From the NCBI GenBank assembly GCA_902728285.1, contig CACVBU010000603.1:65808-129807 (forward strand): a stretch of DNA of 64,000 nt, given 5' to 3'. A program made the translations under genes and the position numbers. Below, piece by piece: positions 1 to 64,000 of this stretch (the first letter of the stretch is position 1; every line of letters starts with the position of its first letter). Source of the DNA: Clytia hemisphaerica (Eukaryota; Cnidaria; Hydrozoa; Leptothecata; Clytiidae). The notes below the pieces were generated by a model. The model made no database searches and was not told the DNA's origin. It was given only the letters and a program-made list of their open reading frames with translations.

Positions 1-160
1 TTGAGAACAGGGGGTACTTTTTTCCTGAGGAGGGTACGAATTTCCTAGGAAATAAGTACCCCTAGGAGTACCTATCTCCTGGGAAATTTGTACTGGGGAG
101 TACTTATTTCCCGGAAATAAGTACTGGGGAGTACTTTTTTCAGGGAGTACTTATTTCCTG
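1..160. repeat. Imperfect short repeats of a GTACTTATTTCC-type motif
   Basis: The motif GGGAGTACTTATTTCC and its inverse GGAAATAAGTAC recur about every 20-35 bases from the first base to about 160, in both orientations. The array is cut by the window edge. No ORF of interest lies here. It could be the end of a minisatellite or the subterminal part of a transposon whose other end is outside the window. Confidence 0.6.
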
Positions 161-230
161 TGACACCGGTACAATTTTTGAAACAATTTTAAAATTGAAA
201 ATTGAAAAAAAAAAAAATTGAAAAAATTTT

Positions 231-877
231 AAAGGGGAACTCAACAAATTTGACATTTTTATTTTTTTACTGATTTTTGGTAATATTAAGTATAAAAATA
301 AGAAAGAAAGTATATAAGTCTGATCTCTCAAATAAAAATCATGAAAAAACTCTCTTAACTTCAGTTAAAAATATGTTAAAAAAATCACCCCCCTTTCTTT
401 TAAAAAAAGATCGACTTCTCTTTGGATTATGACGTCACTGCATTCAGAAAACAGAACAAATTCAGTTATGACTACAGTATGTTCTCAGAGTTCTGTTTTA
501 AATAAGAAATAAATACATAGAAAAGTATTCCTGGTAAGTTGTGGGTGATTTAGCTGAATAACAATAAAAAATCCAACAAGAAACACAAAAATTTAGTCAC
601 AAACCCTCTACTGAAGGGCCTGTCTTCACTGATTTTTAGCCTGAGAAGATAAGCATATTCCTCTTTCTGAATACGGCTACGTCATAAAACAGCTGAAAGT
701 GCGTCTTTTTTATTTGATAAACAATTTCATTTTAGTAGAGGGGAGCATCTTTTTAAAAGCTCAACAAATTTTTAGAGTGAAAGGAGAGTTGCAACCTTGA
801 AATTTTGAAATTTATCGTTGAAACAAACCATTTCAGGATAGAAACAAAAAAATCCAAAATTTGTTGAGTTCCCCTTT
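231..877. mobile_element. MITE-like element with 21 bp terminal inverted repeats
   Basis: The first 21 bases (starting AAAGGGGAACTCAACAAAT) are repeated in perfect inverted orientation at 857-877. The 647 bp between them hold no coding potential, as in a non-autonomous DNA transposon. A weaker inner inverted pair (CCTCTACTGAA near 605, TTTAGTAGAGG near 732) lies inside. Flanks are AAAATTGAAAA-type low complexity, so I cannot call a target site duplication. Confidence 0.65.
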
Positions 878-1198
878 AAAATTGAAAATTAAAAAAAAAT
901 TCGAAAAAAAATTATAAGTACATAAAATTTGAGATTTCAAAATTGAAAATTTTAAAATTTTTGAAAAAAGAAAAATAAAAAGCGGTCAAAATTAGAAATC
1001 GCCCGCGCGCACAAAAAAAATCCCGCGCGACAAAAATAATCCGCACGATTTGAAAAAATGCTGAGTCATCAAAAAAAGTTGTCGAAAATTTGAAAAGTGA
1101 AATTTCAAATTTTGTTTAATATTTTGATGATTTGAAAATTTGGAAAGTGGTCAAAAATTGAAAAAGGGAAATTCCCTGGAAAAGCCGTCAAGTTAGTA
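878..1198. other. AT-rich spacer, no gene seen
   Basis: Runs of AAATTGAAAATTT-type sequence with a short GC patch (CCCGCGCGC near 1000). No supportable ORF, repeat unit or RNA. Confidence 0.5.
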
Positions 1199-1212
1199 AA
1201 TATATAATAAAA
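1199..1212 (+). promoter_or_regulatory. TATAATAA motif abutting a start codon
   Basis: TATATAATAAAA ends directly at the ATG of the 1213 ORF. The same TATAATAA core sits immediately before the ATGs at 1550 and 2925 (minus strand). Recurrence on both strands at the exact start suggests a transcription signal of the element, not chance AT richness. Confidence 0.45.
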
Positions 1213-1512
1213 ATGCCTTGTGAAAAATGTGGATGCGATATATTAGATTATTTAAAAAGCGTTGATGAGATTGAAGATTGTCAAGAAACGATTAATGAAT
1301 TGTATAAAAAGAGTCCTATTCAGAGAGCTGAAATGAGGAGATTAAAAATACAGCGTGATGAATTATTAATAGAAATTATGCATATTGGATAAGAAAAGAA
1401 TTTGTTCGATTGTAGAGGTCTTTTTCCAATTGATTGGCGTACTGGAATACGTAAAAAGGGTGAAGAGAATACAGAAGCGACAGATTGGTGGAAATATAAT
1501 GATGAAGATTAA
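1213..1512 (+). pseudogene. Small CxxC protein ORF with one in-frame stop
   Basis: ATG at 1213 opens a frame that begins MPCEKCGCD and runs to a TAA at 1390-1392. The same frame continues without further stops to TAA at 1510 and ends WWKYNDED, so the original product was probably about 99 residues. The N-terminus holds a CEKCGC cysteine cluster that could bind metal; the middle is charged and helical-looking. The next ORF starts 37 bases downstream on the same strand and has the same motif before its ATG. I do not recognise the family and assign no function. Confidence 0.5.
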
Positions 1513-1539
1513 AAAAAGTGCAAGTTGGACTCAAAAAAA

Positions 1540-1549
1540 CATATAATAA
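1540..1549 (+). promoter_or_regulatory. TATAATAA motif abutting a start codon
   Basis: ATATAATAA runs directly into the ATG at 1550. It is one of three near-identical sites in this cluster. Confidence 0.45.
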
Positions 1550-2157
1550 ATGTACAAGTTTGGTCAAATTGAAATTTTAAGTAAAGAATTTAACAACGAA
1601 TACAAAGTGACAGAAAATGTTGATTTAGAAAAGATTCGATTAACTGAAGGAATCACTGTTAACAAGCACGACATTAATATACGATTGGCTATGAAGCAGA
1701 ACAAGGCAAAATTGTGCCGCTTTATATGAAGACTCCGAAAGATTGTGTTTCTTCGGGAGTTTCTCGATATAACGAGAATTCACCGTGGAAAATGGGATTT
1801 AATGTAATCGAAGATGAAGTTTGGACTGGACAGTACGAAGCTATTTCAAAGAAGGTTGAAGAGCTTTTGGGTCAAAAATTGGAGGGAGAATTATTGAGCA
1901 ATGGCAAATATATTAATCCAAAATTGATTACTTGGGATGGTGAGAATAAAACGAAATTTAAAGCTTTTTGGAGTAAGCCAGAAACTATTGGATTATGTTT
2001 TGCGACTGGAATTTTGAAATTGGGTAGTGTGTATCGAAAAGGGTCAAATTATCACTTGCAGGTCTTTTTGAAGGAATGTAAATTTAAGAAGAGAGACAGC
2101 ACGTTTGAGAGTCAATTGAGTGATAATGAGGAGGATAGTGGTTATGACATGGTTTGA
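1550..2157 (+). pseudogene. Conserved-looking hypothetical protein, about 200 aa, one frameshift
   Basis: The frame opened by ATG 1550 (MYKFGQIEIL) reads for about 48 codons to around 1690. The coding signal then shifts into another frame that contains IVPLYMKTPKDCVSSGV and runs to TGA at 2155-2157. One indel near 1675-1695 explains the break. The C-terminal half includes ITWDGENKTKFKAFW and YRKGSNYHLQVFLKECKF and ends in an acidic tail (SDNEEDSGYD). The acidic tail and basic/aromatic core recall single-stranded nucleic-acid-binding proteins of virus-like elements, but that is only an impression. It lies between the small CxxC ORF and an oppositely oriented 219-residue ORF. Function unassigned. 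Confidence 0.55.
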
Positions 2158-2265
2158 TGAGTTGAGAGTGTATTTGTGAAAACTGGATTTTCACAAATCG
2201 TTGTTTGTCAAAGTCAGTGTTTATAATTTTTTACAAATCATTATGATTTGGTGGAGATTCAAAGT

Positions 2266-2925
2266 TTACGTGGCATTGGCAGTTGGGGTAAGGGAAGAGG
2301 CGGCGATTTTTTGTAAAAAAGCTTGTTCGCCTTCTTTCCAACCTCGAGCTAAGAAGGCTTCTCGTTGTTCTGCGGTGATGGTATCGACTTTCTTTTTGGA
2401 TTTTGTTCGTATTTGCTCTTTCATGACGCGATAGTGTTCGGTTTCTTTTAGAATGAAATGATATTCATCGTGGGAAATTTGAGCATCTTCGATGGCTTTT
2501 GAAATGAGTTCGGAAATAGAGTCTAGTTTTGATTCAGCCAAAGTTTTGATTTTGTCGTGTTTTTTAGCTTTGGATTCAAAATTTTTTGGAGTTTTGTGTA
2601 TGATTCCAGAACCTAAACCGAGTAAAAATCCGGTTGAGGCGAGAACGATGCTGATTGGGTCTCCAACGCCGGTGGTAAGTATGACAATAGATGCGATTTC
2701 TAAAAATGTAATATTGGTAATTATTGAGGTGTCACTAATTGTCGAAGCTGTTGATTTACGTTTGAAATCTTTTGCGCGTTTGTCTCTCGTCTTTATCTCC
2801 TCTCGCAAGAATTGTTCAGCCTCTTCGATTTTTTTGAGGCGATAATTTTGACTTGTGTCTTGCTGGTTGTCTTTGGGAACACTGGCAATATCAGGGTACA
2901 TTTTTTCTGTATAAACGCTAGCCAT
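2266..2925 (-). CDS. Hypothetical 219 aa protein with a hydrophobic central segment
   Basis: This is an uninterrupted minus-strand ORF starting MASVYTEKMYPDI at 2925 and stopping at 2266. Residues about 25-60 are charged and likely coiled-coil (KKIEEAEQFLREE). Residues about 65-112 form two adjacent hydrophobic stretches (SIITNITFLEIASIVILTTG, then SIVLASTGFLLGLGSGII), compatible with a membrane hairpin. The C-terminal 100 residues are again helical and charged and end in a TPTANAT tail. I have an impression of similar proteins next to reverse transcriptase and GIY-YIG sequences in cnidarian genomes, from memory only. The start is supported by the TATAATAA motif abutting the ATG. No function can be given. 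Confidence 0.6.
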   Translation of the reverse strand: MASVYTEKMYPDIASVPKDNQQDTSQNYRLKKIEEAEQFLREEIKTRDKRAKDFKRKSTASTISDTSIITNITFLEIASIVILTTGVGDPISIVLASTGFLLGLGSGIIHKTPKNFESKAKKHDKIKTLAESKLDSISELISKAIEDAQISHDEYHFILKETEHYRVMKEQIRTKSKKKVDTITAEQREAFLARGWKEGEQAFLQKIAASSLTPTANAT

Positions 2926-2938
2926 TTATTATAAACCG
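2926..2938 (-). promoter_or_regulatory. TATAATAA motif abutting a minus-strand start codon
   Basis: Read on the minus strand, GGTTTATAATAA runs straight into the ATG at 2925. It is the third copy of the start-site motif and the only one on this strand. Confidence 0.45.
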
Positions 2939-2953
2939 GAAAAACACTTTTTG

Positions 2954-3561
2954 GGCTTAACATACATCCGACAATCAAATTCACATATAAATACCCAACT
3001 GAGGAAGTAGATTTCCTAGATTCAATCATATACAAAGACCATAAAACAAACACTTTTAAAAGCAAACTCTACAAAAAACCAACACATACAAACTCGTTAT
3101 TACAATATACATCATACCATTCAAAACACACAAAAGAAAATATAATACAAACTCAAGCTTTAAGGTATCGCATGCTGACTACAGACAACGCAATTCTTAA
3201 ACAACAACTCAATCAACTAAAAAAGTACCCCTACGATAGAGGATACCCACCAAAACTTGTAAATAAAAACTTTAAAAAAACAAAACACCTGAAACAGTTC
3301 TACTGTCTTTATAATAAGAAAAAACTGGGTAAACATTGCTCCAAATTCAAAATCAAAACCAACAACCCCTCTAACCTGCCATTCATCATTAAATACTGCG
3401 AACATTTCACTATTATAGAAAAGATACTTGCAAAACACTGGTCCATCATTCAACAAGATGACAGCTTAAAAAAGATCTGCAATAAAAAAACCTTTCTTAG
3501 TATACAAAAGAAACAAAGATATCAAAGACATCCTAACCAAAACCCGTTTCTTATAATTTTT
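2954..3561 (+). pseudogene. 3' end of a Penelope-like reverse transcriptase
   Basis: The frame reads through HPTIKFTYKYPTEEVDFLDS, KLYKKPTHTNS, SYHSKHTKE, QALRYRM, GYPPKLVNK, NLPFIIKYCEHFT and AKHWSIIQQD. This order is typical of the thumb and C-terminal part of Penelope-like RTs. Near 3505 the reading changes frame (an RNKDIKDILTKTRFL-like segment) and reaches TAA at about 3559. The catalytic palm (YADD) is missing because the left end is truncated at about 2954, right against the start signal of the minus-strand 219-residue gene. It is therefore a dead fragment with one frameshift. Whether the junction is an insertion or a chimeric element is not decidable here. Confidence 0.8.
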
Positions 3562-3711
3562 ATTTTTATACTTTTTTTTTAGAGAATAAAATATTTCATC
3601 ATACATAATTAATCCTACTTACCTACATATCCCGACTTTTCACCTTTGACACACAAAAAATATAGAATATATCTGATAGACCCAGAAATCTATAAGAAAC
3701 CTACATTCAGA

Positions 3712-4095
3712 CACACTGATACGCTTATAACAAAAATCTATCGAAAACAACTACACACTGATACGCCTATAACAAAAATCTATCAAAAAAACAAAACTAC
3801 ACACTGATATGTTTGTAACAAACATTTATCAAAAACAACTACATACCAATATGCTTATAACAAACACCCATAAAAAACAACTACATACTGATATGCTTAT
3901 AATGAACATCTATCCACAACAACAAAACATACTAATATTTTTATAACAAACATCTATCAAAAACCATTACATACTGATATGCCTATAAGAACCATCCATC
4001 AAAAACAACAAACATACTAATATGCTTATAACAAACTTCTATCAAAAACAATTACATACTGATATGCTTATAAAGAACATCTATCAAAAACAAGT
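3712..4095. repeat. Minisatellite, 42-46 bp unit, about 9 copies
   Basis: Units start at ACACTGATA or ACATACTGATATG, followed by CTTATAACAAACATCTATC and AAAAACAAC. Unit starts lie near 3712, 3754, 3800, 3841 and 3884 and continue to about 4095. Copies differ by substitutions and short indels. No ORF spans it. It abuts the 3' side of the RT fragment. Confidence 0.8.
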
Positions 4096-5497
4096 ACTCC
4101 GAAACATTCAAGACAAAAAATACTTAATAAAACACCAAAAACACCAATATGCAATTCCCTAAAAACCCACAATATAGCACTAACAAAGATACTTATCCTC
4201 ACACCTAAAATATAAGACATAGTAATTTATACAACAAAAACATAACTATATACTTAGAAAAAAACGCATCAATGAAAAATTGAATAAAAAAAGAACTCAA
4301 AGCTGAAACGCAAAAAGAGGATAACCGAGTCCTTAAAAACACAATCACAAAAATAATCGAGTTGAGTAAACAAAGAAACCTACAACCTAGAGCCCATGCC
4401 CCACCATAAATTACAATTAAAACTACACTTTAAATACCCAACTAACCCGCAACCCCCACAAACCAGAATCGAAAACCACGAGGAAAATTTCCTTTCTTAA
4501 ACTGACAAGATAGAACACAGACATAACAAACATGAACCTTGATAACGGATTTATCGGTAAGAAATTCATTCCTAAACACACTTACATATTTCTCATTAAA
4601 TTTAAGCTTTCTACTCAAACGAGTTGTTATGTACCATTGATAGTGGTTGAGGCATGTAGTTTAGACAATATGTTCTTTCTACAGTAACACAATGCAAAGT
4701 ACATGATTCCTCAACACTCGTTTAACATTAGGCAACAAATAAACACACAAACACTGAGATAGCTCTTTTTTCGAGTCAATACACTCATAATACATTTTTT
4801 CCCTTTTGGTTCTCAACCAAAACCTACAAAGGATAATTTTGGGAGTACTCTACCTAAGGGACTAGTCTTTAAACTAGGACCTTAATCTGCTTTTTGCTTT
4901 TCAAAGCAATAAAAATACTTTTTATATGTGTTTCAGGTATTTCGGAAATCGACCCTTTTTTCTTCGGAATTTCGGAAATCGGGCAAAATTGTTTCGGTAT
5001 CGGAAATCCATGAATTTTGCTTCGGAATTTGGGTATTAATCTCTTTTATTACCAATTTATCTATTATGAATAAAGCAAATTATGTTTTCTAATAATGTCG
5101 GCACACATAATATTAATGAACCGGACGACTCCGATTCTTGGTGTGCGTAAGTTTGATTACGTAATGATTTTCACCATATATGGTAAAAAGATTACGTGAC
5201 TGGGGTCAAAATCTGAATTTTCTTTGACGAACTATTCCAGGGGGCCACAGATTCAATTTTTGGGGTGCTTTGATAAATTTTTATCAGAATCTTCTTTGGG
5301 TTTTTCCCCTAAATTGTCATCAAACGTTGTTTACCAGACCCTCTTTCGAACAAAATCCCTCAAGAAATAAAAAAGGTCTAAATGCAGGTACTAGGAGATA
5401 AATACCTGCAAGTAGTAGTGTGTAGTAGTAAAGAATTAAACAGCACAGGATTTTCTTCGAGAACAATTTTCATCTTATCAGAAAATTTTGGAGATGG
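4096..5497. other. Non-coding stretch, nothing supported
   Basis: AT-rich sequence. A short direct repeat, TTTCGGAAATCG, occurs three to four times at 4930-5010. No credible gene. Confidence 0.5.
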
Positions 5498-5551
5498 CGG
5501 ACAGCAAGGAAGCAGTGGACAGCAAGGAAGTAGCGGACAGCAAGGTAGAGC
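5498..5551. repeat. 18 bp tandem repeat, about 3 copies
   Basis: GGACAGCAAGGAAGCAGT-like units are repeated three times. In frame they read GQQGSS or, in another frame, an ADSKEV-like repeat. The surrounding ORFs are short and unsupported, so I call it a microsatellite-like repeat, not a gene. Confidence 0.6.
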
Positions 5552-5571
5552 AGTAGACAGGAAAATTGCTA

Positions 5572-5846
5572 CTCTCGGGTACCTAATAGCCGCCCCCCGC
5601 TAATTAAATTTTCGAAAATTTTCCACCCAGGACATTCTTATTCTAACCCCCCCGCTTATTAATTTTTTAGAAAATGTTTTTGAAAGTTCCCTCTTTTGTC
5701 CTAATTGCTGTATTAGCTTCCTTTTCAACAATTTTCCACCCAGGACAGTTTTATTCCCAACCCCCCCCCGCTTATTAAGTTTTGAGATTTTTTCCAGCCT
5801 CCCCCCCGCTTATTCTAATCCCCCCCGGCTATAAGGTACTCAAGAG
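5572..5846. mobile_element. MITE, TACTCT-type termini, TA target site
   Basis: The left end, CTCTCGGGTACCTAATAG, is mirrored at the right by CTATAAGGTACTCAAGAG. TA dinucleotides flank both sides (5570-5571, 5847-5848). The interior has several poly-C blocks followed by GCTTATTA. A diverged copy lies at 41330-41553 and a cousin at 53740-54032. No coding capacity. TA duplication fits Tc1/mariner-type mobilisation. Confidence 0.75.
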
Positions 5847-6048
5847 TACCATAATAATAAAGGTATAACTGAAGAAAAAATTGTTTTCTGTTTGTTTTGA
5901 AATGCCTCTAGCGCTGTTTATCTGTTAACAATTTTCATGGAAATTACTTTTTCACTTTGCTGAAAATTTAAAATCTATTAGAGGCAGGGTACCTTCAAGT
6001 CATGTGACTGAGTTCACTGAGTCTTGAATATTTTATTTTTTTCTACAG

Positions 6049-6345
6049 ATGAAGTCAATAGTTTTATTCACAATGTTCAACCAACAAGGAAGGCACAAGG
6101 TTCCAGCCCAGTTCCATGTTTGGAACTAACCATTAAAACAGAGCATGCTGCTCAGAAAGTCTTGTGTTATTCTCCTGGTAAAAAGAGAATAAACCAGCTG
6201 CGCTGGAAGCTCCGGCTTAAGAGATTAAAAGATGTGAAAGATGAGCTTGTTGAGTTAGTTGTGTTAGAACGTTGCCCACAAACTGCTAATCAGAACAGAT
6301 CAGAAAGCAAAGTAATAATTCTATTGCAGAGCGAGTATGAGAAAT
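6049..6345 (+). pseudogene. Possible OB-fold exon of a mobile-element protein
   Basis: A good splice acceptor (TTTTTTTCTACAG, ending at 6048) precedes an open frame reading DEVNSFIHNVQPTRKAQG, then KVLCYSPGKKRINQLR. This resembles the first strands of RPA-like OB folds found in mobile elements, where a short strand, a variable loop and a V-x-C-F/Y-S-P motif recur. The frame stays open to TAA at 6345-6347. A second, longer OB-like segment of possibly the same family lies at 30690-31462. Identification is from pattern only. Confidence 0.35.
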
Positions 6346-6347
6346 AA

Positions 6348-6664
6348 TCTTAACGAATAAATAAACCAGCTGGTAGTTTAGCTCTTCTAAGTGATTACAT
6401 ATGCACTTTCTTGCCTAAAGAACCAACCCCACCCCCCCGCCCACTCAACCTCGACTAAAAAGTTCAAAATTGGAGCTAAAGGAGATAAACATTTAGAAGT
6501 CAATATTTCCAAGTTCTTGATTTGATTGTCCAGATAAAATTTCGGGGAGAAAAATAGCCTAAATTAGAGGCCACGGGCTTTTAGCTAAGCATTATTTTTT
6601 CTGTTGGGATAATACTTGGGGGAGAGTAGGATAAACCAATTAAAATGGTACAATAGTGTGTATG
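6348..6664. other. Spacer, nothing seen
   Basis: Unremarkable AT-rich sequence with one poly-C tract near 6430. No ORF or repeat is supported. Confidence 0.45.
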
Positions 6665-8190
6665 TAATAAATAGTGGTATACTAGGAAAAAAACCTGTTT
6701 TGGGTTTGAAAAATCTTCAAAAGGAACGGTCACCCCAGCCAATGAAATTACGACAAAGTCCAAAAAATATCATTTCCGGTTATAACACTGTGAAAATCAA
6801 ATTTACACAGGAATTGTGTTTTATTATCCTTTACTGAATTCCCATAGTGATATGTTTGTAAAAAATCTGTGTCGGGTTTGAAAAATCAAAGGAACGGTCG
6901 CCAGCCGCGATGAAATTACAGGAATTGTGTTTTAGTATCCTTTATTGAATTCTCATAGTGATATGTTTGTAAAATATCTGTGTTGGGTTTGAAAAATCAA
7001 AAGGAACGGTCGCCAGCCGCGATGAAATTACCCTCAACTGCTCCAACTTGGGACTATCTTACGCAACATGGGACGGCCATTCCACCAGCATTTCACCAAA
7101 CCTCAAAAATCATTAGATTTGAGTTTAATGAACCGCGTATTAAAAAATACCCGATTTCTCTTTCGATTTTACAGTAAGTGAAAATACAGACCAGATATCA
7201 ACAAGTTCCATGTTGCGTACACTCATCCCAAGTTGGAGCAGTTGACGGTACGATACAGAGTTAAAAAACAATCATTTTCAGCCATAATACAGTGAAAATT
7301 TCTCCGATCTTGTTCAAACTTACACAGGAATTGTGTTTTAGTATCCTTTACTGAATTCTCATAGTGATATGTTTGTAAAAAATCTTTGTCGGGTTTGAAA
7401 AATCAAAAGGAACGGTCGCCAGCCTCGATGAAATTACGACAAAGTCCAAAAACGATCATTTTCAGCCATAATACTGTGAAAATTTCTCCAATCTTGTTCA
7501 AACTTACACAGGAATTGTGTTTTAGTATCCTTTACCGAATTCTCATAGTGATATGTTTGTAAAATATCTGTGTCGGGTTTGAAAAATCAAAAGGAATGGT
7601 CGCCAGCCGCGACGAAATTACGACAAAGTCCAAAACGATCATTTTCAGCCATAATACTGTGAAAATTTCTCCGATCTTGTTCAAATTTACACAGGAATTG
7701 TGTTTTAGTATCCTTTACTGAATTTTCATAGTGATGTGTTTGTAAAAAATCTGTGTCGGGTTTGAAAAATCAAAAGGAACGGTCGCCAGCCGCGATGAAA
7801 TTACAACAAAGTCCAAAAATGATAATTTTCAGCCATAACACTGTCTGACTGTGAAAATTTCTCCAATCTTGTTAAAATTTACACAGGAACTGTGTTTCAT
7901 TATCCTTATTGAATTCTCATAGTGATATGTTTGTAAAAAATCTGTGTCGGGTTTGAAAAATCAAAAGGAACGGTCGCCAGCCGATGATGAATACAACAAT
8001 AACAAAGTCCAAAACAGGATCATTTTCAGCCATACATAACACCACAAAAAATACTGTGTATCATTGGCTGTGTGTTTGAAAGTTTCATTGTCAAGTTTGA
8101 AAATCCAAAAGGGACAACCACCAATTAGATGACCAAAAGTCCACAATAGATCATTTTTACAGCATAAAATCATGAGAAACACACGTATTT
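6665..8190. repeat. Satellite array, about 185 bp unit, roughly 8 copies
   Basis: Each unit carries GTGATATGTTTGTAAAA, TCGGGTTTGAAAAATCAAAA, GGAACGGTCGCCAGCCGC and ACACAGGAATTGTGTTTTA. Unit starts near 7365, 7548, 7731 and 7921 give a spacing of 183-190 bp. The copy starting near 6848 is shortened to about 110 bp, and the outermost copies are diverged. One copy is interrupted by a 217 bp MITE. No conserved ORF across units. Confidence 0.88.
7032..7248. mobile_element. MITE nested in a satellite unit, TAC target duplication
   Basis: A 217 bp insert interrupts a satellite unit exactly after GATGAAATTAC. It is flanked by TAC on both sides (7029-7031, 7249-7251). Its ends match as inverted repeats over about 41 bp with few mismatches (left CCTCAACTGCTCCAACTTGG, right complement CCGTCAACTGCTCCAACTTG). 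Comparison with uninterrupted neighbouring units gives the empty site directly. Confidence 0.85.
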
Positions 8191-8784
8191 GAATTCAGTA
8201 TACAATAGCAGTACAACATACAACGCAACATCAAACTTCTCATAAATCATGTTCAAAACATCATGAATAAGGATGAAAATGATCAATTTTTCACTGAGAT
8301 TTGTCAGTATTCACAGCTCACCAGTCCACGACCTTTCGATAGCCATCTTTTTCTAATATTTTCGGCCAATCAAATCACAGTATTATCGGAATCAGTGATC
8401 CGTTTTTGTTAAATCGGAATAGATCATCGGATTAGATAAACAGACAAAAAATGTCTTGACCCTTCTTGTCGGAAGAGAGAATTAAAGGCTCCTAGGCCGG
8501 AGCAAAAATAGTTGATGCTATGACCGCAAAAAGTCCTATAAAGATAAAAAAGGTGGCGTCGAACAATGGAACATTAATGCTTCACGACAGCGCAGAAATA
8601 GAAATGATTAATCCGGACGAAGTCCAATTGTTTTTAACTTCGATACGGCTTTCGATCCTTATCCAATTCCAAATTACCTCAAGATTCATCCAAACTTTTC
8701 TCAAAATCAATATCAATAAAGTTCACAGTTTATTTGGCATCATGCTAAAACTTTGACTTTGGTTCGTTTAAGGTTCCCAGTGTA
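8191..8784. other. Spacer with a possible N-terminal remnant of the integrase gene
   Basis: A short ORF (8520-8756, MTAKSPIKIKKV) lies in the same orientation as the integrase pseudogene that follows and might be its degraded 5' part, but I see no motif. Otherwise non-coding. Confidence 0.3.
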
Positions 8785-10304
8785 TTGAAAGATAAACATA
8801 CTGTCAAAATTGGGGATATTTTAGGCTGTCAACCAACAGGCCAAAGTACCTTAGAAAAAAAGTTTAATTCGGATCATTATTTTAATCGACTTCGAAAATA
8901 TGTGAAAGACTTCCTCGACAATTGTGAAAACTGTAAGAAAACTGTTCACTTGTTGCACACTAAACCACCACCCATTCCTATAGGAACATTTTATCCTCAT
9001 CAGAGAGTACAAATTGATTTAATTCAGATGGCTTCAAAACGAAAACCTCATATGGTTTTGAATCCTTGGCGCTTCTCATACATCTTGAAGGTTAAGGATT
9101 GCTCTTCAAAGTATGGCTGGTTATCCCCCCTGAGGAGCAAAAAGATTGATGGGGTGTATCTTTCAATGAAGCTTTTTTGTGAGAAGGAATGATTTCCAGA
9201 TATTCTACAAAGTGATAATGGGAAGGAATTCGTTGGGAGGATCGTGAAAGACTTTTTCAAAAACCACAAGGTGCAAATTAAACGTGGAAGACCAAGGCAC
9301 CCTCAGATTCAAGCCAGGTCGAAAACTTAAACAAAACGATTAAACGCTATCTTAGAGGAATACTTTGCAATTTTGATGAGGAACAATAAGGGAAATTTTG
9401 GCCATTGTTATTACTTGGGATTGCATCGATATATGATAATACTTACCATCATACCATTGGAGATGTGCCTTTTCGTGTCTACCACAATCGGGAGCCATCC
9501 AAGATAAAACACCACATCGTTCCAGATGATGTCACGTGGTGCTTTCAATCAGGAGACGAGAAAAACAGAGCGATACGGGACAAGACAATGGAGAGAACGA
9601 GGAAGAAGACGAAGACGACGACGATGACCTTGATGAAAACGAAATCCCACCTTCCGACCCCCAAGAAAAGATGCCCTCTCTATCCAGACCTTCTACAATC
9701 ATGTGCTAGTGCTTCGTTGTGCACGACTTTTTAAAGCCAAACTTCAATCAAGAAGAATGCACTGAAGAGTCGGAAATTGGTGGTTTTGATAGTAATAGTG
9801 ATGGTGATGAGTTTGGAAGAGTAAATTTCTCTGTTTCTCTGTATTCTATTGCTAAAAGTGCACAGTGGAGTCGTTACAGCGCACTAGAGAAAACTGAATA
9901 TACTATTCACAGAAACATGAAAAAATCGCTTGAATCTGTCAAAAAAAACATTTTTCAAAGTTGGACAGAAGGTTTTGTTTAAGAATCCTGACTTAAAGTA
10001 CAAAAGTTTTTGAACATTTACTTTCAATCAGCTGAATCTGATTGGTATTGTCAAGGAATGTGTTGGGGAAAATTACATGATCGAGGGAAAAGATGGTGCG
10101 CAAACAGAAGTGAAATCTGTTTTTAAAGGAGAGTTGGTTCCGTTGACAGATGGAGATGACATCAGTGATAACGAAGAAACGAATAATGACTTGACGTTTC
10201 CAAAATTGTTCAACCACGTGACAGATGTTTCATCGAAAATGAGAGCAGCTGTTTATGACGATCCTTCTTCCTTTCATTGTAAACGAATCGATGTTTGCTC
10301 ATAA
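8785..10304 (+). pseudogene. Ginger-like (KRBA2/GIN1-type) integrase transposase, degraded
   Basis: Parts in order: a zinc-binding region with DNCENCKK (about 8917), then the retroviral-integrase-like core with the first Asp in VQIDLIQMA (about 9012) and the second in LQSDNGKEF (about 9210). A G-R-P-R-H-P-Q-I-Q segment follows; a one-base slip then moves the third acidic residue (VENLNKTIKR) out of frame near 9325. There is an in-frame TGA at 9190 before the second Asp. Further on, GDVPFRVYHNREPSK and an SH3-like tail (GIVKECVGENYMIEGK, about 10040) match the C-terminal layout of Ginger and Ty3-type integrases. The GRPRHPQIQ motif favours a Ginger DNA transposon over a retrovirus-like element, and I see no RT or protease. 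The gene is dead. Confidence 0.72.
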
Positions 10305-11010
10305 ATGCCAAGGTAAACTAATTTTGACAATGTTCTTTTAAACTATCTTATTTTTCTTTTAATTGAGTTTTCTTCCCTGAATTTGGACCATTTAGTTGTA
10401 AGGAAGCAAAACTAAGGTTATATTGATTTGATATTATGATTGTTATATGTTATAGGATAATATATATTATATGTTACATGGATAATGTTTGTATAATATA
10501 TATCATAGCTAGGTCTACCATCTTGCCCTGACAGTAGAGATCATTGTTTGAACATGAGGCTAATCTAGATCTCTACTAGCCCCCAGTGCACTTCTCCTTT
10601 GAGTTGCTTGCTGGGAGATTGGACCGAGTGAGTTCTCCTCCTTGTGCCACGAGGTTTTGAGAGTCCATTCTCTCCAGCAAGGACAGTTGAAGCCTGACCA
10701 TCAACAAGACAACAATGAATCTTCATATTCATTTTAACTAGTATATTGGCATATTAATCCACATCAGCTAAGATAAAGTTTGGGATTATTTGGACAGTAT
10801 GTCTTCATTGTCAAATAAATATCTAGTCTTTTTACAACATCATGTCTTAACCTATCATTCGATCTCAACCGACCCACACTTGCGTTTTCCGCTTTCTCAC
10901 ATAGTGAACACCTCTCTTTTTTATAGAATTAAAAATTGTCATCTATCTGGTAGTCTAAATTCGCTTCAAACTTTTCCTAGTCGGGTCTTCAGAACATTCT
11001 TCTTTTTTTA
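10305..11010. other. Spacer with a possible structured segment
   Basis: AT-rich up to 10500. From 10520 a more GC-balanced stretch holds imperfect hairpins (AGTAGAGATC with GATCTCTACT; CTTGCTGGGAGA with TCTCCAGCAAG at 10607-10680). I cannot match it to a known ncRNA. No gene. Confidence 0.3.
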
Positions 11011-11240
11011 CGATGGCCCAGAAGCCTCAAAAACACGCACTTCTAGTTTTCACGCACTTCCGGTTGTTATAAAATTTGTGAACTACAACTGTCTAAGGTC
11101 AATGGCCCAGAAGGCTCAAGTGACACTGCGCACTTCGGACTTTTTGTCACGGCGGGAAATTTCCAAGCGTATCAAGAGTTACAATTTCCAAAATAACTTT
11201 GAACGACAACGCCCCTCTTCACAACACCACACAATGCACT
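11011..11240. mobile_element. Partial copy of the CGATGGCCC long-terminal MITE
   Basis: About 170 bp starting at CGATGGCCCAGAAGCCTC is closely similar to 51370-51530, including CACGCACTTCTAGTTTT, TTATAAAATTTGTGAACTA and GACACTGCGCACTTC. The other terminus seen at 52200-52322 is absent here, so this is a solo end or a truncated copy. Confidence 0.75.
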
Positions 11241-12330
11241 GAATGTACGTACATACATGCATGACCGTGGGTTGTGTGGTATGAAAAAACCACAAGACCA
11301 ACCCTCTAGCCTACTAGAGCAAACAATTGATGCTCGATCATCATATCAGAAAGCAAAGGAAGAATAGATAAATTATGACACACTTCTGTCTTAAAACCAC
11401 CACCTTTCCCACCACCCCTCCCTCAAAGTAGTACCAATACCACATAGTTTGGAAAGGGGTCTGATCCTTCTTAAATAACGAAATTACCCAATGTATAACG
11501 GAAAAGGCATTACCTATAAGATATTTTTGAACAAAATTCCAGAAAATATCAAAAACAACTTCAACTCATGTGAAAAGACACAAAATTTAAAGTAATATCT
11601 ATCTCTCAATTGTGTCATATGTAAAATTCGATTCAAAGTATTCATGTAGTCTTGTGTATTATTGCAGTTCACATGCATTGGCTCTTAATTTGTTTCTAGA
11701 ATTGTTTTGTTGCCCTCGGACACATTTGACAGTGTCACAAATTTCAAACGCAACATTAGTCGTGTCTCTGGCTGCCAACCCTTGTATGGGACCAATCTTC
11801 AGGGTGTTATTAGCCTCCGTCTCGGAAGAGGACTGGGCCCGAATTTGCAGACGTTTTCACAGTTTCACTTTCGTTTTCAGCTATATGACAGCGTTTTCAG
11901 GCAGAAAGCAGAGGAAGTCTGTGAAATTATGGCAGGGAATGATAACCTATATTTCCAGTGTTTCTCAAGATTGGAGGAAGATTATTGTTCTAGAAAGTTC
12001 ATAAAGGCCTAATAGTTTCAGATTAGTATGATTTCATCAAAAACATTTACACCAAAGCTTCCTATTGATATGTAAAGGCTACCAAAAATAGCAATGTCTT
12101 CCATCAGAACAACTTTAACATAAGGGACAAGGACAGTCAAGAAGTCTACTTTGTTGAAAATTTTCACAAAATATTTAGAGAAAATGGTACTATACTCCTA
12201 AATGATAGTTGAAAGATCAGCAGTTGAGAGGGTTGATTAAAATAGAAATCAAAGCACACAATAAAGTATACATTTGCAAATCTGACTTGCGATTGAAGAA
12301 AGTGCTCTATATCATCGGTAGAGCGATATA
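11241..12330. other. Spacer, no supported gene
   Basis: Overlapping ORFs at 11612-12012 show no recognisable motif and I do not accept them. A 15-base segment, ATTAGCCTCCGTCTC (near 11808), recurs inverted near 17750. Nothing else noted. Confidence 0.4.
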
Positions 12331-12358
12331 TCAGTCAATAATATAGACTAGTTTATTT

Positions 12359-12404
12359 TCCGATACTCGGAGTTTCGTGCCGTTTCAGACAGTCTTCAGT
12401 CAGA
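12359..12404 (-). ncRNA. Hammerhead ribozyme, left arm
   Basis: On the minus strand: stem I strand UCUGA, core CUGAAGA, a stem-loop II closed by UGUC/GGCA, core GAAA, a tiny stem III (ACU/AGU around CCG) ending GUA, then the stem I return strand UCGGA. Stem I pairs fully with one G-U. The predicted cleavage follows the A of GUA. The pair flanking stem II is a C-C mismatch where G-C is usual, which may lower activity. Confidence 0.8.
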
Positions 12405-12512
12405 TTTTAAAAAATGACAAAAACGACATTCGCAATGTCAATCTTCAATTATACAGTATGGTCTCTTCATTTGTCAAAATTGACGTCATTTCAGTCTTTG
12501 CTGTCAAACAAG

Positions 12513-13020
12513 GCGCGGGTGTGCTTGTTGACATGTCTACATTTTGATATCAGTTCAGATTTTGAGTTCATGATGTCACCGAATTTTGTGGCGATTTCAA
12601 GCTTCTCATTTAAACAAAGATTGCATTTCATCGAGGCTCGTTGGAATCCACCAGTCGTCTAACGATTTCCACGATACGGTTGGGTTCTTGTTTGACGTTT
12701 GAATTCCAATATTGTTTGGAAAGTTCTGTTTCGTTTTCATACCGCTCGTGATTAAACGACTTCTTGTGGTTGCTGAACCGTTTTTTGAATGTAGTTTCAG
12801 CGAGACCGATGTACTTCATTGGAACGGTATCGTCATTAGTATCGTCATCGATCGATATCGTGGCTTCATAAATTGTGTTTTCGGCGAGACATTCTCCATT
12901 CAGCGGGCATTGGTGTTTCACGATACAGTTGCAGGTAGGAACATCTTGGTTGTTGGTCGGCTTGAGGATACGTTTGTTGTGGCTATCGATGAGCGATTTT
13001 ATATTTTTCGTACAACTATT
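12513..13020 (-). pseudogene. GIY-YIG endonuclease domain of a Penelope-like element
   Basis: The minus-strand frame reads IKSLIDSHNKRIL, then a cysteine cluster (CNCIVKHQCPLNGECL), IYEATIS, the GIY-YIG core MKYIGLAETTFKKRFSNH, and NETELSKQYW. After RLVDSNEPR a frame change is needed to continue with CNLCLNEKLEIATKFG and SKCRHVNKH, the usual second cysteine-containing tail. The domain nicks DNA during Penelope-type retrotransposition. Both ends stop at the inverted repeats; the upstream RT is absent, so the unit cannot be autonomous. Confidence 0.85.
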
Positions 13021-13122
13021 TGACAGCAAAGACTGAAATGACGTCAATTTTGACAAATGAAGACACCAGACTGTATAATTGAAGATTGACATTGCGAATG
13101 TCGTTTTTGTAATTTTTTAAAA

Positions 13123-13168
13123 TCTTACTGAAGACTGCCTGAAACGGCACGAAACTCCGAGTATCGGA
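13123..13168 (+). ncRNA. Hammerhead ribozyme, right arm
   Basis: On the plus strand: UCUUA, CUGAAGA (13128-13134), stem-loop II with UGCC/GGCA, GAAA (13151-13154), minimal stem III ACU-CCG-AGU, cleavage expected after A13163, then UCGGA. One stem I pair (U-C) is lost relative to the left copy. It is oriented opposite to the left copy, so transcripts from either side of the element could self-cleave. Confidence 0.8.
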
Positions 13169-13195
13169 AAATAAACTAGTCTCTATTATTGACTG

Positions 13196-15111
13196 ACCAA
13201 TAAAGTATACATATATATTTGTCCAGAAAGAACTGGCATGTTGTTTGCTTTGTTTTGATGTTTAAAAATATGTACTTATCAGTCCTAAAAAAAATACAAA
13301 TTTGAATATAATGAGGGCAATGAGTCTGGTTAAATGTTACTATATTTACAAGAAAGGATTACTGAAAAAATACTACTGTAGATGAACTAAACTGAAAAAC
13401 TAAAACTTTACCATAAATTTACATTACGACAATTTAAAAATCAATCTTTAATAGCAACAAAAAAAACATGGCTCAAAGTTTTAAAAACAGAGCTAGTCAG
13501 AGCTTCAATTCAGCAGGTATAGAGCTTTCAAACAGACACTGTATTGGTTTACAAGACTAGAGAAAGATGTCAACCATCCACACGGTTTTTTCGATTCATG
13601 AAAAAAATAAAGCATTTATCAAAAAAAGGTTCTCTTTTTTTTGGTAATCAATTCCAACAAACAACAAAACAGTTTTTTGAAAACCATCCCACAGTGTAAA
13701 TATTATCAACCAACTAAACCCACATCGCCAAAATTGTAAAAATAAGTCAATCTCAATATAATTTCCCCATAATTTCACGATCGTTTAATTTCTATGAACA
13801 ATTTTTCGTAAAATGTTTTTTTCCAACATTCTGATACCAATCATGGCTGGAGGCATCATGTGTAGAGTGATGGCGTGGCATTTCATTGCTTTTAATGATC
13901 ATGATACCAAACATCAACCAAACAAAACTGACGCCAAGCCAAATCTGTCGATTAAAAATTTCCATGAAAATTATAATTGAAACTTATCTCGTAAAATGCC
14001 TTTTCAACATTCTGGAGGTGTTCATATGTAGAGCCAAGCAATACATTTAAATTCATTTGCTATCCCATTTGCCATGAGATATATGAGTCAACAAATCAAA
14101 CAAAACCAACAAATCATGTCTCTTCACTTTCATGTCACATCGTGTTTATATGGGGGTATCAGAAAGTCAATCCACAAGAAGAGCCATCTTCCTTTATTAC
14201 GCACGAGCGAGCGCAGCGAGCGAGTGCGATTCTTTTGGCAAAAGCGCGGGAAAAAAAGCTGATATGCGGGGTGATAAAATCGATTTTTACCCTTTTTCAG
14301 CCTCGTTTCCATTCAGACTTTCGTCGTCGTGTGCAACTGTCTAAAGTCCGAACATGGAGAATTGTCAGTTACACCCGACTGTCTGTTGGAAACATTACGT
14401 AATGGATTTTTTCCAAATCTCTTTTTAAATCGAGCTCCGGCGTGAAAAACAGTAGAATGTTTTTCATACGACGATGAGTACGTCATTTCTTCGAGAAACG
14501 TCGCTGGAAAATATAAGTATCCTTCTCGATCGGGAAACGTCGCTCGGTTCGGAAGCGTATTGTTGATCGGACCATACTGCCTTTTAACAGTCAAAACAAA
14601 GATGGCGGCAAAAATAAACAACTGGTTGCTACCGCTCTTTCGCTATTTTTCTTTGGTTTTTATGCTTTAATGAGTTGAATTGGACCATGATTTTTGTATG
14701 ATTGTTACAAGAAATGGTTGATGATGAAGTTTTCCTATTATTCCTTCCTGAATTTGATGTTTCGTTTGGTTTGGCATGAGAGATTGATGCAATCTCTTCT
14801 TGAAAAACAGGATATTTTATCCGGTTGATATTTTATCAACTTTCACAACAAACTAACTTCAATTTAGCCCGTATATTTACACAAATTCTAACAAGGCAGT
14901 TGACTGAATATTTGTGGATAAATCTGACCATGCTATATTTGAAAAATTTTGCGACATCAAAAAAGTTTGAACTCACTTTTATGATGATGGTCAGATGGTA
15001 GATGCGGCACCCAGGAAATCGTTGTGGTTGGATATGAACTGGTTAGCTTTAATGTAAAAATTTAAACTCAGAGAAAAATTTACTGATTGATGATTGATGT
15101 TTTAAAAATGC
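13196..15111. other. Spacer, no supported gene
   Basis: A diverged direct duplication of about 180 bp is visible (CGTAAAATG ... CAACATTCTG at 13807 and again at 13990). The ORFs around 14074-14621 overlap on both strands and show no motif; AGCGAGCGCAGCGAGCGAG (14206) is a short GC-rich repeat. Nothing further. Confidence 0.4.
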
Positions 15112-15655
15112 AACGTGGAAAACTTTTGGTTGTGAATTTGGACATTTTCTTGCACGTGCGTTTTAAACGTGGAAATTTTTGCTGTGAATTTGAACATTTT
15201 CTTCTACGTGCGATTTAAACTTGGAAAACTTTTGGTAATGAATTTGGACATTTTCTTCCATGTGCGTTTAAAACATGGAAAACTTTTGGTTGTGAGTTTG
15301 GACATTTTCTCGCACGTGTGTTTTTTAAAACGTGGAAACTTTTTCTGTGAATTTGGACATTTTCCTCCACGTGCATTTTAAACATGGAAAAACCTGTGGT
15401 TGTGAATTTGGACATTTTCCTCCACGTGCGCTTAAAACGTGGAAAACCTTTGGTTGTGAATTTGGATATTTTCTTCCATGTGTGTTTAAAACGTGGAAAT
15501 TTTTGCTGTGAATTTGGACATTTTCTTTCACGTGCTTTTAAAATGTGGAAATTTTTGTTGTGAACTTGGACATTTTCTTCCCTGTGCGTTTAAAATGTGG
15601 AAAATGTTTATCATTAACTTGACATTTTCTTCCACATACATTTAAAAAATGTAGA
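15112..15655. repeat. Minisatellite, about 54 bp unit, about 10 copies
   Basis: Each unit reads AACGTGGAAAACTTTTGGTT, then GTGAATTTGGACATTTTC, then TTCCACGTGCGTTTAAA. The sequence GAATTTGGACATTTTC recurs at roughly 15135, 15190, 15244, 15298, 15350, 15403, 15460 and 15513. Most units carry CACGTG, an E-box core, giving a dense array of potential bHLH sites. Overlapping minus-strand ORFs here only translate the repeat. Confidence 0.88.
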
Positions 15656-16285
15656 AAAGTTTTGCTGTCAGGCAAAAATAAAAAAAAGTAGTGTTTCCGG
15701 CGGAATGCGGGTGAAGGAAAAAAGCTTTGATGCGGCCGGCCAGAAAATTTGTTTTTATTTTTTTGATGACTTAAGTAATATATAAGATCATTGAAATAGA
15801 ACTTTAACAATACTGTAACTTTTATGTACAAACAGTATGGTAAGCCCTGAATATACTAATGTATCGACTACTAACTAACAAAGAATTCTTGATCTACAAG
15901 TGGGAATATCTAACCAAACTACTTTTATAGCTTAAATGCTCCAACTTGATTTTTTTATAATGAACTATATAGATGAACCCATAGTCTGTGGCCAGATCAG
16001 AAAATCATTATTTTTCACCCGGTTGGTTTCCAGAAACGGTACATTTTTTTATTTTCGCCTCAATTGAAAATTTTTTCAAGCAATATCCTGACATGAAGAC
16101 TTTTTTTCTTTTTGGAAATTTTGGAAATTATAATTGCCAATTATGTGACATTTTTTGCTTTTGCAGCATGCTTTTGAAAATTACAAAATGCCTTCTGCTA
16201 GGGGAATTTTTTCCTTTCAACGTCCTTTCAGATTATGAAAATGTTTCCTAGTATTATATGAGATTTTTTTTCTTCTTTTGCATTA
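15656..16285. other. Spacer, no supported gene
   Basis: AT-rich; one GC patch (GCGGCCGGCC near 15733). ORF 15988-16251 has no recognisable motif. Confidence 0.4.
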
Positions 16286-16544
16286 CACTTTTTTTTATAT
16301 AAGAACCAGTAAAATTGTTCTGAGCTTCTTTTTTTTTTTTTGCACTTTGAGCTTCTATCATGTTCTTATTAATAGGATGTAAGTCAGGTATTTTAGGAAT
16401 TATACCCAATTTTTATTACTTTGACCCCTAAATTGATTGAAATTGAGTAGTTTCAGGCTCAGCATTGTTCTTAAATTGTTCTTATTTTTTGGCGATTTTG
16501 AGCCTCGTTGTTCTTATAAAATTGTTCTTATATTAAAAAAAGTG
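16286..16544. mobile_element. MITE, CACTTTTTTTTAT termini, TA target site
   Basis: The left end CACTTTTTTTTATATAAGAA is mirrored by TTCTTATATTAAAAAAAGTG at the right, with TA on both outer sides. The interior repeats TTGTTCTTA and GAGC-type words. Related copies are at 19298-19571 and 42825-43183. Confidence 0.75.
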
Positions 16545-16644
16545 TATGTTTGAAATCATGAAATTGTTTCCCTGTTTTGAAAGTTTTTTACTTTTTGACA
16601 TGCATTTCAAAAAATATAACTTTTGGATGCTATAATTTTTTACC

Positions 16645-16722
16645 TTTTTTCAATATTTTATATATTTTACCTTTTCTCCAATATTTTATATATTAAACCT
16701 TTTTTCCAATATTTTATATATG
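16645..16722. repeat. Short tandem repeat, about 33 bp unit, 3 copies
   Basis: CCTTTTTTCAATATTTTATA followed by TATT is repeated three times with small changes. Confidence 0.65.
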
Positions 16723-18160
16723 AAAGTATATGCAAAATATTTCATCTCTTTTGAAAATATAAATTTTCCTTTGGTTTTCTTATTGTAAAATGTTCTCAAT
16801 TTTTGATGAACAAGATCAATTTTTGTAGATATACATTACCCCCTGATTTAAGAAAACGAGAAAAGAGAAAAAGTATTTTAGGTTGAAATTTTAAGATATT
16901 TGAGTTAAAAAAAACTTCAAAAAAGCAATTTGTTTTGAAAATAGAATATCAACTTTCTTTTGGTTCACCAGAGTTTGTACATGTTTAAAATGTATTGATA
17001 GAAATTTTCCTTGCTCTCGTGACGATCATGAAAATTACCAAAAAAGGTTTGTTCACCATGCAAATATCGCGAAAATAGCCCAAATCATGCCTCGAATTAT
17101 TTCCCGATCACGCATCACGCAAACGGCTTGGTACAACTTTTTAAAATTGTATCATAAAATAGCTCACTTTCTCATTCCCGGGAAAACATACCTGCCCCGT
17201 CTCCGGGATCTTTTTGCTTCTAGGCGTCTCCGGCTAAAATCGGTGTTAAATCTTATCTACTTTTGTGGCGTTTTGGTCCTTTTTCGTTGTACACTAGCAA
17301 TCGGAAAGTTTCGCTGGGAATAAGGAAGTTTAGCAATCCTACGGTATGTAGTGTAAAAAACCTTTCGCTTGCGAACACGAGATTTTCGTATCGTGCGTAA
17401 CCCCTTTTACAATTGATTATGGAGTTTTCCAAAACTATTGGTAGGTTGTTTGGAAGTAAAGAAACCCACACAGTTTGTTTTATTTTGAAGATTTAACTTG
17501 AAAACAAACTGCATCTTTCCAGCAGAAACTCATGTTTCAACCTGCTACATAACATTGGTCAGTCGGGTCTGCTACTAACATGCAATAGTTTTATTATAGC
17601 CGAGCTTGAGAATCCGCACGCAGAACTTGTAACATGTATTATGTGTATAATTATGTCAGTCGACTTGAATCATGATACATTACTCACATTTCACTGGATG
17701 CATTTTCGCTGTGAAATTATCTGAAAAATGTTTCTGACCGCATTCTGAGACGGAGGCTAATTGCTGACTATTTTCGCCACCTAAAAGCCACAAGCTCTGT
17801 AAACAAGAAATACAAGTCGATTTCACTGGTTGGATACATTGGGGATGGCTGTTGGTATCTTGGACATATGTTGGTTGCACTAACCCCTACCAGACCATCT
17901 TTCATGCATTTTTAGGATCTGGTCATTGGGCCCTTTTTGAATTATTAGAACTAATTATATTCGGCACATCTTTGAGAGAGAGGGAGTGTATGTGTTTTTA
18001 GCATATAGACTTCTCTTTTATCAGTGAAAAATAATCATTTACATATAACACTCTTAGTCATTAAACCCATATATGTTATTTGGGTCACATGGTACTAAAA
18101 TCACACAATCCTTCCAGTTAATGCAAGTACCTCCATTTTAAGCATGTTCAAAGTGCACAA
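16723..18160. other. Spacer, no supported gene
   Basis: Several short ORFs (17087-17323, 17253-17471 and 17680-17880) lack motifs and flanking splice signals I would trust. No repeat structure beyond AT-rich tracts. Confidence 0.4.
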
Positions 18161-18162
18161 TA

Positions 18163-18310
18163 GACGATATCGGATTTAGATAAATACAATGCATTCTGGT
18201 TTCTAGGGACTCTCAAAGGAATTATAATCTATTATAATTGATCTATTATAATTCCTTTGAGAGTCCCTAGAAACCAGCATGCATTGCATTTATCTTAATC
18301 CGATATCGTC
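18163..18310. mobile_element. Near-perfect palindromic MITE, 66 bp arms
   Basis: The left arm from GACGATATCGGATTTAGATA is inverted at the right, ending AATCCGATATCGTC. Arms are about 66 bp with only a few mismatches, separated by a loop of about 16 bp. TA flanks both ends (18161-18162, 18311-18312). The right TA is part of the target site of the adjacent MITE, so two insertions share one border. Such a sequence would form a strong hairpin if transcribed. Confidence 0.85.
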
Positions 18311-18313
18311 TAT

Positions 18314-18838
18314 GGCTGCGTTTAGACCAGCCTGGCATTTGTAATTGCTTGCAGTATTCTTTTGAATTCTATTGTTCCGCGCAATTGTTCGGTTTGTCAA
18401 ATGCCTAATGATGCCAGCGTGTTGGCATTTCGTTGGCTTTATGAAATGCCATTTTGAGCAAAGGAATCCCCTTTTCTGGCATTTCAAATCAAACAAAGGA
18501 ACCAAAACAAAGAGAAAAAATGACATTTTTGATTTTTTAAAGTATTTGCACGTTTTTTATTCAGTTCTTTCTATAGATTGTAAAATTTGCAAGATTTGCC
18601 ATAGCCTAGCCCTACGGCAAAAAGTTTCAGTCTTAATGACTGCAGTTTTTGAGAAATTTCATGCTTTTTATTGTTTGATCTGTCAAAGTTGAACTTGAGG
18701 GAATCACCTTTTCAGTAATGACTCTAAAAAGACGATTCCTTAAATGCCATGACAGAAAATACAATGGAAAAGCTATTACAATCGAATCCCTCATCAGCAA
18801 ATGCCAAATTACAAATGCCAGTTGGTCTAAACGCAGCC
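18314..18838. mobile_element. MITE with ~32 bp inverted ends and TAT duplication
   Basis: The left end GGCTGCGTTTAGACCAGCCT is mirrored by a right end that reads, complemented, GGCTGCGTTTAGACCAACTG; both continue into GGCATTTGTAATT. TAT flanks each side (18311-18313, 18839-18841). The interior is dense in AAATGCC/GGCATTT words in both orientations, possible transposase-binding sites. A 3 bp duplication and GGCTGC-type ends suggest a PIF/Harbinger relative, though TAT is not the usual TWA. Confidence 0.85.
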
Positions 18839-19078
18839 TATTACGACTTTCTTTTTATTACGAAAACTAAATGAGTGAGAACAAGTCAGAAAACTAAAAG
18901 TCAGCGCTCCGTGGTTGTGACGTAGTTTACGAAATTGTTAAAATCGTTTCGCGACTTGCCTCATAAATTGACATGATATTCAAATGCCCGTGGGATCATT
19001 AAATGCTACGAATTTACATGTACGACTGACTGTAAGTCATCTGTAAGTACGGGGGGGGGGTCCAAAAATAACTTTTTT

Positions 19079-19151
19079 TGTTATAAAACTCTTCAGTGAT
19101 TGCCTTTCCATTATTAAAGCTTGAATATTTGGATGGGTCACAGGCAAAAAG
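19079..19151. repeat. Dispersed repeat shared with 62888-62960
   Basis: AAACTCTTCAGTGATTGCCT, TTCCATTATTAAA and TTTGGATGGGTCACAGGCAA are shared with 62888-62960 at high identity. It probably marks one end of a larger element family whose second copy forms the palindrome at 62922-63127. Confidence 0.75.
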
Positions 19152-19176
19152 CTTTTTTTGGAAATTTTTATGTTTA

Positions 19177-19748
19177 ACCGTTATTTTTAGATTAATTTTC
19201 CATGCTGATTCCGAATTTGAAATCCGTTTTTCCATATCTTTTACCCCTGGGCGGCTACCAGAGACTCCTTTTTTCGGAAAACTGCCCACAACCGCTACAT
19301 GTTTTTTTAAGTATACAAAAATCCGAAAAACAGGCTCAGAGATGCTTAGGTCGAAAGCTTGATAAGGCTAAAAAATGCTTGAGGGGATGCTTAAATCTAA
19401 AGCATAAATTTAGGAAAATACTGAAAATCCGTAAAAAAAAGCCAAAATCAGGAAAAAAACATTTTTCAAAGGCTCAAGTAATGCTTGCCATATGCTTAAT
19501 TTTTCCCCATATCTGAGCCTAGATGTGCTTATAAGTGCTTCTAAGTGCAATGCTTATTAAAAAAAAACTTGTATAAAAAGTCAATTGTTTTAAATTTTCC
19601 ATTTTGAATAGCTTTCTAGTGATGTGATATCTTTTTTAAATCAGTTTTTCATGCTGATTCCGAATTTAAAATGTAGCCGGCCCGTAGCAAGCCAGGGGTA
19701 AGAGACATGGAAAAACGGAATCAGCATGAAAAATTAATCTAAAATGGT
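19177..19748. mobile_element. TA-flanked element with ~65 bp inverted ends
   Basis: The left end ACCGTTATTTTTAGATTAAT is mirrored at the right (ATTAATCTAAAATGGT). The similarity continues inward through CATGCTGATTCCG, TTTTTCCAT and TTACCCCTGG. TA is present at 19175-19176 and 19749-19750. The interior contains a second MITE (19298-19571). Confidence 0.75.
19298..19571. mobile_element. MITE nested in the 19177-19748 element
   Basis: CATGTTTTTTTAAG at the left and TTAAAAAAAAACTTG at the right form imperfect inverted ends, with TA at 19296-19297 and 19572-19573. The interior repeats ATGCTTA and GAGCCT words. Same style as 16286-16544. Confidence 0.65.
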
Positions 19749-19750
19749 TA

Positions 19751-20839
19751 CCCTTATCAAAACTCAGTATACTTTAAGTATATGTTATTTTGTACTGCAA
19801 GTATACTTTCAGAAGTACTAAAAGTATACTTTCAGTATATATTTTGATGTTTTAGGAAGTATACTTTAAGTACTAAATTTTTGGAACAATATTCCATATA
19901 CTTTAAGTATACTGCATGGAAATATACTTCATATATACTGCAAAAAAGTATAAATAAAGTATACTTTCATGGTCATTCAAAACACATTTTCAATGAAATT
20001 TGAAAAGTTCATGCCTATATATATATGGCTTATGAATTTCAAGAAATTTTAAAACCAAACTCCATTAATCTGATGCATTGAAAGTAACAGTAAAGTAACT
20101 GTAAGTACATTAAAAAGTAAATATTCTTAAAAGCTCTTTAGCAGATAAAGAAAATCTGTATCCACTCACACCAGGTTTAACTTAAACTACCTAGCTCATC
20201 ATGCTGTCACAGACTGGGTATATAGTGCATCATTAGTTTTGAATAATATACAGGTAATCTTTATACTTACATAAGCAAGGTCGCTGCACACCATCCATTG
20301 AACTTTACTTATCGTTAGCAAACCCTTCATCTTCAAATTTATAAATGTTTAAAAACTTTCAACGTTCAAAAAATGGTCAAAAACAAATTTCTCTCACAAC
20401 ACCACACTCATTTAATGTTCTGATGTTATGAGAGAATTTTTTCATGTGTTTCAAAGATTTTATGAGATTCACTTCTTTTTAAAAAAATCTTTCATGCATG
20501 AAAATTAACAAAGGAAAAATGATTTCAAAACAAATAAGAACTTTCCCTCTCCAAGGGCAGTATACTTAAAGTATACTTTTTGATCTAATGCACCTAATTA
20601 TTTTTCTTTTCATCTTTTTTTCAAAAACAAGTACAGTAAAGTATAAAAACAGTATACTTTTCTTATACTTTCTGATTGCAGTATAAATGCAGTACACATT
20701 TTGTTAATTTGAGTGATGCTTTGATTTTTATAAGTATACTTAGAGTATACTTTAATCTTTAAATTTGAGCAAAAGTATGAATGCAGTATACTTTCTATAT
20801 ACTGAAAGTATACTTTTTTAGTCAATATTTTGGTAAGGG
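19751..20839. mobile_element. Non-autonomous element with GTATACTT subterminal repeats
   Basis: The ends CCCTTATCAAAA and TTTTGGTAAGGG are inverted repeats flanked by TA (19749-19750, 20840-20841). Within about 230 bp of the left end and 320 bp of the right end the word AGTATACTT, which is nearly palindromic, recurs more than a dozen times; the middle is free of it. That arrangement is what multiple transposase-binding sites look like. No coding capacity. Its left TA is shared with the preceding element. Confidence 0.8.
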
Positions 20840-20841
20840 TA

Positions 20842-21780
20842 AACTCAAATAGTGTAATTTTGGACCCTCTACTGTAAGTAACAATCATATTTTAAATTAG
20901 AATGTTTAGACATTTAGGTGTTAAGTTGAAATAATTAGACAACGAGCCACGGGTTTACTAAGTTTCGAAATATCCCCTACACGATTAGCTTTATAGCTCA
21001 TCGGCCACTTTTTAAAACAATTTACTAAATTTCTCGAGGTGGGGTAAATTCCAAATTTCAATTCTTTTCGAGGACTAATTTTCACAAACATGTTCAAGAT
21101 GACCAAACCTCTCGAAAGATCCACCACACGAAATTTGAGTCACTCAATGAAATTTAGGTGTACAAACTTTGGTGAATAGAAATCTCTTTGCTATTCACGA
21201 ACGTTGTATGGTAAATTATTTTAAATACACCGCCTTCTCACAGACCTGGTAAGAATTTTTTAGCCAGTGGGGATAAAATTAACGGACTGAAACTTGATGA
21301 GGATTGATATGCACATTTTATTTGAACTGGGGTTTCAATTCTTTTGTTTTTAAGTCAAAAAATTCAGTGGGGATGGGAGAAGCGGTGAATATTTTGCAGT
21401 GAGGATCAGTTTATTTGAATATTTTCAGTGGGGACAAAAAGGATAATTTTCCACCGGGGACTTTATTTTGGCCAATTTTTTCTAGTCGGAAGGGTTCCCA
21501 GTGGGTCTGATAGAAGGGGGTGTTTAAATCGAAATCGTAGATATTCATTTTCTGAATTTTCAACATTTATCTTTGAAGTGTATCAACTCTAGAAAGTTTG
21601 TATAGAATAACAAGTAAATTCGAAAAATTCGAGAATATAAAGACGTCACTGTGTCCTGATTTTGAGTAACTTTTCTGACTGACTGCGGTAATTGATTCTC
21701 TCGAGAAACTATTTAAATGAAATTTGACGTTAATGCTAGGTGTTTATTCCTCCCGTTTCATCCGTTTTTTTTTAACTTGG
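20842..21780. other. Spacer with CAGTGGGGA-type short repeats
   Basis: CAGTGGGGA or a close variant occurs at about 21261, 21364, 21402, 21427 and 21459. No gene is supported. The ends could belong to another degraded MITE (CAGACC ... GGTCTG), but the match is short. Confidence 0.4.
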
Positions 21781-21924
21781 AAGCTTAAGAAGGTTGTTCT
21801 TTTATTCTTTTCTCACCTTGTATCAGAGCCTGGTTAAAATGTCCTGGTATGAGAAATTCCTCATGTGGAATTTTAACCTAGATGCTTACGGTTACCTGGC
21901 GTTCATCAATAATGTATATAAGTC

Positions 21925-23258
21925 TTGGGTTTCGAGGCCTCACGGGCATCACGCCATCAGAAGTTCAAAAAACCACGCCTTTATGAGCGAGAGAGAGCCC
22001 ATATTTGTAAAAAAAATTTAATTGTAGCGGGTGAAGAGGATGAAGAGCTTAACACGTTAATAGAACGGGATTTTCGCAAACTGAAAAGAAAATTGACAGA
22101 TGATGATTTGGTCAGTTATAATCCGTCGATATGGTTGGAACAGCAACCAAAAAAAACGACTTTTTTTAATGATAAGGGACCTTTGCAGTGTGAACGTGGT
22201 AAACACCACACGTAACGACGCCCAAGTCGCACATATCATCGAAAAGATCTACGATGTGCGTGACAATAACATTTTCCTACCTAATTTAGTCATTAATCTT
22301 GAATATGATAACCTTGTTTTCAACAAGATCTAACCAGGTTGTCAAAATCAATGCAAGGATCTCCCCGACAGGTTGTTACCAGTATTTAATTGATTGGGTG
22401 ACAGCGAACACCACAAAACAACTAATCGCACCAAAAGGAGATCTAAAATATGGTATTGACAACCTCCAAGTGGTTGGCAAGACTTATAGGCACGAAACAC
22501 AGTCTATCCTACCAATGAGTGTTGTTACTTGTCATCTTGCTACCGAAATCGGTACCGCGGTTCAGGAAAAAGTAGAATATGTTGGCACGAAATGGGTGCC
22601 AAAGCCCAATATGCTTAATGAAATAACGCTGAGCGACGAAGAGCTTCATTGGTGAACGACTAACCATCTTGAAACAGACTACAGACTAGACTAGACCGAC
22701 TTGCCGTACATGCTGAAGCCAAAGGAAGACAACAGAAATATTGCCAATCCTGCAACGCAGAGTATAATCAACCTCGTAAGCTTTTGTGTGACTATTGCAA
22801 AAACTCACTTGTGTATGCAGATATTGTGTTGCCGGAAAATAGCATTCATGTAGATACTAGATGTAGATGCATGTACAAGCACTTTCCAGCGGTTAAAGAA
22901 ATCCTCGTTACAAAGCTACCTGCCCATTTAGGAGAGCCAACCTTTGTGAATCCGACCTCTTATGAGACACTTGCACCAATCTTGAGGGAAATTGGTAAAC
23001 GAACAGGTACATGCTCATGCGGGACAGCAGAACTGTCTTCGAATTAGAGAAAGATTCGAATGATACTGGTTTGAATTAGGAGGAGTAGACTGTTTATATT
23101 GTTGTTTTTTCAGGTATAAAGCATTGCAACACCGGTAAAAGACAATGGTTGTTTCTTGAAGATGATCGAACGATTTATAATATTGTTTTGGAGATCATTA
23201 ACAATACGTATTGTTGTTGGTATTGTCACTTAAGCTTCTATGGCTCTGATTCTTTCAA
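21925..23258 (+). CDS. Uncharacterised multi-exon gene with C-terminal zinc-finger region
   Basis: Coding segments on the plus strand: 21925-22215 (acidic, DEELNTLIERDFRKLKRK), about 22190-22340 (RNDAQVAHIIEKIYDVRDNN), 22311-22652 (ARISPTGCYQYLIDWV, KYGIDNLQVVGKTYRHE, SVVTCHLATEIG), 22740-23006 (CQSCNAEYNQP, LCDYCKNSLVYAD, EPTFVNPTSYETL) and 23114-23258 (GKRQWLFLEDDRTIYNI, TYCCWYCHLSFYG). Two CxxC pairs indicate a zinc-binding module. An intron is well supported at 23007-23113, and a second donor (AAG|GTTAGT) follows at 23258. Frame changes between the first three segments mean either more introns or decay. The DNxQVxGKxY motif recalls uncharacterised proteins common in cnidarian and sponge genomes, probably mobile-element derived; that is memory, not a search. 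Confidence 0.5.
23007..23113 (+). other. Spliceosomal intron, 107 bp
   Basis: Donor ACAG|GTACATG and acceptor TTGTTTTTTCAG|GT. Joining splits a glycine codon and continues the frame from EIGKRTG into a segment leading to GKRQWLFLEDD without a stop. Reading through the intron instead meets a stop at about 23045. Confidence 0.7.
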
Positions 23259-23651
23259 GGTTAGTTTCATGTGTTTGTTTAACTTGATTTAACAGACATC
23301 CGTTTCATGATTACTGTTGAACCTCAGAACAGTACAATTTGTATATGCCATCTCCAAAGTCCAACGTTTTGCAAAGTTCACCTTTTTTATCTACCGCCTG
23401 AGGATATATAAGAGAAATCTCTTATTTTGATCGAATGAAATGTTTTTACTCGCTCACCCCTATAAACGCGTTTGCATCCTTAGATTTTGTCTGGGTATAA
23501 AATTTTCTTGTTGTGTCATTGATTAACCTAACAACATGTTTTATATTGGGAAATATCTCTGATTATAATATTTTATATAACATTTTATCACGCCAAAGGA
23601 TTTCGAGTAGAGATAATCTTTATATTAAAAAAAAAACCAAATGATGCAAAT
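23259..23651. other. Spacer between the uncharacterised gene and the Helitron Rep
   Basis: No motif found. It may hold intron 2 of the upstream gene or the decayed 5' part of the Helitron. Confidence 0.35.
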
Positions 23652-24515
23652 TTGTCTGCCCAAGAATTTAATGAAATGGTTGATTCTAGCTCAACCTACT
23701 CCTACAACCTATTGATGGGAAGAATGTTTTACTATGCGAAAGAAATTTCTGGGTCAAACACCAATTGGAATAAGCTCCGCCAAGATCTTGATGCCCTTAT
23801 TGAACAAGAAGAGGTGCCTAAAATATTTTTTACTCTCAGTATACTTTTACTCTCCGATTTGTTAATAACTATTTGGAAATAACCATCAAGAAAAAGATAT
23901 AAGAAAACTTTTAAACAATAATCCTCATATTGTTGACTGGTATTTTACTGAAAGGACTACTTAAATGCAGAATGGCACTGCCGCCGTCCTGCATCAAAAG
24001 GATCTATTCATTGTCATGGACTTGCTAAACTTCAGTCAGACCCAGGCCTGGTAACTCTTACAGAAAAAGCTCTTAAGGGACATCTTGCTTAATTAAGATT
24101 AAATAATATGAATCGTTTGAATGATTCAGATCTTGAAAAGTTGAATTCTCTTGTTGAGGAAGGTGAAATGGCTTCAAAGATAGTATGTGATTATGTCGAT
24201 TCCTTGCTATCAACATGCAATACAATTTATTCTGATTTGAGTAGGTGAAGCCAAAAAGGCATACCTGCAAAACTGATTTGCAAAATTTGGACAGCAAAAT
24301 AAAGCTGGATGATGACTACACAAATCTCTTAAATTCAGTTCAAAACCCATGTGTAGTAGTGCATATTGTTTGCGCAAAAAGAAAGACGATTCTGTTTGTA
24401 GATTCCATTTTCCATTAGATTGTGAAACTTCTACAAGGATATAGTTTACAAAATTTCACACAAAAGATGGTTCAGAAAAATATCGATCAGAGATAAAAAC
24501 AAAGCGAAATGATCC
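23652..24515 (+). pseudogene. Helitron Rep (HUH endonuclease), first part, frameshifted
   Basis: The Helitron N-terminal signature FNEMVDSSSTYSYNLLMGRM and NWNKLRQDLDALIEQ leads into a short break. IVDWYF follows, then the catalytic region [17 protein letters not shown] with the HUH pair at 24009-24017 (His-Cys-His). Beyond it come LSTCNTIYSD, SSAYCLRKKKDDSVCRFHFP and KTKRNDP, the canonical order of a rolling-circle Rep (nicking at the Helitron terminus). Several frameshifts and stops (around 23870-23970, 24090, 24250) make it inactive. Right after KRNDP it is interrupted by a TA-flanked insertion; the reading resumes at 25422 and again at 26743. Confidence 0.85.
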
Positions 24516-24517
24516 TA

Positions 24518-25421
24518 CAATCCTTCAAGAAATATTTGAGACAAATGGGAAATTCCCCAGGAAGATTTGTAAGTGCTCTTAAGTAGTTTCGAAGGGTAGA
24601 GTTTTAACTCTGAGGATCCAAAAGTTCGAAAATGGTCAAGTAAGGCTCCAAATATCGCCTGGAAGTCTGCCAACCCGTCTCAAATTGAAATATTCGATTA
24701 AATTGAAGAGATAGCCCAAAATCGGCTTTTTCGCCCGAACTTTAAATCTCGAAAAAAGTCAAAATAACCGGAATTCTCAATATATTTCTTGAAAGATTGT
24801 CTGAGAAACTGAGAAATGCCAAATTCTGCTACGCGAGGGTTCTTATTCCGAGTTTAAAGCAATTTTTCTGGCTCAAAAATCCCCTTTCTTCAATTTTAGG
24901 GCCTAAAACTCAAAAAAAACAAAATTTCCTGAAATTTTCACGTTTTTGACTTTTCGTAAATTGGACCTTTGCAAAATATTAAATATTTCATAAAAAAGTG
25001 ATTTTGGCCAGGAGCAAACCCTTCAAAATGGTCCGAAACATGCTTTAAGACGAATTTTAGAGGTTTTCAGGTAATTTTGGACCACCCGCAGAGCAGAAAT
25101 CAGTATTTTTCAGTTTTCCAGACAATCCTTCAAGAAATATTTGAGACAAATGGGAAATTCCCCAGGAAGTTTTGAAACCACAATTGATTTGTAAGTGCTC
25201 TTAAGTAGTTTCGAAGGGTAGAGTTTTAACTCTGAGGATCCAAAAGTTCGAAAATGGTCAAGTAAGGCTCCGAATATAGCCTAAATGTCTGCCAACCCGT
25301 CTCAAATTGAAATATTCGATTAAATTAAAGACATAGCCCAAAATCGGCTTTTTCGCCCAAACTTTAAATCTCGAAAAATGTCAAAATAACCGGAATTCTC
25401 AATACATTTCTTGAAAGATTG
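24518..25421. mobile_element. TA-flanked MITE inserted in the Helitron, with internal duplication
   Basis: The left end CAATCCTTCAAGAAAT and right end ATTTCTTGAAAGATTG are inverted repeats flanked by TA (24516-24517, 25422-25423). The first ~290 bp (24518-24808) recurs as a direct copy at 25123-25421, offset 605 bp, so three of the four internal borders show the same terminal motif. The ~310 bp in between is itself an imperfect inverted repeat (CTGAGAAACTGAG ... CAGTTTTCCAG). Removing the whole insert joins AATGATCC to AGGCTCAAT and restores the Rep reading. Confidence 0.85.
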
Positions 25422-25451
25422 TAGGCTCAATAGACATCAACGTGTCCAATT

Positions 25452-26742
25452 CATAGTGTGCACCCCCCCAGAATAGTGGGGGGGGGTTTGCTGTTTTGGG
25501 TCGGAAATTTCTAGGTGGGATTTGGAAATTTTCAGGTTCTAGGTGGGAGAAACAAGTTAAGGTGGGAGTTAATTAATTTCTTTAGGTGGGAGTTTTGGTG
25601 TTTTGGTGAATGTGAAAGTTAATTTTTTCTCATCTCTGTTATATTTTATAAATAATTTTTTTACTGTCCTAAGCTTTTCTCTTTTTTATTATTATACTGT
25701 AATTTATTCAGGGGGGGGGATCAGTACTAAAATCTCGGTCATAATATGAATCATACTAAAGTATTTTGGAGAATTTCTTGTATACCACCACCTTAATTTT
25801 GACAAGTGGTATTTTAGTACCTTGTCAGTCCCTTGACTAAATATTTTAAAGACATAGGACACAAAGACACAGCAATTTTGGTATTTTCGAGACAAAATTT
25901 TGTCTCCTCAGAACCATTTCCTCGCGCAATGCTGATTTTATGCAAGATGATATCTATTTTCCACAAAAATCTATTAAACAATGCTGCTTCTGAATTGAGG
26001 AAACATTAAAGATATTGATTGAATTGCAAAGATAATTAACTTGGAATTTTCTATAATGAGAATATTTTTATTTTTCGAAAATTGCAAAATTCTTAAAAAA
26101 TCATAAAAAGATTATTGAAAGATATTCCTTGGCTAATAATTAATGGTTTAAAAAGAATAACCAGAAGCGTCATGTTTTTTATTTAAAAACTGTATATTCG
26201 ACCTACACAAAAAGAGGTCATCTTCAGAGTGTAAAAATCTATCAAATATATAAAATTACTAATTTTAGTACCAATCAACTAAAAAAATTCTGAAATTTTA
26301 GTCTGGATATCACCTTTTTTGTATTTTAATACCCAAATGGTACTAAAAGAATTTAAAGTGTTTTGGGTATACCACCACATCACTAAACATCATGATATCC
26401 TAGATTTTAGTATCCACCCCCTATATCAGAAAATATTTTCCAGAATGTTTTCTTTTACCCTTTCTTATTTTCAGAAGTCAATTGTATTGTCGAAAACAAA
26501 TCAAATACAACCATTGCAGTGTTTGGCAATATATAAGCATTAGCATGGCAATGTGTTTGTAATACGTTAGCATCTTCCTATCATGGACAATAATTTTTGT
26601 TTACCTTCTTCGTATTAGTATAATTTTTCATGGGGATAGTAGTTTTAGCTGGGATCTGGGAGTCTGGATTGGAGGTGGGAAATTTAGGGTTAGGTGGGAC
26701 CTGAATTTTTAGGTGGGACCTGGAACCCCCTTGCACACTATG
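25452..26742. mobile_element. 1.29 kb element in the Helitron, CCAATT duplication
   Basis: CATAGTGTGCA at the left and TGCACACTATG at the right are perfect 11 bp inverted ends. CCAATT directly flanks both (25446-25451, 26743-26748). AGGTGGGA-type words are clustered near both ends. Excision with one CCAATT copy restores GTC-CAA-TTA-CAA-GGT-TGG, the expected VQLQGW of Helitron Rep. The superfamily is uncertain; a 6 bp duplication excludes Tc1/mariner. Confidence 0.85.
25711..26421. mobile_element. Probable element nested within the 25452-26742 insert
   Basis: GGGGGATCAGTACTAAAATCT near 25715 and AGATTTTAGTATCCACCCCC (26402-26421) are inverted. Both sides also carry TATACCACCAC and (C/G)TACTAAAA-type words. 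I could not define a target duplication. Confidence 0.45.
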
Positions 26743-27165
26743 CCAATTACAAGGTTGGCGTCGAAATACAGACATTAGCGTAATCATTGATTATCATTTT
26801 TGTGTAGAATATCTTACAAAATGTGTTTCAAAAACTGAAAGTATAAGTTGTGTTGCAAAGGATTCTTTCTCATATGTTGCTAACAAAAACAATGAACATC
26901 AATTTGAGGGTAAAAAAGCTCTAAAGCAAGTGATGCATGCTGTTGGACAGAGAGCTATGAGCATCCAAGAAGTTTGGCATCAGATTTTACAGTTAAAACT
27001 TTATAGTAGCTCATTTGAAGTCTTGCCAATTTCACTTTATGATTCAAGAAAGGTTGAACTGAATTACGAAGAACTTGTATACAAACCTTCGCACTTGGAT
27101 TATTATACTAAAAGAAACGAACTCCAAACATCATCAACATTCTTGGACTTAATTTTATATTGAAT
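26743..27165 (+). pseudogene. Helitron Rep, continuation
   Basis: Reads QLQGWRRNTDISVIIDYH, VEYLTKCVSKTESI, QVMHAVGQRAMSIQEVWH, and LKLYSSSFEVLPISLYDSRK. This is the conserved region C-terminal to the HUH motif, linking Rep to the helicase. A frame change and then a stop (about 27160) follow KRNELQTSSTF. Continuous with 23652-24515 before the two insertions. Confidence 0.82.
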
Positions 27166-27229
27166 TTCATTCTAAATACGCAATTACTAATGATGAAGTA
27201 AGTAATTAAACGTAAGAAGAAAAAGGTTA

Positions 27230-28995
27230 TCAAAATGATTCTCAACTACTCACCAAATACAAAAGGTACATACTACTACCCTTTGTATTGCAAATTCAAC
27301 TTGCTAAAATACAAGGTCTGGATTCATGATCCACGATCAGCTGGGAATTGATTGGAAGAAACTGAGCTAAATTTTGTTAACTGTTGTAAAGAATTTCTAT
27401 TGTCACCCGTTGGTCAAGACTCAGTACCAAATTATGTTCAAGAACTTGAAAATACATATCTTTCTGACTTGTTTGATAGAAGCAGTAGTCCAAGTGGCTG
27501 CTCAGAAGATGATGATAATGAAGATATTACGAGAGAAGATTGGATGATTTTGTCAGACTTTTTGAACAACCCTGATGATAGTTTGTGCAACAGTTCAGAT
27601 TCAATTGAATATTGGATTGAACAAAGTGAACAATTTCTGATGGTGAAAAAATGGAAATGCCAACTTGGATCAAGTTCTTTTATACACTGAAAACATTGAA
27701 TTAGAAAATATCAGGATGCTTAATGAAAATCAGTTAAAAGCGTTTTCTTTTGTTTAAAACCATTATGCTCAAAATTCTCAAACTCAGTTGCTCATTATCA
27801 TCACTGGCCAAGCAGGTTGTGGTAAAAGCTTTTTAATTGACAGACTTCGCTATTTCTTAAATGAATCTTGCTTAGTGGCATCCCTTTTTGGTAAAGCTGT
27901 TTAACATAACATCAATGGCTCTACCCTTCAATATTTGTTGAAATTACCAATAAGAAATAAGCAAAACCATGACTTAAATGAATATGTTTTACTTGAACTA
28001 CAAGAGAAATTTCATGGAAAAAAGTACTTGATTATAGATGAGTTTTCAGTAATTAGTAAACAAAATTTAGCATGGATCAATCGCAGATGTAAACAGGTAA
28101 CATGAAAATGATCTTCCATTTGGTGGATTAAATGTGATATTAGTAGGTGGCTTAGGACAACTCCCACCAGTTAAAGGCAATGTACCTTTTGATGATTTTG
28201 CTGATACTAAGCTTGCCATTGAAGGACATTTTTTATATAATCAATTCAATTCCATTATAATGTTGACTGAAAACAAAAGAAGTTCAAGCAGTGAGGACTC
28301 TCAAGTTAGATTCAGGCAGTGAGGACTCTCAAGTTAGATTCAGGACATTTCTTAACAATGTTCGAAATGGGAACATAGAAGAAAGTGATTGGCAACTTTT
28401 TCTCTCAAGATCACCTTCCGTTAACATTAATGATTCAACCAGACCAGCTCTGTTACGTCTTTCATATCGAAATGAAAAAGTTTCTTCAGACAATAGTAAT
28501 GCATTGCTTGAACTGGGAAATCCAATAGCAAAAGTAACAGCTTTGCGTAGTAAACCCTCTGCATCTAAATGCTCATCTGATGACATGGGTGGTCTACAAA
28601 AAGATCTATTCCTATTATTAGAATCCAGAGTAATTCTAACAAGAAATTTATGGAATAGTGTTGGCCTGTGTATTGGTGCATTAGGTACAGTTCAGAAAAT
28701 AATTTATGCAAGCTATGAGGGGCCTCCCAAGTTTCCTATAGCAATTCTCATTCAATTTGATTCACTTGGTTCTGAGTATGAAAGAACGCAGTTTCCATTA
28801 AAACTAGCTTGGGCAATCACTATACATAAATCACAAGGCCTAACACTAGACCTGGTAAAAGTGAGAGTTCTCACGGTTTAACATACGTTGCCCTCTCAAG
28901 GGTGAGAAACTTGGATTCTTTAGTTGTTGAACCAATGTTTTCAAAGGCTAACTTCAATTGGAACAAGCAACATGCTGAATGGACCTACCTGTTGA
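27230..28995 (+). pseudogene. Helitron PIF1-like helicase
   Basis: The linker ILNYSPNTKGTYYYPLYCKF and KYKVWIHDPRSAGN leads to an acidic segment (SEDDDNEDITREDWMILSD). The SF1 motifs then follow in order: Walker A GQAGCGKSFL (about 27815), Walker B LIIDEFSVI (about 28030), VGGLGQLPPVKG (motif III, about 28140), LTENKRSS (motif IV, about 28265), LAWAITIHKSQGLTL (motif V, about 28805) and, one frame over, TYVALSRVRNLDSL (motif VI, about 28890). Stops lie at about 27757 and 27903. A 28 bp tandem duplication (28288-28343) causes a frame break; counting only one copy restores it. The helicase unwinds DNA for rolling-circle transposition in the Rep-helicase fusion. Confidence 0.88.
28288..28343. 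repeat. 28 bp tandem duplication breaking the helicase frame
   Basis: GCAGTGAGGACTCTCAAGTT plus AGATTCAG is present twice, perfectly. As 28 is not a multiple of 3, the duplication shifts the frame. Perfect identity implies it is recent. Confidence 0.92.
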
Positions 28996-29129
28996 TCAAA
29001 ATCAGATAAAAGTAGGTATTCTACATTTTACTATTGGTATTGAGCAAACACGATAAGTTTTAGAACAATGCAAAAACGTCTTATTTATTTTCTTTTATCA
29101 TTGTGTAACTTGGTCGTCTTTTTTTGAAA

Positions 29130-30400
29130 ATATTATGACGAAAAAAAATTTTCCGAGAAAAATTACTTCAACCACATTTAAGGTACATTGCACTCTATCT
29201 TTCTGACAAAAATCAGGAAAAACTAATTAAGCAATTTTGCACCAAGTCCAAAAAACTTTATTTTTAGGTAGTTTTTGGCCCAAATTTACCCCAAATTCTT
29301 TTTTCAAAATCGGGCTCCGTCACTTTGTAGGCATTGCTTTTTGTTCATTGTGCAAAATGAAAAAAAATAATGAGCCGATCCCGAGAAAAGCTGCTAACAG
29401 GAAAATGGTAAAAGGGAATTTCCCCAAAAAAACGAAAATCCGTATTTTCGACGAAAAAAAATTTTCCGAGAAAATTACCTCAGCCACATTTTAGGGTACT
29501 TGCACTCTAATGTTCTGCCAAAAATCAGGGAAAAACTAATGAAACAATTTTGCACCAATCCAAAAAACCTTTTTTAGGTAGCTTTTGGCCCAATTTGCGA
29601 AAATCCTATTTGACGACGAAAAAAATTTTTTCCGAGAAAAATTACTTCAGCCACATTTTAGGGTACCTTGCACTCTATCTTTCTGCCAAAAATCAGGAAA
29701 AACTAATGAAGCAATTTTGCACAAAGTCCAAAAAACCTTATTTTTAGGTAGTTTTTGGCCCAAATTTGCCCCCCAAAATTTTTTTTTAAAAATCGGGCTC
29801 CGTCACTTTTCAGGCATTGCTATTTTGTATCATTGTGCAAAAAATTAAAAACAACTAATGAGCCAATCCCGAGAAAAGCTGCTAACAGGAAAATGGTAAA
29901 AGGGAATTTCCCCACAAAATCGAAAATCCGTATTTGACGACGAAAAAAAATTTTCCGAGAAAAATTACTTCAGTCACATTTTAGGGTACCTTGCACTCTA
30001 TCTTTCTGCCAAAAATCAAAAAAACTAATGAAGCAATTTTGCAACCAAGTCCAAAAAACCTTATTTTAGGTAGTTTTTGGCCAAAATTTGCGAAAATCGT
30101 ATTTTGACGACGAAAAAAAAATTTTCCGAGAAAAATTACTTCAGCCACATTTTAGGGTACCTTGCACTCTATCTTTCTGCCAAAAATCAGGAAAAACTAA
30201 TGAAGCAATTTTGCACAAAGTCCAAAAAACCTTATTTTTAGGTAGTTTTTGGCCCAAATTTGCCCCCAAAAATTTTTTTTCAAAAATCGGGCTCCGTCAC
30301 TTTTCAGGCATTGCCATTTTGTATCATTGTGCAAAAAATTAAAAAAAACTAATGAGCCAATCCCGAGAAAAACTTGTAACAGACGAACGGACAACGGTCA
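29130..30400. repeat. Higher-order satellite: alternating long and short units
   Basis: All units share TTTTCCGAGAAAAATTACTT, CAGCCACATTTTAGGGTACC and TTGCACTCTATCTTTCTGCC. Long units (about 310 bp; near 29140, 29620 and 30108) continue through AAAATCGGGCTCCGTCACTT and ATGAGCCAATCCCGAGAAAA. Short units (about 160 bp; near 29455 and 29940) lack that half. The long+short pair (about 480 bp) is repeated as a dimer. The many short ORFs here only translate the repeat. It starts just after the Helitron helicase. Confidence 0.88.
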
Positions 30401-30689
30401 AATTAAAGGACCTCCCGGTAGGTCCAAAAAGTAAAAATTTTGCAAATAGGTTATTGGAAGAAGAAAGATCGAAACAAATGTCTAATTTATTATTTTAACC
30501 TGTATATAAAACTTAACTAAACATTTAGATAGATTTGTTATAATTATTATCATTATTATTATTCATAATGAGATTAATTCTTTAAAGTTGCAAACCTATA
30601 CTAAAAAATATTACTATAAATGAAACATTTTGTAGGTTAAAATATTCACTTGCAAAATTCATTATATTTATTTTTCATATCTTCCTTTT
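30401..30689. other. Spacer
   Basis: AT-rich, no gene. It ends in a plausible splice acceptor (TTCCTTTTCAG, ending at 30691). Confidence 0.4.
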
Positions 30690-31462
30690 CAGACTTTGGT
30701 GGGTATGTAGGGTGTGTAACGTCCATCTGCAGTAATCAAGCCAACACTAGGAAGCATTTTTTGGTCCATGTTAAAATTGGACCATCAAATTTCGTACGCT
30801 TAATGGTTTCAAACCATTGTCAAATACAACATGTCCGTCAAGAGCTGATGTCATTTTTCCACGACAAACAACCAATAATGATTGGAAAAATCGTCCCAGG
30901 AAAAGAATGTTAATATTATAACAACTCTATTCCACAATGCAAGAGCCATCTCAGTCATTGAATTTTTCGATTGATGACACAGAAGCTTCACTGTTATCAG
31001 ACATAGATGAAGAAGGGGAAGTTCTCTTATTGACAGGTAAAGTTAAATTTACTGAAAAAACTGAAATCAAAAATTTCTATAATAAAAAAGGAAATAGCAA
31101 ATCAGAAAAGAAACGAAATGCAATAATTTCGGATGGCTCGCATACAATGAATATGACAGTGTGGGGTGATTTGATTGATTCAATCAAAGAGAATGTTCAT
31201 GTTCAATTCCTTTGTATCACCAGTAAATTTTTCAATAAAAATATTGAACTGAGCACCAAATTTTCAACATCGGTGTGCTACCTCTAAATGATATACCAAC
31301 AGTTGACATGGAAACCGTTCATGTTCCAGCAGAAATCCTTAACGTTTCGGAATAAATTTTATGTACTCAAGTTGTAGTAGTGAAAATTGAGAAATTCAAT
31401 CAGTGTTTCTTCTGCACTAAGAAGAAATTGGAACAATCTCCACATGATCTAGGCTTATACAA
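30690..31462 (+). pseudogene. RPA-like OB-fold / zinc-finger protein, truncated
   Basis: After the acceptor TTTTCAG the frame reads GYVGCVTSICSNQANTRKHF and VRLMVSNHC, an OB-like strand pattern. A second segment starting near 30937 (SLLSDIDEEGEVLLLTGKVK, then SDGSHTMNMTVWGDLIDSI) looks like another OB domain, and the third part has QCFFCTKKKLEQ and LGLYKCPH, half of a zinc finger. One stop near 31356 and frame changes show decay. Some Helitrons carry RPA-like genes beside Rep-helicase, so it may be part of the upstream Helitron, 1.7 kb away. It is cut off at the zinc finger by a non-LTR sequence. Confidence 0.5.
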
Positions 31463-32309
31463 ATGTCCACATACGTAGACGATAGTAATGTGATGGCCTT
31501 CACAATTCATGACAAGGAAATTTCATCCATCTTACTTTCTTGGGAACAGGTTGGTGAGGAGCTCTCGAATGGAGCTGCCATCATCTTTGAATGGATAACC
31601 CAAAATCAAATGAAAGGAAATGCAGACAAGTCTGAGTTGATAGCTAACAATACCAGCAAAGAAATCTTCATTACTATACAGAATGAACGCATCTTTAACA
31701 GCAACTCAGGCAAGATCCTAGGATTAACTTTTGACAACTATCTGACTTTTGAGCCACATATTAACACGATTTATAAGAAAGCTAGCCAGAAAATCAGTGC
31801 ACTTGCGAGGGTAGCACCGTACATGAATCAAAAGAAAAAGCAAAGGCTCATGAATGCCTTCTTTCGAGGTCAATTCAAATTATTGTTCGCTTGTCTGGAT
31901 GTTTCATGTTCGCAGGCTAGATCAAAAAATAAATCACCTCCACGAAAGATGTTTGAGGATAGTGTATTCTGATCATACATCTACTTTTGAGCAGCTTTTA
32001 GAGAAAGACGGTGCCATCAAATTCCACCATAAAAATCTTCAGTTGTTAGCAATAGAACTTTTCAAACGTGATGAAAATATCAAAGTAAATCGCAAAACGC
32101 CTTACTTCAGATCAAGAGAAATGAACTCTGTTTTTCACGGTTCAGAGTCACTTTCATTTTTAGGACCAAAAGTTTGGGAATTAATTCCGGATGAGTATAG
32201 AGATATAGTCGATCTTTGTATTTTGAAGGAAAAGAATAAGCAGTGGAGGCCTACATCATGCCCGTGTAGAAACTGCCGGACCTATATTGACGGTGTCGGC
32301 TTTTTGTAA
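31463..32309 (+). pseudogene. 5'-truncated non-LTR retrotransposon RT C-terminus
   Basis: The frame begins in the catalytic palm motif as YVDDSNVMAFT (F/Y-A/V-D-D). It continues with MKGNADKSELI, GKILGLTFDNYLTFEPHI and ARVAPYMNQ, changes frame near 31880, and goes on with SLVWMFHVRR, INHLHERCLRIVY, HHKNLQLLAIELFK, LSFLGPKVWELIPDEY and the cysteine tail CPCRNCRTYI. This is the thumb and 3' end of a LINE of the Jockey/CR1/RTE type; everything 5' of YVDD is missing. The left junction lies exactly inside the zinc finger of the OB-fold fragment. 5' truncation is typical of target-primed reverse transcription. No poly-A or target duplication is obvious. Confidence 0.85.
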
Positions 32310-32431
32310 TCACCTTACAAATTGTAAAGTAGCGTTGACTTTTATTAGTTCCATGCTTTAGTTTGTTAACCATTTGCTTAGCATTTCATTATTTCCATGT
32401 CAATAAATTATCATGACCTTCAATCAAGCTT

Positions 32432-32610
32432 ATTAATTTTTTCACTTTTTAAAAATTCAACTTATTTGTGAAGCAATCCCCCCTCCCCTAGTCTACAAAG
32501 CTGAAGTTTCGCTGATTTTCCACTGAAATCAACTCTGACAGCTTTGTAGACAAGGGGGAAGGGTTTTGCACATTCTTCAGGCAGGACTAATTCAAAAAGT
32601 GCAAGAATAT
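32432..32610. mobile_element. Hairpin MITE, copy 1
   Basis: TTCACTTTTTAAAAA and TTCAAAAAGTGCAA form ends. Inside, CTCCCCTAGTCTACAAAGCT pairs with AGCTTTGTAGACAAGGGGGA around a short loop. A second copy at 37073-37211 shares flanking words but lacks most of the loop. Confidence 0.75.
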
Positions 32611-32962
32611 TATGAACAGTATTGTCTCAATTTTAAAAAAAAATTTGAAAGCCCTTACCCTACGTGACTACAAAATCTTTTTTCAATGGCTCCCACTACT
32701 TCTTCTAGCTAATTCACGGCAGTGTGCTTGCATAGCAACCAAATTAGAGTCCCTAGTTACAATATGGCGACTTTCAAAATGGCTGAAAAAAATTAAGCAA
32801 ATCCAAAAATGGTGGGAAAATTTGAAATGGAAACCCTTTAAAGGGTGGAAATAAAGGTAAACAAAGCCTGAAAGTGAGCAGGAAACATTTAAAATGAGTG
32901 TAAAAAGCCTACCAAAATATTCAAATATACTAAAAATGGCTGAAAAGTGTTACAAAGTATAG

Positions 32963-33375
32963 ATTCTCCTAGTTGAAGGGGTGTGTCGTTGGTTAGTTAA
33001 ATTTGAGGAGATAATATTTCTTAATGATCTACGTTACGAAAAAGATGGTGAGAAAAAAGTCATGTCCCGGAACTTGTTTTTGAATCTTCTGGAAGGGGCA
33101 CCAATTAACGTTGCAATGCCCAAAAATCATTATGCGAAAGATATATTCTGGACAAAAACCCAACCCATATCATTGCCACTGCGGAAAAACCAATTGTACG
33201 TATTGTGAACGGCCAACTAGACAAAGGAGAGACCTACCAAATGAAGCAGCGATGGGCTGTCATTAATTTCAATTATCGCTTTCAGGACGACGAAGTCAAT
33301 ACACCGTTTAACAGTCTCGCCATCTCCACCATAGAGGCGGTAGGTAAAAATGCTCACTTTAGTACTGTGGAAGGT
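32963..33375 (+). pseudogene. P-loop NTPase/helicase-like fragment (C-terminal half)
   Basis: Reads EEIIFLNDLRYEKDG, LFLNLLEGAPINVAMPKNHY and AKDIFWTKTQPI, then after a one-base slip near 33175 IATAEKPIVRIVNG and QRWAVINFNYRF. The order (Walker-B-like acidic strand, a P-K-N-H segment, a sensor-like T-x-P-I/ATA, an arginine-containing RW) resembles SF3-type helicase/NTPase domains of small DNA viruses and some transposons. The Walker A part is not present. Family assignment is tentative. Confidence 0.4.
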
Positions 33376-34135
33376 TAGAGAAATGTAAACATTGCCATTT
33401 TTTTTCTTTCCTTTAAAAAGAATGTATTAGATATTTGAACATGATATTAATGACAATTTTATGTATCTCTCCTGAAAATTTGACAAAAATTCATCTAGAG
33501 GAAAAGAAGTTATGATTAAAAGGAGTTCTTTACCTACCATGTCTCTGCTGGGTTTTCTTATGAGAACTGGATGTTTACCTACCATTTTTTACGGGGGAGA
33601 GTGAAGTTTCCCGTGGAATTGCCAAAATCAAAACAATGGTAAATTGTTCATACGCGTGCGCAGTCGACACTGTTAAACAGTGTATTATGATATCACCCCT
33701 TGTGACGCATGTTTTGCTAAGTTATTGTTAGACGCTTAAAGGCTTGATTGTGAAACTATTGAAGTTGTAAGAAAAATTGGAAATTCATTGTGTTGAAAAT
33801 ATTTTCAGACTGTCGTGTTGAAAAGAATTCATAATTTTATACATTGTTTAGTAGATTTTGAAATCACATACCCCTTCCGGTAAGATATAGAGCTAGGAAA
33901 AACTTAAACCTACGTATGAAAAGCTAATCCCAGACAGTATACAGCGTATACCGTTGAAATTAAAGAAAAATTTTAATACCTTTACTTTATTACGATATGC
34001 ATACGCCCGTATATCGTTGAGATTAGCTTTCCCTGAACCTAGAACGTACGAAAAAAAAGAAAAAAAGAATAGAATCAGTAGCCTTGATCGGTTTCCATAA
34101 CCAACTCAATCTTTAGAAGCCATACAAGACTGCTC
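33376..34135. other. Spacer, no supported gene
   Basis: A small inverted pair (AAAAGCTAATC at 33918, GATTAGCTTTCC at 34022) brackets two GTATA(C/T)-rich palindromes and could be a ~115 bp MITE. No gene. Confidence 0.35.
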
Positions 34136-35127
34136 TCAATACTTGGTACGTTGTCCACGATTTTTAATAACAGCCTCTATGCGCTTATCCATCGATAAAA
34201 TAATTTTATCCTTTGGGTAGTTCAATCGTATTTCCTTAACACGTGCGGAAAATTCTTCTATGGTTTCACTGGTGATTTGTTTTTCCAATGCTTCTTCACG
34301 GAGGGCTTTTCCAGCAAGATGAAAAAAGTTTTCGATGGGGTTCAAATCTGGCGAACAGGCTGGGATGCAGAATAGATGGGCACCAAGTCGTTCCAAAGCA
34401 CGCTTACCTCTTTTAGAATTTTGCACTGGACAGCCATCTTGCAACACTCTTTTCGACTTGGGGTTAATTGATAATGTGAAGGCAAGTGGAAACTGTTTCC
34501 GCACCATTGTTGCGAAACCCCTCCCGCATAATCGGTTTTCATATTGTTGGGGCCCTGGCCTGGTCCAAGGGATTTGTCTTATAGATAAAACCAACTGCAT
34601 CCAAATAGAAGCTTGTTCCTTTCTTCCAAAATTCCAAACCTAGTCCAAACTTCCTTAACCGTTTTGCAAATTTCAGCCGAGTAGCAAGATCCTTCTGCGA
34701 TATCCATAACCCATCTGCCTCAAATGACGCCTAAATGTTTGGTTTGAGGCCGCTGCTTGGATTATTGGTAACAATGTCTGCAATCGCTTTGAAGTAAAAC
34801 TGCCCTCAAAATCACGCAGGATTTTTATCTGTTGTCTAACCGCACGATAATCTCTTTCTTTTAGAAGAGTTGGTCTGCCGGGGTTGTTAATCCTTTTGTC
34901 GTGGGGACCCTCTCCATTAAGTGGCTTCGTGCTGTGAAAGTATAATGTTCGTCTGGGAATACCTTTGAAATCAGGAAATTCCTTTGCTCTTCACATAATT
35001 TCCGGAACCTTCAGTCCGCCATATTGTACTAGTGCCCGGAGCTGGCAGGGTTGCGCATAAGACAGCTTTTTCTTCTTCTCCTTACTTTTTGTTGTGTTTT
35101 TCTTCTTGTTAGCAGTAGGTTTTGTCA
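34136..35127 (-). pseudogene. Tc1-like DD34E transposase, frameshifted
   Basis: On the minus strand the start MTKPTANKKKN (35127) is followed by a helix-turn-helix region (LSYAQPCQLRALVQYGG), a GRP segment (NNPGRPTLL) and the first catalytic Asp in FYLDAVGFIYKTNP (about 34600). The second Asp is in VLQDGCPVQNSK and the Glu in CSPDLNPIENFF, with 34 residues between the last two, the Tc1 spacing. It ends KNRGQRTKY at 34136. At least one stop (after VPEIM) and two frame changes (around 34700 and 34600) inactivate it. I could not identify its terminal inverted repeats. Related to the pseudogene at 55255-56041. Confidence 0.88.
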
Positions 35128-35267
35128 TTTTTGATAATATTCTTATAAATAAATTTTGTAGTATTTCTCTGCAAATAGAAAAAGAAAAATGTCAGAATAT
35201 GAATTGAAAGCAATTATTTGTCAAGAAAATTCTTTGCTAAATCCTTCCCATTGTTCTGCTGACTTCC

Positions 35268-35410
35268 AGGCTGTAAACTATTTCACAGTCTAGTTTTGTG
35301 ATATTTTATGTTCTGGTTGACAGCCTGGTCTCCCAAGAGCGATTTGCATTCTCTTTAAGAGAAATATCATAAAATATCAAAACCTAGACTGTGAAATAGT
35401 TTACAGCCTG
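35268..35410. mobile_element. Palindromic MITE, ~43 bp arms, CAGGCTGTAAAC type
   Basis: CAGGCTGTAAACTATTTCAC with AGTCTAGTTTTGTGATATTT is mirrored by ATATCAAAACCTAGACTGTG and AAATAGTTTACAGCCTG. The spacer is about 55 bp. The same terminal word occurs at 56641-56660 and degenerately near 36150. Confidence 0.82.
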
Positions 35411-35426
35411 AATATCTAGGCTAAAT

Positions 35427-35720
35427 GTGATGTTGATAGTGCGAATGGATATAAAACGGCACCAATCAGAAGCTTGTGAGGTCTCTTAGAGAGTTGTTTT
35501 AGAAGGATGAAACTAATTAATCATTCAATTGTTATTTCAATGACTTAATGACAATTTTTGACAAAAATATTGACAGAATCACAAAATATCATGTTTTACA
35601 AGAGAAAAATACCAAAAATATTAAGCATACCGAATGTGATGATAACAATATGGCTGGATATAAAATTACACCAATCAGAAGCTCGTGCGTTCTCTGAGAA
35701 GGTAGTTTTAGAGCGATGTG
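35427..35720. repeat. Two direct copies of an ~85 bp segment with CCAATCAGAAGC
   Basis: GATATAAAACGGCACCAATC followed by AGAAGCTTGTG (35450) recurs as GATATAAAATTACACCAATC with AGAAGCTCGTG (35657). Both continue into a TCTCT-x-GAGA stretch and GTTTTAGA. Spacing is about 207 bp. CCAAT-box and TATAAA-like words recur together, so promoter-like repeats are possible. Confidence 0.5.
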
Positions 35721-37072
35721 TTTTATTATATGTAACCATCATATAACATTACAAACATTACAATATGTAATATACCTGTTATACGTATAATATGGTTTCA
35801 AATATTTTTTGGTCTGCGTTATACAAGGCACAAACTGCGAAAGATCGATAAAAGCACATGGTTAAACTTTGATGTTTGAAATGCTTTTATATGGATGAAA
35901 TTGCTTGAGAATTATGTTTTTGATAATTCTTTGTGTTTTCCAAACATTTTCCTCTGCAATGACATTGATTAGAGTCAACCTGTCATCACTGACCTGTGAC
36001 CTGCGACCTGTAACCTGCGTTTTACACTAACGGCCGTCATTGTATTTACATGTATACAAAAATTGAAAAATAAAAAATCGTAGTCTCAAAAGTCGTAAAA
36101 TATACATATAGTCTATGAAATAGTGGGACTAGCCTAGATATCCAGCCCGTAAACTTTTTTTTGATTTTGATATTTCTTATGTTTACGGTCTGGTTTACCT
36201 AGATCGTCTGCATTCTGATCTGAGGATGATTATGCGGATATTCTGATTGGTTGGGTCGAAGCGAATCAGAGATCTGAATGGTGAAGCGCGTATAAGAAAT
36301 TATGCGAGCCGACTTGAAGTGTCTGCCTAATTATTTGGGTGGATCGCGCGGGCGGTCAGCAAAGCGCGTATGCTGCTTTGCAAATCTCCCTGATTTTTCT
36401 TCTTCGAAGCAAATAATAATAGAATGCCTAATTATCTCCCTTGGGTGTTTGAACACGCATCCAAATAAAAATAACAATAATGGTAGGGACGAAGTGGGAA
36501 GATCAAAACATGGGAATTTTTAGATGTTCTGGTTGTTTTCTTTTCATACTTGCTTAGATATTCTTGTTTAAATCTTCTTAATGGCTTGGTTACATCGTGT
36601 AAAGAACTAAAGGTATAATTCTTTATTTTGCTTCAATTCTTCTTTGCTGTTTGCCAATTTTGTAGTGCTGTTTTGGGTTGGAAGTTTTGTTTTGATAATT
36701 TTTTGTCTCCCCAAAATTCACTTTGCACTTTCTGTCCAACAGACTTTCCACCACACTGTCTATATTTTATGGTCAAGGCTGCCATTCTAAATCGATTTAT
36801 CACTGCTGGGGTACCATCTTGAAATTATGCATGTCATTATGTGCATATATTTATTTGCAGCCATGGGGTTCATGCAGGAAAATCTGTCAACAGGGGTTCA
36901 CCTAATTTCTAGGTGAACCAAGCTCTATAATTTTAGAACTTTGTCTGGCTGAGGTAAAACTTATAACTGACGGCTGCCATATAACATTGAACACTCTTTT
37001 CAAGAGAAAACGAACCATAACATCTTAGTCTAAATATTCTAAGTCTTGCAAATTTTAGAGACAATCAAGCTC
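35721..37072. other. Spacer, no supported gene
   Basis: A short GACCTG(T/C) repeat (35978-36018) and scattered short ORFs without motifs. Nothing I can name. Confidence 0.4.
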
Positions 37073-37211
37073 ATTAATTTTTGCACTTTTTAAAAATTCA
37101 ACTTATTTGTGAAGCAATCCCCTCTCCCCTAGTCTATAAGACTAGTAGACAAGGGGGAAGGGTTTTGCACATTCTTCAGACAGGACTAATTCAAAAAGTG
37201 CAAGAATATTA
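37073..37211. mobile_element. Hairpin MITE, copy 2
   Basis: Shares AATTTTTGCACTTTTTAAAA, ATTTGTGAAGCAATCCCC, AGACAAGGGGGAAGGGTTTT and GACTAATTCAAAAAGTGCAA with 32432-32610 at high identity. The internal loop is shortened. Confidence 0.75.
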
Positions 37212-37784
37212 TGAACAGTATTGTACGTTTCAGCATAAAAAAGACTCCAGTCCATATTTAACAATCTAATTCACATTCAGAAATAAGATATCAGCTAAAC
37301 ATTATTTTATTTTTCATTTTAACCATACAACTTGGGATTCTGCTAAAGATGAGTTTTCTTTTGTTTTAAGTTACATTTGTAATTAGCCACTACTCATAAG
37401 TTGTTATTTTCATTTGATAACATATTTTCATTTGATAACATACTTTTATCATTTTGTTAATATTATGTATTCCTAGAACAAAAAAAATTTATATTTAATA
37501 TTCTTGCAACGGTTTCTCTTTCGTGTAAAATAATGAGACACTCTATTGGTGATTTGACAAACTTTTTCTTCAATAATTTTTCACAATTTTGAGAGAAAAA
37601 AACTCCACTCCATTAAGTTGCACTGAACTGTTTTCCGGCCTTTTGGCACTCCACACTTTTTTGTTTCAGTTTGCTTGAAAAAAAACTTCTTTAAATTTAT
37701 AGGATTTTTTGAAACTGTCCTATTTTCTTATACTTTCAATGATACAATTCTCGATAAATCTCATTTTGAAAAAAACTCAGCATC
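37212..37784. other. Spacer up to the large element
   Basis: AT-rich, no gene. It ends at the CAAAGT target duplication (37785-37790). Confidence 0.4.
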
Positions 37785-37821
37785 CAAAGTTACGGTGGCC
37801 GAGAAAGCTCAACCAAGATTT

Positions 37822-38096
37822 AAATTTTCAAAATACGAATTTAAATATTCAAAATACAGATTTAAATATTAGAATATGGATTTAAATATCAGAATAAGAA
37901 TTTAAATATAAAAATACAGATTTAAATGTAAGAATATGAATTAAAATATAAAAATGCAGATTTATATATTCAAAATACAGATTTAAATATAAAAATACAG
38001 ATTTAAATATTAGAATATGAATTTAAATATAAAAATACAGATTTAAATATTAGAATATGAATTTAAATATAAAAATACAGATTTAAATATAAGAAT
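37822..38096. repeat. Left subterminal array of the IS3EU-like element
   Basis: About 16 units of (A/T)AAATACAGATTTAAATAT or AGAATATGAATTTAAATAT, 16-19 bp each. It abuts the terminal inverted repeat and mirrors 47860-48372. Probably multiple transposase-binding sites. Confidence 0.85.
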
Positions 38097-39953
38097 ATGA
38101 ATTTGGTGATTTCAAACCTTTAAGAGGAAAACGCCTTCCAGTCACAGTCAAAGAAAATGCTGATTATTTTGAGTTAAAGCGAGAATCAATGAAAAAACAC
38201 TCTGATAATTTCCAGGACTTTTGTGGTCTGGAAGCCCACAAATTGTTGTACTCTGATTACAAGGAAATGATCACAATCCCTGGCTCTATCGAAGACTTTC
38301 GCCTTGACAAATACAAAGAATACTTGGGTAAATCTTATTCGCAATTATTATTCTACTTGTGCTCGGAAATAGACTTTAACACCTTCAAAGGGATTGACAA
38401 TGATAAAAACAGTGACATTGAAATGGAAGAGTCACTCTTTTCAGAACTTGAGTCTAACAGTGGCCATCACCAAATCATTACAGGGATTTCAACCACAACT
38501 ACTGAAGCTAATGATCCAGCATTGGTCGTTTTCACCACCACCAGTTCATCGCTGCCTCTAGATCTATCGACCAATTCCATTAATGCTTTAACAACCAGTC
38601 CATCACATTTTGCTTTTATGTCAACATCACTTCCTAGTTCTACCCAAAATCTATCTCCACCTGTTACAACCGTGAACCCACCAACACCACCACCAATAAT
38701 AGCCCACCCACTATTGTCCATTAAAGCACATGCATCGAGTGGCATTCCTACCATTCCATCTATTGTTATTCCTGATGATGTTGATGAACTACCACTAACT
38801 GATCAGGACAATCTTAACAATCGTTCAACCCTCAAGGAAAAACTTGACACCATTCAAAGTGCTGTTTCCAGTAATCCTACTTTTGATTTAGAGATAAGAA
38901 GAAAGAGGGCTTGGCTGGACACTCTCCAAAAATTGAAACGGGCTTTCTCAAAGGGGGTTCGTCCCATAACAGTCAAGTTTGTCGGGGAAGAAGCTGATGA
39001 TTTGGGAGGTCCACTCAGAGAATTTTACACAGTTGTTTTCGAAGATGTTAAAAAACATTTAATGTGTTCAGGTGGTCATACTTTTACATTTTTACATGAT
39101 ATCGAAAAACTCAAAGATGGGGACTTCCTCATTTTAGGAAACCTTTATTCCCTTGCTTTGATTAATGGATGTGCAGGGCCAAGGTCTTTAATGCCGTCTC
39201 TGGTGTCCAAGCTATTTTTTCAACCATGCCTTTCTAAGTTGTCCGACTCCATCAGACATACCGGATCTTGAAATTCAAAAAAAGGTGCTACAGATTGAAA
39301 TGTGCAAATCATCCCAAGAGTTTGATGAATGCTTGGTAAACTTTCCTGAAAGGTTTGATTGCATCTCAAAAGCAAATGTAAAATTTGAAGAAAAAGACAG
39401 CTTTATTCAAAACATATGTGAGCATTATTGTATTTCAAAGTGTTCTGAAGAAATATTGGAAGTTATAAGAGGTATGGATCTATTTGGCTTACACACCGCC
39501 CTGATTGAACATTTTGATGAAATCAAATCTGAGTTTGTACTTGCCGATCAATTGACTGCTCAAGATGTCAAATCTTTATTTGAAAAAGTAAAACACTCCG
39601 AGAACAAGGAAATCCTAGAAAAGGAACAAGATGCATATTACAATTTTACCAATTTTATTGAGAATCTGGAAGATGCGCCATATTGTGTTAAAGGTGTTAT
39701 TGATATAGATGAAGAAGGTAATGAAGTTCCATTAGGCGACAAGGAGGTTTCGTTGGGAGACTTGGTACAATTTTTGTCTGGTACAAGATTTGTGCTACCT
39801 TCAATGGTTGGCAAACATGTCATCAAATTTAAAAATAAACGTGACTTTGGTGAATCTATTGAATCTACAACTTGTACCTTGGAAGTCAGAATACCTCTAA
39901 ATGAGAGGTATTGCACCTCAACCAAAGCATTTGACAAAAATTTTGCTGATGGA
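38093..39953 (+). pseudogene. HECT-type E3 ubiquitin ligase-like gene of the transposon
   Basis: An open frame from 38093 (first ATG 38189) reads a ~100-residue N-terminal part (LPVTVKENADYFELKRE, EYLGKSYSQLLFYLCSE), then a Ser/Thr/Pro-rich linker (about residues 105-195 from the ATG). The HECT N-lobe starts with RPITVKFVGEEADDLGGPLR and EFYTVVFEDV. Near 39249 a one-base frame change is needed, after which IPDLEIQKKVLQ continues. The C-lobe includes VSLGDLVQFLSGTRFVLPSM and the active-site region ESTTCTLEVRIPL, whose Cys sits where HECT ligases accept ubiquitin, followed by LR/VRxPL. Stop at 39954-39956. HECT domains run about 350 residues; the N-to-C length here fits a somewhat divergent, G2E3-like form. 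The slip may be a mutation, a tiny intron, programmed +1 frameshifting or an assembly error. Confidence 0.82.
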
Positions 39954-39956
39954 TAG

Positions 39957-41327
39957 GGCCAGGATATGGTAAACCCTAGACTTTGCTGTGTTTTCTGCTT
40001 ATTTCTTGCGTTGATATTGATATGTGGTGAAATTGATTTTCTTTTGATATCCTTCTTGGAGGGATCTTGGATCTTTTTATGAGAACTGGTATTTAACATG
40101 ATTTTATTATGATTGAGGTTGAACTGAAAAGCCCCAAATTTATTAGATATTTTATTTGATAAACCTTAAAGATGTTTTGTGATTTAACCCTTTCATTTAT
40201 TATTCATACAGGTGTGCCTTAGCATATTTGGTCACCTTTAGGCTTATTTTACAAAAATAAACCCACGTGGCTACTACCTAAATGAATAGTGTTCAATGAG
40301 AACTGAATGAATATGAATTTCAATAAAGCCAAAGTTGGAATTTTACAATAATTATCAGGGTACACAAATTTGACAACCCCATATATTTATTTCGATAGTG
40401 TTTGTATATTGTGTATATACATCTATTCTGAGAAATGAGGGCTGGTTTATTTTGATATGTTGCTGGACAATAGTCAAAATATGCCAACTCCTCTCCATTT
40501 TATTTTACTCATTGTTTCTTTATGGATCACTTTTTTCCACTTTTATTAGGATAGTTTTTAATATATTTTTTGATATCGTAAAAGTTGATATATTTAGTAC
40601 ATTTAGTTTTATTTCATTGTGATGAATCATGAACTAGGGTAAAGGAGATAATTCCCATATTTTGCATGGATTTTAATTTTGGGCGTTTTTGGATGCTGAT
40701 GATTCCAAAAGACATAATGAATATTCAGCCTTCTACCCCTGCACCGGGTTGGCCAAAATGCCTGAAAATGTGTGTGTTCTCTCCTCTTGGTCGAACAGCC
40801 TCAAAAAAGACTACCGATGTGTAGTACTACTAACGTCAGCGTCAGATTAAATCCCTATTCCTGGGTATTCTGACCAATATGAGTAGCAGGTTGAACAATG
40901 GCTTTCCTTAAAAATGAATACGATTTTCGGAATCAGCACCCAAAATATCCAATATCAATTCGTCCAGATAAAAATAGAAAATGAACTGTTATTTTTCACT
41001 GGTTAAAGCTCAACAGCCTCGAATTCTAAACCCAGCACCAGTCAATGAATTCGAATCTTCTGATTTCAACCTTTCTTGCTGTTTCTTTTTATGTTTTGGT
41101 CAAACATTCAAGTGAAATAATTTTATTTTGATGATTTTCTTTTTCACGGGAATCAACTCTGTCGACCTGCATTGCTTTATCATTGGTCTATCACACTATT
41201 ATTTTTCCATTCATTGTATGTAAATAGAAAATTACCTTTTGTTAATTTCGTAAAACAGTTTTCATTGTCATTGTATTGACCGATCTCTTTACATGGTTTA
41301 TCACACCTTATCTTTATGGAATTATCC
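39957..41327. other. Interior of the transposon, no gene seen
   Basis: 3' of the HECT gene. AT-rich; no motif-bearing ORF. ORF 40398-40622 is hydrophobic and unsupported. Confidence 0.4.
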
Positions 41328-41329
41328 TA

Positions 41330-41553
41330 GTCTCAGGTACCTAATAAAGGTACCCCCTCCCCCGCTAATTAATTTTCCGAAAATTTTCCATGCGGGTCAT
41401 TCTTATTCTCCTCTCTTATTAATCTTTGGAAACATATCTTTTAAAGTTCATTCTTTTGTCGTAATTCTTCTTACTAGCCTCCTCCAATTTTTCCACCTGG
41501 GCATTGTAGTTTCCACATCCGCCCCCCGCTTATTCTAAACCCGTGCCCGAGAG
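41330..41553. mobile_element. TACTCT-type MITE, diverged copy
   Basis: Shares GGTACCTAATA, GCTAATTAATTTTCCGAAAA, TTTTCCAC and CCCCCCGCTTATTCTAA with 5572-5846. The ends GTCTCAGG and CCCGAGAG are flanked by TA. Inserted in the IS3EU-like element. Confidence 0.7.
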
Positions 41554-41761
41554 TATTTTGTAAATGGAAAAATTTCTCGACTTCCTTTTTCAGAACTTTT
41601 AAAATATCAATTTCGGTTTCAATCAAAAGCCTTTTATTCTATCACACTAGATTTTTTCGCCATTTCGAAGGTACACTGTTAGCCAACCTCGTATAGGTGT
41701 GTTTGTTTACAATGTCGGGTTTTCCCGAGGGCTTTCAAGAGTAGCCTCTAACAACTGCATA

Positions 41762-42160
41762 CTTTAATGGGATATAATATCGCGGGGATAAAATTTCGCG
41801 GTTGGGGTTATCCGCGAAATTCAAAAATTTCGCGGGACTTAATTTCGCTGGTGGCAATATTTTCACAATTTTGTATCTTTATACTGTCAAATCATGCATA
41901 TTGGTTGTTGTATTACACATTATTTGCGCTTTTTTGATGCAAGTAACCATTCAAAAAGTATTTATTTGACATAATTTGAGTTTTGATCAGAAGTATTTCG
42001 CGGATGGGGCCCTTCCAATTTCCATTGGGATTTAATTTCGCGGATTTTCGCGGATGACACCCAAATCCGCGCGAAAATTTAATCCGCGTGAAAATTTAAT
42101 CCGCGCGAAAATTTAATCCGCGTGAAAATTTAATCCCCGCGAAAGTTTATCCCATTAAAG
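41762..42160. mobile_element. MITE, CTTTAATGGGATA termini, TA target site
   Basis: CTTTAATGGGATA at the left and TATCCCATTAAAG at the right are perfect, with TA on each side. Both subterminal zones repeat AAATTTCGCG / CGCGAAAATTTAATC four to six times, inverted relative to each other. A related, degraded member is at 55011-55157. Confidence 0.85.
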
Positions 42161-42162
42161 TA

Positions 42163-42822
42163 GATATTTGTTTTCAGTTTATTTTAGTTATGATTGATCA
42201 CTCAAAGAACTTTTGAGTTTGCAGACAGTTTTCTTATTTGAAAAACGTACGAATTTTTTACGGACCGAAATCTTCCCAATTTAGCATCACCTCCCGACCA
42301 AAAGTTCAAAATACATGCAACATTTTTGCTTTTAACAAAAAAAGTGTCATCAAAACTTCTGAATAGGGTGGAGAAATGGTCCGTTTCCTCCCGCTAACTA
42401 ATTTTCCACATTATTTTTCCCACCCCTTCCACTCCCTCGAGAAACTTCGATGGAGAAAGGTGACAAAATCTGCTACGTGACCCCCAGACACTCAAAATTA
42501 CCCATTGACTGTGGACCAGGGGATGAGGTTAGCCATCCAAGCATGAAATTTATTGACGATGTTGTTTGCTATCGTACTTTCGCTCAACTTTATAATCGCA
42601 CTGATTGGCTGATTCGGGTAAACTACATCTTAGTCTCAAGGTTCAGAATTTGATTGGTCAGTGGGTTGGTAATTTTTGGTATATTGGGTAGGTTGTAGGT
42701 TAAGTACGACACTTTACACTCGCTTTCAACCCGGTGGAAGAATACCGAATACCCGAACATATTCTCTTTTTCCAAATCAGCAGAAACATCCATATAAGAT
42801 ACACGCTTTTACAGGCGTTGAA
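42163..42822. other. Interior of the transposon, no gene seen
   Basis: ORF 42450-42653 (MEKGDKICYVTPRH) has no motif I recognise and is probably chance. Confidence 0.35.
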
Positions 42823-42824
42823 TA

Positions 42825-43183
42825 CACTTTTTTTATTAGAACATAGTTTATAAGGACATTTAGGCTGAAATTCGTCGAAAAATTAAGAACATCGTAAGAA
42901 CATGCCCAGCCTCAGTTTGGGAAAAAATGACAAGAAACTACAATTTTTTCTTCTTTTCAAGCAGTTTTAACCGAACTTAGGGATGGATCTTCTAAATTCG
43001 AGAGTCAAATATTGTCCAAATTTTACCAATTTTAAGTGCTCTTTATTTTGCATGATATTGTCGATTTAGAGTAGTCTGAAAAATAAGAACGCATTTAAGA
43101 ACATTTTAGGCTGAAAATCGCTAAAAAAATAAGCAAATCCAGGCTCAGCCAAATTTTAGGTGCTCTAATAAAAAAAAAACGTG
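42825..43183. mobile_element. MITE, CACTTTTTTTATTAGA termini, TA target site
   Basis: CACTTTTTTTATTAGAACA at the left; CTAATAAAAAAAAAACGTG at the right; TA on each side. Internal AAGAACAT and CAGCCT words match 16286-16544 in style. Confidence 0.7.
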
Positions 43184-43935
43184 TAGGAGTTGTAATTGTA
43201 TCAATGACAAAGTGTTTGATTAAACCAAAACCCGAGCTAACCATCATTTTTTCATCCGAAAGCCGAATTCTTTATGTTATATCGATTCTTCCAGTATGAT
43301 ACGGTATGTCCAGGGAAATTGAAAGATTAGAACCTACACTGTCAAATCATCTATAGTCTTCTATGCACGTGCCACTAGACTCGAGACCTTGGATGGAACT
43401 GGAATGTTTTTTTCTTACTTAAGTCGTCTGGTCCTTGATCACACAAGCACCGGATTAAGTAAAATCTTACAATTAGATTTCACTAGAAAGACACTTAATT
43501 CTAATTCACTTTCCCCCCTGAGAAATCTCTTTCCTGGCTTTAGATTCAATTACCAATTTTTACTAGCATAAACGTGGGTAATCTATTTACCAAGGAAAGA
43601 GGTATGTTGAATACGATGTTATATGTTTGTTTTCCCGCTACAAAAGGGAAAGTGTCAATGGAACAAAATATCACTTTGTCACATATGACCGAAACAGCAA
43701 AACTTCTCAAACAGAAAATGTAGTCAAACGTCTGTATATCAACAGTTCAAAACAGTTATATTTTCTGATTGCTCAAAGTTATCAAGAAAATTACATTGCT
43801 TTCTATCGAAAACACGAAATTCCCTAGAGGTCGTATACAAGAAGAAAATACACAAAAACATAAAAACATTAAGTCAATTCTCCAAACAGCTTAACATTGT
43901 ATCCACGTTCAAAAGCGTTAATTTATCTAGAGGAG
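43184..43935. other. Interior of the transposon, possible remnant ORFs
   Basis: ORFs 43389-43571 and 43627-43827 lie on the HECT strand. The second (RESVNGTKYHFVTYDRNSK) looks protein-like in composition, but I cannot assign it. Confidence 0.3.
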
Positions 43936-43945
43936 CTATTGAAGA

Positions 43946-44020
43946 ATTCCCGGACAATTCCCCTTGGTGAATCCCCCCCAGTAACCCCCCCTTAGTGAAT
44001 CCCCCCGTTGTCCGGACACT
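43946..44020. mobile_element. Very small (75 bp) element with 10 bp target duplication
   Basis: CTATTGAAGA is duplicated perfectly at 43936-43945 and 44021-44030. The insert begins ATTCCCGGACAATTCCCC and ends with its imperfect inverse (GGGGTTGTCCGGACACT-like, core CCGGACAA/TTGTCCGG). A 10 bp duplication is in the Mutator-like range. The interior repeats TTGGTGAATCCCCCC. Confidence 0.65.
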
Positions 44021-44030
44021 CTATTGAAGA

Positions 44031-46075
44031 TGGCCGAGCATAGAAGCTTTTTCTTTTTTCCCCGGCATGTAGGCGTTAAAAAACAATATTGATGTCCAGA
44101 CAATCCATGACATTATGTCTCTTATAGTGTTCTACTCGGAGACTAAAAATTGTGCTAACTGCTATATGATTACCAGATTTTTGCTTTAATATTTCGCAAC
44201 TTTTATCGAAATGGCATAAACTTTCGCGATTGCCTAGTTGAGAATTTTCAAAGACATTTCCTTTCGCAAAAAAGGGTGAAATCCACAAAAGTGCCAAAGT
44301 GAACTTCTTTTAGATTCCGAGTAAATTTCGTCTCGGGAAAATTTCTTCCCTTAAGGTATCTGAAGCCTTTTTCTACAGCGTTTAGATTTTCGCTAGCGAT
44401 TTTAGATTTCCGTATGACTTTTTCCGGGGGTTTGTTTTAGATTCGCATCAATATTTTAAGCCTAAAATTTTCCTAAAGTTTTTTATAATCCTTACCCCCT
44501 GATTAGTACCAATCATAAATATAAAACTTGCAGAAAACTTACGCACTCCTCCACATTGAGTTTTGAGTAATCCGTTATTTTTCTAAATTTGCTTTATTTT
44601 GAAAACTGTCAGATATTTAAATGGAGAAGATTATTTTCGAAATTAGACTCAGACTTCACTTTCCTTTTTCGTAACAAACATTCTCAAACATTTCAAAGTC
44701 ACACTCAAATGTCTTACCCAATGGCTAGCTACAATGGCTAAGGAAGCCTTTATTGGACCTACCTGGAGATGACCTACCACAAAGATGCGTATTAGCAATG
44801 CCAAAAATATGACGGAGTCCGAATTTAGAGGAAAATTTTTTTTCCGGCCGAAAATGATGAAAATATGCCATTTAATTTTGCACGGTTAACTTGATCGTTT
44901 TTCCTTTGTTTCTTTCCTATTTTTCTATTTTTGACTGTCTTCATCAGGTAGGTCCAAGCAGCATCCGGCTTGATTCTCATGAAGCTCTTTGTTAGCAATT
45001 TATTTGTGGTAAAAATTAGCACTGCAAGGTCATCTTTAACCTAAAACCCTTGAATATATAGACTTATCTACTCTTTTCAAAAAATGATATAGTGATGAGT
45101 CGTCTGTGACGAAGGGGTGGGACGACTATAGTTTATTAACGTCCAAATCAAAAGTAAAATAGACAGATACAGGATTTGCTCTCACAGTTTGTTTAATAAA
45201 CTGGTATATAATTCAGGTAATCAGTAATCATCTCCTAGGCATATCATGTCTACCACGCAAGCCCTACCTGTTAGAGGATCTCGGTTCTCTTTGGAGTTTT
45301 TTATCAAGAATCTGGATGAATATTAAATGAACTTTTGAGCGCTGTGATTGGCTGTAGTAAAAGAAACTACGCGAAAGTATTACGTCATTAACATTAGGGC
45401 CCGGTAGGGCAAAATAATACACAGTTTCAGAAGAATCGGCTGAATTAACGCTGTCAGATCAGCACATTCGCCACAACATTTCAGAGCAGATTGTGGTGCT
45501 GGCAGAATGAATGATTGGTTATTAGATTAGGTAATCGGAGAAGGAGTTTTTCAATCTTGTACCCAGAGGGCCACGTGCACCACTTTCTGGTTTTACTGAT
45601 AGACAAACCTAAGAGACTGGGTTCGAGTTGGGGAGTTTTTCTATTCCATTCCAATTCATTTCTCTAAGGAAGTTGATCAAAACCTTGAGTGAATATTTCA
45701 AAAGTCACAACATTAAATGCGGAAAATCTCACGACTCTCGAGAAATTCCAAGTATCACAATATCTTGACTATTTAGAACATCAGTGAAATGCCTTCATTG
45801 AGTAGTTAACCTTAAAATTTCGCCAGCGTATGCGATTTTTCCTATGTCAACCCTTGCAGATCGACGGAGGTTTACTGTTTAGCTTGGAGATGTATAGAAG
45901 CTACGTAGGACTCATCTTTTTATATTTATTCCCAAAATATTGAAAAGATAGATGACTCTGATTGGCGGACTGAAATATCAAAATGTCGCATTTCTAAGTT
46001 TTCCAAAAACCCTGTGAGTGATAGTTCTTCTACTTTGTTGCTTTTGCGATACCTTGGACTCGTTAAGGTTAAATC
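44031..46075. other. Interior of the transposon, no gene seen
   Basis: No motif-bearing ORF. ORFs 44076-44297 and 44825-45022 are unsupported. Confidence 0.4.
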
Positions 46076-46373
46076 CTGGGGGGGGCACTCGATTTGAAAA
46101 CGATCGTATGTTCGTTCGAAATTAAGGCCTTTAAAAATCGACCCTTACAGTACAGGAAAATAATGACTCAAAATCGACCCTCATGATGCAATTTTTCAAA
46201 ATCTTTTGCCCTAATTTTTTTGAAATTTTCTAAGATTGACCCTAAAAATTCGTATTCTCCAAAATTTTAATCCCTTACAGTGCACCTCCTCTCTCGTTGA
46301 TCCTTACAGTGCCTAAAAAACGTACCCTTAAGGGCTGCACATACGGTAGGTCACTTAGTGCCCCCCCCCCCCG
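46076..46373. mobile_element. MITE with GGGGGGCACT termini
   Basis: CCTGGGGGGGGCACTCGAT is mirrored by CACTTAGTGCCCCCCCCCCC. Internally AAATCGACCCT recurs three times. The poly-G ends prevent exact border calling. Confidence 0.6.
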
Positions 46374-46501
46374 GTGGAATATATAACTTTCAAGAAGCTC
46401 TAGTTTTAAATCATATGAAAATAACATTGAGTGTTTTCTTCAACTTATTCTGGTTAACGCAACTGGAAATTCCACTTCAAATATATCTACTATGATACAA
46501 A

Positions 46502-47766
46502 TTAATAACATAATTCTACAATTTTCTCAAAAACATAAAGCGCCTCTACCCAACTTCTAGGAGGATAGGGGAGCCGTTCAGTTTCTACAACACGAGTAAA
46601 AAAATCAAATAAAATATCATCTTTCTCGTCTTCAATAACATTTGCAGCTTCAACAAAAATATTTCTTTGATCAAGAGCACTTTGCAGAAGATCATTACTG
46701 ACTGTGAGCTTTTTATTGTTAAAATTCAAAGGGTCGGGTACGTAAAAAAGAACATCCGGTATCCCAGAAACAGTATCATGGCGAGATTTCCTAATGTAAT
46801 GTGTATTCCATTCATGCACAAACTCGTCCAGCTGATTTTGTAGGAACTCTGCATAAACAAACCAAACACATTCTGTATGAATTCTGTTGCCTACTTCTAG
46901 GATGCCATCCGCACACATTTGCTTGAAATAGTCGATAATCCAATATGTAAAAGATTTCTTCAAGTGTGACCACCAACATTCAATCCGTTGGTTTGCTGTT
47001 GAGGTTCCATAGAAGTGAGCATTTTCATTTTGGTGAAAGTAGCACTTCCATTTTCTGTACCACAATCTGTTCTCAAAAACTTTGGGCAGAAGCCCATTTG
47101 TCTAACAATACTCAAATAATGAAAAGCAGGAATAATTGGATTGTTATTTGATCTAACAACTTTTAGCCATGAAAATCCATCAATACATCCGTGTATCGGA
47201 AGTCCATAAGGTTTTAACTTATCGTATCCATCCGAATGCCAACAAAAGTTCGGACCAGGCGATGAATAACGTCTCCGGTTGAGTCTCCTTCTGCGTCTCA
47301 AGGATGTACCTATTGGGTCAACTTGGCGTAAAACTTCCATAACTGTATCTCTTTTTACCTTTATACCATATGATCTTCTGAGATGGTTCCACATTCCTCT
47401 ATAACCTACCAACGAATTTGGGCCTTCTATCTCCCTTTGAATTATAGCTGTTAGCTCTTGATATGAAACGTTTGATGATCGCCGGCTCAAACCAAAGCGC
47501 TTTAGTCGTCTTTTCAATGTACTCAAACTCATTGAGATACCATGGTAAGTACTCAAAAAAAGTAGAATATGTTCATTTGAGTAATATCGAGCGAAGTAAA
47601 GCTTGATTGCCTCTTCTTCGTCAAGTAAATGCGAAGGAGGCTGGCTTTGATATAATTGTTCAATCTTTTCTCCACAAACAGTACAAAAAAAATGTCTATC
47701 GTTTAATCTTGATCCACAAGAGGTACAATACGCCATTGTACTGATCTGGGACTGATCTTTCTTCAC
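46502..47766 (-). pseudogene. IS3EU-like DDE integrase/transposase, one frameshift
   Basis: Minus strand from ATG 47766 (alternative ATG 47736). Residues about 13-37 form a zinc ribbon (CTSCG ... CTVCG). A helix-turn-helix segment follows (MSLSTLKRRLKRFGLSRRSS), then YRGMWNHLRRSYGIKV. The catalytic core has the first Asp in WHSDGYDKLKPYG, then IHGCIDGFSWLKV, the second Asp in FLRTDCGTENG and, after a one-base slip near 47030, the Glu in ANQRIECWWSHLKK. The C-terminal part runs to LCY at 46502. DxxKL, IHGxIDG and NQRIExWW are, to my knowledge, the hallmark of eukaryotic IS3EU-type and related animal integrase-core proteins. Expected total is about 420 residues. It converges with the HECT gene. 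Confidence 0.87.
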
Positions 47767-47859
47767 GTAACAAATCTCTGTTCCTAGATTCTGAGAAGAA
47801 ATGCCATTTATTTTTAAGATTAGTAGTTCAAGTATTCAAATCTATATTGTAATTTTTAA

Positions 47860-48372
47860 ATCTGTATGTTGAATATTTAAATTCATATTTTGAATACTTA
47901 AATTCATATTCCAATATTTAAATTCGTATTTGGAATACTTAAATTCGTATTTTGAATACTTAAATTCATATTCCAATATTTAAATTCGTATTTTGAATAC
48001 TTAAATTCATGTTCCAATATTTAAATTCGTATTTGGAATACTTAAATTCATATTCCAATATTTAAATTCGTATTTGGAATACTTAAATTCATATTCCAAT
48101 ATTTAAATTCGTATTTGGAATACTTAAATTCGTATTTTGAATACTTAAATTCATATTCCAATATTTAAATTCGTATTTTGAATACTTAAATTCATATTCC
48201 AATATCTAAATTCGTATTTTGGATATTTAAATTCATATTCTTATATTTAAATCTGTATTTTTATATTTAAATTCATATTCTAATATTTAAATCTGTATTT
48301 TTATATTTTAATTCATATTCTAATATTTAAATCTGTATTTTGAATATTTAAATTCATATTCTAATATTTAAA
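47860..48372. repeat. Right subterminal array of the IS3EU-like element
   Basis: About 27 units of AATACTTAAATTC(A/G)TATT or AATATTTAAATTCATATTC, 16-20 bp. Mirrors the left array and abuts the terminal inverted repeat. Unit subtypes alternate (CATATTCC, CGTATTTGG), so the array grew by local duplication. Confidence 0.85.
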
Positions 48373-48406
48373 TCTTGGTTGAGCTTTCTCGGCCACCGTA
48401 CAAAGT

Positions 48407-48878
48407 GATGAAACAAACTGACTTTTATTAAACCTCCGAACATTTTTAACCTTTTTTAACTTAATTTTTTGGGCCTTTTTGGGCAAATTTGAATTACGTA
48501 GGTGGTGTATTATGTGTGGTTTTTGTCCTTTTACAAAATCATAAAATCACTAAAATAATGCAATAGATTCGCATTAAAAAATCATCAGGAAAGTTTTCTC
48601 ATGATCTTCTTCAAAGTTTGTCTACTAAAGTTTTAAAACAGAAATCTCAAAATGTATCCGATGATTTATTATGTTCAAAACAACCAAATCTGTTGCGACC
48701 CATTTAGAAACCATGTTTCTTTCAGGTTTAACCGAAAATGGGTATCAAATGAATAAAAACGCTCTGAATTCAACCTAGATCGGTAACAAAATTCCAGATA
48801 GATATAAAAGCTTGTGAGAAGAATTGAACTTTACATTTCCACATGAAAATGGTCAACCAGACCCAGGCTATGAAAAAG
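48407..48878. other. Spacer between two large elements
   Basis: AT-rich; no gene. It ends at the AATTGTAA duplication (48879-48886). Confidence 0.4.
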
Positions 48879-49670
48879 AATTGTAATAGGGTGTAAACTG
48901 GAACCATGAAAAAATATTTTTTTTTGGATTTTCAAAATTGTCACAATTTTTTATCAAAATTTATTATATTGTAAGACTTTTTGCACAATTTTTAGGTCCA
49001 TAAGTCAAAAATCCACTGTTTTCCCCAGGGGTATCTGATTCGCGGTAGTAGCAAAAAACGGCAAAATTGCCTAATTTTGGGCTTTTTTCGCCAATAAAAG
49101 TATATTTCTTTAAACATTTTACCAAAAATGTATATAAACTACTAATATGATACATCCTAAAATGGCCTTCTGGCTATGAAATAATCTTCAAATTTCCTAA
49201 AAATGTCCCCAAAACCTCAAAAATTCGCTATTTTGGGTAGGAAAAGATGATTTTTGTCAATTTTCAAAATTGTATAATTTTTTTTGTGTTTGAGCAAAGT
49301 GAATGAAATTTTGAGCTTAAGTTCAAATCATTGCAAGGTTTCTGAAAATGTCAAAGTCACTATTTTAACTCATTCATTTCATTTTCAAAATGGCAGCCAA
49401 AATGCTCCGAAAATTGAAAATTGCGAAAAAATGAAAAAATTCACCATTTCAAGCTTTTTTTTAAATAGGCAAGTTATTTAACACACTTTTCATAAAAATG
49501 TACATAAACTACCAATATGATATGAAATACATCCTTAAATGGCCTTCTGGCTATGAAATAATCTTTAAATTCTAAAAATGTCCCCAAATTTCCTAAAATG
49601 TCCCCAAAACCTCAAAAATTCGCTATTTCGGGTAGGAATAGTCAACTTTTTTGGTTTTCAGAGCGAAAGC

Positions 49671-51360
49671 TCACATGAATTTGTCAACCAAATCGCAGTC
49701 TGATATTTCAAATACAATGACACGCATAGAACTATATTTGCTAACATTCAAACATGGTCTTATTGGCAGGACAGACTTTTTGTGGATGGTTTGATTATCT
49801 TTTTTGGCTGATGAGGGCCATTTCCACAGACTTCTTTTGTCATTTGATCCAATGATTCGAGCTGGCTCCATGAAATCGCAATTTACATACTCACCTTCAA
49901 CACTTTGCACTTCACCTGAAAAAGAATCTTTAACTGAGTAATTTGCTTCAGCCAAAACTCATTTTTGCTATTTTTAAAGTGATAATTTATCATTATTGTA
50001 CTAAGAATTACCTGGATAATATCCATCAACAAAAGCAGCAATGATAAATTCTCCAACATTTGGTGGTAGCGTGTTGCTACTCACTGCTATGATAGCATCC
50101 TCCAAGTCTTGCATTTCGGCCAAATTCTTCAGTTCCATTTGGGAACCAATCAAAGCAGTGAGATTCTTGACTTTCTGCTCAACAGTAAGCCCTCTCTGTT
50201 TAAACAAAGGGCATGGCGTTTTGACATTGATGAAGGAGTACTTTCGGAATCGTATTTCAGAATCTAAGGCAGTGTGGAGCAACTTTTCACTCTTGTTCCA
50301 ATTTTTGATGCACTCTGTTAATTCCTCAATAGCTGTGAAAGGACCACCATGTGACTTTTTACAAGCTGCTACAAACTTTATAACACGGTTGTCAGCGGTC
50401 AACACTGCAGCTGATCAACTCATGTTGCTTCTTGTCAAATAGGCGTTGCTTCTCATCAAGGTCCTTGGCAATTTTTCTGTTGGCTTTTGTTCTCCACTTC
50501 CTACTCTTGTTGATCAGATCTTTGGACTATTTGATCACCAACCAAATCATCACATGACTTTGAAAACCCCTGAGAACCAGACTTCTTCAATTCTCTGTCA
50601 AGGTTGCCAAAGTAATTCTCAATAGACTTTGTATGTGTGGCATCAGGGTCATCAAGCATTTTTTCATCCATATTCTTTAAGACATGGTCAGGAATGTCAG
50701 GATCATCACCAATGCCATATTGGTCTCCACGTTGCCTTTTCAAGATGATCCCAATTTTTTCACACATTTGTTTGAGATCAATCTCCATCAAAATCGAATC
50801 GCAGCTATCCACATATTCTTTTAGCTCGAGTGAGACAGCTACACCATAGGGAAATGTTTCTTTCTTCAAGATAGTATGGCTGAAGTGTTGGTAGACCACA
50901 CGATGTCGATGATGTCATGCTTTTTGGATAATCTATGAGATCTTCATGAAGCTTTGGTAGAATTACTAGCAACTTCCGTGGTGTGACTCTGTGACATAGT
51001 AACATACTCATGAATGGCACTGTAATATGGATTCCGATTAAAGCTGCTCCAGCCCAAAGAAATTTGCACATATCTATTTAAATTGGCAACTGTGTTTAGG
51101 TAGCATGAAAGTTGATTTCGAACATCTGGGAAGGTTGATAACCATGCTAGCCAAACATCTGCAAGATAGACTCCACCAGCACATCGCTCTTCAAATTCTC
51201 CAAACGGGTTAGCATGAATCATGTGGCCTACGTTTTTGTAACCTTTCTTTTCAGCATAATCTGTGAAGCTTCTGAATCTGCAGAACTGAGTTGGAAATAA
51301 AAGCATAAAGTCGCCCAAATTGGCCAAAAAACCAAAAAATTGAAAAATGTTCTCTGAAGC
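49671..51360 (-). pseudogene. Transposase-like gene of the 4.3 kb element, broken
   Basis: Segments on the minus strand in order: 51360-50944 (RSYASENIFQFFGFLANLG, ADVWLAWLSTFPDVRNQL, NPYYSAIHEYV); about 50899-50501 (FGVAVSLEL-like N-terminus, TKSIENYFGNLDRELKKSGS, QGFSKSCDDLV); 50475-50012 (LFDKKQHELISCS, GGPFTAIEELTECIKNW, IRFRKYSFINVKTPCPLFKQ); and 49915-49671 (EVQSVEGEYVNCDFMEPARI, LWKWPSSAKKDNQ). A chromo/Tudor-like end with an F/W-x-W-P motif is common in cnidarian transposon proteins of this kind, as I recall. Frame changes near 50940 and 50415 and the MITE at 51371 inactivate it. I do not see a clear DDE triad, so transposase is inferred from position and style. Confidence 0.55.
49916..50011 (-). 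other. Spliceosomal intron in the transposase-like gene, 96 bp
   Basis: On the minus strand the donor is CCAG|GTAATTC and the acceptor TTCTTTTTCAG|GTGAAG. Joining restores DGYYPG-EVQSVEGEY without interruption. A competing acceptor 18 bases upstream (TTACTCAG) would keep the frame but adds six residues. Confidence 0.7.
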
Positions 51361-51370
51361 ATAACTACGA

Positions 51371-52322
51371 TGGCCCAGGAGGGTCAAAACACGCACTTCT
51401 AGTTTTTACGCACTTCCAGTTCTTATAAAATTTGTGAACTAGAACTGCCTAGGGTCAATGGCCCCGAAGGCTCAAGTGACACTGCGCACTTCTGACTTTT
51501 TTTCAGGGCGGAAGTTTCCAAGCGAGCGGCCCGCGCGATGAAATTATTTTCGGTCTTTAAAATGAATGTCGAGTTACGCAAAATGAGTTAACATTTCCGA
51601 GTTGTTCATATCAAGAGTTACAGGTTAGAATTTCTGAGTTAAGTGCTAGTCAGCAAAATCACCCCCCCCCAGTGGCAAAAATCGGGGAAGCTAAAAAGTG
51701 AGCAAATATCAACTTTGTTTTTTGCCTCCACGCCGCTAGCATTTTCCGCCATTGGACCACCCTAGTGCATGAAAACTAGAAAGTGTTTTTTGAGTCTTCT
51801 GCTGTGAACGCCAAAATAACTCGAGAATCTGAGAATCTACAGGAACGAAAATAACTCGAAAATTTAAAAGAAACGAAACCGAATTAAAAAACGAGAAATG
51901 ATTCGAAAATTTAAATGAGTTAAGATACCATCAGAGATAACTCGAGATTTTAAAGTCACGGGAAAAAAACGACCTACAAAATTGAGAATGACGTCATATA
52001 GAAGGTACAAAATGACGTCAAAATTTCCGAAAAATGACGTCATAACTCGGTTTTTTCGTAACTAGGTTTTTTTAACTCGAGAAAAATAACTCGGGATTTC
52101 CGAGCCTCTATTGCTATCATTAACTCGTTTATTATAACTCGGTATCTATTTTGCTGACCAGAACGGCTATCTTTCGAGGGGACTTTTGCGTCTCTAAAAT
52201 ATTTTTAGAAGTGCGTAGTGTTGTCACAAAAAAACTCGGAAGTGCGCAGTGTCTTTTGAGCCTTCTGGGCCTAGTTCACAAATTTTATAAGAGCTGGAAG
52301 TGCGTGGTGAGCCTTAGGGGCC
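51371..52322. mobile_element. Long-TIR MITE inserted in the transposase-like gene
   Basis: The left terminus (ATGGCCCAGGAGGGTCAAAA, CACGCACTTCTAG, TTATAAAATTTGTGAACTA, GACACTGCGCACTTC) is inverted at 52200-52322 (GAAGTGCGCAGTGTC, TAGTTCACAAATTTTATAA, TGCGTGGTGAGCCTTAGG, GGCCAT). The interior holds many AACTCGA/AACTCGG words and a nested inverted pair GTCAGCAAAAT / ATTTTGCTGAC (51645, 52146). ATAACTA/ATAACCTA near the borders may be the target duplication, but is imperfect. A partial relative is at 11011. Confidence 0.75.
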
Positions 52323-52385
52323 ATAACCTATCTTGCTGTGCTGAAAATATATTTCTTACTCCAACCATACTTTGATAATTAAGAA

Positions 52386-52598
52386 TTAAAATTTTTCTTC
52401 AAGAGGCATTTGACTGTAAATTAAAAGCTTTGAATGCTGATTTACCCCTTTTCTGAGAGTTTTACGTAAAAATAGCAAGAAAATACAGAAGCCAATTTTG
52501 GACAATTTTGAGCTCATTTCAATGGCTATACATCTTTTAAATATACAGTTTACATCATATATTAATAGTTCAGATACATGTCCTTTAAAGTGTGGCAA
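52386..52598 (-). pseudogene. Possible 5' segment of the transposase-like gene
   Basis: A minus-strand ORF (MPHFKGHVSELLIYDVNCIF) lies inside the element, upstream of the MITE and in the direction of the gene. It is probably an N-terminal exon, but there is no motif to prove it. Confidence 0.3.
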
Positions 52599-53153
52599 AA
52601 ACTGGGTCGATACTTGTCTATAGAAAAAAAAATCTGTAATGGTGAATTTTTTTGTTTTTTCGCATTTTTCAATTTTCAGAGCACTTTGGCTGCCATTTTG
52701 AAAATAAATAAATGAGTTAAAATAGTGACTTTCACATTTTCAGAAAGCTTGCAATGATTTGAACTTAAGTTCAAAGTTCCATTCACTTTGCTAAAACACA
52801 AAAAAAGTTATACAATTTTGAAAATGGACAAAAATCATCTTTTCCTACCCAAAATAGCGAATTTTTTGAGATTTTGGGGACATTTTTAGGAAATTTAAAG
52901 ATTATTTCATAGCCAGAAGGCCATTTTAGGATGTATTTCGTATCATGGATATGATGTTTTATGGGCAAAAAAAGCCCAAAATTAGGCAGTTTTGCCATTT
53001 TTTGCTACAACCGCGAATCAGATACCCCTGGGGCCAACAGTGGATTTTTTGACTTATGGACCTAAAAAGTCTTACAATATAATAAATTTTGATAAAAAAT
53101 TGTGACAATTTTGAAATCCTAAAATTCAAAATCCAGTTTACACCTAATTGTAA

Positions 53154-53737
53154 CTCGCTTCCTTGCTTAAAAGCATTTCTCACGCAAAAGTAACAGAATG
53201 GTCCAACTTATCAGAAAAGATTTAAAACTGGATTACAGTTCTTATCAAACTCCCACAAATGTTGGAATCGGCGGTCGCCAACAGTGTGTTTGAAACATAT
53301 AATAAATATATTTATGTATACAAAACTCCAGGGGATTAAGGCGGGGTCAAAATACTTGCAACATTACAATTCATTTTCAGAAGCTCATTTTGGCCCAAAC
53401 GAGGCGTATAACTAAGTATAATAAGATTAAGTCTAGGCAGATGATTGTTTGTTTAGAAATTTTGCGTAATTCGCAAAAATCCTCAATTTTGCGCTATTTC
53501 GATGACGTCATAAAAATTTAAATCCTAATAACTTAAGATAGAATTATCAATTCGATTGGGTAATACCACTGGTTGTCCTGTTGCACATGAAGATGACCAT
53601 CTGTAGAGCTTTTGTAAAGCTTAATTGGAAGGTAAGTTTTTTAAATTGTGTATGTATAGGTAGGAAAGGAATATCATATTTTTTAGTTGGGCGCCTTCCT
53701 TGCAGAGAAATTCTTTCCCCTGCTTAATTCACACATT
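53154..53737. other. Spacer, no supported gene
   Basis: Nothing recognised; short T-rich tracts only. Confidence 0.4.
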
Positions 53738-53739
53738 TA

Positions 53740-54032
53740 CTCTTAGGTGCCAAATAAACAGGGGGGGGGTTGGAAAATTTCTTCAAATCAAATAAACGGA
53801 GGGGACCTATACGGGCGGGGTTGGAAAATGGACTTTTAAAAACCCTAAAAAGGGTCAAAATAGACTGAATTTAGGCTTTTTAGAGTAAAACAAGAAACTT
53901 TCCTTTTGAAAGCTGGGAATTTTTTCAAAAATTAATAAATGGGAGGGGGGTCCTAATAACGTCCGGGGGGGGGGTTGGAAAAAATCGAAAAAAATAACAA
54001 GCGGGGGGGGGCGTTTATTTGTCACCTAAGAG
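53740..54032. mobile_element. MITE, CTCTTAGGTG termini, TA target site
   Basis: CTCTTAGGTGCCAAATAAAC is mirrored by GTTTATTTGTCACCTAAGAG, with TA at 53738-53739 and 54033-54034. GGGGGGGTTGGAAAA words near both ends echo the poly-C blocks of 5572-5846, so these are related families. Confidence 0.8.
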
Positions 54033-54034
54033 TA

Positions 54035-55008
54035 CTCTTTCATATCTTGTAGAAAGGGGTGAGAAAGGAAAAGAAATTTAACATACGCCTACAAGATACA
54101 ATATGATAAAACCCCATCTCACTGACCAAAAGAATATGTAACAGTAAGATTGAAAACATCTCCTTCTCACAAAACCGCTGACTGAGACAGCCCCTTCTGC
54201 TGGAAAAAGTTGGCAAAGATATCTTCCCGAGTGGATTATCAACCTCTTACTGTTATTAAACACTAAGTTGATTGATTTCGCTACAATCCCAACAAAAATA
54301 TTTGGCACTAAAGCATGATTTTTTCATAATTTATGCTTTACCCCTCCCCCCAAACTTCAAAGGTTGTATCCGTCGCTTTGGTGGACTTCAACGGGGAAGG
54401 GGATCAAGGAAATTAATAATTTTTAGGTTTTTTGACTTTACTCTCAAAATATTCTGGCTCTGATTGTCTCTATTTGTCAAGACTTAGAAAAGTTAAACTA
54501 CCTATTTTTGAATTTTACTTATGCAAGTTTATCTGTTTTATACTACAGGTTTTAAGTAGTTTTAGGATTATATATTGTTATGAAATACACTTGGGGTGGA
54601 TCTTCTGGGTGTTGTCGGGCAAATTTAGATAGGGATTTCACCTTAAAGGTGGGTTTCCGGCCTGTGTCAGCCCGAAGAAAGCTTTAATGTTAACTGCCTT
54701 AACTTTCTCGGTGATGTTTGAATTATGTTTTGGTTGTTTCATACCTTATTATAAATTGGATGGGGGACCACCACAGCTTGGGTAAACTGTCACCATGAAA
54801 ACAGGGGTTATTTTTTTAAAGAAACTAACCTAAGACTACTTGCCTCGTGCAATATTTTATCTTTATCTGAGTCTGTATGATGCTTTCTACGGTTTTGATT
54901 GTGTTGTCAAAGTCTGAACGTTTCATTTAGAATATACTAAATTGCTGCATAATAGGAGGGGTCGCGTGATCTTTTTTTGATAAACAAATTAATTATAAGC
55001 ACTTTTTG
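54035..55008. other. Spacer, no supported gene
   Basis: Short ORFs without motifs. Nothing named. Confidence 0.4.
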
Positions 55009-55010
55009 TA

Positions 55011-55157
55011 CTTTTGGCAATATAACCAGAAATTTCGCGCGGATAAATTTTAGCGATCTGTCGATTCGGCGTGTTTTAGCGAGATTTATTTTAGCGAAAA
55101 TAGGGAAAATTCGCTAAAACGCTACATTTAGTCTCGCTAAAATCTATACGATTAAAG
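55011..55157. mobile_element. Short degraded MITE, CTTTAAT type
   Basis: The right end ATACGATTAAAG-TA and internal TTTTAGCGA/TCGCTAAAA words match the style of 41762-42160. The left end (TA-CTTTTGGCAATATA) is weak. It lies just upstream of a Tc1-like transposase and may be derived from that element's terminus. Confidence 0.5.
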
Positions 55158-55254
55158 TATATCATTTTCATCTTTTCCATTTATTTTTCTTGCAGTTGAA
55201 AGTAAAAGAGAAAAATATAAAGAGATAAAATAAATTGAAATAATTGAGACAACA

Positions 55255-56041
55255 ATGGTAAAACCAAAACTAAAGAAGACTCCTGCAAAGAAACCAAAGT
55301 ATCAAAAATTGTCAATACCTGATTCCATCAAGCTGGCCGTATTGCACCAAGAGCAAGGTGTCAGTTGCTACAAACTTACAAAACGCTTTGGTAAAAAAAT
55401 TCAGGGGCGCACAATTTATTGCCATGCAAAGAAGCCACTTGACCAGCTACAGCTGTCGAAAAATGTTCATTGCCGTACAAAAAATTGTGGTAGGCCAAAG
55501 AAGGTGGATGCGCAAGAAGGAAAAGAATCATCGTGCGCTCGCTAAAGAAACCGGCTTTTACGGCGGGTAAAGTATTGGAGGAATCCAACCTGCCGGGAGA
55601 GGGTACAAACGTTCAGGACATTCAACGCTGTCTCCGAAAGAACAATTATCGATATTTGCAATCAAGAAAACAAGGACTGCTGACAGGAAACGACAAAAAG
55701 GTCTGAGTCGCTTGGGCAAGGAAGCATGTAAAGAAACCCTTGAGTTATTGGCGAAACAGGGTGAAATTTTATTTGGATGGAATCGGTTTTGCCCACAAGT
55801 CAAACCCAGCTGGGGAAACATGTGCCGTCTCATCGATGGCCTGGAGCCAACCTGACGAGAGGTTCGAGTTTATCGCTTACAATAAGGGAGTTGTGATGTG
55901 CCACCAGCACAACTGGAAAATCAACGGCAAAAACTTTGCCAAATTTATCAAGACCGAATTTCCAAAGGCATTTGAGAAGTGCGAAGCAAAGAAAGGTGTC
56001 ACAAGCAGAACGCAGCACCCTGCAAGGAGGCATGGTAGAGG
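55255..56041 (+). pseudogene. Tc1-like transposase, 5' two-thirds
   Basis: ATG 55255 opens MVKPKLKKTPAKK, then YQKLSIPDSIKLAVLHQEQG (helix-turn-helix), NCGRPKKVD (GRP motif), and after a frame change near 55540 LRKNNYRYLQSRKQGLL and VAWARKHVKKP. After another change near 55735 comes FYLDGIGFAHKSNP with the first catalytic Asp, then HNWKINGKNFAKFIKTEFPK. Both the second Asp and the Glu are absent because the sequence joins a LINE fragment after HPARRHGRG (about 56041). It is the same broad family as 34136-35127. Confidence 0.82.
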
Positions 56042-56088
56042 TTGAAATATTAAGTTCAAAACATTCCGGTTCGCTCCCCCTCCGATTT

Positions 56089-56331
56089 AAAGGTCATAGA
56101 GAATTTTTTCCATCTGGTCAGAATAAAATTACGTGCTAGTAATGCTTTTGGTGCCTTAAGGAAATGGATTTTCTCAAGTTTTATTGTATCGACAAATGTC
56201 AAGGCGTCAGTTTATGAGAATTTGATTCTCCCTATTGTTCTCTATGGATCGGAATTATGGGGCCTTACTGAAAGTATATTTAAAGTCTTGGTTGAGCATA
56301 TATATAAATTGCCACTCCAAACGTTGTTTTA
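56089..56331 (+). pseudogene. Non-LTR reverse transcriptase C-terminal fragment
   Basis: One frame reads LVRIKLRASNAFGALRKWIF, VKASVYENLILPIVLYGSEL and WGLTESIFKVLVE. ASxAFxALR and LxLPIxLYGSExW are standard in the region after the RT palm of RTE/CR1-like LINEs. It ends with a stop at about 56329. It directly replaces the missing 3' third of the Tc1-like gene, so the LINE probably truncated it. Confidence 0.78.
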
Positions 56332-56339
56332 GATTCTTC

Positions 56340-56990
56340 ACCAAGACCATAGAAATTATTTTGAAACTCTTGAAACGCTAGAAACGTTATTTCGGATCAC
56401 CTTAAAAATACCATATAAATTATTTTGAAACTCCTGAAACTCTTGAAACGATCAAAGCGTTGTTTCATATCACTTTACCGAGTCCATAGAAATGATTTTG
56501 AAACTGCCAAAACTCTTGAAACCTGGAAACGTTGTTTCAGATCACTTTACCGAGTTCCTAGAAATTATTTTGAAAATCCTGAAACTCTTGAAACGTTGTT
56601 TGAGATCACTTTACCAAGATCTTAGCCTGGATATCCAGGCTGTAAACTATTTCACAGTCATGGACTCTGGTGTAATCTTTGGATGTTTTAAAGGGTTTTA
56701 GATCTTGTAAGGCTGCTTTTATTAAGTTCTGTTTTGCCGCTCTGGGTTGGCTAGGAGAGTTTTGGAACCATGGGTTTGCACCTTCATTCTCTAGGGAGAC
56801 TAATTTTAGAATTTTGTATGTTGATTAGGTAAATTTAGTTTTTTCTAAAATTTTGAGCTTGGATATCCAGGCTACCATGACCCTAGAAATTATTTTGAAA
56901 TAACAGAAACTCGGGTACTGGGAAACTCTTGAAACGCTCGAAACGTTGTTTAAGATTACTTCACCAAGACCATTTGTCTTTTACCTTGCT
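56340..56990. repeat. Satellite, about 70 bp unit, 5 copies, interrupted
   Basis: GAAATTATTTTGAAACTC, CTTGAAACG and ATCACTTTACC recur near 56349, 56420, 56488 and 56560, and again at 56886 after an insertion. Spacing is 68-72 bp. Confidence 0.82.
56624..56876. mobile_element. Insert in the 70 bp satellite, AGCCTGGATATCC ends
   Basis: AGCCTGGATATCCAGGCT at the left and AGCTTGGATATCCAGGCT at the right, each nearly palindromic, bound a segment that splits the satellite. The left side also carries GTAAACTATTTCACAG as in 35268-35410, so it belongs to that MITE family. Confidence 0.65.
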
Positions 56991-58253
56991 AAGAGAATAA
57001 CAAACATCGAAAGAAAGAAAAGATAAAGAAAAATAATTTGTGATTTTTTCTTAAGTAACCACACTTATTTATTCATTTTTTTACTTCTTTGATGAAAGAA
57101 GTATATATTTTTGAAAAGCACAATACTTCGTCAATCATTTATTCTTTTTTTGAACTCCAAGGATTTCTCATTTTGTCAGCCGTTGAACTTGAGTGCTTTT
57201 TCGAACAAAATTCTAAAACCCTTCTGTGTTTCAGGGTTCGTAAAAAGTCGTGAGCATTTTTTCATCTTGCTAAGGGCAATCTTTCTTTGAAATTCAATCT
57301 TAGACCTTTCCAAAAATGTATAACATGTACAAAGTTCCAGGTCTGCGAATTCCTTGAATTCCCCTAATGTTTGTTTACATGTCAGGGAAAACCCGCATTT
57401 AACAATAGCAAAAAGATTGGAAAAACATTCGAAAAGTATAATCCAAGGGCTTTCCAAATATGTATAATGTTATGGGGTTTTCTTTCGAGCAATGTGGTGA
57501 TTTTCGAACGAGAAGAGATGGCATGATAAAGGTTTTGTGTAACTTTTCTAAAATCTAGATTTTGACGTAAAGGGTACATAGGAAATTTTGGCATGAGTAT
57601 TAGTTTTTAATTTTATAAAGAACTCAAAGCATTTAAAAATTCGAAACATATTTTACATTAATCTACAAAAGTAAATTGATCATCAAGCTGGGCTTAATTT
57701 TCAAATATTACTGTTAATAGTCTTACTGGAAGAAAGACTTCGAAAAAGAAATCCCTTTTTTGTACAAATGGCCGACAGTTGTCTCTAGCCCAGTCTTTTT
57801 TTACCATTTTTCATCTCCAAATTAAATAAAAACTTACTGGTCATCCTTGGGAGTGTTTGATATCCAAAATTGAATCACCATCTGATAAGAATAAAGTTTA
57901 GATAAATAAAGGCTAGGAAAGTCCACAGCGAAAACTGAAGCAAACAAAGCATTCCATTTCTCTACATACATACCTCTTTCCAATCGAATCTCAATTTAAT
58001 TAATTTTACAACTTTCCTTCATTCTTAAGTTTTATTTTTAAGAATGAGAGTAATAATTAAAGGTTTTATTTTTTGAAAAGCTCAATGTGTTCTTTTTCAA
58101 AAGCCAAACTGCCAAAGTCACAAATGGAACTTTTTGTTTTGATTTTGATTGCAACATTTTCGAATCTTTAGAATGCTAGAATGCTTCTCCTTAATCTCGA
58201 CATGCATTGTCAAGCCTCCAGGGAATGCATTCATTTTTTGGGAACTTAAAAGG
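56991..58253. other. Spacer, no supported gene
   Basis: Minus-strand ORFs 57176-57457 and 57382-57594 overlap and have no motif. Nothing named. Confidence 0.4.
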
Positions 58254-58658
58254 TTACCAAGGTGTTTGTTTAGTGAGGTGTTTTTGTTCCTTGTAATAGT
58301 TTTGTTCTTTTCTGTTAGGTTGTCTGTAAGTTTGATTTTGAATGTTTTGTGTGTTTTGGAACTTTTCCATCTCTCTTTTAATCAACGTTTTGATCAGGTC
58401 ATCTTTGGGGGAGTCGTTAGTAGTTTTGGAGAAGTTAGTTGTATCGGGTAGTGTCTTGTTGGTGTTATTTGAATTGGAAGGAGGTGGTTGGTTAGTTTCG
58501 GTTGACTGTCGAGCTTGGTTAGATTTTGTGGTCGATTCGTTGGATTTTGTGGTTGATCGGTTGGGTTTTGTGGTCGATTCATTGGGTTTTGTGGTTGATC
58601 GGTTGGGCTTGGTGGCTGATTGGGTTGGCTTTTCGTTGGATTTAGGTGACGATTCCAT
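58254..58658 (-). CDS. Low-complexity ORF with TTKPNRS repeats, hypothetical
   Basis: The minus-strand ORF, 134 residues, starts MESSPKSNEKPTQSATKPN at 58658. It contains about five 8-residue repeats of S-T-T-K-(P/S)-N-(R/E), encoded by a 24 bp minisatellite, then a Pro/Asn-rich part and a basic, helical C-terminus (LIKTLIKREMEKFQN, NRKEQNYYKEQKHL). Because the unit is 24 bp, the frame survives copy-number change. It could be the N-terminus of a LINE ORF1 or Gag-like protein, or merely a repeat that happens to stay open. No catalytic motif. Confidence 0.35.
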   Translation of the reverse strand: MESSPKSNEKPTQSATKPNRSTTKPNESTTKPNRSTTKSNESTTKSNQARQSTETNQPPPSNSNNTNKTLPDTTNFSKTTNDSPKDDLIKTLIKREMEKFQNTQNIQNQTYRQPNRKEQNYYKEQKHLTKQTPW

Positions 58659-61322
58659 TATGTTTGAGTGGACAATAAATTATGAAGTCAGATCGCCGCC
58701 AAAATTCGATCCTTCAAGTCGTCCCGTCGTACTAGAAGTCGTCCCAATTTTCGGCAGTCGAATCATCCCAAGTTTCAAGTCGCCCCGTCACACTAGAAGT
58801 TTGCAGGTCGTAATTCTTTTAAGTCGAACCATACCAAGTTTCTAGTGGCTCCTATCAGAAGTTAACGCGTTGGAACTTGGTACATGTTCCAATCATGTAT
58901 GTTTAAATGTGTGTTCATGTCATCCATCAGGTATATTATGGAGATCAAATTATAAATTCGCATTGTTTTCAAACTTTGACATGGCGCGGGCGGGTTTATC
59001 TGATATATATTTTGATTCACTTGGCAAGTGAACGTTTCTTCGCCCGGGTCAACCCATGCCATGTGAGTGGAATTGGGTAGTCAGTTCAAATTGCTAACAG
59101 GACGCTCATTAGTAAGCATCTATAGCTGCGAGAATAGATAGGCCTATAAAGCCTCCTGCAACTCAACCAAATAGAAATAGAAAATCTCTAAAGGTGGGAA
59201 ATGCACTAGAGATAGCGACAAATAAAAAAAACACAACAATTTCCCCGTCCCGGATAGTTTGTCCACCCCAAACTAAAAGTGGTCATCACTATGATGATCC
59301 TACCAAATAAGAGTTGACATCATAGTAATGTTCAAAATAATTGTCCACCCAATGTTTTGAATCCCCTTATTTTGTTCCAGAGACAAATTACACATGCGTG
59401 TTAGAATATGTGAGCTAGTGTGTTTCTCTAAAGTGAAAGGAAGGGGATTGGCTTACCCAGCCAACTTTTTGATGCGTGGTCAGGTGAAATTCCGTAATCC
59501 AAAAACCTGATCTTCAGAGCTTTAGCGTGTCGGGAGAAAACTTCTACATCTGGTACCCCAGATAACGCGGGGATTGTATCTTCCTCTGAGTTGTCTAGAT
59601 AATTTCGTGGCAGCTGTGCATAAAACAGTTTTGCCAAAAAAGTTTTCTCAGACGGAATTTAATTTAGTGAATGTCCGAGAAAGTAAAATTTGATGGGAAT
59701 TTGATCGAAATTTTGGGGTAAAACTCGATTTAAAAACAGCAAAAACACCGTTTTAGAGCCTTTTTAGAGCAAACATTGAATTTTGGGATACAAAAATTAA
59801 TGACCAAAAGGAGGTACTGAAAGAAGCGGAATTTTTATACTGGTGTTTGACAAATGCCAAATACAATACATAAAATATTAAAAATAAACTAAAAATAGAT
59901 GAACAGATTCTCAAAAGTTACAAGGCGTGGCCCTAAAAGTGTTCTTGTCAAAAGACTAACCTCCTTTCAAATTATGGAAAATCCATGGCAGCTCTTTTAG
60001 GAACTACTAACGACGAAAATCCGCCTCATACAAAATAGACATTATCACATCAAAATATCATCAAAATATTATCAAAATTTTAGGTCTTATCTAAGAAATG
60101 TTTGCACCGCATAGCATGCTGTATGTAGTGTGCAAAGAAACTTGGTTTCCACATGTGTTTGGCAAGGATTCCAAATTTGGACTAAGGCTTTTTCGAATAG
60201 TAATACAGTAAGGAAAGTATGGACAAACGGCGAAAGATTTCTATCAAAAGAAAATAAGAAAAAATGTAAAATAAACTGTTGCAATAAAGCTAATGAAGGT
60301 TTTTTAAAACTAATATCAACAAAATACAGTGTGTCCGGGAAAAAAACAGAACATAATTTAAAATATTAAAAAAATTTTCAAAATCTTTCGATCCTCCAAT
60401 TCCCAAGACAACCTAGTTTTATAGAGAACAATAAAAGATGTCCCTTATAAATTGTTCCATGGATTTTGATGGTTCTATCTTAGATTTTATATGAATTCTG
60501 TTCAGATTTTTTCTGGACGAACTGTGTTGGTAAAAAAAAATTACCAAAAAGATTTCCACAGGGATTGACAAAAGTTCTCCCAATTCAATTTGATAACTGT
60601 TCAGTATCAGTGACAGAACCTATGATAAATAAAAAACAAAACAAAAGGTCATCAAAAAGTAAAATGTGTGTTTGACGACCACTTGCTGTCAAGTGAGGTA
60701 ACGTCATTGGTTACCATGACAACTAAAACAAGTTCTCCAAAAGGGAAAGATTTTGTACCAGTCGAAACAACACTGAACAAGTTCTCAAAGAAAAGCCAAA
60801 ACTATATTGGAAATTTTGATTCTCTCATATCGCCTTTCAAACATAAGTTGCGAACCATTGTTTCACGCTCCATCGACTGGTAAATATATTTTAATTTTGG
60901 AAAGCTTTTTTAATTGTCATGGTAACGCAAAACATAAAACAATGACGTCCTAGACTCGATCCCTAAAATTTTCTTCTTCAATGTTATAAAAAACAGAATC
61001 CATCATAAAAGTAACTTTCATCTTCGATATTATAGAAACAGAATCTGCATGTACTGAAAGTCGTTTCTATAATGAAGTAAAACGGAATAAAACGACAAAA
61101 TGTTCATAGGTGTATTTAAGTAAATTTCCAAAGATTTTTCCATCGAAGTAAAACAAAACAAAATGTCAAAATATTCCGATCAAAGGAAGAATAGTTAAAG
61201 TTGAATGAAATACCAAAGACATCTATATCGAGGTAAAAGCAGAACAAAATATCCAAATGCTTTGAATGGATTTAAAATCTCCCAAATCCAGGAGAAGATT
61301 TGACGTCGTCGATGAAGTTCTT
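58659..61322. other. Spacer, no confident gene
   Basis: AAGTCG(C/T)CCCGTC(A/G)(C/T)ACTAG is repeated at 58712-58800. Minus ORF 59428-59637 (MAKLFYAQLPRNYLDN) and plus ORF 60668-60883 (TTKTSSPKGKDFVPVETTLN) look protein-like in composition but match nothing I know. Confidence 0.35.
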
Positions 61323-62066
61323 TCAGAAATCATCTTGGCGGTAACTGTCAATCAATGGGATTCGAAGCGTTAAGAAGCAAGTGCTTGGGTTGACTCTTGT
61401 GCCAGAAAAGTTTTTCGGGCTGTTAGTTGCATTTTGATTTGTTTCTTCCTCTGTGTCGATACCGGTACTGCTTGGTTTTGAGCCTGGTTGAAAGCACTTG
61501 ATTTTTCCATTTCTCTTAAATCCCATAGGAGGCAAGTATCGCTATCCAGTTAGGAATTGTAAAAGGTCTGAAAGGGAGAATTTTTCAAATTTATCTCCTT
61601 TGACCATATCAATAAACTGCCTCTATTGGTAGGCAATATCCTTCTCTAAGATTTTAACCTCTTGCTTCGGCGAGAATTCAAACTTGTAAAGTTCAGATAT
61701 CGAATCGGCAGTCAATACGCTGGGATCGTAAAGTGTTTGTTTTCCACGATAGCTTTTAAGCTTTTCTTGAACTTCATAATCAGGTACATCTTCGATTTCG
61801 AAATTGGCTGTTTCGTCATCAAGGAGACATTTCATAAATGCTTCTGAGAAGTAGTGTGGCCCTGGTGAGCCTATTAGTAGACCAAGAGCTATCAGCTGAC
61901 CATAAACAAAGAAGTCTTTATTTTCCATTCTATGTATATTGTTTCGTAAGGTATATCTGCACTCCATACCATTGAGCGGATATTTCGAGGCTTCTGAAAA
62001 TAATTCTCGGTGTTGCCCGCCATCTCCAACACCATAATTTATGGCAACTTCGCCAGGAAAAATCAA
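61323..62066 (-). pseudogene. Second HECT-like E3 ligase fragment
   Basis: After a plausible acceptor (CCAATCTCAG) the minus-strand frame reads LIFPGEVAINYGVGDGGQHR and ELFSEASKYP (the HECT N-lobe start, V-x-F-x-G-E-x-A-x-x-x-G-G), YGQLIALGLLIGSPGPHYF, and EIEDVPDYEVQEKL. After a TAG it continues in the same frame with FSLSDLLQFLTG, another TAG, RYLPPMGFKRNG, and NPSTCFLTLRIPL with the catalytic-type Cys. The last part aligns with 39740-39900 of the transposon HECT gene (LQFLSGTRFVLPSM, TTCTLEVRIPL). Two in-frame TAG codons inactivate it. No IS3EU-like termini are visible around it in the window. Confidence 0.75.
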
Positions 62067-62887
62067 CTGAGATTGGTGATAATTCAGCTTTGGCGAAAAT
62101 GTAATATATTATTTATATTATTTTAGGAAATAATCTGAAATGGAGTAAGTTCAAAATTTGTAAAATGTCCTTTCCGCAACACACTCTTGATTTTTTCTGC
62201 CTAAAAAGGTTTTTCTTGCAATTTCGATACCCAATTTTTATTCTGTAGGTCTGCCTCATGGTTTTGATGTAATTAGTTAGATTGATTTTAAAGGTAGAAA
62301 ATCACAGGATATTGCTAAATTACCACATTCATGATTTTTTCCATTAAAATCATGAAAAATGTTCCACCCTGCAAAAAAATGCTTTTGGGCCTTAAAATTT
62401 GGGGGCACTGACTGGTTTCTGATAAAACCGTCATACTAGATTGGTTTGAGTACAAATATTGGAATTTAAAACCATTTTGAAATTCAATACTTTTACTCAC
62501 CCGTTGCAGAAAGGACATGGTATATATTTGAGCAGATTCGCCCTGGAATGTATTGTGGTTGATGAGGTTAATAAAGTCAGCTGGTAATTTAATTTTTAAT
62601 CAAAATTATTCTTCCTTTATGATACTTTTGATATTTCAGAAGATTGTGCGTTTATTGTTTTTTTTTAGGACTTAAGTTATAAAGAGAGAAATGGAGAGAT
62701 GTTTACTGTGCTGTTTTATCATCATGACATAGTTTTGTTTTCATATGTAAAATTGTGAACTAAAAAAGTGTTAAGTGTTAACCTTTTTTTATTATACTGT
62801 ATTACACAATTAAAAAATATATTTCGGCACATTTCACTTGTTTATAATATATTACATTACTTTAAATATTTTCCCCATATTTTTCTG
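62067..62887. other. Spacer
   Basis: AT-rich; no supported ORF. Upstream exons of the HECT-like pseudogene would be expected here but I do not see them. Confidence 0.35.
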
Positions 62888-62960
62888 TTATTAAACTCTT
62901 CAGTGATTGCCTTTCCATTATTAAAACTTTGAGTATTTGGATGGGTCACAGGCAAGAAAC
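62888..62960. repeat. Dispersed repeat shared with 19079-19151
   Basis: AAACTCTTCAGTGATTGCCT and TTTGGATGGGTCACAGGCAA are shared with 19079-19151. The right half also forms the left arm of the palindrome at 62922. Confidence 0.75.
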
Positions 62961-63127
62961 AACAAAAATTTATTTATTTATTGATAAATTTTCTCCCTAC
63001 TCTATGGTAGAGCATCTTCAGATCTAACATAACTCATAAAAAAATCTTATATCTTATAAAATTTATCAATAAATAAATAAATTTTTGTTGTTTCTTGCCT
63101 GTGACCCATCCAAATACTCAAAGTTTT
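62922..63127. repeat. Long palindrome, ~70 bp arms, ~65 bp loop
   Basis: AAAACTTTGAGTATTTGGAT, GGGTCACAGGCAAGAAACAA and CAAAAATTTATTTATTTATT on the left are inverted without visible mismatch on the right (AATAAATAAATAAATTTTTG ... CAAATACTCAAAGTTTT). Perfect identity of the arms suggests recent origin or gene conversion. Confidence 0.88.
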
Positions 63128-63214
63128 ACTTTAAATACGTTAAATTTTAAGAAGTTTTTTTTAATGTTATGTTTAAGAAACAAAGATTTAATTTAAGTTT
63201 TTTTTTTGTTTAGT

Positions 63215-63955
63215 TCAGGGGTGAATCCACAAAAGGTTCAAAGGCCTTTCGAGAGACTTTCAGTCGGATCGGTGAATTACGTTCAACTTGCAGACAAAAT
63301 GTCCCTGTTCTTGCTCTGAGTGATACAATCGATTTGGACTTGACTCAACTGGTTATTGGAAGCTGCAATTTGTCAAAGTCGTTAAAAATTATATCAACAT
63401 GCAGTGACCGTCACATTTTCGTCAAACATTTCCTTGAAGTTATTAAAGTTCCGAAACAAGAGAATGTTGAATGCCTTCATTTGATTCTATCAATTTTAGC
63501 TAAAGATGTTAATGAATCACCCAAATTTTTTATCTTCTGTAAATCTGTTGATACAGCTGGTATAGTATATCAACAACTGAGAAGATTTTAAAAAAAAGCA
63601 AGACCTGACTTTATTGGCATATTCCACGCAGAAACCAGGAAGAAAAAGAAAAAGAAAAGTATCGTCTTGGAATCTTTAACAGAAGTGGTCTCGTTAAAAG
63701 TTATTGTTGCAACGAGTAGCTTGGGGTATGGAGTCAAAATGAAAGATGTTCGGTACATTATACATTATGGTCCTGCATTCCATTTGGTTACTGCCAACAG
63801 GTATATATGGTAGCAGTAAGTGCCATGCTATTTCATACAGTTTTCCTCACCATGCCCATGTGAGTCGGTCAATGAAGAAATTTTTCACTGAAGCAAAAAA
63901 CAAGTGCTATCAAACCTATATACACCCTTTAATGAAAACTGCGAAAAAGTGAAAA
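63215..63955 (+). pseudogene. RecQ-like helicase fragment
   Basis: A strong acceptor (GTTTAGTTCAG, ending at 63219) opens a frame reading KAFRETFSRIGELRS, NVPVLALSDTIDLDLTQLVI (helicase motif III, with SAT changed to SDT), and LSKSLKIISTCSDRH. It continues with LHLILSILAKDVNESPKFFI, FCKSVDTAGIVYQQLRRF (start of the C-terminal helicase lobe), a stop at 63589, then GIFHAET, VIVATSSLGYGVKMKDVRYI and IHYGPAFHLV (motif V), followed by decay. The Walker A lobe would lie upstream and is not seen. RecQ-like helicases are common cargo or paralogues in cnidarian repeats. The gene is not functional here. Confidence 0.72.
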
Positions 63956-64000
63956 CATCGAAGCATGGCCATTTTTGTTGTTTGTTTTGTGCTTCAAGTT

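Follow-up and report, generated by a model that had tools for sequence, protein, structure and literature searches.

We showed that positions 37791-48400 of the window, a stretch of 64,000 nt of Clytia hemisphaerica (contig CACVBU010000603.1, positions 65,808-129,807, forward strand), hold an IS3EU-type DNA transposon in which an integrase-type DDE gene (minus strand) and a HECT gene (plus strand) lie in convergent orientation. The window element is a decayed representative of a transposon of the IS3EU superfamily with two genes, and the transposase and the HECT gene almost certainly constitute a conserved module, convergent and enclosed by the same ends. The recurrence of this pair in related elements suggests that the ligase aids the movement of the element or its evasion of the host. 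The features of the element are as follows.

37785-37790, no strand: left target site duplication, CAAAGT
37791-37825, plus: left terminal inverted repeat, 35 bp, same as the right copy
37816-38104, plus: left subterminal array, units of about 20 bp, 13.9 copies at period 20
38097-39956, plus: HECT E3 ligase gene, broken copy (frames 38093-39271 and 39192-39956)
39957-46504, no strand: long interior without recognised gene, mostly common to the long copies where read
46505-47736, minus: IS3EU integrase-type transposase, broken
47844-48373, minus: right subterminal array, units of 20 and 21 bp, 12.3 copies at period 41
48366-48400, minus: right terminal inverted repeat, 35 bp
48401-48406, no strand: right target site duplication, CAAAGT

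The outermost 35 bases at either end of the element, TACGGTGGCCGAGAAAGCTCAACCAAGATTTAAAT, are identical in inverted orientation, and divergence starts at base 36. Chance inverted repeats were rejected because a 14-base piece of the repeat occurs exactly only twice in the window, both times at the element ends, and because shuffles gave an expectation of 0.05 for matches with up to 2 mismatches, of which one extra was found (position 11009). The inverted termini, the CAAAGT duplication and the subterminal arrays described in the first-pass annotation were all recovered. Perfect 6-bp target duplications flank six of the eight family copies with both ends read (the exceptions are C41 and C18). 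The IS3EU superfamily is characterized by TA..TA ends, usually 6-bp target duplications and an IS3/IS481-like integrase transposase (PMC10045372), and PMC12730594 gives fungal IS3EU elements TIRs of more than 30 bp, ends of the form TAYGG..CCRTA and 6-bp duplications. The window element ends in TACGG..CCGTA, which agrees with both descriptions, and the assignment as IS3EU-like made from the letters alone was therefore upheld. The element had also been called complete-looking; this holds for the ends but not for the genes, since the 5' end of the HECT gene is deleted, both genes are frameshifted and bases are missing.

The transposase was identified by Pfam, in which PF24764 (rva_4) matched both halves of the broken minus-strand frame and reached E = 3.3e-31 on an intact integrase copy. 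The window gene carries a frameshift near 47.05 kb and lacks 28 of 1263 coding bases, and intact frames of 420 aa are present in the copies C869 and C18. The protein is laid out as a zinc ribbon, an HTH region and an rva_4/DDE core. D169, D228 and E262 are invariant in an alignment of 13 integrase proteins and by inference constitute the DDE triad, which together with the rva_4 matches bears out the integrase with D, D and E motifs noticed earlier. In a fold comparison the integrase resembled IstA, TnsB, MuA and retroviral integrases. Pfam at E ≤ 1 listed 11 families, none of them a Transib or RAG1 family. Between copies, the integrase alone showed 3 synonymous and 4 non-synonymous substitutions (p 0.16, not significant).

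The HECT gene of the window lacks 301 of 2184 coding bases, 292 of these at the 5' end, where the start and the zinc ribbon are lost, and has a frameshift near 39.2 kb; the catalytic-Cys region lies close to the 3' end. Inferring the function of the gene from this copy alone was rejected because the copy is broken, and intact frames of 727 aa were found in C869 and C18. A second HECT relic lies in the window, and such elements are a possible source of HECT relics. The Pfam HECT model (PF00632) gave no match to the own protein at E ≤ 1, and among eight relatives three scored above the cut-off (P0007, P0008 and P0009), three below it and two gave no match. Since Pfam alone misses the protein, a profile of its relatives and fold comparison were required. 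At E ≤ 1 the profile matched 52 solved sequences, the best at 3e-7, and 51 of the 52 were HECT ligases. All 50 PDB matches listed by Foldseek are HECT ligases; among these listed matches E-values start at 4e-11, the alignments span about 400-475 columns, and TM-scores normalised by query length are no higher than 0.33-0.52. The Cys of a 'TTC' motif pairs with the HUWE1 catalytic Cys ('HTCFN') within a weak second stretch of the profile alignment, and this C-lobe Cys (TC) is kept in all seven aligned proteins that reach the region and also in C578, C152 and C815. A bilobal HECT fold with a catalytic cysteine is thus supported by the profile alignment and by a model of moderate confidence (mean pLDDT 69; four other models 44-58), in line with the HECT-like gene and active-site Cys region reported inside the unit. 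The protein might instead have kept the fold and lost ligase function, serving the transposase as a scaffold or as a regulator that binds ubiquitin; the missing Pfam match and the moderate model would fit such a loss, but the conserved Cys and its alignment, in a weak stretch, to that of HUWE1 make it very unlikely.

All five long copies of the family (the window copy and four others) carry the HECT gene in the same position; they include all four loci listed at ≥98% identity by the integrase search, whose locus counts are lower bounds. Both genes are intact in two of the four others (C869 and C18). The short copies C273, C195, C771 and C416, with both ends read, contain neither HECT nor integrase, and in C316 and C79, with one end type read, neither gene was seen in the DNA examined. 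The first-pass annotation had proposed checking whether copies with the same termini retain the HECT gene: the long ones do, and the short copies without it, as far as read, lack the integrase too. It had further asked whether the gene sits in an insertion of its own. We looked for a separate target duplication around the gene and saw none, and the gene adjoins the inner edge of the terminal array both in the window family and in a second element of different DNA, so that the pairing was not refuted. A separate insertion was rejected because the gene lies at the same place in the five long copies and within the TIRs of a second family, and chance nesting of a HECT gene in one copy is, on the same grounds, extremely improbable. 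The proposed dN/dS comparison of the gene between copies gave a pN/pS of 0.25 (one-sided Fisher p 0.0019), and to judge from these substitutions the HECT gene varies among copies under purifying selection. Divergence from C869 did not differ between coding (0.3-0.85%) and non-coding DNA (0.3-0.8%); the constraint is visible only in the synonymous split and in indels.

The second complete element (C815:690418-695985) is 5,568 bp long and has its own TIRs (TATGG..CCGTA), arrays and the target duplication CATAGT on both sides, with both genes open and convergent as in the window element. Its integrase is 51% identical to that of the window family, and its HECT protein 38% over the HECT domain. 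HECT genes were found in four of the six assessable downstream flanks of related integrases, convergent in all four, and these neighbours are 38-54% identical to the own HECT. The flanks of C234 and C624:328297 contain no HECT gene within 6-7 kb. The 1.5-kb flanks of 40 integrase loci also contained none, which is uninformative for C578 and the own copies, where HECT lies farther off. HECT genes are common in animals, and a captured host gene could be carried as a passenger with no part in transposition, as the two of six related integrases without an adjoining HECT (C234 and C624) might indicate. This reading is already disfavoured and appears unlikely, since HECT is kept beside related integrases at 38-54% identity, is open in C869, C18 and C815, and combines a low pN/pS (0.25) with the same convergent layout in the four HECT-bearing flanks.

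Outside this genome, three of ten HECT homologues of known contig size equal the contig size of an integrase homologue exactly (expected 0.06), and judging by this equality the three contigs appear to hold an integrase-HECT pair. In a quick integrase tree of 121 rows, these three partner integrases and the own integrase fell in one 9-row clade (SH-aLRT 99), the other five rows of which are without known HECT partner; the partner label required 3 changes on the tree, and 14 of 500 shuffles were equally low. HECT and integrase distances correlated over seven pairs, three of them resting on equal contig size (r 0.65, reached by 17 of 5040 permutations). Deeper branching differs between the two trees: the grouping of the integrase tree is rejected with the HECT data (p-AU 0.025), that of the HECT tree is not rejected with the integrase data (0.17), and HECT genes may therefore have passed from one element to another. 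The HECT counts cover copies in such elements, and the homologue counts are lower bounds since the last search, with the whole alignment, listed 2 new proteins among a total of 5 and missed most earlier ones.

All four HECT proteins that extend beyond the GD.KP.RG region on its N-terminal side (own, P0006, P0011 and C815) begin with a zinc ribbon of the transposase type, and a ribbon is also found in 70 of the 77 integrases that are 395 aa or longer; in both own proteins its Pfam scores are below the cut-off (E 0.024 and 0.018). Ten other HECT sequences (P0004, P0005, P0007-P0010, P0132, P0133, C578 and C152) start at or after GD.KP.RG and show no ribbon; they may be cut short or truly without it. 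As a module the ribbon is short and common, which counts against a role in recruitment. Its presence in both proteins hints, at the level of sequence, at a common address. The HECT protein would then act as a dedicated transposition cofactor, its ribbon probably recruiting the ligase either to the transposase or to the array-bearing ends, where it would attach ubiquitin to a bound protein. Mu strand-transfer complexes require active disassembly, and the transposase complex is our tentatively favoured main substrate, at somewhat under an even chance; ubiquitination could help to release or take apart the strand-transfer complex, or set the amount of transposase.

The close runner-up as substrate is a host silencer located at the element. 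HECT would here target for destruction a host silencing or restriction factor, for example a protein of chromatin or of a small-RNA pathway that sits at the element, as proposed for the TET/JBP enzymes of fungal IS3EU and other transposons. The conservation of HECT under purifying selection agrees with this, as do the alpha-kinase and TET/JBP genes of fungal IS3EU elements, the latter argued in PMC12730594 to aid escape from silencing. A protein of this kind, if it acted freely, would help every element in the cell, which makes physical pairing less expected, and the ribbon type common to four HECT proteins and the transposase points rather to a joint place or partner. We consider such counter-defence a real possibility that is nevertheless doubtful.

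IS3EU elements with other accessory enzymes are known. The window element has the TA..TA ends, 6-bp duplications and integrase transposase of the superfamily and adds HECT as second gene; literature searches, including one pairing the two names, found no published case of a HECT gene in IS3EU transposons. The fungal elements resemble it in TIRs, ends, 6-bp duplications and an accessory modifying enzyme oriented oppositely to the transposase, but where it has an E3 ubiquitin ligase they encode an alpha-kinase and a TET/JBP dioxygenase, and the hosts are fungi (PMC12730594). RAG-like (RAGL/ProtoRAG) transposons hold two convergent genes, transposase and partner, inside TIRs and short duplications (PMC7204232), and RAG1, which descends from a transposase, contains a RING that acts as an E3 ubiquitin ligase (PMC4411706, where a cited title names autoubiquitylation). 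The convergent layout and the E3 activity are thus alike, but RAG-like elements have a Transib-type transposase, an E3 that is a RING within RAG1 instead of a separate HECT protein, and 5-bp duplications; the window transposase, of rva_4 type, falls outside them. PMC4411706 also describes Chapaev transposases with a RING finger as putative E3 module on a DNA transposon. In these the RING is fused to the transposase and its E3 class is unrelated to HECT. Plant Mutator-like elements, of another superfamily, bear a ubiquitin-like pathway enzyme, the Ulp1 peptidase, which removes SUMO-type tags rather than adding ubiquitin.

Few of the non-transposase genes that DNA transposons keep have an explained role. 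Parallels to the ligase-transposase pairing are the RING ligase in RAG1 and, in fungal IS3EU, the kinase and TET/JBP genes. A lineage of IS3EU transposons may, as a possibility short of even, have independently evolved its own E3 ligase coupled to transposition and different from the RING of Chapaev and RAG1: a zinc-ribbon HECT protein that carries the targeting module of the transposase and ubiquitinates the transpososome or the chromatin at the element ends. If true, a stand-alone HECT ligase would be a core, long-conserved part of a DNA transposon. With the ligase tied to the transposase in several families and intact copies at hand, roles of ubiquitin in transposition (disassembly, dosage, anti-silencing) are directly testable.

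We located an IS3EU-type DNA transposon at 37791-48400 of the window (G000:C421:65808-129807, in a genome of 417 Mb and 951 contigs). Its 35-bp inverted ends are identical and its CAAAGT duplication is perfect, with subterminal arrays inside both ends, as the first-pass annotation had described; the integrase and HECT-like genes which it placed in one unit were both found, facing each other. The features of the window are as follows.

37791-48400: element with convergent integrase-type (minus) and HECT-like (plus) genes
37816-38104 and 47844-48373: arrays of ~20-bp units inside the element ends
41769-41801 and 42064-42149: short 16-17-bp repeats (e.g. AATCCGCGCGAAAATTT) in the element's long interior
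34136-34639, minus: DDE_3 transposase fragment (PF13358, 3.4e-07), a further transposon remnant near the element
28267-28881, plus: open frame weakly resembling Pif1 and UvrD-type helicase ends (below cut-off), possibly a Helitron remnant
61278-62069, minus: second HECT-class relic with frame breaks (PF00632 at 0.0047, below cut-off)
7264-8034: tandem array, 184-bp units
15112-15647: tandem array, 52-bp units
29137-30382: tandem array, 494-bp units

The element had been called complete-looking, which holds for its ends but not for its genes, both of which are broken. Compared with the intact copy on contig C869, the HECT gene lacks 301 of 2184 coding bases (292 of these 5'), and the left array passes directly into its frame; the integrase gene lacks 28 of 1263 bases. 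Each gene is split by a frameshift, and the window copy is a dead element.

The genome was probed with the 110-bp end, giving 172 matches, and ten other contig sites among the matches listed were examined. Retention of the HECT gene, proposed at first pass as a check, was found in all five long copies (C869, C18, C41, C768 and the window), while short copies without HECT showed no integrase either. Both genes are open in C869 and C18 (HECT 727 aa, integrase 420 aa). In C768 the HECT body is open with an altered start and the integrase is interrupted by inserted DNA; in C41 the HECT gene misses one base, 6,073 N lie within the copy and no integrase was read. Neither gene was present in the short copies C273, C195, C771 and C416, for which both ends were available, nor, within the DNA examined, in C316 and C79, for which one end type was available. 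Perfect 6-bp duplications flank six of the eight copies having both ends (CAAAGT, CAATCC, CTTATA, GAATAC, CATAAC, CTTAGG); those of C41 and C18 are not perfect duplications. The integrase search of the genome gave at least four loci at ≥98% identity (C18, C869, C768 and the window), all with HECT. The short non-autonomous copies of C195 and C771 (pieces L018 and L019) share a similar interior, with 101- and 118-aa frames resembling neither gene. On C79, two right ends in the same orientation lie 886 bp apart (L022:350 and L022:1236), CTTAGT following each, which may be a tandem copy or may stem from the assembly.

The dN/dS comparison suggested at first pass was run on C869, C18, C768 and C41, the window HECT being omitted because it is broken. 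Variable sites were 11 synonymous and 10 non-synonymous over 475 and 1706 sites, without a stop (pN/pS 0.25, one-sided Fisher p 0.0019). Indels numbered 0 in 3266 coding against 11 in 5317 non-coding bases between C869 and C18 (p 0.005), and 0 in 2729 against 14 in 5920 between C869 and C768 (p 0.005), C869 being common to both comparisons. The integrase gave 3 synonymous and 4 non-synonymous sites in three copies (p 0.16), and substitution rates as such did not differ between coding and non-coding parts of the copies. Since these parts differ from C869 by <1%, we infer that the family moved recently.

Pfam did not report HECT in the element's own protein at E≤1; among eight relatives it matched three above cut-off and three below, with two giving no match. 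A profile of 11 proteins searched against solved sequences gave 52 matches at E≤1, of which 51 were HECT ligases (best 3e-7), mainly over the N-lobe. In a weak part of the profile alignment the C-lobe Cys lines up with the catalytic Cys of HUWE1, and it was kept in 7/7 aligned rows reaching that far. In the viral library, the six matches at <0.001 were three giant-virus proteins named HECT and three uncharacterised mimivirus-group proteins. The AlphaFold2 model of database protein P0003, which shares 99% identity with the family HECT, had a mean pLDDT of 69 and a pTM of 0.62 (44-58 mean pLDDT for the remaining four models), and all of the 50 PDB matches listed for it were HECT ligases (TM-scores 0.33-0.52 by query length). 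The element HECT is 99% identical to EukProt protein TCONS_00039003; if this name denotes a transcript, the gene is transcribed. The relic at 61278-62069 shares 28-39% identity with transposon HECT proteins, its end being similar to theirs by eye; nine integrase probes gave no window match outside the element.

Seven related integrase loci were chosen from the best-scoring matches, not at random, and their downstream flanks were examined; C35 was left out because its contig ended after 2.3 kb. An opposite-strand HECT gene faced the integrase in four of the six assessable flanks (C578, C152, C815 and C195), which amount to two families, since C815 and C195 are one family and C578 is close to C152. 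The C578 HECT is 50% identical to that of the element over 392 residues. The C234 and C624:328297 flanks had no HECT within 7 and 6 kb, nor had the 1.5-kb flanks of 40 integrase loci, a reach too short for C578 and the element's own family. On C815 a complete element was found at 690418-695985, flanked by a CATAGT duplication. Its inverted ends span 24 bases or more and differ at one position (TAYGGAAGCCGAGAAGGGACAACC); it has a left 21-bp and a right 20-bp array, and both genes are open (integrase 690772-692016, HECT 688 aa). Its integrase is 51% identical to the element's and its HECT 38% over the HECT domain, a distance from which we infer that the transposase-HECT module is old.

Searches beyond this genome gave nine HECT proteins, P0003 included, with two more in a later search, and 1592 integrase homologues, the best 120 of which were examined. 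Contig size was known for ten HECT homologues, and three of them (P0004, P0006, P0010) matched integrase homologues P0033, P0012 and P0021 exactly in this size, against a chance expectation of 0.06 among the 118 integrase contigs listed; each pair probably shares a contig. A quick tree of 121 integrases placed the element's and these three in one 9-row clade (SH-aLRT 99), whose five remaining members have no known HECT partner; the nine stayed together in a careful tree of 12 (99/97). HECT and integrase distances correlated over seven pairs (r 0.65; 17/5040 permutations). The closest pairs in both trees were the element with contig 20021 and C578 with C152, the former weak in the HECT tree of 7 (61/37) and 100/100 in that of 11. 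The deeper branching order differs between HECT and integrase trees, so HECT genes may have been exchanged between elements.

Transposase and ligase form a conserved two-gene module. A CxxC..CxxC ribbon occurs in the first 60 residues of 73/121 integrases (70/77 of those ≥395 aa) and in all four HECT proteins whose sequence begins ahead of the conserved GD.KP.RG region (the element's own, P0006, P0011, C815); ten HECT sequences (C578, C152 and eight from the database) start at or after this region and show no ribbon, being possibly cut or ribbon-less. The ribbon may be a shared address of both proteins, the strongest hint to mechanism, though it is a short motif and a common one. It would recruit the HECT protein, which would then transfer ubiquitin at the element. 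In two families whose units differ in sequence (the window element; C815, at L073:447-697 and L069:3619-3964), the subterminal arrays repeat every 20-21 bp, roughly two turns of the helix, and are perhaps phased binding sites of the transposase or HECT ribbons.

The ligase might act on a host silencer, in parallel to TET/JBP on fungal transposons, for which counter-defence is argued in PMC12730594; we regard such a target as the rival reading, less likely than not and a little behind the transposase complex discussed below. The same paper describes an alpha-kinase, opposite to the transposase, in TET-bearing fungal IS3EU elements. We found no description of a HECT and IS3EU pairing among the open-licence PMC papers listed, to which the search was confined, so an earlier description may exist elsewhere.

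The integrase model (relative P0012, mean pLDDT 83) resembles IstA, TnsB, MuA and retroviral integrases. The strand-transfer complex of Mu is so stable that an unfoldase is needed for release, which makes it plausible that ubiquitin would mark such a complex here. The transposase complex could accordingly be the HECT substrate, a proposal we put at a little under an even chance. RAG1, of another transposase lineage, has a RING with ubiquitin ligase activity, according to PMC4411706.
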